NCBI GenBank assembly: GCA_029532415.1
Contig: JAQOTA010000008.1
Location: 62,001 to 126,000, forward strand
Reading direction: 5' to 3'
Origin: Marasmius tenuissimus
Taxonomy: Eukaryota; Basidiomycota; Agaricomycetes; Agaricales; Marasmiaceae
DNA length: 64,000 nt
Numbering within the stretch: the first letter of the stretch is position 1; every line of letters starts with the position of its first letter. Below the pieces are notes generated by a model. The model had not been told where the DNA came from and searched no databases. It saw only the letters and a program-made list of their open reading frames with translations. The position numbers and the translations under genes are program-made. Positions 1 through 64,000 of this stretch are shown piece by piece.

Positions 1-3000
1 TGGCACGATTAGTCCCAGGAACTTTTCTGGGTCTGCCTCTCCTACGAGTAGTAGGTGGATCCATGGGTTCTCTATCACCCGTGGCATCTCTCCATGTAGA
101 GTTTCTCTCCATATCACGCACAATGCGCGAGGGATTATTTGGGTCTCGTTGTTCACCAAATATATTATCAGGTTGCTTAGTACCCGTCCGTTTCCTGCCT
201 GAACGCCTTGGCGGCGGAGTCTGCTCTTTACCACCCACTGGTGTAGGTGGCCTGGGAGGCTGGAACGGAGGATCAGGATCAGAGTGTTGACGTTCACCCT
301 GAGGTACAGGACCATCTCCAACATCGTCATGAGGAGATTCCGATCGCTTTGGAAGGTTCTTGGGAGGATAAAGATCGTCATCAGACGAATCATCATCACT
401 ATCCGAAGAGAAGTTGGGATTTTCACCCAATACCGGCGGTATTTCAGGGATTTCACCCACCGGGGTAAAGCCACGCGGTTTCTTATCAGAACACTTCGGG
501 AACAAATTTTCATCGAACAGAGCAGTAGCGCTTTTGAAGATACTATTGTTGGACATCTTCATGAAGACATATCCTTTCATGCCTTCCTGAAAACCAATAA
601 AGGTCATCAGTTCCGAACGCGGAGATAACTTGTTAACTCGACGCTTTTCCGGAATAAACGCATACGCTGCACATCCGAAGACTCGAAGATCCGAAACATC
701 CGGTGCACTGCCATGCAACTTCTCATGCGGGGTCAACCAACGTAAACGCTGGGACGGCGTCCGATTATGAAGTGCAACAGCGTGCAACACACAGAATTCC
801 CACCAAGAGGGTGGAAGACAAGCATCAAAGCGAAGAGCTTGAGCTTTCTCGACAATGGTCCGATTGAAACGTTCTGCACGACCATTCTGTTCCGGCGTGT
901 ATGGAATGCTGGTCAGAATTTTGATACCGTGCTCCTTCAGTACATCATCGAAGGCATCCGATTTGTACTCTCCCCCTCCATCGGACATCCATTCCTTAAT
1001 ATCAACACCGAATTGTACCTTCACCATAGCAATAAAGTCACGGAGCATCTTGACAGAGTCAGATTTACGTCGCATGAGCATTGTCCAGCCATGTGAAGTA
1101 CAGTCGTCGACAAACGACATATACCATTTGTATTTGTGGTACAACTCAGTGGGGAATTGTTTGAGGTCGGAGTGGATTTTCTCGAAGGGTTTCGAGGCAC
1201 GGGTAGTGGAGTCAGGGAACAATCTGGAGTGCATCTTTCCTTCTGCACATCCTCGGCATAACCGGGTTTTCTTCGGTTTTCGGTCGAATTCCGGGAAGTT
1301 CTTAGTATGCTTCCGAGCTTTATCCAGAGCCTTGTCTGAACAATGTCCGAAACGTCTGTGTAGAACTTTGTAGTCAACTTTATCCATTGTTGACTTGGCC
1401 ATTAAGCTACGAGCAGAGGCTTTCTGCGAGCTAACCCAAAAAATGGTTTGACCAGGCATGAGCGGATACGATACCAAAGACTGGCGTCGACCCTTTTGAT
1501 AAAAAGCCAATTTGCTAGATGATCCGCGTACTTGCAGACCACCTTGCAAGAATTCTCCGAGCGAGAGAAGTCGAATTGACAGAAGCGGAACATAATAGAC
1601 AGGATAGAGTCGCGTAATGCGTTCCTCCATACGACCGTCAGATCCTTCAACAGAATGAGAGATGAACACAGTCCCTTTCCCCTTGATTTGGATAGGGTTG
1701 TCTTTCTGTGCAGTATTTAGCTGCGGTCCATTGTTCATGGGTTCGTACTCAGCAAAATCTTCGAGATCATAAGTAAAGTGCGATGAAGCACCTGAATCGA
1801 CGATCCACTCTTGCGAGTTTCCAGTCGCCTTCTTTCCCTTACAATTGGCACATGTGGCAAAGTGATCACCAATAAATTGCGCAAATTTCATACGGGACAC
1901 GATATCCGAACTACTACGTTTAGAAGCGGCTAATAAAGCGGCGCACTGTAGGTTCGTATCAGTGTTAGAAGAAAGACTGAGATAAGGCACTTGCCTGTCA
2001 TCGTCAGATTCCTCAGATCCGATGGAGACTGAATTGTACTCAACATTGTCGGAAAAACCAGCGGCATCTGCGATCTCACTGTCAACGTCCATGGCACTTC
2101 CACTTGCAATCTCCGTACGCAAAGAATCGTTTACAGCGTTCAACGCAATACGATCCTCACGTTCAGAGTCAGAGTCCTCATAGAAAGAATCATAGAGGTC
2201 GTAAACCTTCTCGACGCTCTTAGCACGCTTTGCAGGTGGAGCAGTGGAGAAGGGACCATCAATACGATGCTTAAGGGAGGAAGAGGAAGCAGCTGCATAT
2301 CCCTGTTCCATAGGTTCAAGGACGTGGGCATACTTGGGAACACCAAGACGATCAGCAAGACTGCGAGCAGCCTGAGCATTCTCAAAAACAGTACCACCAG
2401 AGGTAGCACCGGAGAAACGCTGCATGTGGAGTGGATCCCGGGATCGGTCCGCGGGATGTACGACAGATGGAGTATCAGGAACGATGGGCGGTGATGAGAT
2501 GGACAAATGAGAGAGGGAAGCGATATGAGAATGACCCTTGTGAGAGGAGTCACCCTTGTTGTCCTGAGAATCACCCTTCTTCTTCCGGCCACGTCGGTTA
2601 TTCTTCTTCTTCTGGTCGTTGTCGTTCTTAGACTGGTTGTTATTGTTAGACGTCGACGAAGGAGGATTAGACTGCTGGTTAAACTTCGGGTCCTTGTCCT
2701 TCTTCTTGACAGAAGAGATGCGCGACGCGAGAGGAGCGGGTTTGCGGGATTCGTAGTGGTTAATGACGGCATCACGAGCCACTTCGAAAGTAAGTTCAGC
2801 TGGCGAGTTACCATTGGTAGCAAATTCACGAGCGTTGGCCCATGACTGTGGAATGATCGAGAGTAGGAGCATGGCTCTGACGAGGGTAGGAAGATCGATC
2901 TGAGCTTCAGTGAGCTGGCCGAATAAGAGTTCGAGTTTGGCAATCTCGGGAACGGGGTTACCGCCGGACAAACGAAACTCCATGACCGACTTGAAGTCAG

Positions 3001-3511
3001 CCCAAACAGACACAGAAGTCTGTTGACCATAACGAGCCTTGATCTTCTCCCAAGCACCCCAAGCCGTATCATCATCCTCGATAATACTCTGCACGGCAAT
3101 GGTGGTGGTGGCACGTAGTGCACCCATGGCTTTGAATTCATACTTCTTCCAACGTCGATTATCCTTCTCATACCTGAGAACCTCCTTTTCATACCTCTCC
3201 AGAGCGTTAGCATACTGCTCCAGGTCCCTAGCATACTGCTGCATCTGAGCGTCGGTAGGAGAGACCGTCTCCGTGCGTGTAGTTGCTTCAGTTGTAGTTG
3301 TAGCAGCAACAGTGACAGTGCGAGTAGTTGGCTTGGGTTCTGCTGGTTCTTTAGGTTTATCGGGTTCAATAGGTTCAGGATCGTCGTTGGTGTAATGGTC
3401 GTAGAACTCGTTGATCATGGCATAGGTACCAAGACCCTTGGACCACTTGCGCCAGTTGACACCGCTGAAGACTTCAACAGTGGGGATAAGGGTAGACATA
3501 ACAGGAGCCAT
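1..3511 (-). CDS. Copia gag-pol polyprotein, partial (runs off window)
   Basis: Start chosen at ATG 3511-3509, followed by a short gag N terminus containing GVNWRKWSK; upstream in-frame ATGs exist but lie in the leader. About 1170 codons are open to the window edge without a stop. Domains in order: gag with coiled, charged repeats (QYA..LERYEK) at residues 80-140; a Lys-rich basic stretch near 330; aspartic protease with WIVDSGAS near residue 571; the integrase zinc motif (H-x3-H, C-x2-C); and the integrase core with D near 780, D in SDGGGEY near 842 and E in NGRAERFN near 878. Reverse transcriptase and RNase H lie beyond the window. Gag forms the particle, protease cuts the polyprotein and integrase inserts the cDNA (family knowledge). 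Whether this copy is active cannot be judged without its missing third. Confidence 0.9.
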   Translation of the reverse strand, partial: MAPVMSTLIPTVEVFSGVNWRKWSKGLGTYAMINEFYDHYTNDDPEPIEPDKPKEPAEPKPTTRTVTVAATTTTEATTRTETVSPTDAQMQQYARDLEQYANALERYEKEVLRYEKDNRRWKKYEFKAMGALRATTTIAVQSIIEDDDTAWGAWEKIKARYGQQTSVSVWADFKSVMEFRLSGGNPVPEIAKLELLFGQLTEAQIDLPTLVRAMLLLSIIPQSWANAREFATNGNSPAELTFEVARDAVINHYESRKPAPLASRISSVKKKDKDPKFNQQSNPPSSTSNNNNQSKNDNDQKKKNNRRGRKKKGDSQDNKGDSSHKGHSHIASLSHLSISSPPIVPDTPSVVHPADRSRDPLHMQRFSGATSGGTVFENAQAARSLADRLGVPKYAHVLEPMEQGYAAASSSSLKHRIDGPFSTAPPAKRAKSVEKVYDLYDSFYEDSDSEREDRIALNAVNDSLRTEIASGSAMDVDSEIADAAGFSDNVEYNSVSIGSEESDDDRQVPYLSLSSNTDTNLQCAALLAASKRSSSDIVSRMKFAQFIGDHFATCANCKGKKATGNSQEWIVDSGASSHFTYDLEDFAEYEPMNNGPQLNTAQKDNPIQIKGKGTVFISHSVEGSDGRMEERITRLYPVYYVPLLSIRLLSLGEFLQGGLQVRGSSSKLAFYQKGRRQSLVSYPLMPGQTIFWVSSQKASARSLMAKSTMDKVDYKVLHRRFGHCSDKALDKARKHTKNFPEFDRKPKKTRLCRGCAEGKMHSRLFPDSTTRASKPFEKIHSDLKQFPTELYHKYKWYMSFVDDCTSHGWTMLMRRKSDSVKMLRDFIAMVKVQFGVDIKEWMSDGGGEYKSDAFDDVLKEHGIKILTSIPYTPEQNGRAERFNRTIVEKAQALRFDACLPPSWWEFCVLHAVALHNRTPSQRLRWLTPHEKLHGSAPDVSDLRVFGCAAYAFIPEKRRVNKLSPRSELMTFIGFQEGMKGYVFMKMSNNSIFKSATALFDENLFPKCSDKKPRGFTPVGEIPEIPPVLGENPNFSSDSDDDSSDDDLYPPKNLPKRSESPHDDVGDGPVPQGERQHSDPDPPFQPPRPPTPVGGKEQTPPPRRSGRKRTGTKQPDNIFGEQRDPNNPSRIVRDMERNSTWRDATGDREPMDPPTTRRRGRPRKVPGTNRA

Positions 3512-3828
3512 AGCGATCTGGAGTAATAAAACAACAATCAGCATAGGTTCATCATCATAGGCAATGATAAAAGAAATCACTGCACGGTCAACGGCGATAG
3601 CCATCGATTGTTGTTGAGGACATAGTCCACCATCGTCAAAACATCAATGAAGATGTCGACTTCACAGGTCCAGAACCGGTGTTAACGGTCTGCCCATCAC
3701 AACAGCGATTAAGCAGTCACGATGGTCATCGAGTGCAACGACCACAATAGCGCATCATCATAGGCAGCACACAGTAAAGGTGCACATCCTAGAGAGCTGC
3801 CATCGCAGGGCACATCGACAGGGCACCG

Positions 3829-3840
3829 GGGCCCATAACC
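3829..3840 (-). other. Copia A1 primer binding site
   Basis: The plus strand reads GGGCCCATAACC immediately before the LTR. This equals the anticodon stem-loop of eukaryotic initiator methionine tRNA (anticodon CAT), so the element strand is complementary to the middle of the tRNA rather than its 3' end. Drosophila copia is known to prime from a 5' half-fragment of the same tRNA ending near position 39. The same site is at 24001-24012 in copy A2. Confidence 0.75.
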
Positions 3841-4098
3841 TGTTGAGGCAGAGGTCCTGCCCACGCAGTGGCAGCATGGGACAGACTAGCTCACCTGGAG
3901 ATAGGCTTAGAGGCAGCAACGAGAGTAGTAAAAGTACTGGTATTGCATGTAGATACAGAGCTACTTATATACTATACAGAGGTGGCTGTATCTTCTATAA
4001 CAGGAGTGACTAGGAATAGCATAGATCATAGTAAAACGATTGAAGCATATATGCGGCCCGATACAACGGTCCATATATCCGGTAGTCCAGATTCAACA
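3841..4098 (-). repeat. Copia A1 5' LTR, 258 bp
   Basis: The plus strand starts TGTTGAGGCAG and ends GATTCAACA, giving a TGTTGA...TCAACA terminal inversion. It has the same length as the LTRs at 24013-24270 and 60914-61171 and is nearly identical to them. Confidence 0.93.
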
Positions 4099-4266
4099 AA
4101 GCACACTGTAGATTCATGTAGAGAACTACGAGCTTATATACATGTAGAGACTATAGTGAATACCATATAAGGACGACAATGAAAATGTACATATGATCAT
4201 AAGTAGAAATGATAAATGGAACAATAGTCCCGCATAATATGATGGCGGGAAGTATGAACCGGGACT
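4099..4266. other. Short AT-rich spacer between copia A1 and the next gene
   Basis: No complete gene. The stretch 4110-4155 (CATGTAGAGA.. CTTATATAC) loosely resembles the middle of the adjacent LTR (CATGTAGATA.. CTTATATAC) and may be a relic of an older LTR. An in-frame stop at 4255-4257 lies upstream of the following gene's first recognised exon. Confidence 0.4.
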
Positions 4267-6618
4267 TTGGATATACCGGGATCTAATTATAGTCCACGGA
4301 TTCAACAGGGGAAGACTTCGCCTGCGAAGGAGATACGGTTGAGGGCACTCGTCGCCTTTTTCAACAAACTCGTGAACGGATTGCTCACCGAGCGAACCGG
4401 AAGAGACGCCTATGCAGACGCTCATCCTGAGCTACTTGAGCACGCGATGCTTGAGGACGAGGATATCGACGAAGAGGGCGCGCTATCCAAGCTATGGGAT
4501 GGTTTGGATGCGAAGGATCGGGATCATTGGGACGAGGTAGCCTCTCAGAGCGTTCCGACACTCGAGTAAGTCACCTTACTATCTCACAGGGAGTAGATTG
4601 CTCACAGATAGTTCATCTAGAAACCAGCGCGGGTTCATGGCAGGGCTCCGGGCTATCATTCAGTCTTGTTTACAATCCGGCCTCCTGGGACAAGGAGGCG
4701 TTGCGGTTCTCTTTTGTTTCGATAAGGAAGAGGTTATCAATGGCATTCCGAGCACGGATGCGTTCATGTACGTTGGCATCTCGTGGATTTATTGGCCTCA
4801 ACTAATTGTCTTTTTTCGATAGGATCAACGAGTGGTCAAGCCTGAATCAAACAGTGCCGGATAGCGAGATTGTGCCCGCTGCTGAGCTCGTGTTTAATCA
4901 GCTTCACGAGAATCTTCTCAAAATCTTGAAGCAACGTGGTAAGCCGTTCAATACGATGCGTTGCTCGCAATCTAATCTCGCCTTAGGCCTCAATACCTTC
5001 ACTCTGAAGACGACCTTCCCGACTGACGACAACAAGAAGCCTCGCTTCGTGCACGTCACTGAGGAACTCTCACCAGCAAACGCGCGTGAGATCCTCTCAG
5101 ACTGGTACCAAACTCATTGGAGTAAGTGGCACGCGCTATTCATGAATGGGCCTGACTGACCTCATTACTCATAGCCAGAAGTGGTCGTATTGGCCGGGTT
5201 CGTTACGCGGACCTCAGTGCGTCGCCCAGCGAGTTCTACGATGAGAGCTGTCTTCCAACTGGCATAAAGATCCTTAACCCAGCTAAGGATGCCCGAGAGA
5301 TAGATACGGCTGAGGTCTGGAAGCTCATCGGTCACTTCGCGGCGAAGTTTGGCATTGAGGGAGAGGTCTTCGCTTTCCGCCCTGTCGACAAATTGTCTCC
5401 CGATCCACCACCCGTTTTGGCCAGTGCGGCCGAAGCAGAGGATGAATCAGAGGAAGAGGAACTGGTTGGTGCTAGCGGAACGAGCTGCGAAAAGGTAGTT
5501 GAAGAGGAATGGAAAGGAATTCAGGAGGAATCCTCAGATTCGGATACGGACTCGGACTCAGATTCAGAGTCATCGGAGTCGGAGTCGGAGTCAAAGTCAG
5601 AGCCGGCGTTCCACCCTCTCAAGGAGAACCGAGGGCAGGGACACGATCAGGTATTCACCCTCTTCTCCCCGATCTCCGTATGCAAACAACTGACGTATCT
5701 CCCTGCAGTCTTCGCCCAGTGAGGATGAGGGTGCCTCTAATGTGGTATGTCCTCTATCCAGTCGACTTTACCTATGATTGCGGGTGACTGATCACTTACA
5801 CAGGTGATGAGGAACAGTACTGATGATGGTACCGACGGCGTGAGCGACACAGTCGGTCACAACACCGGCACCAATGGCAGAATAGACGGTGATGCCAACG
5901 CCGTTAACGACGGCACCAACGGCAGCATCAACGGTTACGTCAAAGCCGCCAGCACCGATAGCAATACCGACGCCCAAGCCGCCAGCGCCGATGCCGACGT
6001 TGAGATGGTTGACAACAATTCGGCCAACCCTGTAGACTTCATCAACAACGGCATAGCCAGCGCTGGTGCGGCTGTCGCCTTCACCAACCCCGTCAACACC
6101 GACACGACTGTCAACGCCCACAACAGCAATGACAACATCCATGGGGATGGGGTGAGCCTCTCGTGCGGCATTTGAACGACATGATGCTGACATTTTGTTT
6201 CTTCTACCAGGGTACCTCGGGGTCGAAACGCCGCACGCGGAAGCATCCTTCCTTGACCACCTCTGTGGTTTCACAGCCACGTTCTTCCCGGAGAACCCGC
6301 AGCCAAACCAAAGAGGTGCCTCCACTGCCTCTGCCTCCAACGGATATGCGTTCGGCACGCCCGAAGCGTCAAAGTGCTGTCGTATCGCAGTCTTTGACGT
6401 CTGCAATTTGTGCTCCCAGGAACTCCAAGACGAACTCCAAGGCAGCTTTGTCGGGGTCAGAGATTCCCAGGGCAGCTTCGTCGGGGTCAGAGATTCCCAG
6501 GGCGGCTTCGTCGGGGTCGGGGATTATTCGTTTACCGGCTCAGAAACGCAAGCGCACGGGCGACGAAGGCGACGAGGAGAAAGTATCGGGGCGAGATATT
6601 AGGCGGAGGAACATGTAG
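4267..6618 (+). CDS. Seven-exon gene of unknown function (5' end uncertain)
   Basis: Exons 4267-4565, 4621-4767, 4823-5121, 5175-5650, 5709-5744, 5804-6151 and 6211-6618 join in phase to about 670 codons ending in TAG; introns are 53-59 nt and GT-AG. The first in-frame ATG is only at 4447, and a stop at 4255 precedes the exon. So either translation starts at 4447 or an upstream exon is missing; acceptors at 4292 and 4308 are possible. The copia A1 insertion ends only 170 bases upstream and may have removed the true 5' end. The N-terminal half (residues 1-330) is globular, with LWDGLDAKDRDHW resembling uncharacterised basidiomycete proteins. Residues 367-392 are a Ser/Asp/Glu run, followed by an Asn/Ala-rich linker. 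The C terminus is basic, with KRKR as a likely nuclear signal and a 10-residue repeat SGSEIPRAAS at 6451-6520. A nuclear role is a guess. Confidence 0.75.
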
Positions 6619-6650
6619 CCCGGTTTTTGAATCACATATACGCTCACCTT

Positions 6651-6935
6651 GAGCAATTTCTTGCCCACGTTCTTCGCTCAAGTTCGTACTTCCTTTTACT
6701 CATGTTCATACTCTCGAGTCTCTTTATCATTCGCTCAAGTCCACATTTTCCTTCACTCAAGTTCATTTTTCTCTTCGCTCAAGTCCATACTTTATGTTCG
6801 CTCAAGTCTGGCTTCTTCTCTCAAGGCTATATATTCCCTACTCAATTTTTGCTTAAGTTCCCTACCTATATCAGTACAGAGTGAATCTCAAGTTTTCTGC
6901 TCAAGTCGCTCTCAAGATTTCCTCAAGTTATTCCT
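6651..6935 (+). repeat. CTCAAGT-rich segment, partial duplicate of 7180-7425
   Basis: The sequence from CTTCGCTCAAGTTCG to CCTTAAGATATTC repeats the order of motifs seen at 7180-7425 (TACTCATGTT, TCTCGAGTCTC, CACATTTTCC, TTATGT, CAGAGTGAATCTCAAG) with scattered substitutions. The heptamer CTCAAGT or a one-base variant recurs every 15-30 bases. The apparent short reading frames are low-complexity Ser/Leu/Phe strings and are not supported as genes. Confidence 0.75.
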
Positions 6936-6938
6936 TAA

Positions 6939-7563
6939 GATATTCATTTAACCCAAACCATTCATCATGTTCCGTCCCACCTGTCCAAGTTTCAGAAACA
7001 AACGAGAATCAAGACAAAAAAAAGACTCACAGCAACAAATGACTTCTGTCCTCATGAACCCTAAGCACTCCATCTTCAGGTGTATACAAAGCTCTGGGAT
7101 GCCAAGTTGGAAGGGACTCTGAGGATAAAAAGTCAATGCACCCACTTTGTGGCAATTCATTGGTCAAATTTATACTTTCCTTTACTCATGTTTATACTCT
7201 CGAGTCTCCTTATCATTTGCTCAAGTCCACATTTTCCTTCACTCAAGTCCATTTTCCTCTTTGCTCAAGTCCATACTTTATGTACTCAAGTCTGACTTCT
7301 TCTCTCAAGGCTATTATTCCCTACTCAATTTTCGCTCAAGTTCCCTACCTACATTAGTACAGAGTGAATCTCAAGTTTTCTGCTCAAGTCGCTCTCAAGA
7401 TTTCCTCAAGTTATTCCTTAAGATATTCGTCAAGTTAATACTCAAGTTTTTTGAGGTCTACTACTTGAGCAGCATACTTGAGGGTGAAAACTTAAGGTAG
7501 AGGGCCTAAGGAGCCTCAAGGGTTTTGCCCCGATTTTGAAGGGAAGGTGGCTGTGGAGTAGTG
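6939..7563 (+). repeat. Dispersed repeat, inverted mate at 51234-51868
   Basis: This 625-base segment, from ATTCATTTAACCC to GGTGGCTGTGGAGTAG, reappears in the opposite orientation about 44 kb away. Most of it is identical; for example, the reverse frame at 6948-7160 and the forward frame at 51647-51859 give the same 70 residues. The only notable difference is near 7415-7470, where the two copies diverge. No coding capacity is recognised. It is a candidate non-autonomous element, but I could not define terminal repeats. Confidence 0.85.
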
Positions 7564-7575
7564 AAAGTTCTCTGT

Positions 7576-8205
7576 TTTCGTCTTCATGGTCCGTCGAATG
7601 TGGTCAGAGTACAGAGTTGTCTTCTGGCTTGAAGTGGATCTAGACGGTAAGAACAATGAATTTCGGCACAATCGGCGGATCAGACAAACAAGACGCACTG
7701 AGAGTCAGACAAGAAACCGAGCCTCTCGTGGTTTTGAGCTCCTCACTTGTCAGCAACTTGGACTAGCGTCGTCTGGTGTCGATAAACCTCACCTAGCTTC
7801 CTCAAAAGTAGAAGTAACGTGAGGCCTGGCAGCGATACTGAGTGCGATGATAAGATTCGTGAAAGAACTCACGAATCGAGTCTTGACTGCATCTCCACAA
7901 CAACCATCGCGATTCTTGAATGTCTGCGGGTACTGAGAGAGGTTCTGAACTTCTGACGGTATGGTGATGGTTGGGAACAAGGGAGGTGCGATTACGTGAT
8001 CAATGTTGATGGCATTTACTGTAACTTTGAGGGCGCTGGTAGGCGCGTGATACGGATTTGACGTTTGTTGTTCAAATCCGTCGTGATTGTTGAGGCACAG
8101 TTCGAATTCATAACTAGAAGCTCCTAATTCAGTGAGCGCAGCTGAAATTCAAGCACACATGTAAATATTACTCATTTGCCTCATCATTAATCTGACAGCC
8201 CCGCG
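7576..8205 (+). repeat. Dispersed unit R, 3' part (decayed copy)
   Basis: Matches 29880-30130 plus 37890-38270, and 50240-50690, through shared blocks such as GGTAAGAACAAT, GACGCACTGAGAG, AAAGAACTCACGAAT and GATTACGTGATCAATGTT. Here the unit is uninterrupted at the point where element M sits in the second copy. No reading frame is supported. The left end abuts the CTCAAGT repeat. Confidence 0.7.
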
Positions 8206-9999
8206 AAGGTCTGACTGATTGTGGGGAAAGCCCTTGGTGTAGATCGCCCACTAGTTATCCTCTGTGGTAGAGTTTCCAAGAATACTAACCGTCCAAAACC
8301 TACATGCTCACATCTAAGTAGTGTTTGGTCTTCAGATCATAGGCTGGTGGAAATCAACCAAGGTCTGGAAATGAAGTATGCTATTCCGAAAGGAGGTATT
8401 CACGCGCCACGGGGGTTGGTGAAGGTAACATCGACAGAATGGGACTCATCCTCACAATACATAATAAATCTGAGTGGTAACATGGAGCAGGAAAGTGACC
8501 ATAACAACCTTCCACCGTTCGGTCCAATTGGGAAGGTCATATGTGAGTTTGATCTCGGAGAATTGAAGTATCTGCGGCAGAATGTTGTTTTTGGTACAAC
8601 GCAGCAGTAGACATGGCGTACTCATGTCTTCCCCCTGCTCTGGGTCCCTGAACCGAGGTATCGGGGCTGTAAATTGACTCTGGAATTGTCTTGCCCGACA
8701 AACTTGTTGGGCACTCTCCGCGGAGTAGCGATTGAGTTGCAAGGTCATAGAAGTCTCCAAGAACAGAACAACGAGTATCTCACGTCTCGTGGTCCTCTCG
8801 TTTTGACCGGAGTCGATATAGCTAGCCAGAGAGGCTAATGAGTGACTATGTGGCTTTGAAGGGTCCTGTCGGCCGATGTGTAAGGTCAATCTCCATGAAA
8901 AAGTGTTCGATCGCTGCACTTTATTCATACCAAGGCGTCTAATTACGCCGTCTCAAGCGAATCCAATTGTTTTCCTTACCAGCCGATGTGAAGCTCACAG
9001 ATGTAAGTTGTAATTTTTGCGAAGTCCAGTACAAACAACAAGCACAGAAAAAAGACGTTCAGCTGTGACACCCACTCTGAATATACAACCTTTGGGTGGC
9101 AATAAACCAACGGCACCTCCCAAGCCATAGCTTTGGCTACTTCTTCGGCGAATCATATGCAATTCCCAAGAAGTATGGAGCCCATGATCGGGCCCAGAAA
9201 TATCTGGAGCCAAAGGAATAGAGGAATGACCCACAGCTGTCATAATACTTGTCTCCGGCATCATATCAGAGTAACCTCAACTCACGCAGTACGCTCGCTA
9301 TAGCCTCACACGAGAACCGCTATCCACTGAGATGAAGGTGGAGCGTCGAGTCGACGAATGTCTTTAAACCCATCTTAACGTAGCATAGGTTCCCTTGATA
9401 GGTCAACTTAGGACGTTCAGTCGAGCATGATCTCAACCGGGGCGGTCTTACAATCAAGACATGACAGGGCCCTGAGGCGCGCAAGGTCCTTGATCATATT
9501 GCACTCCTACGTTCCAGCTTTCGAATAACCAGATAGTCAATCCCGCAGGACGACCAAGAAGTGCTAGGTTTCACCTAGCCAGAGCCCTTTCCTGCTGGTG
9601 AACTTCTAACGAGGGTTTCCCCCCCGAGGCTCAACATCTGTCACCAATGCGTTCGGGCATCTGAGAAGCTGGACAGGCGGTCTATGGGCATCAACTCAGA
9701 GCAATATGATCGCGAGAAGAATGTGCTCTAACCATGATTACCGAATACTTGATCCAACAATGATGCACATCTCAACCTTCAAAATTTTCGGAAGTTTGAT
9801 CCTCATCCTCAGCGATTTCGGTCATAGGATATCTTCTCACGACCTGCTATGTATCTGGGGAAACGGGAACATGAGTACGAAGTTCAGTTGTATAGGGACA
9901 GCAATCGTACTGATGCTTTGAGTCTTCGATATCCACTCTAGTGAGCAATACGAGAGGGAACGGGCACTTCCATCAGAATAGCAGAATGCGGGCCTCTTC
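8206..9999. other. No recognised gene
   Basis: An open frame at 8221-8610 (+) starting with a non-ATG codon could code for 129 residues, but it shows no recognisable domain, intron context or paralogue in the window. The remainder has only short frames. The stretch is probably decayed intergenic or repeat sequence. Confidence 0.5.
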
Positions 10000-11400
10000 A
10001 AGACTCGAGGGAGCATTTTCTCGGACTCCTCGGCTGAGAGAATACGAAAGCACTTGCAAGAGTCTCCTAGACTCAAGGCAAAGATCAAACATCTGGCACC
10101 GATGAGATACGGCCGCGTCACCAAGCTTCCAAGAACAATGGTAAAATAAGTCATGTCTAGATTGTTCCAAACCAAACGACTTAGCCATCACCCCATCCGC
10201 GGGTCTGAATATGGCAGAGACAGACACAAGAATGAGCAGAAGCACGAGGACCTGGCTTCAGGATGTGGTTTCGGTGTCAATACCCAGAAGTGCAAGTCCA
10301 AAGAAACGATCAACGTTCAGTAAAAAGACTCCTACCGTCGAGCGAAACCGCTCAAGGGGTTTGCTCGTTGTTCAAGGCTTGAAATAGTCTGAAGCTGTCG
10401 GTAAGCCCTAGACCTCGCGTAGACGAACAAAAAGGCCTCAATAGGACAGAACCAACTCAATCTGGGAGAGTTCAGATAAGGTATCGCGGAGTGAGCACGT
10501 TAGAAGCTCTGTCTCTGCTCATTTTTCTCGCTGTCGGTGGGTTCAACACGTTGTACGATTGATGTCCCAGGGGCCAGACCCGAAGGTTCTCGAACACCAG
10601 GGAGTGAATGTTTGTGCCGCCACCAGAAGTCACTTCTTGCCACTATGGTGAGGATCTATGATGGCCAGGAATGGACGTTGGTTCAAAGAGCAGGAACCTG
10701 ATAACAACATTGCTCTATCGCCCTCACTGATGTACGCTTTGGAGCCTCTCCCACAACATCGGCGGACCATCTCCCTCTCTGAGTCGTAGGTATGGTCCCA
10801 TCACCCGCACCAATCTCTACTCCGCCAAATTGTGCCCTCGAAGGCCGTCGTAGGTGTCACATCGACCCTCCCACAACGATTTGCGACTACAATGACCGAA
10901 TATGCGCGTCAGCCTCGGGGGAAAATGTAGGAAGTCAACGGAATTACGCTCACCTCACGAATTCTGCATAGCATTACCTCGATACCGGCCTTCCGTTTCT
11001 CCCTGTCCCTCCTGTAGCGTGGGTCTACAGCTTCATTATTGGCCCCGACTCCTTCACTGATTTAAAATATTGTTACCCGCCTTGATACACCAAGGGAGTC
11101 TGTCAGCAATGGTAACAAAAAAAGCAAGACGCCAGTACGAGGGTGCTCGGCCTTGATACTTCAAGTTCCGGTACCTGGTACGAGACCGCTCGATCAGGTA
11201 AGTTTCTCGCTGTTTGGACCAAGCAATGATGCGGCGGGTGACAATCAAGCGTTTAGAATGAACCTTGGCCATATGCTGTTGCGCATGGGATGTGTCACGT
11301 ACACCGAGAGCAAATCAGTAGGCGAGAGCTTCGGAGATATAGGTACTCCGTAACAGTTGTCCCTTCACCGATGGACTTTGGATGTTCTTTTGACCTTCAT
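10000..11400 (+). repeat. Dispersed unit R, 5' and middle part (decayed copy)
   Basis: Homologous to 28104-28760 and 47990-49400. Shared blocks include CTCGGCTGAGA (10025), GTGGGTTCAACACGTTG (10538), CGAATATGCGCGTCAGCC (10896) and GATACCGGCCT (10981). The similarity is broken by small indels, with no conserved reading frame, so I treat it as a non-coding or long-dead repeat. It fades out near 11400. Confidence 0.65.
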
Positions 11401-14049
11401 GATTAGCGACTCGGGACTCCAAAACAGGAAAGAAATGTTGCCTGCTTGCCACGACCTTTCGATTCTGATACTGTACCATTTCAAGATGATCGTCAAGTCA
11501 CGCATCACAGGGGACCCAAAAATGGTGAAATGTCACATCCTGTCACGCGTCCCAGGCCTGCCTGTCGAAAATTTTCCGAGGTTCAGACCCAGATTTGGCC
11601 CAGAAATTGCCCAAAAACGACTAATTTCGGAGAAATTTCCGGTCGGTCACAGCGGACCGACCTTCCTGTCGAAACCAAAAAGTGAAACTTTTGGTCACAG
11701 GTCACACCCCCTGACGAATATCTCGAAATGGTACAGTAGTATCCGCAAGATAACCAGTTCAGTCGTCGGGGTATGCGGTTGAGGTTCTACCAGCACAATT
11801 GGATCTTGAGATATTTTGTGCTCTCTGAGTGACACACCGGGAATTCTCCTGGATACCTGGTACATAATACAGAACGTCAGTCTCAAAACGAATGAGGAAT
11901 TAATGATAGTCACCCGATAAGTTTGCTCCCTCAATCACGGCACCCCTTCCAGTCACTTGCTCGCGTTCTTGCCCTCCAGCGATATCGGCCAGATGGATAG
12001 GACCACTTATGGCGAGGTACTGCCATCATCCGGAAGGTGAAGAATAAGATGCGCTATACCGACGAAAGGCACCAGAGGAGACCAGTTGTCGAGCATGTTG
12101 GATGCCGGTCACGGGTAGTAGTTCCCAATATTTCTGCATCTGCTCAATGTTTGGGAACAAAAAACACTTTGATCGATAAATAAATCTATTTCTTTATCTC
12201 AGTACCGTATTTGGGTAGGTCTGAGGACAGCTAAAACACCAACAACTATCAAGATGGATTTACGCAGAAATAATTAGACTAGCACTGGAAGTTGAACACA
12301 CCGAGACAGACACTCTAAATGATTGAAGGGTTATCACCCCTTCTTTCTGCATGCAGAAGGGATTATATCCAAAGGGAGCTCTCGTCGACCAAGTCGGACC
12401 CGGGACAACCGCAGTCTTCTATGGTATCCAAGGCCTGGCGACGGTGAGTAGATGAGAGCCCGAGGGTCGACGGAAAACCTATGAATCAATTCTATTTGAC
12501 ATCGAGATGACTATATTTCTCAAGCTTGCGCGTTGATGTAAGACTGCCGAGAGGGACACTGAGTACTCTCGACGGTATGCACCCGGCACCGTGGTAGTTC
12601 AATGCAAACGTCAGTTTGATTACGTGATTGACTTTTGGTGCTCGTCGGCCCGGGTACTTATTGTCAACAGGCAAATTGTCTGGGCCCGAAATCTTTTCTT
12701 CCTTCCAACCTTCCACCCACCATGTCGTTCGCCCCATCATCTTCTGGCTTTCATGTGTTGCTTTTAAGGTCTTTTAAGCTACACGTCAAACATATCTCTT
12801 ATGGACCGTCTGGCTACTTATACCCGATTCTGAAGATCTGAAGGCGGAATCTGACGAGATCGTGAACGCTGTCTGCTACCGGGGACGTCCAGTCAAACGT
12901 TCATTCAGATGATGTACACCTATATTATTCATGCACTTTAGACCCGGGCTATTCAAAACTTGAGTCGGAATACTCAGCACTTTGATTCTGGATGATTTAT
13001 AACATGAATTCGAATAAACGGTTGGAAGGCCGCCTTTGGATGCCTACATTGTGGTCGAGTACGAGAGGCTTGACTATTAAATGTTAAATGGTGCGTTTGG
13101 TGGGTCTCAGATCCCTAGCTTTTTGCTAAAACTCTTCTCCAAGCATATAGAGCTCGACAGTGAGAATTCCGCTCGAAATCCTTACCAACGTGAGCATAGA
13201 CTTCGCCTTGCTTACAGTCCTCAAATCCCCGATTTATGATTTATTCCTTGTTTGTGTGCACAACCAGTACGCTTAATTAGACCAGGCTCGTTCTGAATGT
13301 GGCAGGGCTCGAGATGGACGGGCTGGAAGTAACATAACTCGAATATGCGGCGCACTCAATTCGGAAAGTGAAGTGACATCGGCGAGTCAAGCTCTCTCGG
13401 TTAGCGTAGGACTTTTCCCCCTCTGGATCGACACTAAAAAGATGCTCCATCTCGTTTCCCGGTTGCTCAAGAGTCGAAGCGCTCATGCAATCTTGATACT
13501 TGAGAGCAAGTCGCTCAAGGTGTATCAAGCACTCCGCTCGAATCTGGTTCAAACGACCACCACCATGGTTCATTGGCCGGCATCCTTAGGCCATGCAACC
13601 CAGTATACGACCTTCAGAATACCGGTAATTGTTGAAAAGGTTTGACTTAGTGTTCCGATATAACAATCTCTTTCAAGTTCTTATGATGATCTGACTTGAT
13701 AGGAACAAGGTTCGACTTGAAAGTCTTACGAGTAGGAAAGCTCACAGCTCCTCGCGTTCAGATAGATATTGGAGGTTTATTGAGCGGATTTTGACCGAAG
13801 TATGCGTATGGTGGGTACGCCAAACACGTATGAGTGCGTTGAACTATACTTTTTTAGTTTGAGACTATTGACTTCCTCTACGTGGGCTCTTCTAGCGCGA
13901 GAGTAGTCTTCTCGTATGTCACGTTACATAAACGTATCATGGCCGCTTTGGGATTGATTTCATTCGGTCCTTCAATACGAGAGCGTCTATTCACCACCGA
14001 CAGTGGAGTTACGGTCTCCTGATGGAAAGAGGTTCGAAGACTTAAAGCC
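11401..14049. other. No recognised gene
   Basis: Only short unsupported frames on either strand. 11500-11710 contains several imperfect inverted words (GTCACAGG, GGTCGGTC.. GGACCGACC) that could be a worn MITE, but I could not define ends or a target duplication. 13281-13640 has a 98-codon reverse frame and a 90-codon forward frame overlapping each other, which argues against either being real. Confidence 0.45.
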
Positions 14050-14919
14050 TTCCCCGTTCCTTTTCAGTCCCGATTCATGAATGAATCGATCTTTCGGATA
14101 AACTTTACTGGAAGGTACTTTGTCACAGGGTGCTGAGTCCCATTGCGGGATGAACGGTGAGAGTGAGAACCTGGCCATCTGGTGTTTGGTTTAACACCCT
14201 GTCACCCAAATCATTGTTGATATGATACCGCTCTCACCATCTTTATATGGGTGCTCGATATAAAATAAAGCGGCATTATGGCCCTATATCAGGACCGGTA
14301 TGACCAATGGAGTCTCATCTCTAGAGGGCGCCTTTCCTCTTTTGAATCACAGCCCCGACTCTGATCGGCACCTTCTATCAGAACCTCCTGCCAGCATTTA
14401 CCGGACAGGCTTACGATGATCTTGAGGGAAGTACACTGCTCATATGGGAAAAATCAAGCACTGATTAAACCCAGTGCAGCAGTGTTATGCTCAGAGAGGT
14501 ATAAAATTCAGAGAACTGAGAACTGCAGTAAGTATTGAATGGTATTACTGGGGCATTGGGAGCTCCCTAATCATTCTTCCGTAGGTAATGCTTGGAATCC
14601 CCCGAGTATAGTGTCTCTCCCTGCGCGACGAGGCAGTGTACCATGCGTGAGATTCATCATGACGGCAAGAATACCACGACATTACCATGGGAATGATTTC
14701 TTTCGCTAACGGGCATGGATCTGTTCAAGTTCACTGGTTCGGTGAAATTTAACAGGAAAAACACAACACATTTGTAACACGTCAACCACGAGGCCAGCTG
14801 GGATTCAAATAAGTATCATTGATCAATGGGCGTTGCCCGCCGGTCTCGCTCTCCCTGTCATCTCTTTGACAAGATCCTCCCATCCTTGTTTCCCTTCGGT
14901 TTTTCTTGGCTCTACTAGA
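14050..14919 (+). repeat. Duplicated upstream flank of gene G1
   Basis: Matches 53660-54517, the flank of G3, through blocks such as ATACCGCTCTCACC, CACCTTCTATCAGAA, GACAAGGCAGTGTACC/GACGAGGCAGTGTACC and AAGGCCAGCTGGG/GAGGCCAGCTGGG. The pair shows that G1 and G3 were duplicated together with about 0.9 kb of upstream DNA, probably including the promoter. Confidence 0.75.
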
Positions 14920-17157
14920 ATGTCTGGTGGCAGGTTCTTCTCAAACGCAAGCAGTATTCAAATTGGTGACGGCGCGACCTTTTCAATTGTGGAGAGGGAC
15001 CAAGTCACTACTCACAATGACATGGGCAGGGAAGCACGGTGGATTACTGTGGTGCGCACGAAATTATTCTGCCGAGAATAACACCCTGAGCCTCGAGTCC
15101 AGAACGGGGATACGTATCGAAGGATCCCCATAGGGGATATCATTGTACAGAGGAATGTGTCTTCAACGGTTCTGGATGTCACTGTCGACACCCGACGCCA
15201 AGTATCAACTTCCGAAGCATCACAAACATCAGGGGAGCTTAAAGTGGTAAAACTCAGGAAGACAACCCAACACGTTAGATTATTGGGACTTCCGGGGGGC
15301 TTTACTGCGGTGAAGGTTGAGACAGTAAAGAAAGATCAAGCCGAGGCACTCAGCAGTGTGAGTACACTTCAAGAGGTCTGATATAAAGAATAACGACACA
15401 AGTTCCTATAGATAATGGAGCGGCTGTGTCGGGAGATGTTGTCGCACCGGTACATCAAGTTCCTAACTGATGCATCACTGATTCAACTCTTACCAGGTCA
15501 CCACTAATCACCCAGCTGGTTGGATTCGGCTGGTCGGAGCGGCCAATGTTCCTATTCCACGACGGTAAGATCTACTCTCATTTTACCTCTGTGTGGATAT
15601 TGACAGCGTACGTTGTAGAACTTGCCAACGGTGACAAATACGTCGATGAGATTATAGCGCAAGACAATTGGGTTGTGTACTACTACCTTTGGTATACACG
15701 GGTATGCCTGGCTTTTCAATGTCCCGCATCGGCTGATAGTGCTTTCAGGTGACCTCGTTTTTTGCTTTGTGGGGCAATGAGAGTCTTATGGTGCCAGTGA
15801 GTGGGTTATTTTTAGAGTCAACTACCTATTAATAGCACAGCAGGTGTCGGGGGAGGAGATGTTTTGGACATTCAACCCGAGAACCCACGCTTGGCAGTAC
15901 GACGTGGCTTCTGTTTCTATTTCACCACCGAGTAACAACATCTCTCTCGAGCCACTCTTCTATCCCCCACCTCAACTTCGCCAAGGCACTTGTCCCAGAC
16001 TTGACGCCGACGGAATTATCTCCTGTTTCGAAGAGCAATTCGGCGATTTCTTACATCTGATTGCGTCAATGGGGGAAACAAAGCACGTCAAAGACCTGTC
16101 AGACTTTGCACGACACGGTTATTTGACCTTCGGGGCCGTTGTCGACCGCAACAAACCTGAGATCCTTGCCTACTTCCCTTCCACCCCTTCTCCCCAGTGG
16201 TTTTGTGACAGTCGCAGCACCGATGCTCAAGCCAGCTACTCCACCTCTGGTAAGTACATCTGCCCATTCCATCCTCCCTTGTGCTGACTTCTCCAGTCCC
16301 CTCCCGTGTTGATCTCTTTTTCCAAAACACCGACCTTAACCGAGTACGCCTCGACTTCTCTTCTCGCCTTCCAGATTCACTTCAACGTCGCACCGCATAC
16401 CTTAGCCAGTCTGTCCCGTTTTACGAAAGCTGTTATGATTCCCGTAACGATCTTGGTAGGTTTACCTATCAATTCCCCAATTTCTCCTCCCAGTTACAAT
16501 TTTTGCGCAGTGTTTACTGATGTGGTCCAATTCTCCCTTGTCGGCACCTTCCAATCCAACCCCACGAGTTCCACTACTCCGGCGTACCTGTTTGTTCCGT
16601 CCATTCCTGTTGAGGTAGTCAATAACGTTTACTGTATCCGTTATCCTCTTCCCAACACTCTCTTCTTCTGGTGCTCGGATCCCGATGGACAAAATGTCAT
16701 TTGTGAGGAGAACTGGGAGGAATATGGAATCCCTCAGCTAGAAATCTTCACATGGATGGGTTCGTCGTGGTCCTGGGATAGGTACAAATCAGTGCGAGAT
16801 CATCTAGAGAAGAAAAGCTGTTCTTTGGACGGGAGGCAATATGCACGGGAACACAATTATCCCGAACTGTCATATGGTGAGTGATAGTTTGGCATGATAC
16901 TCAAGACTAGTAACTTCACGTTTGTAACATTAGGCGATCCTCACAACCCCAGAATCACGGTTTTGGAAGAGCCGGATACGCCTGAAGAAATACACAGTTT
17001 CTCTGGGCGGTCAAAACGGCCGAACAAGTCAAAACATGCGCAGGTATGGTTTCTTATGACCCCCGTCTGAGTCTTCCTTCTAATGTGTTCTCAGCTACTT
17101 CATCATCAGCTGAAGGTGACCAAGAGGGCCCTCAAGCGCATAATGTCCATAATCTAG
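14920..17157 (+). CDS. Paralogue G1, many-intron gene of unknown function, altered C terminus
   Basis: Eleven exons: 14920-15051, 15103-15357, 15412-15449, 15497-15564, 15619-15701, 15749-15796, 15841-16249, 16297-16455, 16511-16876, 16934-17043 and 17095-17157. They total 577 codons with the stop, and introns are 44-57 nt. Every junction keeps phase and matches G2. The N terminus (FSNASSIQIGDGATF..RDQ) is followed by conserved blocks RRIPIGDIIV, LVGFGWSERP, ELANGDKYVD, FWTFNPRTHAWQYD, CFEEQFGDF, LTFGAVVDRNKPEIL and FWCSDPDGQN. The pattern agrees with a large uncharacterised family of agaricomycete proteins. Relative to G2 a segment with one intron is lost near 17000-17030 and the frame shifts, so the protein stops before the C-terminal membrane helix. 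The helix-coding DNA survives downstream (17225-17370) but carries a TGA. G1 may be a shortened protein or a young pseudogene. Confidence 0.75.
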
Positions 17158-17394
17158 GTCGGTACCACTTTTGCAACACTCAGTTCATACTCTGGTGCCG
17201 ATCCCGACTGAATCTCTCACAGTACCGTCACGTTGTTATTCCCAATCACAGAGCAACGAGTGTCAACCACCTGTGTGGCCTTGAGCCATATACGAGCTTC
17301 CCATGCTCTTTTGGTCAATAGCTGCACATGTGGCCGTACTGTTTGTCCATTTTGACCGAGTCACATGAGTGATAGACCATGCAAGCTGGAACAA

Positions 17395-17900
17395 TATAGG
17401 TACTAGATTGATATTCGAGACGAGAGAAGCCGAAGCGGGTGACTAACAAAAGAGCCGATGGGCACATCAACGTGGATCGGATCTACAAGTGCTGACATAT
17501 ATGAATATTTCAACGTGTATATTACTCTCCTTCACATTGGCCAAACACCATCGTTCACGTCCATTCCTCTGTCTCTAAAGATAGAGATTGTCGAAACAAG
17601 TTCGAGAACCTTCATCGGCCCAAGTCATAGAGGATCCGTTGATTTTTCATACTATTCTCGTAGGTAGGTAACCTATCAGGAGGTCAGAGTATAAGCGCAA
17701 TGTCGGGGCAAAGGCAGATAGGTAAGGACCGTACTTTGTACCATGGACTGCTCTGCGCTTTACCTTGTTGATTCCGCCGCTCCACTTGTGCCCTGCAGCA
17801 AACTCCATTTCCACTCTATCCAAATTGAGGCCTAACATCAATTATCTTTCCGTGCTCATGAACAAGATTGAACGGAACGTGTTTGGTCATCAGAAGAGTA
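17395..17900 (+). repeat. Dispersed unit R, 5' part, cut by element T1
   Basis: Matches 47660-47945 and onward (AATATAGGT, TTCGAGACGAG/TTTGAGACGAG, ATTCCTCTGTC, GTCATAGAGGA). Its continuation lies on the far side of T1 at 28104, so T1 sits inside this R copy. Confidence 0.65.
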
Positions 17901-18260
17901 TGAGTGTCCAAATGGGAAAAAATTATTTTCCCGGTCCCGGACTATTTTCTCCCCCAGACTATCTCCCCGGTGCTCATTTTCCCGTACTAGTTACTACGGG
18001 ACCGGGAAATTTTGTGCGTGCGGAGTATTCCCGGTCCGCAAACAAATGTCCGGCATCTGCGCTTGGGCGCTTACCTGTTTCCCACACGTTTCCCACACAT
18101 ATCCCTCACTTTTGGGTGCGTCCCACAGGTCAGGCTTAGTTTACTAAGCTCCAGTAAGTATCAGAATATACTTTAATGCACACTAGGTCTGTGTCAGCCA
18201 AGTAGCTAACATTTCCAAGCTGATTTGACTCTTCTACAGCGATATCATTACAGACAGGGT
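17901..18260 (+). repeat. T1 left terminal inverted repeat
   Basis: It starts TGAGTGTCCAAATGGG and contains GC-rich words TTTTCCCGGTCCCGG, CCCACAGGTCAGGC and GTGTCAGCCAAGTAG. It aligns over its full length with the reverse complement of 27743-28103 with about one difference per 12-15 bases, so the element is not very recent. Confidence 0.85.
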
Positions 18261-18295
18261 GCCTAACTCCACATTTAGGCATTGATGGTTGAAAA

Positions 18296-18441
18296 TGTTG
18301 AGGCAGAGGTCCTGCCCATGCAGTGGCAGCATGGGACAGACTAGCTCACCTGGAGATAGGCTTAGAGGCAGCAACGAGAGTAGTGAAGCATAGATGCGGC
18401 CCGATACAACGGTCCATATATCCGGTAGTCCAGATTCAACA
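18296..18441 (-). repeat. Copia A2 3' LTR, 146 bp, internally deleted
   Basis: It has the same ends as the 258-bp LTRs but lacks 112 bases between AGAGTAGT and GAAGCATAG. In the shared 146 bases it differs from the A2 5' LTR at about three sites, two of them CpG to TpG/CpA changes. Confidence 0.93.
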
Positions 18442-18482
18442 CTCCCCCTCGCTAAGTGCGGCACAAGTAGAGCACTAAGTGT

Positions 18483-21400
18483 CTATTTGGACAGAAAAAA
18501 TTCAAGTCCAAGATGTTCTCTAAAAGCAGAGAACTTGACATGACCCAAATTTTTGGTAAACATGTCTGCAGGATCGTAGGCACTGTCAATAAAGAAAAGA
18601 TCGACCTTGCGGTCTGAAACACATTCGCGAATATAGTGATAGTGAATATCAATGTGTTTGGTCCGACGTTCTTGAACTGGGTTAGAGGCGATAAAAATTG
18701 AGCCTTGATTATCTCCACATATGGGAACGGGAGTCATATCGATCCCAAGTTCAGAGAGTAACTGTCGAATCCACACAGCCTGACGACTACAGTCGGATAG
18801 CGCCATATATTCAGCTTCAGTGGATGAAAGCGCAACAGTCTTCTGGGCGTGTGATTGCCAACAGAAGATGCCACCTGCCAATTTGAAGAAATAGCCCGTG
18901 ATCGACCGACACTTGATAGGATCAGCAGCCCAATCAGAATCAGTGAATGCTAGTAAACCTCCATCAGAGGCTCCATCATAGACCAATGCATAGTCTGGAG
19001 TTCCTGCAAGATAGCGGCAAATATAAAGCGCCTTCTTCAGGTGATCCTCCGATGGATTAGCAGAGAATTGAGAAAGCTTTGTAACAGCGTAGGCAATATC
19101 TGGACGAGTGCCAAGCATGATATACAAAAGCGATCCAATCACTGATTGATATCGAGCGCGACGTTCGGGATCAACAGGACCTTCGTTGGGTTGTAGAATA
19201 TAGCTAGCGGGAAGAGGAGTATCTGCTGCTTTTGCATTCTGCATGCCAAATCGCTTCAAGACCTTCTTCAAGTAGTCGGTCTGGTCAAGAAGGATTTTAC
19301 GGCCTCTGCGACGAATACGCATGTGCAAGAACTCTTTAACTTCTCCAGGATCACGGCATTCCCAATGAGCCATAAACTCAGCTTTCTTCTTTTCAACAAA
19401 GGCTTTGTTGGGTCCAAGGAATAATGCATTGTCAACATAGATCAAAGCGATACATTCTTCACCAGTCTCACGATCTTTGCAGATGAAGAGACCTGCATCG
19501 GAAGTTAAGCGTTTGAAGCCCATTACTTCCATGGATGAGCTAAGAGCACGCCACCACTCAAGAGCGGCTTGCTTCAGTCCATATAATGCACGGCGAAGGC
19601 GATAGACTTTGCCTTCCTGACCCTTAACCTTGAAACCTTCAGGTTGATCCATATAGATCTCTTCTTTAAGTTCACCATAAAGGAAGGCGTTCTTCACATC
19701 CAATGCCTGAATGTGCCAGTTTTTGAGAGCTGCGAGTGCGAGCATCATCCGTACAGTTTCAAACCGCACAACTGGTGAGAAGATCTCATCAAAGTCAACA
19801 CCTTCAACCTGAGAGAAACCCTTGGCAACAAGTCGAGCTTTCTTTCGACCATCTGACTTAACGTCAAACACCCATCTGTTTTTGACAGCCTTGCAACCTT
19901 TAGGTAGGTCAACCAATTCAAAGACCTTGCGCTTGCGAAGAGCCTCTAGTTCATCGCGGCAAGCAGCCTTCCATTCTCTCTGCTGCTCAGCTGGCAGCTT
20001 CAGTATGTCACGGAGAGTCCACTCGCGAACGTTAGACATATTGGTGAGGTCATCGTGAACGGGAACTGCCCGATTTAACAGATAAATCACAAAACCTACT
20101 CCCCCTTCCTGGGATAATTGTTGCACTAAGCTATCGGGCTGACTCCCCCTGGAGTTACACATGGTAGACAGACTGGCACGATTAGTCCCAGGAACCTTTC
20201 TAGGTCTGCCTCTCCTACGAGTAGTAGGTGGATCCATGGGTTCTCTATCACCCGTGGCATCTCTCCATGTAGAGTTTTTCTCCATATCACGCACAATGCG
20301 CGAGGGATTATTTGGGTCTTGTTGTTCACCAAATACGTTATCAGGTTGCTTAGTACCCGTCCGTTTCCTGCCTGAACGCCTTGGCGGCGGAGTCTGCTCT
20401 TGTCCACCCACTGGTGTAGGTGGCCTGGGAGGCTGGAACGGAGGATCAGGATCAGAGTGTTGACATTCACCCTGAGGTACAGTACCATCTCCATCATCGT
20501 CATGAGGAGATTCTGATCACTTTGGAAGGTTCTTGGGAGGATAAAGATCGTCATCAGACGAATCATCATCACTATCCGAAGAGAAGTTGGGATTTTCACC
20601 CAATACTGGCGGTATTTCAGGGATTTCACCCACCGGGGTAAAGCCACGCGGTTTCTTATCAGAACACTTCGGGAACAAATTTTCATCGAACAGAGCAGTA
20701 GCGCTTTTGAAGATACTATTATTGGACATCTTCATGAAGACATATCCTTTCATGCCTTCCTGAAAACCAATAAAGGTCATCAGTTCCGAACACGGAGATA
20801 ACTTGTTAACTCGACGCTTTTCTGGAATGAATGCATATGCTGCACATCCGAAGACTCAAAGATCCAAAACATCCGGTGCACTGCCATGCAACTTCTCATG
20901 CGGGGTCAACCAACGTAAACGCTGGGACGGCGTCCGATTATGAAGTGCAACAGCGTGCAACACGCAGAATTCCCACCAAGAAGGTGGAAGACAAGCATCA
21001 AAGCGAAGAGCTTGAGCTTTCTCGACAATGGTCTGATTGAACCGTTCTGCACGACCATTCTGTTCCGGCGTATATGGAATGCTGGTCAGAATTTTGATAC
21101 CGTGCTCCTTCAGTACATCATCGAAGGCATCCGATTTGTACTCTCCCCCTCCATCGGACATCCATTCCTTAATATCAACACCGAATTGTACCTTCACCAT
21201 AGCAATAAAGTCACGGAGCATCTTGACAGAGTCAGATTTGCGTCGCATGAGCATTGTCCAGCCATGTGAAGTACAGTCGTCGACAAACGACATATACCAT
21301 TTGTATTTGTGGTACAACTCAGTGGGGAATTGTTTGAGGTCGGAGTGGATTTTTTCGAAGGGTTTCGAGGCACGGGTAGTGGAGTCAGGGAACAATCTGG

Positions 21401-23684
21401 AGTGCATCTTTCCTTCTGCACATCCTCGGCATAACCGGGTTTTCTTCGGTTTCCGGTCGAATTCCGGGAAGTTCTTAGTATGCTTCCGAGCTTTATCCAG
21501 AGCCTTGTCTGAACAATGTCCGAAACGTCTGTGTAGAACCTTGTAGTCAACTTTATCCATCGTTGACTTGGCCATTAAGCTACGAGCAGAGGCTTTCTGC
21601 GAGCTAACCCAATAAATGGTTTGACCAGGCATGAGCGGGTAAGATGCCAATGATTGGCGTCGACCCTTTTGATAAAAAGCCAATTTGCTAGACGATCCGC
21701 GTACTTGCAGACCACCTTGCAAGAATTCTCCAAGTGAGAGAAGTTGAATTGACAGAAGTGGAACATAATAGACAGGATAGAGTCGCGTAATGCATTCCTC
21801 CATACGACTGTCAGATCCTTCAACAGAATGAGAGATGAACACAGTCCCTTTCCCCTTGATTTGGATAGGGTTGTCCTTCTGTGCAGTGTTTAGCTGCGGT
21901 CCATTGTTCATGGGTTCATACTCGGCAAAATCTTCGAGATCATAAGTAAAGTGCGATGAAGCACCCGAATCGACAATCCACTCTTGCAAGTTTCCAGTCG
22001 CCTTCTTTCCCTTACAATTGGCACATGTGGCAAAGTGATCACCAATAAATTGCGCAAATTTCATACGGGACACGATATCCGAACTACTACGTTTAGAAGC
22101 GGCTAATAAAGCGGCGCACTGTAGGTTCGTATCAGTGTTAGAAGAAAGACTGAGATAAGGCACTTGCCTGTCATCGTCAGATTCCTCAGATCCGATGGAG
22201 ACTGAATTGTACTCAACATCGTCGGAAAAACCAGCGGCATCTGCGATCTCGCTGTCAACGTCCATGGCACTTCCACTCGTAATCTCCGTACGCAAAGAAT
22301 CGTTTACAGCGTTCAACGCGATACGATCCTCACGCTCAGAATCGGAGTCCTCATAGAAAGAATCATAGAGGTTGTAAACCTTCTCAACGCTCTTAGCACG
22401 CTTTGCAGGTGGAGCAGGGGAGAAGGGACCATCAATACGATGCTTGAGGGAGGAAGAGGAAGCAGCCGCATATCCCTGTTCCATAGGTTCAAGGACGTGG
22501 GCATACTTGGGAACACCAAGACGATCAGCAAGACTGCGAGCAGCCTGAGCATTCTCAAAAACAGTACCACCAGAGGTAGCACCGGAGAAACGCTGCATGT
22601 GGAGTGGATCCCGGGATCGGTCCGCGGGATGTACGACAGATGGAGTATCAGGAACGATGGGCGGTGAAGAGATGGACAAATGAGAGAGGGACGCGATATG
22701 AGAATGACCCTTGTGAGAGGAGTCACCCTTGTTGTCCTGAGAATCACCCTTCTTCTTCCTGCCACGTCGGTTATTCTTCTTCTTCTGGTCGTTGTCGTTC
22801 TTAGACTGGTTGTTATTGTTAGACGTCGACGAAGGAGGATTAGACTGTTGGTTAAACTTCGGGTCCTTGTCCTTCTTTTTGACAGAAGAAATGCGCAACG
22901 CGAGAGGAGCGGGTTTCTGAGCTTCGTAGTGGTTAATGACGGCATCACGAGCCACTTCGAAAGTAAGATCAGCTGGCGAGTTACCATTGGTAGCAAATTC
23001 GCGAGCGTTCGACCAGCCCTGTGGTGAAACGGAGAGGAGGAGCATGGCTTTGATAAGATCAGGGAGACCGATATCAGCTTCGTGGAGCTGTCCAAAGAGG
23101 AGTTCGAGTCGAGCTATTTCTGGAATGGGGTTTCCACCAGACAGACGGAATTCCATAATGGACTTGAAGTCCGCCCAAACAGAGACGGAAGTCTGCTGGC
23201 CATAACGAGCCTTAATCTTCTCCCAAGCGTTCCAAGCCGTATCATCATCCTCGATAACACTCTGCACGGCAATGGTGGTGGTGGCACGTAGTGCACCCAT
23301 GGCCTTGAATTCATACTTCTTCCAACGTCTATGATCCTTCTCGTGCCTGAGAAGATCCTTCTCGTACCTTTCCAAATCCTTAGCATACTGCTCAAGATCG
23401 GTAGCGTACTACTGCATCTGCACGTCAGTAGGAGAGACGGTCTCCGTACGTGTAGTTGCTTCAGTTGTAGTTGTAGCAGCAATAGTGACAGTGCGAGTAG
23501 TTGCTTTAGGTTTAGTCGGTTCTTTAGGTTTCTCGGGTGCATCAGGTTCAGGATCGTCGTTGGTATAGTGGTCGTAGAACTCGTTGATCATGGCATAGGT
23601 ACCAAGACCCTTGGACCACTTACGCCAGTTGACACCGCTGAAGACCTCAACGGTGGGGATAAGGGTAGACATAACAGGAGCCAT
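18483..23684 (-). pseudogene. Copia A2 gag-pol, broken by three stops
   Basis: One frame from ATG 23684 to the stop at 18483-18485, interrupted by TAG at 23409-23411 (CAG in A1), TGA at 20856-20858 and TGA at 20517-20519 (both CGA in A1). All domains are present in order: gag, protease with DSGAS, integrase zinc motif and D-D-E core, a Ser/Asp/Pro-rich linker, reverse transcriptase (VDFDEIFSPV, LDVKNAFLYG), and RNase H (CWQSHAQ, SSTEAEYMA, HIDIHYHYIRE). The reverse transcriptase active site reads YVDN at 19428-19439 instead of YVDD, and two residues just before it are absent compared with A3. The total would be about 1730 residues, normal for the family. Confidence 0.93.
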
Positions 23685-24000
23685 AGCGATCTGGAGTAAT
23701 AAAACAACAATCAGCATAGGTTCATCATCATAGGCAATGATAAAAGAAATCACTGCACGGTCAACGGCGATAGCCATCGATCGTTGTTGAGGACACAGTC
23801 CACCATCGTCAAACATCAATGAAGATGTCGACTTCACAGGTCCAGAACCGGTGTTAACGGTCTGCCCATCATGACAGCGATTAAGTAGTCACAATGGTTA
23901 TCGAGTGCAGCGACCACAATAGCGCATCATCATAGGCAGCACACAATAAAGGTGCACATCCTAGAGAGCTGCCATCGCAGGGCACATCGATAGGGCACCG

Positions 24001-24012
24001 GGGCCCATAACC
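24001..24012 (-). other. Copia A2 primer binding site
   Basis: GGGCCCATAACC on the plus strand directly abuts the 5' LTR at 24013. It is the same initiator-tRNA anticodon-region match as in A1. Confidence 0.75.
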
Positions 24013-24270
24013 TGTTGAGGCAGAGGTCCTGCCCACGCAGTGGCAGCATGGGACAGACTAGCTCACCTGGAGATAGGCTTAGAGGCAGCAACGAGAGTAG
24101 TAAAAGTACTGGTATTGCATGTAGATACAGAGCTACTTATATACTATACAGAGGTGGCTGTATCTTCTATAACAGGAGTGACTAGGAATAGCATAGATCA
24201 TAGTAAAACGATTGAAGCATATATGCGGCCCGATACAACGGTCCATATATCCGGTAGTCCGGATTCAACA
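24013..24270 (-). repeat. Copia A2 5' LTR, 258 bp
   Basis: Starts TGTTGAGGCAG, ends GGATTCAACA, and is followed by GAAAA of the target duplication. Confidence 0.95.
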
Positions 24271-24509
24271 GAAAATTAGTGATCAATCAGCGGCATAAAA
24301 AGGGCAGTGAGTGATTACTTGACTATATGGGTAGCTATGCTAGTACAATACGTACAAAATTGCCAAAGGACAGAACAGTGGTGGATGCATGAGCAGTTGT
24401 ATGTACAGTATAGATGAGATCAGGCTAGTGAGTGGCAACCACATGAAGGTATCACCATTGACTAAAAGACTGGATGGTAGATAAAGAGCGTAGTGTTTGT
24501 GCGAGATCA

Positions 24510-27500
24510 TTAAACAAGAAAAACATGAGGAGCATAGCCTTTGTAAGGATCAAAGAGGGTTGTTGAATCATTTATAGCAATGAGGGGTGAAGAGGCCTGC
24601 TCAGATACAGAAGCCATAGAATGAAACATGGCTGATACCTTAATGTCTTCCTGCTCAGTGTCAGTGTTGTTGTACGTTGGAGAATTGTGTGCATGCTCGG
24701 GCTCTGGATTGTGGACACCTGAGCCACCGGCCAAGCCATAATACTATTGTGTTCCTCCTCAACACTGTGGGTGCAAGACTGTGAGGCTGGAAGGGGTCTC
24801 TTGGAAGGCTTACCCCAAGACTGAAGCACATCATGATTGATAGGTAAACAGGTTACTAGATATCAATGAACATTGGTAAGTGTAAAGGTGTATGTTGATA
24901 TAAAATGAACGACCAACCAAAGTACAGAGTATGGTTAATGCTGGCGTTCCTCCTTTGCTTCTGTCTGGACAGAGCCTACACAGATACTCAGCAAAGGTGG
25001 GGGTTGGAGATACTCCAATGCCCCAGCTGAGATCTCCAGCTGGTGGTGGTGTCCTGTGCCAACAAGAGGTATTAACTGTGGAAGAAAGTGTTGGTGCTCT
25101 GGAGACTCCCCTGGAGCAAAACTCTGGTTGGGAACATCATCAAGGGAATGGAGGTAGCGAGTCAAGTCAGGAAGAAATGGGCTGAGAAAGTTGAGCACAT
25201 CATCAGCCTTGAGATCAAGAGGCAGATTCCAAGGCCCGTCCTTCATATCACAGGCAGCTGGGTGTCAACTATGTTGCTAATTCATACCAGTGTTTCAACT
25301 CGTACCTTAATTGAGGTTGTGTCCTCTTAGTTGTTCTACATGTATGACAACAGTTGGGGGGAGAAATTGGGAAGGAGAGTCCATATCTGGGAATCGCACT
25401 GGTAGAAAATTGTAGGGTGTACTTTGCGTTCCTTGTTCTCCAGGAATAATTCTAGATATGCTTCAGGGTTGAGAAATGTTGGTGGTGGCGCAGCTGTGCT
25501 GTTTTGTACAACCTCTGTTGAATAATTGAGTTAGTCACCCTTGAAAAACAACAGGAATCAGCGATATAGTGAGCTCACAGTGGTCAACAAACAACTTTGT
25601 AATAGGATCCAATGTTACTGGCACCTCTTGATGAAGCAACATCCACAATGAGTCACCAAAGACCAAATGGCCAAGGTTGGCCTCTGACACTTCCAGGCCA
25701 AGTTTGACATGTTCCAGTTAAAAGGATCAAACAGCTTGATATCAGAATCCCCCCATTTCCAGATTCAAGGCTGTTCTCCCAGCCTGGAAAGTTCCTTCTA
25801 CAGAAATTGTATGTATCCAAGCCAAATATGGTACAGAGAATACATACCTTATATGTCTGCACCAGGTCATACTCCTTGTATGTACACCATGATTCATTCT
25901 GTGCATATATAGTGAGGAAGCCAGCGTACTTCTCACGGTGTAAATCGGTTGGTGCAAGGACTGTGCCATACATAGCAGGTCAGATCAACTGCCTAGAGCA
26001 ATGTCAATATGTAGACAAGTGATCAAGTTGATGATGGCCATACCAGAAATCTTGGTGATACATCCCTGCTACAAATGTATAGAAAGTGAGAGTTAATTGC
26101 GCAACGCGGGATGGGTTTGTGAAAACCTCTATTGTAAGTAGCAATGGTGATATTCCAGCCATGCAGAAAATCTCACTTGCTGTATAAACACCTGCCCCAT
26201 GCATCACCTGGCATTCCCAAAATGCAGTGAAAGCAAGCTTGACTCTGCTTCTGTTGCCATTATCATTCATGAATTCTTCCTCAATCCAGGCTGCCATTGC
26301 CTCCAGCAACTGAGGATAGTCATGAAAAACATCAGGAAGTTGCTCAATGACATTCATTGAAGTCCACCAATACAGCTAATATAAGCTGTGAGTTCCAATC
26401 AATGAGTAAGTGTAGAGAACTACACCTGAAAAGCAGATCTTTGGTTGTGAATGTGAGAACATGTGTTTCAAACTCTATTGCAAGTCTGACCTTGAAAGCA
26501 CAGTCCTGAATTCAAGAGTAGAGACAAAGAGTTTTTAAGTGGAGACACTTGTCATGAATTTCCCTCCTATCTTATCTTTTTTCCTTGTCTTATCATTTTC
26601 CATCTTATCTATATCTTATCCCTCACATGACTTGTATCTTATCATATAGACACATGGTAGATACATGAAGGGACCCACATGCTGTAGACACATGTTGGTC
26701 CTGTTTCAGATTCTGTTTCACGATGTCATACCTTGATGTTATACCTCACCGTAAACACACGCCGTAGTCCTCTCAGTAGTATATAAGAAGTAGATACTCT
26801 GCATGTATTCCCCAGTCTTGAGCTGGTTTATTCCTCACCAGTATAGAGTTCTCTTATCTTTACCTCGTTCCCTCTTGTCTGAAAGCTTAGTGCGACACGT
26901 CACCAGGTCAGATCTGGTGATTGCTGACAACACTGGACTACACAAACATTTTTGTGGACTCTTTTAATGACATCCCATTGCTCCAAGTCATAGACTCGGG
27001 GAGATGTATGAAGCAAGTATTGAATCTAACCAATCAAAATAAATAACAGAACTATTCAGGCTGATATAGAATAAAATCACCTGCAATATCACTCCACCAA
27101 GGTCTACAACCATTGAACAGTCTGTCCCAGAAATTGATTGGGGTCCCTGTATATTTAGCCACTTCAAGAGCCGAGTTGAAGTCAGCTTCTTTCCTGAGTT
27201 GAAATATCATTGGAGGAGGATAGGGGGATACAGCCAGTTTTTACTGCTTTTAGGTCCTCTTTCAAGTTTCAATCCAGGTCCAATTCTAGCAACATACCTG
27301 CGCCTGGCAGGTGTATTGAGCAGTTCTTTTACAGCCTCTTTATCAGTATCATTCACCCATAAGGCCACAACACAATGGTTCACCCCCATTTGTCTTTTGA
27401 ACAAGCTCAAAGGCATGCTGCACCATGAGCACATGGCCTCTCCCCTTGCAGGTCTCAGGCATTCCTGCATCCAAAAGATAGTTGATCATTCAACGAGATT

Positions 27501-27720
27501 GATAAAATCAAGCCTTAAAGCAACATCCCCACCTACCCTATAATCCAACAATAGGGATCCACTAATGCTGCAGCAAAGGGAGCCTGGAGAACAGATGGTG
27601 GTGGTTACTGGACAAGGACTGTGCGATGCAGTTTCACAGCTGCAAGCAATGAGCTGGCAATGAGGCACACACATGATGTCAATGAGGCATAGGACCCACC
27701 AACATCAGCACCTGATGCAG
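24510..27720 (-). pseudogene. Decayed coding body of T1, function unrecognised
   Basis: Read on the minus strand there are open pieces whose composition looks protein-coding. These are 27480-27720 (two fragments separated by a stop), 27207-27470 (contains NDTDKEAVKELL and, in another frame, CKGRGHVLMVQHAFEL), 26004-26357 (AMAAWIEEEFMNDNG), 24935-25246 (DDVLNFLSPFLPDLTRYL) and a C-terminal piece 24510-24734 rich in Ser, Thr and Glu. A 72-nt intron with GTAGGT...GCAG fits 27483-27554. Frames change between pieces and the solo LTR interrupts the run. I cannot name a transposase family; the gene is presumably the original T1 cargo or transposase. Confidence 0.45.
26550..26929 (+). mobile_element. 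Solo LTR, 380 bp
   Basis: It begins TGTCATGAATTTC, ends GATTGCTGACA (TGTCA...TGACA inversion), and is flanked by a perfect 5-bp duplication ACACT (26545-26549 and 26930-26934). Inside are a TATA-like GTATATAAGAAG at 26791 and pyrimidine-rich stretches. It is unrelated to the copia A and B LTRs. Recombination between the LTRs of a full element would leave such a footprint. The superfamily is not determined; Gypsy is possible. Confidence 0.8.
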
Positions 27721-27742
27721 AGTTAAGTGATAGGTCCTGAGT

Positions 27743-28103
27743 ACCCTATCTGTAATAATATTGCTGTAGAGGGGTCAAACCAGCTTGGAAATGTTAGCTA
27801 CTTGGCTGACACAGACCTAGTATGCATTAAAGTATATTCTAATACTTACTGGAGCTTAGTAAACTAAGCCTGACCTGTGGGACGCACCCAAAGGTGAGGG
27901 ATATGTGTGGGAAATGTGTGGGAAATAGGTAAGCGCCCAAGTGCAGATGCCGGACATTTGTTTGCGGGACCGGGAATACTCCGCGCGCGCAAAATTTCCT
28001 GGTCCCGTGGTGACTAGTACGGGAAAATGAGTACGGGGGAGATAGTCCGGGAGGGAAAATAGTCCGGGACCGGGAAAATAATTTTTTCCTATTAGGACAC
28101 TCA
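27743..28103 (-). repeat. T1 right terminal inverted repeat
   Basis: Its reverse complement starts TGAGTGTCCTAATAGG and follows the left repeat to the shared inner block TTACAGA(C/T)AGGGT. It is followed by TA and then unit R sequence. Confidence 0.85.
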
Positions 28104-30130
28104 TATACTATCGTGGAGTAATCACGTTGGGAGCTCCGTCTCTGCTCATTTCTGGCCGTCAGTGGGTTCAACACGTTGAATAATTGTTATTCCAGGCCCG
28201 AGGGTTCTTGAACACCGAGGTGCATAGGTTCACTCCTACAACGATTTTCGACTACAATGACCAAATATGCGCGTCAGCCTCGGGGGAAAATGTGTAGGAA
28301 GTCAGCTGAGTTACGCTCACCTCACGGATTCTACATATCATCGCCTCGATACCGGCCTTCCGTTCCTCCCTGCCCCCTCTAAGCGTGGGCCTACAACTTC
28401 AATACTGGCCCCGACTCCTTCACCGAGCCATAAAATTGTAACCCACCGCGATACGCCGAAAGAGTCTGTGAGGAACGGCGACAAAAAAGCAAGATGACGG
28501 TACGAAGGTGCTCGACTTCGTTACTTGAAGGTCCGGTACCTGATACGACAGTGTTTGACGGGGCAGGTTCCCAATCGTTGGTCTAACCAGATATACCCCG
28601 GTTGATAACCAAAGGGCCGAAACTGGCCTGGGGGCATATGCTGTTGCTCGTAGTGCGCGCAACGTACGCTGAATGTAGGTAAGTGGGTGAGAGCAACTTG
28701 AGATCCCAGGCCCCCGTAACAGTCTTCTCCCCTCCGATGAACTCTGTTCAGAATCCTACATGGTGAGCAGGTTATTGATACTAAACCAAGCGAATCAACG
28801 TCTTCTGAGCTCACTGTCGTTACTCAGACCTCTTCAATATTCTCTGCCATCTACATGGTCCTGCGGTTGTCTTTTCCTATCCCCCATCATAAAACTCATT
28901 ATAAGCCTATGGCAGGGATAATCCTCCAATGAATCGCCCGCATGAATCGAGAAAACAATATGGGCTTTGTGATCAGTCTGCCTGGTCCTCGCCGGCGATC
29001 TTGAATACCATATATTCAAGAGGTTGAGAGACTTTGTGTTGACTCGAAAGGTATCTGATTGTTCACCGGGGGGAAGGCTCGGGAGATCCTTTCGATGTTC
29101 CGTACGTGCTGGAACTTTGATGACCCAGGTATTACAAAGTCCACCTTATGAGCCGGAGCAAGTACATATGAATTGTTACGACGTACCATATACCACGTCC
29201 CTGCATGAGCCACAACCTGAACAACTTCCTCTATATGCATGCGATACACGGCTGGTGAAAAAAAAAACCATGAGTGAAATGGTGCTGTAGGGTCTTCGAG
29301 AATGACTCCTCGGTGATATGTTTTTCAAATATCCTGTGAACGGCAAAGCACATTAGCGGGGAAAGAGAAGGCAGACCCACGCTCATTTTGTCCTTCTCAT
29401 AAGCCATAACGCACTGAATAACCACCGGGCTCCGAGGGTCTGGAAGATTTGCTTTTATGAACTTGGGTAGAATGGACGGCGACTTTTGACGGCTCAAACC
29501 TAGATGATAGCAAAGTAACGTCGTTGAGTACGGATATGAGCAAGTTGAGAATTTAACCGCACAGTCAAGACCCAAATACAAATGAGGTGAAGAGCACCCC
29601 TCACGGTAGCGAGCGGTAAATCGTCAAGGGAATTCATTCGACACTATCAGGATTGGCTGGCCGTGATAGTAAATTATACCGCAGGCTGGAATGAACAAAG
29701 CGGGTACCTCTTTTCCGAGTTGTCTCGCGTCTTGTAGTTGGTTATTGCCAGGAGTTCAGTAACTATGTTGCCGTAACAAAAATCCAACGAGTTTCCAACA
29801 GGACTGCTCGAGGGTAAGCAGTAACGGTAGTAGTAACAATTGGGAATCCGCTACTTCATCATCGGTAGACCGTCAGATGTGGGCAGACCCATGGTCCGTT
29901 AGAGTACAGGGTTTTATTACAGCTTCGAGTAGATCTAAACGGTAAGAACAATTACTTTCTCAGTAGAATCAGAGGAATAGACGAGCACGACGCACCGAGA
30001 GTTTAGACTTCGAGTCTCGCTATTTATTTGGACGCACCCGCTTGTGAGCTTCTACAGCCAGCACCAATATTGTGTAATGTTGACGAGCTCGAGCTTCCTT
30101 ATCAGCAGGATTGACATAAGGCATGGCGGC
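28104..30130 (+). repeat. Dispersed unit R, middle part, between T1 and M
   Basis: Homologous to about 48500-50470 along its length. Examples are TCAGTGGGTTCAACACGTTG (28174), AATATGCGCGTCAGCC (28264), CTACATGGT, CGGCAGGGA/TGGCAGGGA, and CTCGGTGATATGTTTTT against CTCGGTGATGTGTTTTT. Small indels destroy any common frame. It ends at the insertion site of M, where CATGGCGGC (30122-30130) is the left target duplication. Confidence 0.7.
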
Positions 30131-30151
30131 GGGCATAGAGAAAAGTCCGTG
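30131..30151 (+). repeat. Element M left terminal inverted repeat
   Basis: GGGCATAGAGAAAAGTCCG followed by TG, paired with the reverse complement of 37869-37889. Confidence 0.85.
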
Positions 30152-30350
30152 ACGAGGTCAGTGACAGCCCAATCCGTGTATGGTCCGTATAGGATCCGTG
30201 TAAGGTCCGTGTAAAGTCCGTGTAGGGTCCGTGTATAGTCCGTGTTTGTCCTCGTGAGATACATGTAGGGTCAGTGTAGGGTCAGTGTCGACTATCGGGT
30301 CAGTGTCGACTATCGCATCAGTGTTTGATCAGTGTTTGATCAGTGTTCGA
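30143..30350 (+). repeat. Element M left subterminal array (GTCCGTGTA / GGTCAGTGT)
   Basis: About 9-11-base units repeat almost continuously: first GGTCCGTGTA-type copies, then GGGTCAGTGT and GATCAGTGTTT types. The same words form the right array in the same orientation. Arrays near transposon ends often bind the transposase (family knowledge); that role here is inferred. Confidence 0.85.
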
Positions 30351-31172
30351 CCAAGACAGGGACGGTATAAAATTAGTTTAGTCAATGATCCGTGGCCTCT
30401 TGTTTAGCCGTAGACATGTTCAAGAACGGGTTCTGACTTGTGCATATGACTGCCATTTGGCATCGATGCGAAAGTATGGCACACCTGTACTCAACAACCT
30501 ACGTTCCCAAGTCAAAAACTCAGGCTCTAGGGGTGGAACGACGAAGCCAAATGAAGGTGGATACCTCATTCGGGCTTAGATCTTAATGCCTCGGCTAATA
30601 ATAGGCACCCAGTTGAAGTGTTCGACGTGATACTGATCGGTCGCTGCCGCCACTTTTCTATGTGGAGCTACAATAGCTGGTGAACCTACAAGTTTCGCCA
30701 GCTGGGCCCGCAAAAGATGTTCCAACGCGTCCTTCCACGTACAACTAACCTCACCAGAATCTCGATGGATTGAAGTGAGCGAGGAAACATAGGTTTTAGT
30801 CGACTTGCAATTCAGGGATATCATAATGTGGAGGCTAAGACTCTTGGAGATATCAACTGAATGAAGACAACCTAGGGTGAGTAGACTTCGTACTCCTCTC
30901 ATTGTTTTTTCCCTCTTCTTTCTTTCGTCCCCTCACTCGACGCGTACTTATTCTGGTAGGTCTCTAGGAGTTTTGGGGTTGTGAATCGGGATTCCCACTG
31001 AAAGTGTGACATGAAGCAGGAAGTCGCCAAGCCCCTTTGCTTTGTCAACAACTGGTGTTCAGATTGGTTCAAAGCCATTTGAGGATACGACTTGACAAAT
31101 TGTCAGTCACTCATTCTCAACCTGACCAATTGTCGGTTGTCTTTTCCAAAAGTGCCCGTACTCAACATTACC

Positions 31173-34100
31173 ATGTTTGATCGCCTTGTGAGCGTTATAT
31201 TTATAATGTTCGGTTCCTAAATTCACTATCGTGACTCTAAGAAACGCGCGGTCCAGATATTATTTGGTTACGAGACTCAAAACAACGCGAAACGAAAGCG
31301 TCAAATCAAGCGAAAGACTCCCAGCTTTCGACTTGTTTCACGTCTTGGTTCGACTTCGAGAACCGCCAAGAGCAAGTCAACAGCTGGTTACGACAGTGAT
31401 AGTTCCCTCGGTGTGTTAGTTGCTATAATATTGCCACAGAGATACTTAGCAGAACATATATGACATAGATGAGCGCCCGAAAAAGAGGACCCGGTTCACC
31501 GATAGGTCCAAATCACCTCAAAGAGAGTCCACCGATGGGTTCAAACCAAGGCCTATTGTACGGCCCCAGTCTACGCCTGTCAAAGGTGTCCCTACATCGT
31601 CTGCAGAATTATCTCAATCGATCACTCATATCGGCGAGGCAAGACTAGCTGAACGCACCGAAAATCACAGCGGTCACGGGGAGGAGGTGACTGAGATTGA
31701 GAAAAACTTTGCTGATCTTTGTGGGGAATGGAATGGGTATCCGGATGGAAGCTTCACAACAAGTCTTACTTGGGAGCAATTTCGGGTTTTGAACGAGTTG
31801 AAGGTTGACTGGGCGTATAGCGGGTATGGTCGCCGTAATGTGAAGGGAGAGGCCGACGATGCAGATGATCCCCAATTTGGAAAACGCAGCTTTCGCGGCT
31901 GCCTTGGAATCCTCCAGTGTGATAATCCACACTGTGAGCTGATGGTACGCCCAAAGGTCAAATCGAAACTCCGAAGGGAGCAGGAGGGCCAGCTGTGCAT
32001 GTGTAATGAGCAAGATGAGGATAGCGGCGATTTGTTAACGGACTATCGCCTCGCAATCTTTCCATGCCCAAACATAGCCACACTTATCAAGTGGAAGGAA
32101 GGAGTCAAGTACCGAAATGGCTGTGCTCATAACCACCCACCATTCGAGCGCAAAAAGCGGCTATCACCTATCGAGCAGCATCGAGCAGACCTCCTCATCA
32201 AGGCTAATCCAACCGCCACTGCTTCATCGTTGCGCTCTGGGAATACTGTCACTGGAGAATCACTCTTGGATATCTGTCCTGGTCGCTTTACTACGGAAGA
32301 TGTTGTTCGGAACTTCGGAATGAGGTGAAGAAGGTTCGAGGTCCCCAATCGTCTTCAGCCGATGAGTTTATTGCTCGGTTTGCCGCCTTCCAGCAAGAAT
32401 ACCCAGACTTCGTCCTTGCAGCACACCTCCTGAACGGAATTGCGGTTATCTCGTGCCAAACCGAGTGGATGGCTGAGCGCCTTGCTTGATCGAACACTCA
32501 AGTTGAAGGGTTCTCTGGATCGGTCACAGATGGTGCACATGGCTGGTTTGCAGTCTCCACATCTATCCTGATCACATCATCTATCTTCAGCCCCACAATG
32601 CAGCGTTGGGTCCCCGGAATCTATTCATATAGTAATGGAGCGACCGCCATTCATTACGAGTACCACTTTCTGGCTAGTATGCGGTCGGTTCGGGTTATGA
32701 AAGAGAAGCTAGGACTTGGCCCGATAGTTGATGAGGACTTTGGTGGTGTACGTTGCAATTACTTTGATTTTCCATCCTCATTCATATGAAGACCACACTC
32801 TAGACCATGGACTATGGTCAGGCCCAGCTCTTGGGGTCTGATAATGCATTTGTTCGCTTTTTCCTAGAGGACCCGAATGACACCCGGACTGAGGCGGAGC
32901 TACGTGTCGCCACAGCCAAACGCGACCGTGGGTGTGGCTACCATTTTGAGAACCAGATCACCCGGGTTGGCCGAATAATTGCCATTGTTCCTGTAGACAA
33001 ACGGAAGGCTTTTAAGAAGCACGCTCAGTCTCTGAAAACGGCAGGAACATACGACGAACTCCAACGTCGAGCCAATTCATTGATAGCACGATTTCCAAGG
33101 GCTAAACGCTGGGTTCATTGGTGGACTCAGCCACACATTGCAAACATGCTTATTGTGAATAAATCAACGGATTCCAGCGATGCACGTGTTGTACTTCCGG
33201 AGACAACAAACGCTCAGGAGGCTGCCCATTTTAGCATGTACTCCCGACAAGGAAAAAAGCATGAGCTCATTACGGGACTTCAGAAGTGCTATACAATTGC
33301 TAAGGAACACGAGAAAACTTCATACGCAGTTCAACGTGAGTAAATTCCTGTTACCTAACGTGCCTTGAAATTGACTCCATGCATATAGGTGGGATTCCAT
33401 TGTATTATGGAAAGTCGCCACTTCAGCGACGTTTGAAGCTGAAGGATGAAATTTGTCGGACAAAACGTACAAGATCTTTGAAGGCTATTCGGAGGCAAGC
33501 AATGATAAACAAAGAAAAAGCACGCTCTCATCGTCCTCCTGATACAATTGATGCACTCATCCCCAAAAAGCGACGGTACGTGATTAGTTACTCCTTTGAG
33601 CAACATTCTCTTATGTAATTTCTAGACTATCATTGCGAGCCAAGTCTGTTGACAGCCGGAAACCCCTTGTTATTCACCCACGCCTGCTCCGATTGCCTGC
33701 CATTGAAACCAAGTCTAGCAGCTTAGAGTGTTCAGCTGCGGGATTGCCTCCATCTCCTGCTGTCAAATCTAAGACCCTGTCATCTGCTCAAACACGCGAA
33801 ACTGTTGTTCACCGCCCGAATGCATCGATCATCTCTAACACGTTCCAGATGATAGTTGAGGAGAATACAGGGCGCATGCAGCTGGCAATTGACTCAAAGA
33901 CGAAGAATTTGGTCGGCATACCTTGGCTGAAGAACTCCTGCTGGTTGGACTCACCTCTTGAGGTGCTATTCTGGGCAGAAATGCGTGACCTTACCGCACT
34001 GCTTCGTCTCTCTACCACCGATGAGGACCAAGATACATCATTACCCATCATACCCATCTTGGCATCTCTTGATGAGCGAAGGCACCTTCTCCTGTCCAAC

Positions 34101-37005
34101 AAGTCACCCAACGAAATCTCCGAGTTTCTTCGAAACCAAAAAATCGATCTCCATCGGTACATTATCCAAAACAAGTGGACTGTTGATCAAACCGAGGATG
34201 CCTACGATACAGACATCTCTTGGTTTGTGCATGCGCTTGCAGACACAAGGCGAGCAGGTAATACCAGCACTGGCAACCATTTTGGAGTACACTCCATGAC
34301 ATTCAAATGGTGCACCGGCTCAAACCTTGCTATCTTGGATCAGTCAGACGAGGACGGGCGTATTCAGTTCTCCCATGGACTTCTGTATGAGATAGACCGT
34401 TCACGTCCTATTCTCAATATCCCTTCCACAGAGTATGACCTCTGTAATGGAAGACTCAGCACATACTTTCAGCGCCATATAACAAGTTTCACCGATCATG
34501 CTCACGAGATGGGGACTATCCCCTGCTGGCGTGCTCGGGACGGCGATGTATGGTGCGAAGGTCTTGCCCACTTGGCCACCGTCATTGTTTCTTTACCCAA
34601 GACTCTTATTGTTCGGGTTGAGTGCGAGACGTTGGAGAATGAGTGGGAGTTTCCTAGTACTCTTTGTCCTATTGCCGACAACGAGGGACGTAAATTGGGG
34701 CTGGAATACGAGATTGTAGGCCGGGTGTTCTACAATGGGAATCACTACACCGCCCGATTTGTAGCAACAACAAATACGCCGAAACATGCAAAGGGCATGT
34801 TCTTTTATGACGGGCTTGGGGTTCACGGCGGCACAGCAGGATACAGTGTCAAGGAATTGGGGGGGATTGCCAGGGGTTTGGGTGGCTGGAATACTGAAAT
34901 GCCCTCGGGTTATCGAGATTATAGAACAACCCTCGTCGTCTATAAACTCCGTGGAGGGGAGAAGGCTCAAGAGTGGTTTTGGAACCACCAAAGGGAGTTC
35001 TTACGGTCGACCCTTGGGATCGATCTTAGTCCCTCCTATCAACGAGAGCTGTCATCCCAACCCATATTGAACCGAGCGGGATTCTCAGAGTTCCCCCCAA
35101 AGAAGATGATGTGGGTTCGTGAAATGTCTCGAAGGAATCCTCAGAATTATCGGGAGTATGTCGAAACACCCTTGCTCTCGGAGACCCTCCAGCACAATAC
35201 TCGACCCAACCCTGTTATTGATGTCGATTACGGCGACTTGACTGGCCCGAAAGGTAACAAGCATGCCATATCTGTCAAAGCTATCTCAGAGTATTTATCT
35301 TTGATTTTTCAGGTGATTTTGATGATTCAGTCGAACGCTTCATGCAGGATTCCGCGAGTCCACAAGTAGAAAACCAATCGGAACATTCGGAACGTCCCTT
35401 ACTCTCGGAATCTTCTTCGCCCGAGCCCAAAGATCTCATGGCTTCCCCTCCGTCTACCCCACTACCTTTCGATTGTCGCTGTGGTGCGAATGGTGATGGT
35501 AACTATCAGGAGGTTCAACAGGATGCGATTCAGTGCTCAGAATGCAGAAAATACTCCCATGTAGCATGCGAGCCCCATCCAACAAGGAACTTAGACTCTG
35601 ACTTCACATGCCAGAGGTGCGTTGAAGGTCAATTCAAGCTGGTAAAACCGGTAAGACAACAGTGAGTGATATCGAAACAGATTTCAAATTCTGTTGTTTT
35701 AATGAGGTGTAATAGAGATCCTGGACGCATCGACCTCATCTCCAAAGTCCATCAACGGTTGAGGTACGTTTCTGATTATTTGACACTCAAGTCACTCACC
35801 AATTGACGTACTTCATAGTTGCGGTCAATCAGTGCTGGTTCAAGACGGGCCCTATCACCGCTACCCAGCTCGGGCAATCAACCGTGATTCCAATTCTAAG
35901 TGGAAGGTTAAATGGTGGCGTGGTAATCAAGTTAGTGAGGAATCAACACATATACCGGGATCATACGAGACTGTATCATCCTCCCGAATTGTTGATGCAC
36001 TATACGGGGACATCAAAGGGCGAAGAGGTGTCCGGGTACGCAATGCATATCTTCTATACTGCTTACTTTATTTTGTGCTGACTTTCATCAGCTCGGAAAA
36101 TGGACTACAGTGCCCGAGATACCTGAAAAAGAAGAAGAAGCACATCAATTTCAATACACGATTGTTGAGAACCCCTCAAAATCCCGTCCTTATACAACAA
36201 AAATCCACGAAATTCTTTACCCTAACAAGGATCAGCTGACCCGCCTTATTTTCGACCGATCCGACCTCAACCTTGACGAATTCCCGACTCTTCGTTTCTT
36301 GCGCCACTACCATTTGACCGTTGTTCCATACACTGGCGGATTATCTCTCGAAACTCAGTCTGAGATCATGAACTGGGTGTATCATAACATTCCCGGAGTA
36401 CGTGGTACATTACCGGCATGGATCACTGATGGGTCTCTTCAACACGCATTCCTACTATGGATCGAGGGTCGCGACAGAGTCGAACTAGAGAACCTACCTG
36501 AGTGCCCCAGGAGCAAATTGAAACGTGAAAAATTTCTCCGGGAGCAGGCATGGATGAGGCTCAAACAATCCACAAGTCGGTCGGACCGAGAGTCACGAGG
36601 ACCGCCGGAGTATGTCGATATTGACCTTGAGTCCTTATCACAGCTCGAGATGGACATGTTCGATAGGTCGACAGTTGCAGGGCATGGAGGTAACTGTCAG
36701 TGGGGTCTCGACGTTGGAATCCACCAGGACAATTGGTGGCCATATATGGTGTATCCAAATAATGTAGACCATGGTAGAGACGACGAGGAGGAGACAAAGG
36801 TGAGTAGCCCGAGATCTCAAGACTTCAGTTATTGTGACCAGTACTGAAAGAAACCCTTTCACTGCGGTTTATAAAGCCTGGACGTCGCTACCATTGGGAT
36901 CCGTATACTATAAAGTGGAGAGAGCAGAAGGCACGTCAAGACGAAGCAAAGAAGAAAGCAGATGATATACCTAGACCACTACCAAAACGACTTCGAGCTA
37001 CTTGA
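31173..37005 (+). pseudogene. Transposase fused to USP-like peptidase and PHD finger (frame broken in transposase)
   Basis: Exons: 31173-31187, 31242-31410, 31469-32747, 32804-33335, 33389-33575, 33626-35253, 35313-35661, 35716-35763, 35819-36035, 36092-36799 and 36877-37005. With one lost base near 32320 they total 5262 nt (about 1753 residues) and every other junction is in phase. Residue positions: basic N terminus; GCM/WRKY-like zinc finger 205-290 (C-x4-C, RP, C-x-C, HNHPP); DDE-type core with D in VTDGAHGW (~411), D in MDYGQAQ (~489) and E in TTNAQEAAH (~626). Next is a ubiquitin-specific-peptidase-like domain with Cys in KNSCWLDS (~832), His in GNHYTARF (~1100) and Asp in FFYDGLGV; then a C4HC3 PHD finger (~1320-1375), a possible small barrel (KWKVKWWRGN) and a basic tail (PKRLR). 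Breaks: the frameshift and TGA at 32487-32489. Confidence 0.85.
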
Positions 37006-37084
37006 GTCTTGTTTCATTCCAAACTATAGTTTAGAATCTTCCCGAGATAATTTTTGTCCTCCAAAACAGCGAGTCCTAGTTTTG

Positions 37085-37440
37085 AACCTCTGTATGGTCA
37101 GTTACGGGTCAGTGTAATATCAATGATGAGTCCGCATGAGGTCAGCGACAAGTTCGCGTAAGGTCAGCAACAAATCCGTGCTAGGTCAGTGACAAATCTG
37201 TGCTTGGTCAGTGACGAATCCGCACCAGGTCAGTGACGAATCTGCGCCAGGTCAGTGATGAGTCCGTGTAAGGTCAGCGAAGAGTCAGTGTGAGGTCAGT
37301 AACAGGTCCGTGACAGATTCGCGATAGTCAGTGTTAAGTCCGTGACAGTCAGTGTTGAGCCCGTGAGGGTCAGTATTGAGTTCGTGAGGGTCAGTGTGAA
37401 GTCCGTGTTGGTCCGTGTGGAGTCCATGTGGAGTCCATGT
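37085..37440 (+). repeat. Element M right subterminal array
   Basis: GGTCAGTGA, GTCCGTG and variants (AATCCGTGC, GGTCAGCGA, AGTCAGTGT) repeat with about 10-base spacing. They are more diverged than in the left array and in the same orientation. 37441-37790 between this array and the terminal hairpin holds nothing recognised. Confidence 0.85.
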
Positions 37441-37868
37441 TTAGTACATCTGTCTTAAGATTGTGCACAGTTTTTTTGCTACCTGAGGATAATTTTGAGC
37501 TCAGGGCAAGATCTAAGACTCACACGCAAGTGCAGAAGTACTATATATTGTGTCATCAATGCCTCGCCTTTCATTGCTGGTGGTAGATGCTTGCAAATAC
37601 CACTCTAACAACTGTGAATTAATGTGGGGATCTGATTTTGGCGTTTGCCGAGATGACTTCAGTGTTGTATCCATCTCTTTCAAGGACACAGAGAGGCTTA
37701 AAACCTATTTGGATTGATTGATGTACTTATTTATTGATTCAGGTCACAAATTACCTATCAACTATTTTCTGAGGTCAGTTAACCACGAACAGTAGTCAAT
37801 GTCAGGTCCGTGGGAAGTCCGTGTCAGGTCCGTGTCAGGTCTGTAAAAAATAGGTGACACGGACCTGA

Positions 37869-37889
37869 CACGGACTTTTCTGGTGGCCC
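37869..37889 (-). repeat. Element M right terminal inverted repeat
   Basis: The reverse complement reads GGGCCACCAGAAAAGTCCG followed by TG. It is preceded by a near-palindrome at 37805-37876 built from GTCCGTGTCAGGTCCGTGTC and its inverse. Confidence 0.85.
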
Positions 37890-38270
37890 CATGGCGGCGA
37901 TGCTGAGTGTAAAATTATAAGATTTGTGGAAGAACTCACGAGCTGAGCGATGACCAGATTCCCACAGCAACTTTCACGATTTTGTATCATCCGGATACAG
38001 GTGTGAGAGTATTGGGGGAGATTCTGAGGGTACGGTGAGATGGTTCGGAACAAGGGAACTGTGATTACGTGGTCAATGTTGGCATTTGACTTTGAGGGCG
38101 CTTGTGGGTGTTTAATATGCATTCGACGTTTATTGTTCAAAGTTATTGTGATTTTTGAGGTGCGGTTGGTATTGTAGGCTAATAATAAGATCCTGATTCA
38201 GTAGAAGTTGCTGGAGATCGAGTACTGATGTCAATTTCTCATTCACCTCACCAATGATCTGACAAAGACA
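37890..38270 (+). repeat. Dispersed unit R, 3' part, beyond element M
   Basis: Continues the R copy of 28104-30130. GCGATGCTGAGTG, AAGAACTCACGAGC, GATTACGTGGTCAATGTT and CCAATGATCTGACA match 7830-8200 and 50480-50690. Confidence 0.75.
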
Positions 38271-41200
38271 TTACATGATTTGTAGCAGTCTTTCCTTCGT
38301 TAGAGAACGGTAAACCCTCTGTAAGCCTGGCGAGCGGATTGGCATGGTGGAAGTATGAACATGATTCTTACTCACCGTCCTGACTTGGTCCTTTCCAATG
38401 ACCATTACTATATATATATTCCCGCTATCGTTCCTCCCGCTCTTTGCCCTACGTCAACATTTGTTTATCAGCATACACATCCGTCGTGATATTCCATTTG
38501 GTCAACGATGACAGGAAACAAACCTGTCTCCGCATAAATCGAGGCCTAAAGCTTTGGCCGTATCCGAAACCATAGGCTTCGCTATGGTGAGAAAAAACAT
38601 GCACAGGTCGTTGGAAGTGGTGAGCAACCAGCTTTGGCGTGCAGTTAAAGTGAATAACCGAATGCTCACCTGGAGAATGGTACTTACACTCGATCTTAAC
38701 CCCCCGTATTCTCTGCTTTCTGCAACTTGATAAGGTCGCTGATAGCGCTGTCTCTTCCACCTAAAAATCTCGGCGGAAGATAATCAAAAACCATCATACC
38801 ATAAGGTGGTGGTTCCCTCTACCACTAAGTCGAGCAGACAACATATACAGGCGCGACGGCGATGATAGGCATGTGAAGGGAAAATTGAGGGTATACAAAT
38901 CCTCCGGCCATGAATCCTTCAATCAAAGTCTTGTAAAAGAACGTACAACCAGATGGAACTTCCGGCGTTGGAAGTACGGTGGCGATCACATTGAACGCTC
39001 AGCCTGGTTACTGATATGAAAGCAGGTCCTGGGGCATGCATCAGTCGCTTATTGTGAGCACGATGTATGCGAAAGGCGGAGCTATGAGCGAGGGCGCTGT
39101 AAACTACGTGTGTGTGAGAGCCTTCTGGGACGTGCTTTTGAACTGAAAATACTGAAATCTCGTTCCTTGCAACTGTCGCGGCTGTTATATCCGTTTCCAT
39201 ATAGGCAGGATATCGATCGGAATGACAGCAGAAACACACGCCCCATGGGTAAACACTAAGCACAGGTTTGGTTCCGAAAGCAGAGCAAATGGAGCCCACA
39301 TCAGTAAGATGCCGCATTTCCCGGTGGCCGTTCTTGGCCTTTCTGGGCCTTTTAGCCGGTCTCTCAGGCTGACAGGTTCACTGGCTGAAAAATGCGAGTG
39401 AACAAGGGCTTTCAGCGCTATACCCCGCATGCAATAATAAGCCGCTACGCTTCCAAAGGGGCTCTCTAGCCTAAAAACAGAGATGGGCACAGAAGATGTG
39501 GACAAAAAACCTCTCAATACTCGCGTTTTTATGCCAAAAACCCAGCTGGTGGGAATTTTGACATAGACGGTCAGGGCCCAACCTTTCAGCCGGTACCGGC
39601 CAGGAACGGTTGAAACCGGTAATTTGTGATCTTACTGATGCAGTAGATGCATATCCTGACAGTGCACGAGGTAGTGTTGCTCATTGGATCTCAAGCTGTT
39701 CTCTCACTTTGATGATGATGGTTTGAATACTCAAAAGCATTTCAGGATAGCTGTGCCTACTAAGAGAACATAGCTGATGCACTTCTGACAAATCAACCTT
39801 CTTGTGTTGACTGAGAGGTACTCAGTTGATCGCAGAGGAGCATCCGAAGTTTTACTAAATCTCGCGTTATCGGTCAGCCGCCATCCGAGTATTCCTGGTA
39901 AAGGTACAAAACTTGGAGCAAGCTGCATTTAGAAAATATAAGGAGAGGATCATTAGGGTAGTTTCTCTAAAGGTTGTTCGACTGAACACACCGGGGGTCA
40001 GCATTGTTGGATTTGACAGGCAACCTCTAAATTCTCAGGCTCGAGTAAATGAACAATGGACAGAGTTATGGTAGAATCGAGGTTATCTCAAAGTGCAAAA
40101 ATGAGAGCCAGAAAACCCACATTGGAAGTGACGTGGCGGGGGAAGACATTGCGGAGTTCTAAAGGTCAATTTTGCCTGCCGCCAGTATCCGGTATTACAG
40201 GCTCCGCTCGAACCTGCCTCTAACCATGACTCGACCGTGGCTTATCCGATATCGACTCTCATCCAAGTCCAACTCTCATCTATGAACGATCCAACACTGA
40301 TGTCTCGAAGTCAGCTGGGCTTTAATTTGTCACCATGACTTATTGATTCTCGCCCACCGACCTTTCGACGCAATATCCATCTTTCGAAATTTTAACAGCC
40401 CTTAACAGCCCTCAAGGAATTCCAACCACCTGTTTCTCTCAATAGACCTTTTCCGATCGATTTCTTACTCTGCGGGAGCAACATTTGGCGACTACGAGAG
40501 AGGGCGATCAAAGGAAACGTGGCACTCGGATTGGAGTGAACTCTGCGAGGTCTGTAGTATTAGCTGAGGGAAATGGCTTGTGCTGAATATAAGTGCGTTA
40601 CGTTCTCCCTTTTCGATTCAAGGCTAGTCTACATCACTCGTTTTCTGGTAGCTTCCCATGGCGTTGGGGAATCTTTCTCGTCTTGGGATATATTGTTTCC
40701 CGAAATACGAATAGTTCAAGCCGTTGAGCTCATCGACGTATATCCATCATCGACGCCTTTGAGAAACGCAGAGGTCATATGTAATCCAGCCCTGACGATG
40801 GACCTTGGTACATGCTAAGAGACTCTGATATAATGTCAAACTCTGATCTTGTCCCGTTCAGTGTTCTCTGCCTTCTTAGGATTTCAAATTGATTCTACCA
40901 GGCCTCCGAGCGATTGGCGTCTATTCACTTTCGACACCTTCAAGGGCATCATCGTATATCATCTGAGCTATGCTCAAAGCCTCGAAATTGACACGTTGCC
41001 CTTATCCTATCTTTGCCTCTTTTCAATATTCTACTCAGCTTCCAAAACTATCAATCCACTCTCGAGTCATATTGACCCAAAACGGTTCTGGGTTCAGACT
41101 GAGACGGGGACTTCATTCCGAATCTGCTAGCGTCTATCTTTCGATATCCCTCTGACGACTACATATAGACATGATTTTACTCTTATTCTCCTCGAAACAA

Positions 41201-41971
41201 ACCTTTTTATCTCGTGACGTCGAGTGCTATGCATTAGATACCGCGGACGCGGTGCTGAGGCTAAACGCGCTACCCGGGCTCAGCGCTCAGCATGTATGAC
41301 AGCTGAGAACAAGGTCCCGGATCAGCCAGCTTGCCTACTTGAAACGTCAGAACTACTTATCTCGCCCTGTAAGCTGTTGATTCCATAGCATTGGCTATGC
41401 AAGCTTGTGGTAGATTGCTATCATTAATCAATATCAGTCTAGACAAATCAGAACCTAATTCATTTGGTTTCGGGTCGAAACGCTCATCGAGTTGGGCGTT
41501 GAACAGGTGGGTAGGGCTTAGGTGTTTGGTACGTGCCAAACAGCAATCTTTTAGTTCTTCCGAAACTCCAGAGAAGCCGTCGCTCGAGCAACCTACTCGG
41601 AAGATGGCTACAAGACTTTCACCCTCCCTTCGGAGCTCGTTATCTTACCTTCCCTCCAAATTCTGTGGTAGTACTCATGCGTGAAGTTCACAGAGTAACA
41701 GAGTAACAATAACGTCACAGTATTACCACACTTCTTACGCTACATATGTATTCTTCTGCCATGCCACCATATGTTAGTACGTTCGGTGGTAATTCTGACT
41801 CCGTGGACTCAATAATGACGAGCACAGCAAGCTGGCCGCGGGTACGGTAAGCCTTCACATAAGTAACGATGGATTCTGTCCATGACTCTCTCCGTCGGAC
41901 CCTCGCCGTCATTAATTTGACAAGGATTCCCCCTTCTTTCCTACCTCTGGGTTTCATCTCACTTGACTAGA
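38271..41971. other. No supported gene; scattered repeat fragments
   Basis: Frames of up to 132 codons on the minus strand (38919-39317, 39185-39517) overlap each other and show no domain. 39315-39625 has loosely inverted ends (CCGGTGGCCGTTCTTGGCC against the reverse complement of GGCCAGGAACGGTTGAAACC) and could be a worn MITE. 40165-40195 (TTTTGCCTGCCGCCAGTATCC) matches 53629-53650 upstream of G3, so part of this region is a diverged upstream flank of G2. Confidence 0.45.
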
Positions 41972-44597
41972 ATGGCCAACAGCACTTTCTTCAGAAATGC
42001 AAGCAATGTTCGAATAGGTGATGGTGCGACCTTTCCTATTGTGGGTAGGGATCAAGTCAACATTTACAGTGACTCGAGGAGGAATTCACAGTGGATTACT
42101 TTGGTGCGTGCAAATAGGTTTCGTTGAGAATTGCACTTCAACCTCAAGTCTAGAACGGGGATACTTATCGAAGGATACCTGTAGGGGATATCATTGTACA
42201 GAGGAATGTGTCTTCGACGGTTCTGGATGTCACTGTTGACTCTCGATGCCGAATATCAGCTTCCAGGACATCACAAGGATTGGGAGAGCTAAAAGTGGTT
42301 AAGCTCAGGAAGACAACCCAACATGTCCAATTATTAGGACTTCCAGGAGGTTTTACTTCCGTGAAGGTTGAGGCGATGGAGGAAGATCAAGCCAAAGAGC
42401 TGAGTAACGTGGGTACAATCCAAGAGGTCTGATGAAAAGGATCACAATGCAAAGTTCTTGTAGATAATGGAGCGCCTGTGTCGAGAAATGTCGTCTCAAC
42501 GGTAGATCAAGCTTCGATTGACTGACAAATTAATGATTCAACTCTTACCAGGTCACCACTGATCACCCAGCTGGTTGGATTGGGTTGGTCGGAGCGGCCG
42601 ACATTCATATTTCACGACGGTGAGGATCCTTCTCAGCGAGGCTCGGTGTAGACGTTGACTACAGAGCATTGTAGAACTGGCAAATGGTAGCAAATATGTT
42701 GCGGAAATTATAGCACAAGACAATTGGGTTGTATACTACTACCTTTGGTATAGATTGGTATGGTCAGCTTTCCGACGTCCCACATCTGCTGATTGAGCTT
42801 CCAGGCAACCTCATGGTTCACTTTGTACAACAATAACACTCTTATGATCCCGGTGAGTGGGGGCTATTTTTAAAGCCGACTACCTATTAATAGCACAGTA
42901 GGTGTCGCCGAAGGAGATGTTTTGGACGTTCAACCCGAGAACCCACGCTTGGCAGTACGACGTGGCTTCTGTCTCAGTCTCACCACCTAACGAGGATATT
43001 TCTTTCAACCCATTATACCTATCCCCAACCCCACTTCGTCCAGACACTCGTCCACAGCTCGACGCTGACGGAATGGTCTCCTGTTTCGAAGAGCAATTCG
43101 GCGACTTCCTACACATGATTGCGTCATTGGGAGAAACGAGGCACGTCAAAGACCTGTTGCCCTTTGCACGACATGGTTATTTGACCTTCGGGGCCGTCGT
43201 TGACCGCAATAAACCCGAAATTCTGGCCCACTTCCCTTCCACCCCTCCTCCCCAGTGGTTTTGTGAGAGTTACAACGGTGATCTTGAAGCCAGCTACTCC
43301 ACCGCTGGTCTGTCCATCTCCCCTACTTATCCTCCCTTGTGCTGACTTTTCTAGTCCCCTCCCGTGTTGACCTCTTGTTCCGAAACACTGACCGTAAACA
43401 AGTGCGCCTCGATTTCTCTCTTCGCTTTTCAAATCTGCTTCCATATCGCACTGCCTACCTCAGCCAGTCTGTTCCGTTTATCAAAGACGGTGATGATTCA
43501 TCCAATGACCTTGGTAGGTTTACCTATCAATTCCTCAGTTTCTCCTCCCAATTATAATTTTTGCACAGTGTTTATTGATGAGGTCCGATTCTCCCTTGTC
43601 GGCACCTTCCAATCAAACCCCGCAAGTTCCACTATCCCAACTTACCTGCTTGTTCCGCCCATTCCTGCTGAGGTGGTCAATAATGTTCATTGTATACGTT
43701 ATCCACTTCCCGACACTCTCTTCTTTTGGTGCTCAGATCCCAACGGACAAAACATCATTTGTGAGGAGAACTGGGAGGCATATGGAATCCCTCAGTTGGA
43801 GATACTCACATGGATGGGTTCGTCGTGGTCCTGGGATAGATACAAATCGGTGCGAGACCATCTAAGAAACAAGAGCTGCGCTCTGGACGGGAGGCAATAT
43901 GCGCGGGAACGCGGTTATCCCAAGCTATCGTACGGTGAGTGATAATTCTATATGACTTGAGACTATCTTTACGTTTATAAAATTAGGCGATCCTCACAAT
44001 CCCAGGATCACGGTTATGGAAGAGTCGGATACACCTAAGGAAGTCGATAGTTTCTTCAAGCCGTCGGAACACCGAGGTTAGTCTTTCCATTCCTTGCTAT
44101 ACCTATCCTACTAATGGTAGAGCTGCAGATGACGCCATTGATAAAGATTCGGTACCTCTCGATCAACCCAGCAGCGAAGCGCCAGAAACCCAATGCAATA
44201 AGGATGATAATGTCAAGACATGCGCAGGTATGGTTCTTTATGACGGTTGACCCCGTCTGAGTCTTGTTTCTAATCTGTTTTCAGTCACTGCATCGTCAGC
44301 TGAAGACAACCAAGGGGACCCTAAAGCGCGTAATATCCATGATCTAGGTCGGTCCCACTTTGATGATACACGATTCATATTCTCCTGCCGATCCCGACTG
44401 AATTCTCCACAGCACCGTCATGTCGTTGTTCCCAATTACAGAGCAACGGGTATCAACCACCTGCGTGGCCTCAAGCCATATACGAGCTCCTTGAGCTGGT
44501 TTGGGCAATTGCCGTGGTTGTATTTTCAATTGGCTTTGAAAGAGTGACACGCTTGGTGGGTACAAACAACATACGTGTACATGTTCAACATCGTTAG
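41972..44597 (+). CDS. Paralogue G2, intact gene of unknown function with C-terminal membrane helix
   Basis: Thirteen exons: 41972-42103, 42154-42408, 42464-42501, 42552-42619, 42675-42757, 42805-42852, 42902-43307, 43355-43513, 43569-43934, 43987-44076, 44129-44227, 44285-44347 and 44413-44597. They join in phase to 663 residues. The N terminus (FFRNASNVRIGDGATF, GRDQ at 25-28) resembles fungal proteins that begin with a short repeat-like motif and GRDQ. The conserved centre (GWSERP, WYRL, FWTFNPRTHAWQYD, FEEQFGDF, VDRNKPEIL, FWCSDPNGQN, WDRYKSVRDHL) is shared with G1 and G3. The C terminus has a hydrophobic segment (LELVWAIAVVVFSIGF, about 624-644) followed by basic residues, suggesting a tail-anchored membrane protein. 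No catalytic motif is recognised. It is the only complete member here. Exon 7 uses a TAG acceptor because the preceding CAG site would put a stop in frame. Confidence 0.85.
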
Positions 44598-45858
44598 GAC
44601 TCCATCTTATATGTTGCGGTTGAGATGCATATTTCGGGTATTTCCTTCATCGGGAGTTCCAACTTCAAATCCATCGCTCAGGGAGTCTATAGCGCGCCCA
44701 GGTCGATCTTTTCCCTGTCGGGACCGCTTAGAGATAACGGAATCATAGGGGCCTTTTCGTAGTACACAGATTGACAACAACTCGAGGGGGAAAATATGAC
44801 TGGGGTGTGCTGCCTGCCATTGAGGCCTCAGATTTATGTGTGACTGTCTGCTCTGGATCTTTGAAGTTTGACAGTATCATGGTCAACCTCAATAACGTGA
44901 GTACGTCGAGATGACTGATCAAGGTCATTTTCTCACTCGGTTCGACAAATTCTAAGGACGTGGGGATGACTGAACAGGCTTAACGTTCATGTCAGTGTTT
45001 CAATAGCCGCTGGTGTTGACAAAATTCCCTAGTTGAGCTCCCCTGGCGCCACCGGTCTCAACACTTTCTGGCGTTTTCTGCAAGATAATAACCTCTCTAA
45101 GTCTTGCTTGCACTTTCCGTATCAACTACATATCATTGATGCCATCAACAAACAGATTAGCCTACGCGCATCCCATCCCGAATCCGCGACCAGGCAATTA
45201 TTTGAGGCGAAACTTTAGACTCTTAGTTGTGTAGGCTTCAGTAAGCCCCGAGTTTCGTTGCGACGAAGTGGTTGCGGATTAGAATGAATAGGAGCACCAC
45301 AATGGGTATGATTTCTCGCCTGGAGTTTCTATTTCCTGCCCATATTTGATGCTGTTGTAAGGTATAAAGAAGTATCACGACTCCATACCACAGAAAAAAG
45401 ACACAGGCTTCATCACAGGCACATTGCCCATGCTTATCGTGTTGAGAGTGGAATTATCGATCATCTAACTAGTTATCGGCCTACCCCCGATCAGTTGGGA
45501 TACATCCATCAATAAACACAGATCATACGGGCTCGAGGTTATCGAACATTTCAGTACACAGCGGTGGGATGTGTTCCATCCCCATATCGCAACTTTCAAC
45601 GTCGTCGCCAATCAGATACTCAATCGCTTCATGGCTTCGTTTCCAGTAACCGTTACCCAAGAGATTTTCTATGAGTGTATCAGATTCACGAAGGCCACAT
45701 CTTCCACTCTGCGTAGTTTGAGCTGATCAAGAAAAGACTGTGATTTGGCAATTAGAAGTGGCGGTGCTTTGGACTACCTATAGTATGTGTAGTTTGGATA
45801 AACTGTAGAGTCGTAAGGAATATCTCTCTCAAGATCCAACACCCCTGACCGGTCAAAT
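44598..45858. other. Possible decayed gene, otherwise empty
   Basis: Two plus-strand stretches look protein-like without a conserved neighbour: 45030-45218 (TFWRFLQDNN.. QLHIIDAINKQISL) and 45530-45724 (LEVIEHFSTQRWDVFHPHI, ending in TGA). No start or consistent intron set joins them, so I do not call a gene. The rest shows nothing. Confidence 0.35.
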
Positions 45859-46639
45859 TTAGAGGTCAAGGTTGATGCCGAGGCCGAGGTTAATGCCGAG
45901 GCCAAGGCAGGTGAGCAGTTGGATGCCAAACCGAACACCAAGGGTAGCGAGGTCCTTGATCTCAGCAGCGACGGCGAGTTTGGCTGCGAGATCGAGACCG
46001 AGACTAATGCAGAGTTGGACACAGACCTGGATCAAGGCATTGAGGCCGAGGCTGAGGGAAATGAAGATCTTAATGACAGCGGCAAGCTGGAGCTGTACGA
46101 CGAGTTTGAGGGTGGCTTGAATACAAGTGACGATCAACTGGAGGGAGATCATTAAATTAGGGGACAATGGAAAAGAAGGACGAAACTCTTACAGCAACCA
46201 CTTCGAGGAGAGGTTTGGCCACAACGTCAACAGTGGCTCCTACACCTAGGGCGACGCCGATGTCAACCTTTTCGTCAATCAAGGCCTGAATTTCGAGAGT
46301 AGTCTTGGCGATGACATCAATACACTCCTCAACAATAGGTCCCACGGTGGCAGAATCCACAACAGCCAAGGCCCCTTTCAGAAAAAAAAAGAAATTAGCA
46401 CTTGTAGGCAATGAGAATTATGGAAAGTACCCACCAATCTTGGCAACAAGGGGCTCGAGATCAGTCTTGCACTTCGTGATGGTTTCGGGAACGGGGGTGA
46501 TAGAACCACATCCTGTGGTGCAACCGGAGTTGCCGCCTTGATGGTAAACATCTGTGGGGGGAGTGTTCGCTGGGGCGGCCGAGGTGAAGGTGGCCAGAGC
46601 GGCAACAAAGAAGAGAGAGATGGTACGGAAGGAAGGCAT
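45859..46639 (-). CDS. Small, probably secreted hydrophobic protein
   Basis: Three exons on the minus strand, 46435-46639, 46193-46374 and 45859-46137, with introns of 60 and 55 nt, give 221 residues ending in TAA. The start ATG opens a clear signal peptide (MPSFRTISLFFVAALATF, cleavage likely after TSAA). Mature residues 20-50 hold a Cys-rich turn (SGCTTGCGS). The remainder is an almost unbroken series of Leu/Ile/Val/Ala-rich amphipathic helices with spaced Cys, and a C terminus of alternating Gly/Leu (LGLGINLGLGINLDL). No enzyme motif is present. Expanded families of such secreted or membrane-associated proteins occur in plant-associated basidiomycetes; a role at the cell surface or toward a host is only a guess. 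It stands alone, divergent from G2. Confidence 0.8.
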
Positions 46640-47659
46640 TGTTGCACAGAGAGTGTAGGAGTTGAGAGGAGGTTGCAGAAGTAGCGACTCGAAGTAACCA
46701 GAAGGCTGAGGAATCCTGGCTCTTGGGTGGTATCTTTTATACTCCAAACTCCGGCTGAGGAATAAAAATATTCTTCCTCAGTTTGTATGGTTTTCGTGAG
46801 TCTGACCCGGGTCACGGAGATGAGTATCGCGAGTTCAATTCTGAAGCGCGAAACTGGCAGGTCGGTTCCGCGATTTTTTCGTGTACAAAGGAAAGGTGTG
46901 CACAACCCTGTCTTGTTCCACTGAAAATTAGAAAGGATTATTCGCATCGGCTCTTGGCCGTCATAGAATCCAATCGTAACGGTGTATGTCTCGCTTGGAA
47001 GATTATTGAGCACTGCATAGTGAGAAATGCCGATTCCATGAAGTGATATATGCGATGTTTGAACAGAGCGTTGAGCTAAGAATAGGCCACCTTGTGTTGG
47101 TGCTCTCAATCTGCTGCGTCGAGTTGTATCAAGCCCTCTATGCTATGGTCTGACCACAGCTTACCGACTGATCCTGCGCCGTGTCCTCGGTCAACGGACA
47201 TAATCCACCGAGAGCACTGTTAGCAAGGGTTGGATAGGACGTCAAGTTTTTCTGACGCCACCCGTCGTGTCCGTTCCATTCATGCAGACGAGCGCTCCGA
47301 GAGAGCTAACCACATCCGTCATCAGTCCTGACGTACTGTCGATCCACCTGTCATTCCGAAGTGGCTCGACATTGAATGGCTTGGGAGCGCCACAAGTGTC
47401 GCGAGACTCCAGCAACTTTGGCAACGGTAGCAAGCAAGGGACATATTATGGGAGAAACATGAGCTACGGTCGAGAGTGCTTCAAACAGATTTTTGATTAG
47501 TCCTATTATTCCTTCGATGAGGTTTACATTCGTTTTCACGAGGGTTAAGAGGACGCTTATAAGAAAGCGCATCATCCCTGAGTGCACGAGTGGCACGAGG
47601 ACGGGGTTAGCAAGAATCTTTGGACGGATAGGGTCGGTCGGCTCTGTGTTACACACCCC
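46640..47659. other. No supported gene
   Basis: A minus-strand frame at 47351-47590 (LISVLLTLVKTNVNLIEGI) is hydrophobic and might be a fragment of a gene like the one at 45859-46639. It lacks a start, a signal peptide and aligned splice sites. The first 150 bases should hold the promoter of the secreted-protein gene; TCTTTTATACTCC on the minus strand, just upstream of that gene (about 46735), contains a TATA-like word. Confidence 0.4.
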
Positions 47660-50600
47660 GAGAATATAGGTGTTGGACCGATATTTGAGACGAGGGAAGG
47701 CGCTACATATCACTGACGAACGAGCCGATTGGTAACCTAATGGAGTTCGTACATGATGTACAAGTGATTCACAGAAGTGAAATAGTTCGACATATATATT
47801 ATTCTCTCGTATTGACCGATTGCGGTTGTCCATGTTTATTCCTCTGTCCGACGAGCAAAACAAATTCAAATCACCTCATGGGCCAAGGTCATAGAGGAGC
47901 TCTCGAAATTCCATACGTTCCTTGTCGGTATCTGGCGAAATGAAGATAGGCACATGGTACAATCCACACCTTATCGCACCACCATTCCTAAGTTTCGACT
48001 CCTTGGCTGAGAAGATACACGAGCCTCCATAAGGAGCTCCTAAACTGAAAGCAAAGACGGTCGTTGCTAAGGTGAATTATGAGTAGAGTAGAACACCAAA
48101 ACACGCCTTCAGCATTGTGGACGGGGCCTTAGAAGATTGTATCAGCATACACGTTTACCGTGGCGCTCTCACCTAGCTTGACAAGAGCAATGGTGAGCAA
48201 AGCCAGGTCTATGTTGATCCAACCTGAAGCCTTGGTTAAAACCACATCTGCAGGTGTGGCTACGACAGATACGAACACAGATATGAGCCATAAAAATGGG
48301 AATCTAGCCTTCAAGTGCGGTTCTAGTGACACCCAACAGGAATACCACAAGAAAGAAACGACCGTCGTAGAGCCAAAAGGCTCCCAGCCTTGAACAGATT
48401 TGCTCGGAGAGTAGTCTTGGCTATTGAAAGGCTCATGATCTCGCATGGTCGAGCAAGAAGTCGCATTGGGACGGAATGAACCCAATTCAGGAGGGAGTTC
48501 AAAAAAGGCGATGTTCGGTTCGCATGTTGGGAGGTCCGTCTCTGTTCGTGTTGTCGCTGCTGTGTTTGACGCGCTGAATGATTGTCTCAGGCCTCAAAGG
48601 CTCTGGAACACTAGGTTTGTGCCGCGACCAGGATCTCACTGTCGCTGTTTTCTTGTATTAACCGTAGTGAAGTTGTACCCTGCATGGTTAGTGGGGATCT
48701 GTAACCGCCAAAAATAGACGTGAGCCTCAAAAGGCAACAATACTTGAACGAAACAATGCTCACCGAGGTAGCTTATGACATTCTTTCCCCCCAGCACCAG
48801 ACCCAGCACCAACATCGTTTTGTCTCTCGTCGTAACAGCCAGGGGGATGGCCCCCGCATGGGCACTAACTTCTCCAAATCATGGCTTGTGAGGCCATACA
48901 GCTGACCATCCTTCTTTTTTTGCAGTTAGAATGACCGAATATGCGCGTCAGCCCTGGGGGAAAATGGAAAGTCAACAGAATTAGCCTCACCCAGCAAACC
49001 TCGCATATTGTTTCCTTGATACCGGCCTCCATACTAATCTTGACTCCACCGATACAAAACATCATATAACTCGCCGTGATACATCGAGAGAATCTGTGAG
49101 CAACGGCGACCAAGTAGCAAGCCGCCGCTACGCAGGTGCTCAGCCTCGGTGACTGAACTTTTGGTACCTGGTAGAAGACCATTCACCGAGGTACTATGTA
49201 TTCAAGTTCGTTGCCACTGGCCCAAGCAATGAAACCGGAGATGATATATAAGGAAATGGGAACCAACTTTAGAAATATGCCGTCGCTCCGGGGGCACCTT
49301 AGTACGCGAGAGCACTACAAGATCCCGGCAAGCCGTAACGTTCTTCTCTTCTCTGATGGACTCTGAGCCGTCTAAAAGCCTACATGGTAAACGGGTCGGT
49401 ACTAAACCGAGGAAACGAGCGCCGCTCTGAGCTCACCGTCGGCACTTGACCCTCCTTAGTGTTGTCCGCTATCCAAATCCTTCGTTCTCCGTGCTTCCCC
49501 CATAGTAAATTTCACAAGCATACGGCAGGGAAGATTCTTCGTAGGATCGCCGGTGTGGGCCATCTTGGCAATAAACAGACAGCATCAGAAGCTCTGATAA
49601 ACAACGTGCACAGAGTAACCCTCGCGCACAGGCAGTCTTAAGCTGGTATCTACTTTCACACACAAATTCCAGCTGCCAGCATCGAGGAAGCGATGTGGGC
49701 TTGAAGTCAGTCCATGTTGTATTCACCAGGAAGCCTGGACACAATCGACTCCGATGGTTTGATCGAGTCTGGGTTCACGTGAAAACGTGAGATAATATCT
49801 GGTGCACACGGACATGGGTCTGAATAGTCCAGATATTACACGATCAATAATAGCATATAAATGGATCAGTGCAACGTACTGCATACGACGTGTCCTGCAG
49901 AAACTGAAGCCTGAACAGTTTTTCTGTACCACGCATGCGAGATATGACTGGAGCGCGGAAGAAAGCCAGGTCATGAGAAGGTGCTATAGGTTAGTCGAGC
50001 ACGACGACCCCTCGGTGATGTGTTTTTTAAGTATCTTTTCAACGCCAAAGCAGATCAGCGAGTGAAAGAGCAGGAGGACACAGACATGCTACTCACCTAA
50101 GCCTGACTCGTCCTCCTTCCCAAAAGCGGAAACCTCCTCATTACCCATAACGCGCCAACTGCCTATTGAGCTCAGAGGGTAGACAGGTAAGCAGTAATGG
50201 CGGCAGTGGCGCTTGGAAATTATTTGCTTCATTTTCTGTGGGCCATCAAGTGTAGGGTCTGATGCTGGCTTCGAGTAAATCTAAGCGGTAAGGACAATGA
50301 CTTTCAGACAATCAGAGAACAGACAAGCACAACGCACCGAGTTAGACGAGACGTCGAGCTTCACGAGTTCTTAATGGCTTTGACGCATCTACTTGTTAGC
50401 GTCTACAGCTAGCTAGCACCAATTTTTTATCTGATGTCGATAAGCCTACGCTTCCTCGTCAAATTTTCCTGAGGCGTAGTAGCGGCGACGTTGAGTATAC
50501 TTTGATCTGATCCGGAAAAAACTCACGAGTTGAATTTTTATTGCATTTCCCTAACAGGTACGGCAAATTTTTGAGTGTTCGCATAGACTGAAGGAGATTT

Positions 50601-50690
50601 TGAACTTATGAAGATATGGTGATGGTTCGGAACAAGGTCAATATGATTACGGGATCGATGTTGAAGGCTTTTGACTCGTTCCCAAGCGTC
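47660..50690 (+). repeat. Dispersed unit R, uninterrupted copy
   Basis: About 3 kb that aligns in order with 17395-17900, 28104-30130 and 37890-38200, i.e. the copy split by T1 and M, and with the pieces at 7576-8205 and 10000-11400. No frame is conserved among copies, so it is not an intact gene. It may be a long-dead element or duplicated intergenic DNA. It provides the empty site for both transposon insertions. Confidence 0.7.
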
Positions 50691-51233
50691 ACCAGTATAT
50701 CGATTTCCATGAGCATTGGACCTTCTATTCAAGGAAAAACTACCTAAATTTGTCTGCTTTCATTGCCGGGGCCTGTCTGTCCACACTCCGACTCTGAACT
50801 CACGGCAACACCTTGGATTACTGTGAATGGTCACCTATGGCATAGCCCTCTACATGTCCTATCCGTTCAATCCCGAGATAACTTTGCTTGTATTTGACGG
50901 GCGAGAGATCAACTATACCCCAACCCATGGGCCGGTCTGGCAGATGTACATGCATGATAAACTTACAACGGGCACAGATATAAGTCCTGTATACGGAATA
51001 CTGAGACTCGGAGCGTTGAACGAGATGTAACGAATATCCCTCCCAGATTGTCAAAACTCACGCTGTGTCTCGTGTCAAAGAGACGACTTCACTGAGCGGC
51101 CGTGGGCTCATGAATGACCCAAACTTTAGCAGTATTGCGACGAACTAGACAGTAGTTGCAGGTCACACTTGTCAACAGTCTCGCCTTCTACCTCCAACTT
51201 TTCGTGCCGCACCATCTATCCAGCTCTTCGGAT
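50691..51233. other. No supported gene
   Basis: A 67-codon plus frame at 50827-51030 (ITLLVFDGREINY) is the only tidy frame. It has no splice partner or paralogue and may be chance. Confidence 0.4.
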
Positions 51234-51868
51234 TCAACTACTCCACGGCCACCTTCCCTTCAAAATCGGGGCAAAATCCTTGAGGCTCCTTAGGCCCTCT
51301 ACCTTAAGTTTTCACCCTCAAGTATGCCGCTCAAGTAGTAGATCTCAAAATCAGATTCAACTTGAGTATCACCTTGACAAATATCTGAAGGAATGACTTG
51401 AGGAAATCTTGAGAATGACTTGAGCAGAAAACTTGAGATTCACTCTGTACTAATGTAGGTAGGGAACTTGAGCGAAAATTGAGTAGGGAATAATAGCCTT
51501 GAGAGAAGAAGTCAGACTTGAGTACATAAAGTATGGACTTGAGCAAAGAGGAAAATGGACTTGAGTGAAGGAAAATGTGGACTTGAGCAAATGATAAGGA
51601 GACTCGAGAGTATAAACATGAGTAAAGGAAAGTATAAATTTGACCAATGAATTGCCACAAAGTGGGTGCATTGACTTTTTATCCTCAGAGTCCCTTCCAA
51701 CTTGGCATCCCAGAGCTTTGTATACACCTGAAGATGGAGTGCTTAGGGTTCATGAGGACAGAAGTCATTTGTTGCTGTGAGTCTTTTTTTTGTCTTGATT
51801 CTCGTTTGTTTCTGAAACTTGGACAGGTGGGACGGAACATGATGAATGGTTTGGGTTAAATGAATGCC
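51234..51868 (-). repeat. Dispersed repeat, inverted mate of 6939-7563
   Basis: Reverse complement of the CTCAAGT-rich repeat near the left end, with one diverged stretch (51345-51400). The near identity over 0.6 kb against heavily decayed surroundings points to recent movement or gene conversion. Confidence 0.85.
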
Positions 51869-53659
51869 TATTGATATAGTGGCAGCTCTAACACAATGTA
51901 TAATTTTGAAGCACCATAATGTATAAACCAGCCCTCTCCTCCACTCTGTATCTCACTGAAATGTAGCCTAGAAAGGAAGAAATAAGCAACAACGCAGGAT
52001 ACGCACTTGCTGCCGAGTCACCTACTGGTACGTGTTCCCTCTCTGTCTGTCTGGTTCAGCTACTTACAACCTCTCCACAGTCAACGAATATGTCGTCCTG
52101 GCCAGAAACCGGCCCAGCCCAAGGTTAGCACTTGACTTCATAAGCCCTGCACGTTGTACAGTGCTCACATCAAACAATGGCAGCCCTCACTATGCAGTGT
52201 ACTCGCCGCTCCTATGTATTCACACAACAAATACAATATATATTTCGTTCTACCCTTTCATGTGTGTTTGCCCAACCTGACTTGAGACAAACCTTGAAGC
52301 ATTGTTGAGCGCGGCTTGAGTGAAGTTGAGTCAGCTTGTTTACTCCCTCAAGGTCAACGTTGAGGTACCCTTCACAGTTTGAGTTACCTCATCTACTCCC
52401 TCAACATTGACCTTGAGCCACCTCGTTCACTCCCTTAAGTTTGACTCACTCGCTCCCTCAAGTTCGACTCAACTGCGTTGCTCAAGGTTTTCTCAAGTAC
52501 AGCTGTCAGCGCGTTGTAATAAGGTAAGTACGAGGTAAGGAGAAAACTCAAGTATTTTGCCCGGTTTTTGAGGAAACCTCACCTCAATTTCCGATTCAAG
52601 ATATAAAAGATCAGGTATAGTACGCAGATCCATCGAAGATCTGCTGAGGAGTGAGTCCTTTCAACACCTCTGAGTAGGCATTTGGGAGATGCTGATGATA
52701 GTTGATCCTGAAGTGTTCAGGCGGCTTTTGAGCCGCTCCTGTGTCATGGTTCACGAGGTTAGAATGAGATGGGCAGAAGGAGGTTACGGTACCCGGTAGG
52801 TGTGAGGTTGAGTTCCGTAAAAAGGTAGTTGTTGAAAGCAGCAAAGTTGTCCGTTTCAACTCCGCAGTCCATAGGAGAAAAGGCCCTATACTAACCAAGA
52901 GAACTATCCCAGACTCAGTACGCCACATAGTCAAGTTATACTCCTTCCACCCCGCCTATGGCGAGCTTTCCCGCATCCAGAACGGATTCGGTCTAGCTGA
53001 GCAAACCGAGGTGTCGCCCTCGATGCGCATACCGAAACCGAGGATTCCATGAGAAAGTAAGGTAAAAGAGTTGAGGTGCTAGGTATTTTGACGATGCTCA
53101 TGGTAGTACCGTCCGTGGAATTTCGAGCGGCTTTCGGTGTCTAAATACACGGAGAACGGATAAACATGGCATACTGAGGTGAGAAAAGACACCAAACACA
53201 CCATTCAACCGTTACGTCCCTCGCTCTTGAACACGAGAAAGGGATCCAAAGGATGCCTTCCAACCGTTCACTCGAGCTTCTACTCTAAGTCATCCATTAA
53301 ACTGCTGAGTATTCCCAATCAAGTTCTGAACATCCAGGGTCTGAAATGCATACAGGGATGGTTTTAAGCGTGTATCTTCTAATTGAACGTTTGGGTGGAC
53401 GTACCCTGTAGCATTCAATGACACCCCTCACGAAATTTGTGATGTTTTATCTCGTGGGATTTGACCTTTCGACCTTCAGGATCGGGTATAAACGGCCAAA
53501 AGGGAGATCCCTTCGACTTGACACTCACCGATTCTTGGAAACACCAAACCAAAGTCAGAAAGTAATCAAGAAAAATGACATGGTGGCGGCAGGAAGGAAG
53601 CGCGGAGTTTTGAGCCCAGACTCAGAAATTTTGCCTGCCGCCAATATCCGTGAGTCCTC
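51869..53659. other. CTCAAG-rich spacer, no supported gene
   Basis: 52290-52560 is dense in CTCAAG/CTTGAG and CTCAA words (CTCCCTCAAGGTC, CCCTCAAGTTCGACTCAA), like the mobile repeat next to it but not alignable to it. A plus-strand frame at 53418-53768 overlaps the start of the G3 upstream flank and shows no domain. The rest shows nothing. Confidence 0.5.
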
Positions 53660-54517
53660 CCCCGTTTCTTTTCAGTCATCATACATGAATGGATTGATCT
53701 TCCGGGTAATTTGGACTGGAAGGAAATTTGTCACAGGGTTCCCAGTCTCATCCCGAGATGAACGGTAAGAGCGGGGTTCTGGCCCTCTAGCGTTTAGTTT
53801 GACGCCCTGTGTCCCAAATCATGGCTGATAGGATACCGCTCTCACCGCCTTCATATGGTTCTTCGAGATAGAGTATGGCAGTATTATGATCATGTATCAG
53901 GTCCGGTGTGATCAACAGGGAGCAGTAGGTTCTCATCTTTGGAAGGTGCCTTTTCTTCTTCTGATTCAAGGCCCCACCTCTGATGGACACCTTCTATCAG
54001 AATTTATGGCATTTTTTTGAGGTGGTACACCGCTCATATCATATGGGAACCATTAGACGCTCATTCAACCCGGTGTAACAGTATATCGCTCTTACAGAGG
54101 TACAAGACATGGAGAACCCAAAACTGCAGTAGGTACTAGACGATGATACAAGCACATCAGGATCTCCCTCATCATGATTCCACAGGTAGTGCTTGGAATC
54201 TCTCAACTATAGTCTCTCCCCCTGCGCGACAAGGCAGTGTACCATGCGTGAGATTCATCACGACAGCAAGAACACCACGGTTGCCAGAGTCATGAACTCT
54301 CCTGCTATCAGTCATGAGTCTGTTTGAAGGCACTGTTTTGATGAACTCAAGTGGGACAAACACAGCAATGGGTAGCATGTTTGTAGAATCTCAACCACAA
54401 GGCCAGCTGGGTTCACATAAAGTTCGATGGTTGTTGTTTGTTGGTCTTCTCCCTGCCATCGAATTCACGGGGGTTTTCCTACCTTTCTTTTCTTTCGGTT
54501 TCTTTCGCTCTAGTAGA
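53660..54517 (+). repeat. Duplicated upstream flank of G3
   Basis: Counterpart of 14050-14919 ahead of G1, with the same order of blocks up to the start codon context CTAGTAGAATGG. Confidence 0.75.
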
Positions 54518-56406
54518 ATGGCTGGTAGCAGGTTATTCACAAACGCAAATAATTTTCAAATCGGTAACGGTGCCACTTTTCAAATTGCAGGAAGGGACCA
54601 GATCACAAATGTGTATAATGACTCGGGAAGGGAGACTCAGTGGGTCAACTTGGTGTGTACACCTGCTATGTAACATCCGGTCGGGTTCAAAATCTAAACA
54701 TCCAGTCTAGAACAGAGATATGTATCGAAGAATCCCCATAGGGGATATCATTGTACGGAGAAATGTGTCTTTGACCATCCTGAATGTCACTGTAGACACT
54801 CAAAACCGAGTATCAACCTCTGGGGCATCACACGGACTGGAGGAGCTTGAAGTGGTAAAAGTCAGAAAGACGACCCAACACGTTGGATTGCTGGGACTTC
54901 CAGGGGGCTTTACTGCCGTGAAGCTTGAGACGGTGGAGAAAGATCAGGCCGAGGAGATGGGCATTGTGAGTATAATACAAGGGGTCTGATGTAAAGGATA
55001 AGAATACGAGTTCCCATAGATAATCGAGCGGCTGTGTCGGGAAATGTCATCACACCGGTACCTCAAGCTCCTTCTGACCGAGGCACCACTGATTAAACTC
55101 TTACCAGGTCACCACTAGTCATGCAGCTAGTTGGCTTTGGCTGGTCGGAGCGACCGACATTGATATTCCATGACGGTACAATCTCTGCTCAGTGAGGCTC
55201 GGTCACGTAGTTGATGGTGAATGTTATAGAACTTGCAAACGGTTGCGAATACGTCGACAAGATCATAGCTGGAGGAAATGCGGTTGTATACTACTACCTT
55301 TGGTATACACAGGCATGTCTGGCTTTTCAATGTCTTGCATTGGCTTATAGTGTTTTTAGATGGCCTCATTTTGCGATATTTCTGGTGAGTAGGTTATTTT
55401 TAGAGCCAACTACCTATTACAGTAATTCCTGTAAATAATGAGACTCGCAAAAAAAGTTTCAAAGAAAAAACCACGAAAGAACGAATTCCCAAAAAGGAGA
55501 ACCAACCTCGACCCCTATCCCGACGCCGGAGGCGGCTTCCCGGATCTCACGTTGTCGCTAGCACTGGTATGTGAGATACCACATCCCGGATGAGCCCTGC
55601 CATGGGCCCCGAGGTGTCACGTACATCGTAGACTGTGTGCGCTCATCTCAATGAAATGGCGTCGGTACAATATCCATATATCGAACAAAACATTGAAGAG
55701 AGGATCCAGATGAAGGGAGGAGGAAGAACAGGGATGGAGCGGCGTCTACTGGCAATGGCGTCACTGATCGGTGTAGAAGCAGTGAGCCCCTATCAATCAC
55801 CCGTTTGGGACGGGACTTCCGTTCTTTTTTATTCGAAACTTTTTTTGTGAGTCTCATTATTTACAGGAAACACTGTAATAGCACAGCAGGTGTCGTCAAA
55901 GGAGATGTTTTGGACGTTTAACCCCAGAACCCACGCTTGGCAGTACGACCTGCCTTCTGTTTCATTTTCACCACCGAGCAAGAACATCTCTCTCAGCCCA
56001 CACATCCACTCCCCAACCCCACTTTGCCAAGACACTCATCCACAACTCGATGCCGACGAAATTGTCTCCTGCTTCGAAGAGCAATTTGGCGGCTTCTTTC
56101 ATCTGATTGCGTCAATGGGGCAGACATTGCATGTCAAAGACCTGTCGGACTTTGCACGACCCAGTTATTTGACCTTTGGGGCCATCGTCAATCGCAACAA
56201 ACCCGAAATTCTTGCCCACTTCCCTTCCACTCCTCCCAAGTGGTTTTGTGTGAATCATAGCAGCGATGTCGAGGCCAGCTACTCTACCTCTGGTATGTCT
56301 ATTCATACATTCCATCCTCCTTTGTGCTGAGTTGTCCAGTCCCTTGGCGTGTTGATCTCTCATTCCAAAACACCGACTGTAATCGAGTACGCCTTGACTT
56401 CTCTCT
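54518..56406 (+). pseudogene. Paralogue G3, truncated pseudogene
   Basis: The first exons match G2 in phase (54518 ATG; block RRIPIGDIIV; introns of similar length). The fifth intron starts with GC rather than GT (CAG|GCATGT). Exon 6 is shortened to 25 nt, which shifts the frame. The next intron carries a 446-bp MITE. Exon 7 (55888 onward, FWTFNPRTHAWQYD) and the start of exon 8 are still readable. Homology to G1 and G2 stops at about 56406, where copia B begins, so the last third is displaced out of the window. It is not expected to give a functional protein. Confidence 0.88.
55430..55875. mobile_element. MITE, 446 bp, TA target duplication
   Basis: The ends are inverted repeats of about 40 bp: the left begins CAGTAATTCCTGTAAATAAT and the right, reversed, begins CAGTGTTTCCTGTAAATAAT. 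It is flanked by TA (55428-55429, 55876-55877). The empty sites at the same intron position in G1 (CTATTAATAGCAC) and G2 confirm the insertion. The CAGT ends and TA duplication fit a Tc1/mariner-type (pogo/Fot-like) transposase in trans. No coding capacity. Confidence 0.92.
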
Positions 56407-56421
56407 AGTCGCGAGTAACGG

Positions 56422-56735
56422 TGAAGAGTATTGAGTTTTACCAGAAGAGCGGAGTTGACGAGTAGTGAAAGAGGAAATAGAATGAATATTATACAGGATG
56501 AGAGAGAGAGCTTATATACTGTAGAGTGAACTACGGAGTCCAGATATCTAATCTGTAAGTACATATGACGAAATAGAGATAGAGGCATAGGGCATAGTAA
56601 ATGAGTAGGTAAGATCGTAAAAGTGGAGATTAACTACTGTGCATGACATAGTACAGATCGGAGGTCAAGGGTTGTATAGTACAATAGGTCCTAGGGTTAG
56701 TGAGGTCATAAGGCGTGTATATAGTGTGTAATTCA
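56422..56735 (-). repeat. Copia B 3' LTR (about 314 bp)
   Basis: The right boundary is set by the polypurine tract, and the inverted ends TGAA...TTCA suggest 56422-56735. The left boundary is provisional because the partner LTR is outside the window; 15 bases (56407-56421) between the G3 homology and TGAA are unexplained. Confidence 0.6.
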
Positions 56736-59700
56736 ACTCTCCCCCTCAGTGCCGGTAGCGAGGTTGAGTCGTGAGACGAGGTCCAAGTGATGAGGCGCTG
56801 AAAGAGCCTTGGTGAAAATATCGGCGAGGTTGGAGTCGGTATGGATGTAGCGAGGTTCAATGTCTCCATTCTTCATGGAGTCCCTGCAGAAGTGGTGGCG
56901 AATAGCAATATGCTTAGTGCGGGAATGAAGGTCTTGGTTCTGAGCGAAAGCGAGTGCTGCCTGGTTGTCGACGTGGAGAATGGTGGGTTCAGGTTGGGGA
57001 GAACCGAGTTTGGCAAGAACGGCTTGGAGCCAGATGGCCTCGCGAGTGGCATGTGTCATGGCCATGTATTCGGCTTCCATGGTGGAAAGGGAGACGGTGG
57101 GCTGCTTCTTGGCTGACCACGAGATAGGTCTGCCGTAATGGAATAGGAAACTGGATACGGAGCGGCGATCAGAAAGGTTACCAGCCAATCTGCATCAGAG
57201 AAGCCAATGAGTCGATCATCAGATGTGATGCCGCCTAAAGTGAGTTGTAGATTGGCAGTGCCTTTAATGTAGTGGAATACACGTTTGACGGCAGTCCAAT
57301 GTGCCTGGGAAGGATTGGAGGAGAACTGGGATAGATGAGTGACAGCAAAAGCAATGTCAAGACGGGTCCCCAAAGCAAGGTACATGAGGGAACCAATGGC
57401 AAGTTGATAAGGAGTGTTCTCCATGGAAGGGTCGGCTTCACCAGCGGGAAGAGGTGCAAGTTTGACATGAGTGTCGAGTGGAGTAGGAGCGGTGTTTGCG
57501 TTGCTGAGTCCGAGTCTGTCAACAATCTTCCGCGCGTAGCTAGCCTGGGAAAGGTAGATGAGGCATTTAGAGCGGTCACAGTAAATCTCAAAACCGATCA
57601 TAGCGCAATTTTCACCCAGATCGTTCATCTCAAAGGAAGAGCCGAGTTCTTGTTTGGACTGAATGAGGCATTGCTAGTGGTGGCGAGAGCAAAGTCATCA
57701 ATGTGAATAGCCAGGAATTCGAGACTGTCAGCATATTGGCAAATGAATAAGGTAGGGTGAGAACTCAATGGGCAAAAGCCAAACTTTGCGAGTTCTGTCT
57801 CGTAAACTCCGCGCCAAGCATTTCCAGATTGTCGTAAGCTGTAAAGTGCCTTGTGCAGTTTCCAAACATTGGTGGTGCCGTCGTAAAAGCCAGGTGGTTG
57901 TATTATGTAGATCTTGGGTTCGAGTGTGCCGTTGAGATAAGTGCCTACGGTGTCCATGCAGTGGATTTCGAGATCTAAAGATGCGGATAAGGAAAGGAAG
58001 AGGCGAAATGATTCGAGTCGGAGTGATGGAGCATATGTATCCTTGAAATCTATATCGCGTTGCTGAGTGTATCCCTGCGCAACCAATCTAGCTTTGAAAA
58101 TTTCCTCATTGCCTCCCTGCGCGGGCTTATACTTGAATACCCATTTCGACTTAACAGTCTTTTGATCAGCGGGGAGTGGAGCTGACGTGTAGGTACCTTT
58201 CTTCTGGAGTGTAGCGAGTTCCTTCAGCATGGCTTCGTGCCATTTGGGCCAACGTGGGCTAGCTTGAGCTTCAGCGAGTGAGGATGGTGAAGGGATTGGT
58301 TCATCGAGTGTAGTTGTCATTGCATACGCAGTAACGTCAGGTTCATCAGCAATAAGTGAATGATTGGGCACAGTCGTCTTCCATGCGTCTGGACGGTTAG
58401 CCTGACTCGGGGAGTTGAGATGCCGGAATCCTGGATCTGGGATAGTGCTGCGAGTAGTAGTGCAATCTGGAGCTGTGGCAGTGGTGTGGTCGACGAATCC
58501 AAAAGAAGTTTGAAGTCCCTTCAACTCATTTGTCAAGCGTTTAGGTGCTGGGGTTTTGATGATAGGTACCGTCGTCTCAGTTGGAGTTTGCGGGAAGGAT
58601 AGAGTCGGTGGGGAAAGAGGGGTAGGAGTGCTAAATGGAGTAGGATGTGATGGTTGGACAGGAGTCGTAGATGGGATCTTGGAAGTGGAAGGAGTTGGAG
58701 TGGGAGATGGGATCCGAGGAGCCGCGGCGGGTGTAGAAGGTGGTGGAGATTGAGTGGAAGGATCTAGATCAGATGTTTCTCTCTCCCCCTTAGGTCCTGG
58801 AACGAGTATAGGTTCATTGGGGACTGTGGGGAAAATGACATCACAAGAGGATTGTGCCTTCTGACCACCGGGGAGCATGTAAAGATAAGACCGACAAAAA
58901 TGGCTGGGTTAGATTTGGCACGTGTCTTATCAATAGATGAGGTGGGCTCCTTCAGGACATAGCAGGGAGAACCAAATGGGTGAGTGGTGGAGTAGTCGGG
59001 ATCACGTTTGTAGAGTGCTCGAAAGGGAGTAGAACCATTGAGTGCTCTCGTAGGTGCGCGGTTGCGAGTGTAGTTGGCGTAGGTTACGGTGAGATTCCAG
59101 TACACAGGTGGTAGTGAAGCGTGGTTCATCATTGGGCGTGCGGCCTCGAGAGTGGTTCTGTGAGCATGTTCAGCAATACCATTCTGCTCGGATGTGTATG
59201 GGGCAGTGGTTTGGAGAGTTATACCGTGGTCCTTCGCCCATTTCTTGAATTCTCCTGATTCTGCCAGCTCCTTGGCATTGTCGATGTGGATGGTCTTCAA
59301 CTTGTTCCCCGAGGCGTTCTCCATCCAGGACTTGTACTGCTGTACACAGAGTCGGGCATCACTTTTCAATTTGAGTGGTTCTGATGTGTCCCAGCGTGTC
59401 ACGTGATCTATGATTTTGAGTGAATAACTATACCTACCAAAAGCGGTCGTGCAGGCAGGACCCCAGATGTCAACACATGCGAGATTACCGGGTTGAATGG
59501 TGGAGTGATTGGATGTGGACTCTTTGGGAAGAGGGGTGTGATGTTGTTTTGCTGTGATACACGCGGCGCAGCTGGTGAGAGGAAGTGATGTGCCTGGGTC
59601 GGAGATTTTGAAGTTTCTTTAGTGCTTGCTCATTGATGTGCGCAAAGGAGTTGTGCCATTCACGCATTGAACGGGAGATGCCAGAGTTGGTAACGAGAGC

Positions 59701-60913
59701 AGTGGAGGAATAGTTGGAATCCATGATCTGGACGTGATAGAGATGATTGATCATGATGCCATGTCCCATTAGAGTTCCATCGGATTTGAACATTCGAAGT
59801 TCTTTTCCTTTCAACATGTGGGAACTGCCGGCATCTGCAAGGCGAGTGAGCGAGATCAAATTAAATTTGGCAGTAGGAGCATAAGCTGTGTTTCGAAGTT
59901 CGATCTGATGGTGTTTGCCGTTCTCGTGTCGTAAGGTAATGGATACAGTGCCGTGTCCCTTAATAGTTGATTTTCAGGTATAGCCACAGACAGTTTTGTT
60001 AGCGGGTGTGAAAGATCTGAATAGAGATCGATCAGTGCAGAAATGGCGAGTAGCACCCGTGTCAGCGAGCCAAGGGACGGAAGTAGCGGTGCGGGCAACT
60101 GCGACGGTGTCTTTGTCAGTTTCAGAGATGACGGCAAATCCATAGTCGGGAGTTGATTGAGAAGTAGTGATGTTGGTGCGTGAATTGTGTGATTGGCTCC
60201 TAGCTGCTTTGCCGGCTTTGATCTGAGGGTCTCCTCGTTGCCGTTTGAGACAGTGTTTGGAATAATGGCCTTTGATGCCGCAGTGGTGGCAGATGATGTT
60301 GGGGTTGCCGGCCTTGTGCTTTGGTCGGCGTGAATTGTTGTTGGAGTAAGTTTGGAAGGCTTGGGCAGTGAGGAGGAGTTGCCGGATCTGTGTGCATGTC
60401 GTTCAGCCTCGGCAAGTAAGCGACGAATTAATTTAGAAGTTCTGCCAAGATCAGTGTCGTCAAGCCCGGAGACAACGGGGTCCCAGGACTCTGGTAAAGA
60501 TAAGAGAAGTGTGGAGTTGAATTCCTCATTGGGTAGGTTGTGTCCGAGAGAATTGAGTTCGAAGGAGTATTCTTGTAGTTTGTTGATATGTTTCTGCATG
60601 TCGTCGCCGTCCGAGTAGCGTAGTTGGGTCATGTTCCTTTTGACCATTACGGGTCCTAAGGCGCCATGGGGCTTAAAGTAGCCGGTGATTTCTTGTAGTA
60701 ACTCATATGAGGTGTGAGCATTGGCAAAGTGTTTGACCAAGGTGTTGGACAGTCGGAAACGGATGGCTCGAGAAGCTTTCTTGTCCTTCTTGTCCCAATC
60801 GAGAAGTGAGACGTCTTCTGACTTCTGGCGTTCTTTGAAAGCGTCGTCCGATTCGCCCTTAGTTTTGGTGATGGGATTTGGGTGCTTCTCAACACCAGTG
60901 GCAATGTCGAGGA
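56733..60913 (-). pseudogene. Copia B gag-pol, frameshifted
   Basis: Pieces in order: gag (60913 to about 60250), a CCHC knuckle (CHHCGIKGHYSKHC) near 60260-60310, protease (LADTGATRH) near 60060, an integrase zinc region and D-D-E core (CVDIWGP, HIDNAKE, NGIAEHAHR) 59640-59150, a Pro/Ser/Thr-rich linker, reverse transcriptase 58240-57650 (ARLVAQGYTQ; active site HIDD), and RNase H 57190-56733 (STMEAEYMA, ADIFTKAL). At least four frame changes and a stop after the protease break it. The RNase H frame ends with a TGA that is the first three bases of the LTR. Confidence 0.88.
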
Positions 60914-61171
60914 TGTTGAGGCAGAGGTCCTGCCCACGCAGTGGCAGCATGGGACAGACTAGCTCACCTGGAGATAGGCTTAGAGGCAGCAACAAAAGTA
61001 GTAAAAGTACTGGTATTGCATGTAGATACAGAGCTACTTATATACTAAACAGAGGTGGCTGTAGCTACTATAACAGGAGTGACTAGGAATAGCATAGATC
61101 ATAGTAAAACGATTGAAGCATAGATGCGGCCCGATACAACGGTCCATATATCCGGTAGTCCAGATTCAACA
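60914..61171 (-). repeat. Copia A3 3' LTR, 258 bp
   Basis: Full-length LTR with TGTTGA...TCAACA ends. It differs from the A2 5' LTR at scattered sites (AACAAAAGTAG, ACTAAACAGAGG, GTAGCTACTA). Confidence 0.95.
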
Positions 61172-61212
61172 CTCCCCCTCGCTAAGTGCGGCACAAGTAG
61201 AGCACTAAGTGT

Positions 61213-64000
61213 CTATTTGGACAGAAAAAATTCAAGTCCAAGATGTTCTCTAAAAGCAGAGAACTTGACATGACCCAAATTTTTGGTAAACATGTCTGCA
61301 GGATCGTAGGCACTGTCAATAAAGAAAAGATCGACCTTGCGGTCTGAAACACATTCGCGAATATAGTGATAGTGAATATCAATGTGTTTGGTCCGACGTT
61401 CTTGAACTGGGTTAGAGGCGATAAAAATCGAGCCTTGATTATCTCCACATATGGGAACGGGAGTCATATCAATCCCAAGTTCAGAGAGTAACTGTTGAAT
61501 CCACACAGCCTGACGACTACAGTTGGATAGCACCATGTATTCAGCTTCAGTGGATGAAAGCACAACAGTCTTCTGGGCGCGTGATTGCCAACAGAAGACA
61601 CCACCTGCCAACTTGAAGAAATAGCCCGTGATCGACCGACGCTTGATAGGATCAGCAGCCCAATCAGAATCAGTGAATGCTAGTAAACCTCCGTCAGAGG
61701 CTCCATCATAGACCAATGCATAGTCTGGAGTTCCTGCAAGATAGCGGCAAATATAAAGTGCCTTCTTCAGGTGATCCTCCGATGGATTAGCAGAGAATTG
61801 AGAAAGCTTTGTAACAGCGTAGGCAATATCTGGACGAGTGCCAAGCATGATATACAGAAGCGATCCAATCACTGATTGATATCGAGCGCGACGTTCGGGA
61901 TCAATAGGACCTTCGTTGGGTTGTGGAATATAGCCGGCAGGAAGAGGAGTATCTGCTGCTTTTGTATTCTGCATGCCAAATTGCTTCAAGACCTTCTTCA
62001 AGTAGTCGGTCTGGTCAAGAAGGATCTTACAGTCTTTGCGACGAATACGCATGCACAAGAACTCTTTAACTTCTGCAGGATCACAGCATTCCCAACGAGC
62101 CATAAACTCGGCCTTCTTCTTATCGACAAAGGCTTTGTTGGGTCCAAGGAATAATGCATCGTCGACATAGATCAAAGCGATTACGATACATTCTTCACCA
62201 GTCTCACGATCTTTGCAGATGAAGAGACCTGCATCGGAAGTTAAGTGTTTGAAACCCATTACTTCCATGGATGAGCTGAGAGCACGCCACCACTCAAGAG
62301 CGGCTTGCTTCAGTCCATATAATGCACGGCGAAGGCGATAGACTTTGCCTTCCTGACCCTTAACCTTGAAACCTTCAGGTTGATCCATATAGATCTCTTC
62401 TTTAAGTTCACCATAAAGAAAGGCGTTCTTCACATCCAATGCCTGAATGTGCCAGTTTTTGAGAGCTGCTAATGCGAGCATCATCCATACAGTTTCAAAC
62501 CGCACAACTGGTGAGAAGATCTCATCAAAGTCAACACCTTCAACCTGAGAGAAACCCTTGGCAACAAGTTGAGTTTTCTTTCAACTGTCTGACTTAACGT
62601 CAAACACCCATCTGTTTTTGACAGCCTTGCGACCTTTAGGTAGGTCAACCAATTCAAAGACTTTGCGCTTGCGAAGAGCCTCTAGTTCATCGCGGCAAGC
62701 AGCCTTCCATTCTCTCTGCTGTTCATCTGGCAGCTTCAGTATGTCACGGAGAGTCCACTCGCGAACGTTAGACATATCGGTGAGGTCATCGTGAACAGGA
62801 ACTGCCTGATTTAACAGATAAATCACAAAACCTACTCCCCCTTCCTGGGATAATTGTTGCACTAAGCTATCGGGCTGACTCCCTCTGGAGTTACACATGG
62901 TAGACAGACTGGCACGATTAGTCCCAGGAACCTTTCTAGGTTTGCCTCTCCTACAAGTAGTAGGTGGATCCATGGGTTCTCTATCACCCGTGGCATCTCT
63001 CCATGGAGAATTTTCCTCCATATCACGCACAATGCGCGAGGGATTATTTGGGTCTTGTTGTTCACCAAATACATTATCAGGTTGCTTAGTACCCGTCTGT
63101 TTCCTGCCTGAATGCCTTAGTGGCGGAGACTGCTCTTGTCCACCCACTGGTGTAGGTGGCCTGGGAGGCTGGAACAGAGGATGAGGATGAGGATGTTGAT
63201 GTTCACCCTGAGGTACAGGACCATCTCCATCATTGTCATGAGGAGATTCCGATCGCTTTGGAAGATTGTCAGGAGGATAAAGATTGTCATCAGACAAATC
63301 ATCATCACTATCCGAAGAGAAGTTGGGATTTTCACCCAATACCGGCGGTATTTCAGGGATTTCACCCACAGGGGTAAAGCCACGCGGTTTTTATCAGAAC
63401 ACTTCGGGAACAAGTTTTCATCGAACAGAGCAGTAGCGCTTTTGAAGATAGTATTATTGGACATCTTCATGAAGACATATCCTTTCATGCCTTCCTGAAA
63501 ACCAATAAAGGTCATCAGTTCCGAACACGGAGATAACTTGTTAACTCGACGCTTTTCTGGAATGAATGCATATGCTGCACATCCGAAGACTCAAAGATCC
63601 AAAACATCCGGTGCACTGCCATGCAAATTCTCATGCGGGGTCAACCAACGTAAATGCTGGGACAGCGTCCGATTGTGAAGTGCAACAGCGTGCAACACAG
63701 AATTCCCACCAAGAAGGTGGAAGACAAGCATCAAAGCAAAGAGCTTGAGCTTTCTCGACAATGGTCCAATTGAACCGTTCTGCACGACCATTCTGTTCCG
63801 GCGTATATGGAATGCTGGTCAGAATTTTGATACCGTGCTCCTTTAGTACATCATCGAAGACATGCGATTTGTACTCTCCCCCTCCATCAGACATCCATTC
63901 CTCAATATCAACACCGAATTGCACCTTGACCATAGCAATAAAGTCACAGAGCATCTTGATAGAATCAGATTTGCGTCGCATGAGCATTGTCCAGCCATGT
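61213..64000 (-). pseudogene. Copia A3 pol, frameshifted, with an intact YVDD site
   Basis: The RNase H and reverse transcriptase frame 61213-62505 is open and carries YVDD. Upstream are a TGA at 62581-62583 (CGA in A2), a one-base deletion near 63390, a TGA at 63591-63593 in the same codon as A2, and a two-base deletion near 63699. The integrase core (SDGGGEY, NGRAERFN) is readable to the window edge. Confidence 0.92.

Follow-up and report, generated by a model that had tools for sequence, protein, structure and literature searches.

Several unrelated transposons have captured proteases that act on ubiquitin or SUMO, in roles that are suggested and not proven (PMC9741609, PMC2836005). In Ginger1 elements, a single transposase protein carries a cysteine protease of ubiquitin/SUMO type at its C terminus, and Ginger1-9_HM has both Ulp1 and a PHD finger. 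Certain Mutator elements join a transposase to the Ubl protease Ulp1, and according to a figure legend, Ulp1 and PHD domains from Ginger1 and Mutator proteins can be aligned; a Peptidase C19 domain is also described on a Trichomonas transposase_11 protein (PMC2836005). VTD deubiquitinases lie within a transposon open reading frame in Helitrons, and some were shown to be active (PMC9741609). Here, we report a Marasmius tenuissimus transposon, located in a 64,000-nucleotide stretch of DNA (the window), in which a putative transposase, a USP-like cysteine peptidase domain, and a PHD finger are joined in gene models.

The gene sits inside a DNA transposon with terminal inverted repeats, and its host unit (30131–37889) is larger than the 31173–37005 of an earlier note on this DNA (Table 1). 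A twin copy (C32) was 98% identical and had its own target-site duplication, and the DNA flanking the two copies was not alike. Inverted ends with a 9-bp duplication were found in four copies (window, C32 twin, L011, and L013), with four different 9-mers. Block-shuffled right flanks never reproduced the 9-mer pair together with the 16/20 inverted-end match in the window (0/200), and the same controls gave 0/200 each for L011 and L013. No inverted ends or duplication were detected in the 10-kb stretches covering L014, L015, or L016, each possibly not spanning both ends. Subterminal arrays lay close to both ends in 3/3 copies checked; in the window, GTCMGYG occurred 9 times in 30131–30400 versus once in 31200–37010, and 16 times in 37010–37460, there in a single direction throughout. 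The palindrome adjoining the right end had a DNA fold z of −7.7 (0/200 shuffles).

Table 1. Features of the Marasmius element, with positions counted from the first nucleotide of the window
Feature	Position	Strand	Evidence or detail
Whole transposon, 7759 bp	30131..37889	+	Homology to C32 twin from 30130 to 37889
Left target-site duplication CATGGCGGC	30122..30130		9-mer identical at both ends
Right target-site duplication CATGGCGGC	37890..37898		Perfect 9-bp match to left one
Left terminal inverted repeat GGGCATAGAGAAAAGTCCGT	30131..30150		16/20 match to right end
Right terminal inverted repeat	37870..37889		Pairs with left end
Left subterminal tandem arrays, unit ~11 bp (TCCGTGTAAGG and variants)	30173..30347		TRF
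Right subterminal tandem arrays, 11/21/22-bp units	37120..37440		TRF
Perfect 23-bp palindrome adjoining right end, predicted hairpin	37815..37877		DNA fold
Zinc-finger region (by eye) and first part of putative DDE transposase core	31671..32747	+	Exon start, 5′ end model-based; putative first Asp codon 32529..32531
Transposase core, second part	32804..33335	+	Motifs by eye and splice model: putative second Asp 32810..32812, CxxH-like motif, putative Glu 33218..33220
Basic linker, transposase to peptidase	33389..33881	+	Splice model; intron 33576..33625 inside
USP-like cysteine peptidase domain	33882..34976	+	Cys/His/Asp boxes, hhalign, dN/dS
Cys codon (box KNSCWLDS)	33939..33941		
His codon (box GNHYTARF)	34743..34745		
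Asp codon (box FFYDG)	34809..34811		22 residues past His
C4HC3 PHD finger	about 35462..35620	+	Pfam and family profile versus PDB
Small conserved domain	35819..36035	+	Aligned in the 4 copies given
Conserved C-terminal domain, fold without assignment	36092..36799	+	Aligned in the 4 copies given
Basic tail, probable last exon	36878..37005	+	Weak tblastn to L015 (E 5e-4) and L016 (1e-3); outside the splice model
Introns, phase 1	33336..33388, 35254..35312		Splice model
Introns, phase 2	33576..33625, 35662..35706, 35764..35818		Splice model
Intron, phase 0	36036..36091		Splice model

The window splice model comprised 1608 residues with two breaks and a tentative 5′ end; the 1753 residues and the start at 31173 given previously were not reproduced. 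The earlier note had proposed a single frame after one lost base, and a frame change was present near 32.3 kb in the transposase part, but an in-frame TGA (32487–32489) breaks it too. The C32 twin had the same TGA, no frame change, and one extra stop of its own. With its transposase part broken, the window copy could be mobilised only in trans, if at all. As claimed, junctions 3′ of the transposase stayed in phase in the window splice model, and the Cys, His, and Asp boxes lay in order in one open exon (33600–35369). The joint introns, which link transposase to peptidase, peptidase to PHD finger, PHD finger to the following domain, and that domain to the tail, had phases 1, 1, 2, and 0, equal to those in paralogue models L011 and L013; remaining introns varied.

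Peptidase searches returned 10 loci, 9 of them with a transposase match alongside; C29 had merely short transposase and linker pieces beside the peptidase. Tail matches were present at 10/10 loci (~7 kb away at C29). In the window copy, its twin, L011, L013, L014, L015, L016, and L018, the pieces followed one another collinearly on a single strand, and L012 had an internal inversion. Divergent paralogues (C41, C26, C7, and C62) repeated the succession of transposase, Cys/His/Asp domain, PHD finger, and tail, which, because it is kept where the peptidase is only 33 to 34% identical, is more than chance. Two paralogues, C41 and C7, gave single unbroken gene models (1822 and 1730 residues), each flanked by a 9-bp duplication. 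The joining of transposase, peptidase, and PHD finger in one gene, as first noted for this locus, was recovered in the gene models of the two unbroken paralogues (L011 and L013) with equal joint-intron phases, a single-gene reading of splice models only, whose homology support was drawn from one another's first models. NCBI predictions also support the fusion, P0005 running from the transposase to the Cys box and P0004 from the peptidase through PHD to tail; NCBI annotates family products as hypothetical. A relative (P0006) occurs in Marasmius sp. AFHP31.

The boxes of the putative peptidase follow C19 order, with strand motifs LPxxL, FP, and YxL between them (by-eye comparison with host USPs); the order is thus Cys-His-Asp, where Ulp1 has His-Asp-Cys. 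The Cys was kept in 11/11 alignment rows covering the site and the His in 14/14, and the third catalytic residue was Asp in 10, Asn in 1, and Gly in 1 of 12 rows (rows include P0004 and P0005, repeats of loci L012 and L014). Against host USPs hand-picked from UCH-model loci, with introns removed by eye, the His half scored 27.1 in hhalign (P 5e-4; probability 31%; 0/200 column shuffles, maximum 18.3); the whole domain was weaker (P 0.0054), and probabilities were low throughout (1 to 31%). Among 25 windows of the element protein, the peptidase His window scored highest (19.7), followed by its overlapping neighbour (16.3), with the rest at ≤14.9. The peptidase is under purifying selection: between L013 and the decayed copy L014, dN/dS was 0.14 (447 codons), compared with 0.15 and 0.07 in two transposase parts and 0.28 in the linker, the highest ratio computable for that pair. 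Pfam gave no peptidase match in any member scanned, and in the genome search, none of the element's copies was among those listed for the UCH and UCH_1 models, a comparison with family C19 that the earlier note had proposed, or for the C98 model. PDB profile searches with the peptidase returned no USP (top match, an unrelated inhibitor, E 0.0084), Foldseek gave no match at E 0.001, and AlphaFold models had useless confidence (mean pLDDT, 35 and 39 from 4 and 7 alignment rows) and lent the fold no support. Support for a USP-type assignment comes from the order of the motifs, the profile-profile score, and constraint, but not from Pfam, the UCH models, PDB profiles, or AlphaFold.

The C4HC3 PHD finger was upheld: its family profile placed PHF13/PHF23 on top in the PDB (E 2.3e-5), and the eight ligands were invariant in 5/5 alignment rows. 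PF00628 matched 5/5 members at E up to 1, with single-sequence scores under the curated cut-off (window, E 0.0018). The small domain that follows had no Pfam match (L011 and L013) and only weak, unrelated PDB matches; our guess is an SH3-barrel (Tudor-like) reader. The C-terminal domain had no Pfam match and no credible PDB match.

The label Mutator-like, taken over from the earlier note, is based on the length of the duplication and on the GGG ends; MULE target duplications span 8 to 11 bp (PMC6446971), and the 9-bp duplication in four copies falls inside this range. The DDE residue pattern looks MULE-type by eye, and a GCM/WRKY-like zinc finger is likewise visible by eye only, Pfam naming nothing there. 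Ends and duplication fit, but profiles do not: no copy was among those listed for MULE model PF10551 in the genome search, and against canonical MULEs of the host, hhalign scored 14.8, which lay at the level of 100 shuffles (mean, 14.0; SD, 2.6; maximum, 21.8). Pfam named no transposase among members scanned, and NCBIfam gave a single weak ISL3 match (E 0.085). With the MULE profile tests negative, placement outside Mutator-like elements, in Rehavkus or an undescribed superfamily, is quite conceivable, if somewhat short of likely. Three Rehavkus traits given in PMC6446971 are present here, namely a duplication of 9 bp, a PHD finger, and a minisatellite close to the 3′ end; however, the hosts it lists are arthropods and annelids only, the comparison is by traits and not sequence, and the Marasmius arrays lie near both ends.

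The peptidase itself may be a USPL1-type isopeptidase for SUMO (or another ubiquitin-like protein) and not a deubiquitinase, in the role of Ulp1 in plant and animal transposons, which we find rather unlikely. USPL1 is without both blocking loops, easing SUMO binding (PMC8983731). Tyr-to-His distance was 12 in 12/12 element sequences found by pattern (including near-duplicates: window and twin, L012 and P0004), 16 to 17 in the 9 host USP pieces, of 10, that extend to this site (two with an intron hand-removed inside this stretch, one with Arg in place of Tyr), and, by a count made by eye, 13 in USPL1. This shortening by 4 to 5 residues before the catalytic His, as in USPL1, suggests from length a short second blocking loop, and CWLD at the catalytic Cys is common to both. 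Yet no hhalign score to USPL1 exceeded its best shuffle (Cys block, 19.8, P 0.007, best of 100 shuffles 25.4; His block, 14.9, maximum 17.1; whole domain, 22.5, maximum 26.5), C98 model PF15499 listed none of the copies, and the short loop may have an independent origin. USP-fold proteases cleave after Gly-Gly, and self-processing at a conserved Leu-x-Gly-Gly past the last strand would free the transposase from the PHD half. The window has Leu-Arg-Gly-Gly near the end of the domain, LRGG, LKGG, or LQGG occupies this site in the window, L011, L012, L013, L014, L016, P0001, P0003, P0004, and P0006, and both Gly are invariant in 6 rows of one alignment. We think such cleavage very improbable, however: the motif is not unique, as L011 and L013 have two more LxGG sites each, PRGG stands in its place in decayed copy L017, and Gly-Gly is perhaps just a strand end. 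Little credence is also due to a dead or structural domain with motifs as remnants; no library recognises the domain and L017 has lost the third residue, but Cys and His are kept in all rows and dN/dS is close to transposase values.

Our preferred reading, which we consider fairly probable, is a low-copy cut-and-paste-type family whose one protein combines a zinc finger, DDE core, USP-fold isopeptidase, PHD finger, small domain, and C-terminal domain with basic tail. The zinc finger would bind the 10- to 11-bp subterminal repeats, the DDE core would cut the GGG-ended inverted repeats and insert with a 9-bp duplication, and the PHD finger would anchor the complex to tails of histone H3, with H3K4 methylation, a mark of open chromatin, as the probable target. 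The putative isopeptidase would strip ubiquitin or SUMO from histones, from repair factors, or from the transposase itself, and tag removal would protect the complex or ease its work. The element may thus help itself against host protein tagging at sites of movement. A narrower proposal, which we regard as unlikely, adds to Ulp1, OTU, and VTD another type of ubiquitin-like isopeptidase carried by transposons. It would have a USP fold lacking the ubiquitin blocking loop, would be fused to both a transposase and an H3-tail reader, and would strip SUMO (or ubiquitin) at open chromatin during excision or insertion. If true, DNA cutting, histone-mark reading, and host-tag editing would be combined in one polypeptide. 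Because the divergent peptidase is under purifying selection and paralogues have unbroken gene models, this compact mushroom case makes directly testable which tag, which protein, and which transposition step are involved; it also adds a USP-like domain missed by current annotation.

Compared with this element, Ginger1 has a Gypsy-integrase-related transposase, CCGG/CCGT duplications, animal hosts, and an Ulp1 or OTU protease in place of a USP-like one (PMC2836005). Mutator elements with Ulp1 differ in protease fold, with hydra, lancelet, and plants named, and the Trichomonas protein is of transposase_11 type, from a protist, its account mentioning no PHD finger (PMC2836005). VTD deubiquitinases belong to rolling-circle elements and have an Asp-x-His active site (PMC9741609), whereas the Asp here follows the His by 22 residues. 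USPL1 (peptidase C98) shares CWLD and the short run before the active His but is a SUMO peptidase without transposase (PMC8983731), and its model lists no element copy. Rehavkus, alike in the three traits above, has inverted repeats of 26 to 400 bp (here, the first 20 bp were scored, 16/20 alike) and is set apart by its description, which gives arthropod and annelid hosts and mentions no protease (PMC6446971). A transposase with Ulp1 and PHD, and one with C19, being already published, the arrangement that the earlier note called distinct is distinct in part.

Searches of the 71-Mb, 70-contig genome of Marasmius tenuissimus, an agaric associated with cacao thread blight, listed 10 peptidase loci (queries, two peptidases of the family and the protein-database relative P0004), and a transposase match accompanied the peptidase in 9 of them. 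The earlier note had described one Mutator-like transposon gene joining a transposase to a deubiquitinase-like Cys/His/Asp peptidase and a PHD finger; its open frames and its three boxes were found in the window at the places where it had put them, and the fusion stands at the level of gene models, with transposase and peptidase not always being separate genes. At the far copy C29, only short transposase and linker pieces adjoined the peptidase, and the tail lay ~7 kb away beside a gag-like frame (recognized by eye). Pieces without a peptidase occurred as well: N-terminal ones at three places in C23, and both N-terminal and tail ones at C30 and C32. Protein database searches (~8000 candidates scored per search) recovered only P0001 to P0006, and no relatives came from the viral contigs scanned or from phage records.

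The pieces lay in identical order on one strand in six paralogues (L011, L013, L014, L015, L016, and L018). Homology-led splice models, with queries that included earlier models of the same family, gave 1822 residues for L011 and 1730 residues for L013, neither with a frame break or stop; the L015 model was unbroken via a doubtful intron run and was not counted as intact, and there were six breaks in L014 and two in L016. Intron phases at the joints transposase/peptidase, peptidase/PHD, PHD/next domain, and next domain/tail were 1, 1, 2, and 0 in the window copy, L011, and L013 alike, introns away from these joints differed among the three models, and two of the domain joints were spanned by the NCBI predictions P0005 and P0004. 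The single lost base previously allowed for in the window copy is matched by a frame change in its transposase part, but an in-frame TGA is present besides. The near-identical copy at C32 (L009) has this TGA and an additional stop of its own; that two separately inserted copies share one stop suggests that their lineage was mobilized in trans. The C32 copy also carries a MITE-like insert in its peptidase exon, bounded by CACTG...CAGTG and containing a palindrome. In the paralogue L012 (C26), the transposase faces the opposite way from the peptidase, the PHD finger, and most of the tail, owing to an internal inversion; the two edges searched shared no exact inverted repeat of ≥10 bp, and the inversion could be genuine or an assembly artefact.

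Flanks beyond the blastn match of the window and C32 copies were dissimilar, each copy was bracketed by a perfect 9-bp repeat (CATGGCGGC in the window, GTGCATGAC at C32), and both ends of both copies started with GGGC. Ends starting with GGG within 9-bp repeats were also present at the divergent paralogues L011 (C41) and L013 (C7), spaced 7683 and 7879 bp, respectively, and block-shuffled right flanks gave comparable pairs in 0/200 controls for each of the window, L011, and L013; no end/duplication pair was found within the 10 kb examined per locus for L014, L015, and L016. Genome-wide, five places matched the window family's inverted-end pattern (the four ends of the window copy and its twin, plus one at C30 with 2 mismatches), and its backward control matched two. 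Arrays of 10- to 11-bp units lay ≤~700 bp from both ends, the unit differing among the three elements checked. In the window copy, the motif GTCMGYG occurred once within the 5.8-kb gene body, and the element's final 110 bp had three forward and two reverse copies. The palindrome near the right end possibly acts as a hairpin in transposition or in transcript ending. Elsewhere in the window, stretches of Copia-type retrotransposon were repeated with 94-98% identity.

Features of the element, its relatives, and the rest of the window
Feature	Location	Position	Remark
Limits of match to C32 copy	Window	30130 and 37889	blastn
Frame change	Window	near 32.3 kb	transposase part
In-frame TGA	Window	32487	
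GTCMGYG repeats	Window	37010-37460	16 copies, in one direction, as are 9 copies in the element's left 270 bp
Perfect 23-bp palindrome	Window	37815-37877	adjoins right end only; fold z -7.7
Insert, ~144 bp	C32 copy (L009)	~7277-7420	
Internal inversion, ~3.4 kb	L012 (C26)	4961-8482	
Copia-type LTR retrotransposon pieces (RVT_2, gag, integrase)	Window	18384-24270, 57625-64000	
Copia-type stretch	Window	1-4098	by similarity
Inverted repeat, ~630 bp	Window	51233-51865/6942-7565	97% identity

The peptidase region has, in order, a Cys box, a DxDxxW box, an LPxxL strand, FP, YxL, HY/HF, YDG, and a final strand, and this order persists in the far copies C28 (28% identity) and C29 (24% identity; Asp gone). 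Among aligned rows, which include P0004 and P0005 as repeats of loci L012 and L014, Cys was present in 11/11 and His in 14/14, and of 12 rows covering the third position, 10 had Asp, 1 had Asn, and 1 had Gly. The USP type assigned in the earlier note was not recognized by library searches: Pfam matched none of the members scanned, the UCH, UCH_1, and C98 models picked out no copy in the genome, and PDB profile searches gave no USP among matches to the peptidase. Models from AlphaFold with 4 and 7 rows had a mean pLDDT of 35 and 39, too low to be of use, and the Foldseek list for the 7-row model was noise, its USP28 chain (rank 41, E 4.3) being given no weight. Direct comparison by hhalign with USPs of the host genome gave P 0.054 initially (four USPs) and 25.6 (P 0.0054) for the whole domain; for the His half, comparison with pieces of ten host USPs reached 27.1 (P 5e-4), motifs being in register, against 200 column shuffles with a mean of 11.0, sd of 2.0, and maximum of 18.3, and a smaller alignment scored 26.3 (0/100 shuffles as high; maximum, 22.7). 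The His window also ranked first of 25 windows slid along the element's own protein for similarity to host USPs. For L013 versus the decayed copy L014, a dN/dS of 0.14 pointed to constraint on the peptidase, the linker having 0.28 and two parts of the transposase 0.15 and 0.07; the PHD finger and small domain of this pair, like most divergent pairs, were silent-site saturated. The young pairs L016-L015 and window-C32 differ by few changes, and some of their ratios approach or exceed 1 (highest, 1.60 in the window-C32 PHD piece); they were left out of the evidence. The putative peptidase probably has a USP-like fold.

The spacing around the active site may bear on whether such a fold would act on ubiquitin or SUMO. 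Blocking loops adjoin the active site in canonical USPs, and the SUMO-specific peptidase USPL1 has neither (PMC8983731). The catalytic His follows the YxL tyrosine at a distance of 12 residues in all 12 of the element sequences matched by pattern, 16-17 in 9 of 10 host USP pieces (the 9 reaching that far), and 13 in USPL1 (counted by eye); the short stretch in the element may reflect an absent second blocking loop. In profile comparison with USPL1, the Cys block scored 3 sd over the shuffle mean and under the best of 100 shuffles, and the His block fell inside the shuffle range. A match to a metalloproteinase inhibitor, aligned to ~40 residues of the His region, was dismissed as chance, and residue spacing was the sole ground for setting aside the VTD deubiquitinases of Helitrons.

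The PHD finger proposed earlier was corroborated by the PDB list for the family profile (27 sequences, E up to 1), with those of PHF13 and PHF23 at its top (2.3e-5). Both bind H3K4me3. All eight zinc ligands were invariant in five rows, and zf-CW scored weakly in 2/5 members. Conservation extends through the next 70 residues and then a 220-residue C-terminal domain, for which Pfam and PDB gave no credible identification; an SH3/Tudor reading of window 35819-36035, a guess by eye, was dropped, with nothing credible from either database.

The Mutator-like label fits the 9-bp duplications and GGG ends, and the transposase motifs resemble those of MULEs by eye, but neither the PF10551 profile nor hhalign to canonical MULEs gave a match: PF10551 found 25 places elsewhere in the genome and none of the element's copies, and hhalign to 13 of these MULEs stayed at shuffle level. 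Canonical MULEs (e.g., L045 and L050) coexist in the genome with a family to which they have no profile-detectable kinship. Joins of transposase and protease are described in PMC2836005: Ulp1 or OTU on Ginger1 transposases, one of which has PHD in addition to Ulp1, Ulp1 in Mutator elements, and Peptidase C19 on a transposase of Trichomonas; a ubiquitin/SUMO role in transposition is proposed there. In Helitrons, activity of some VTD deubiquitinases has been demonstrated (PMC9741609). In the literature searched (few subscription journals, without Repbase), no fungal transposase was reported with a USP-like domain and a PHD finger. By its published description, Rehavkus resembles the element in its PHD finger, 9-bp duplication, and minisatellites (PMC6446971).
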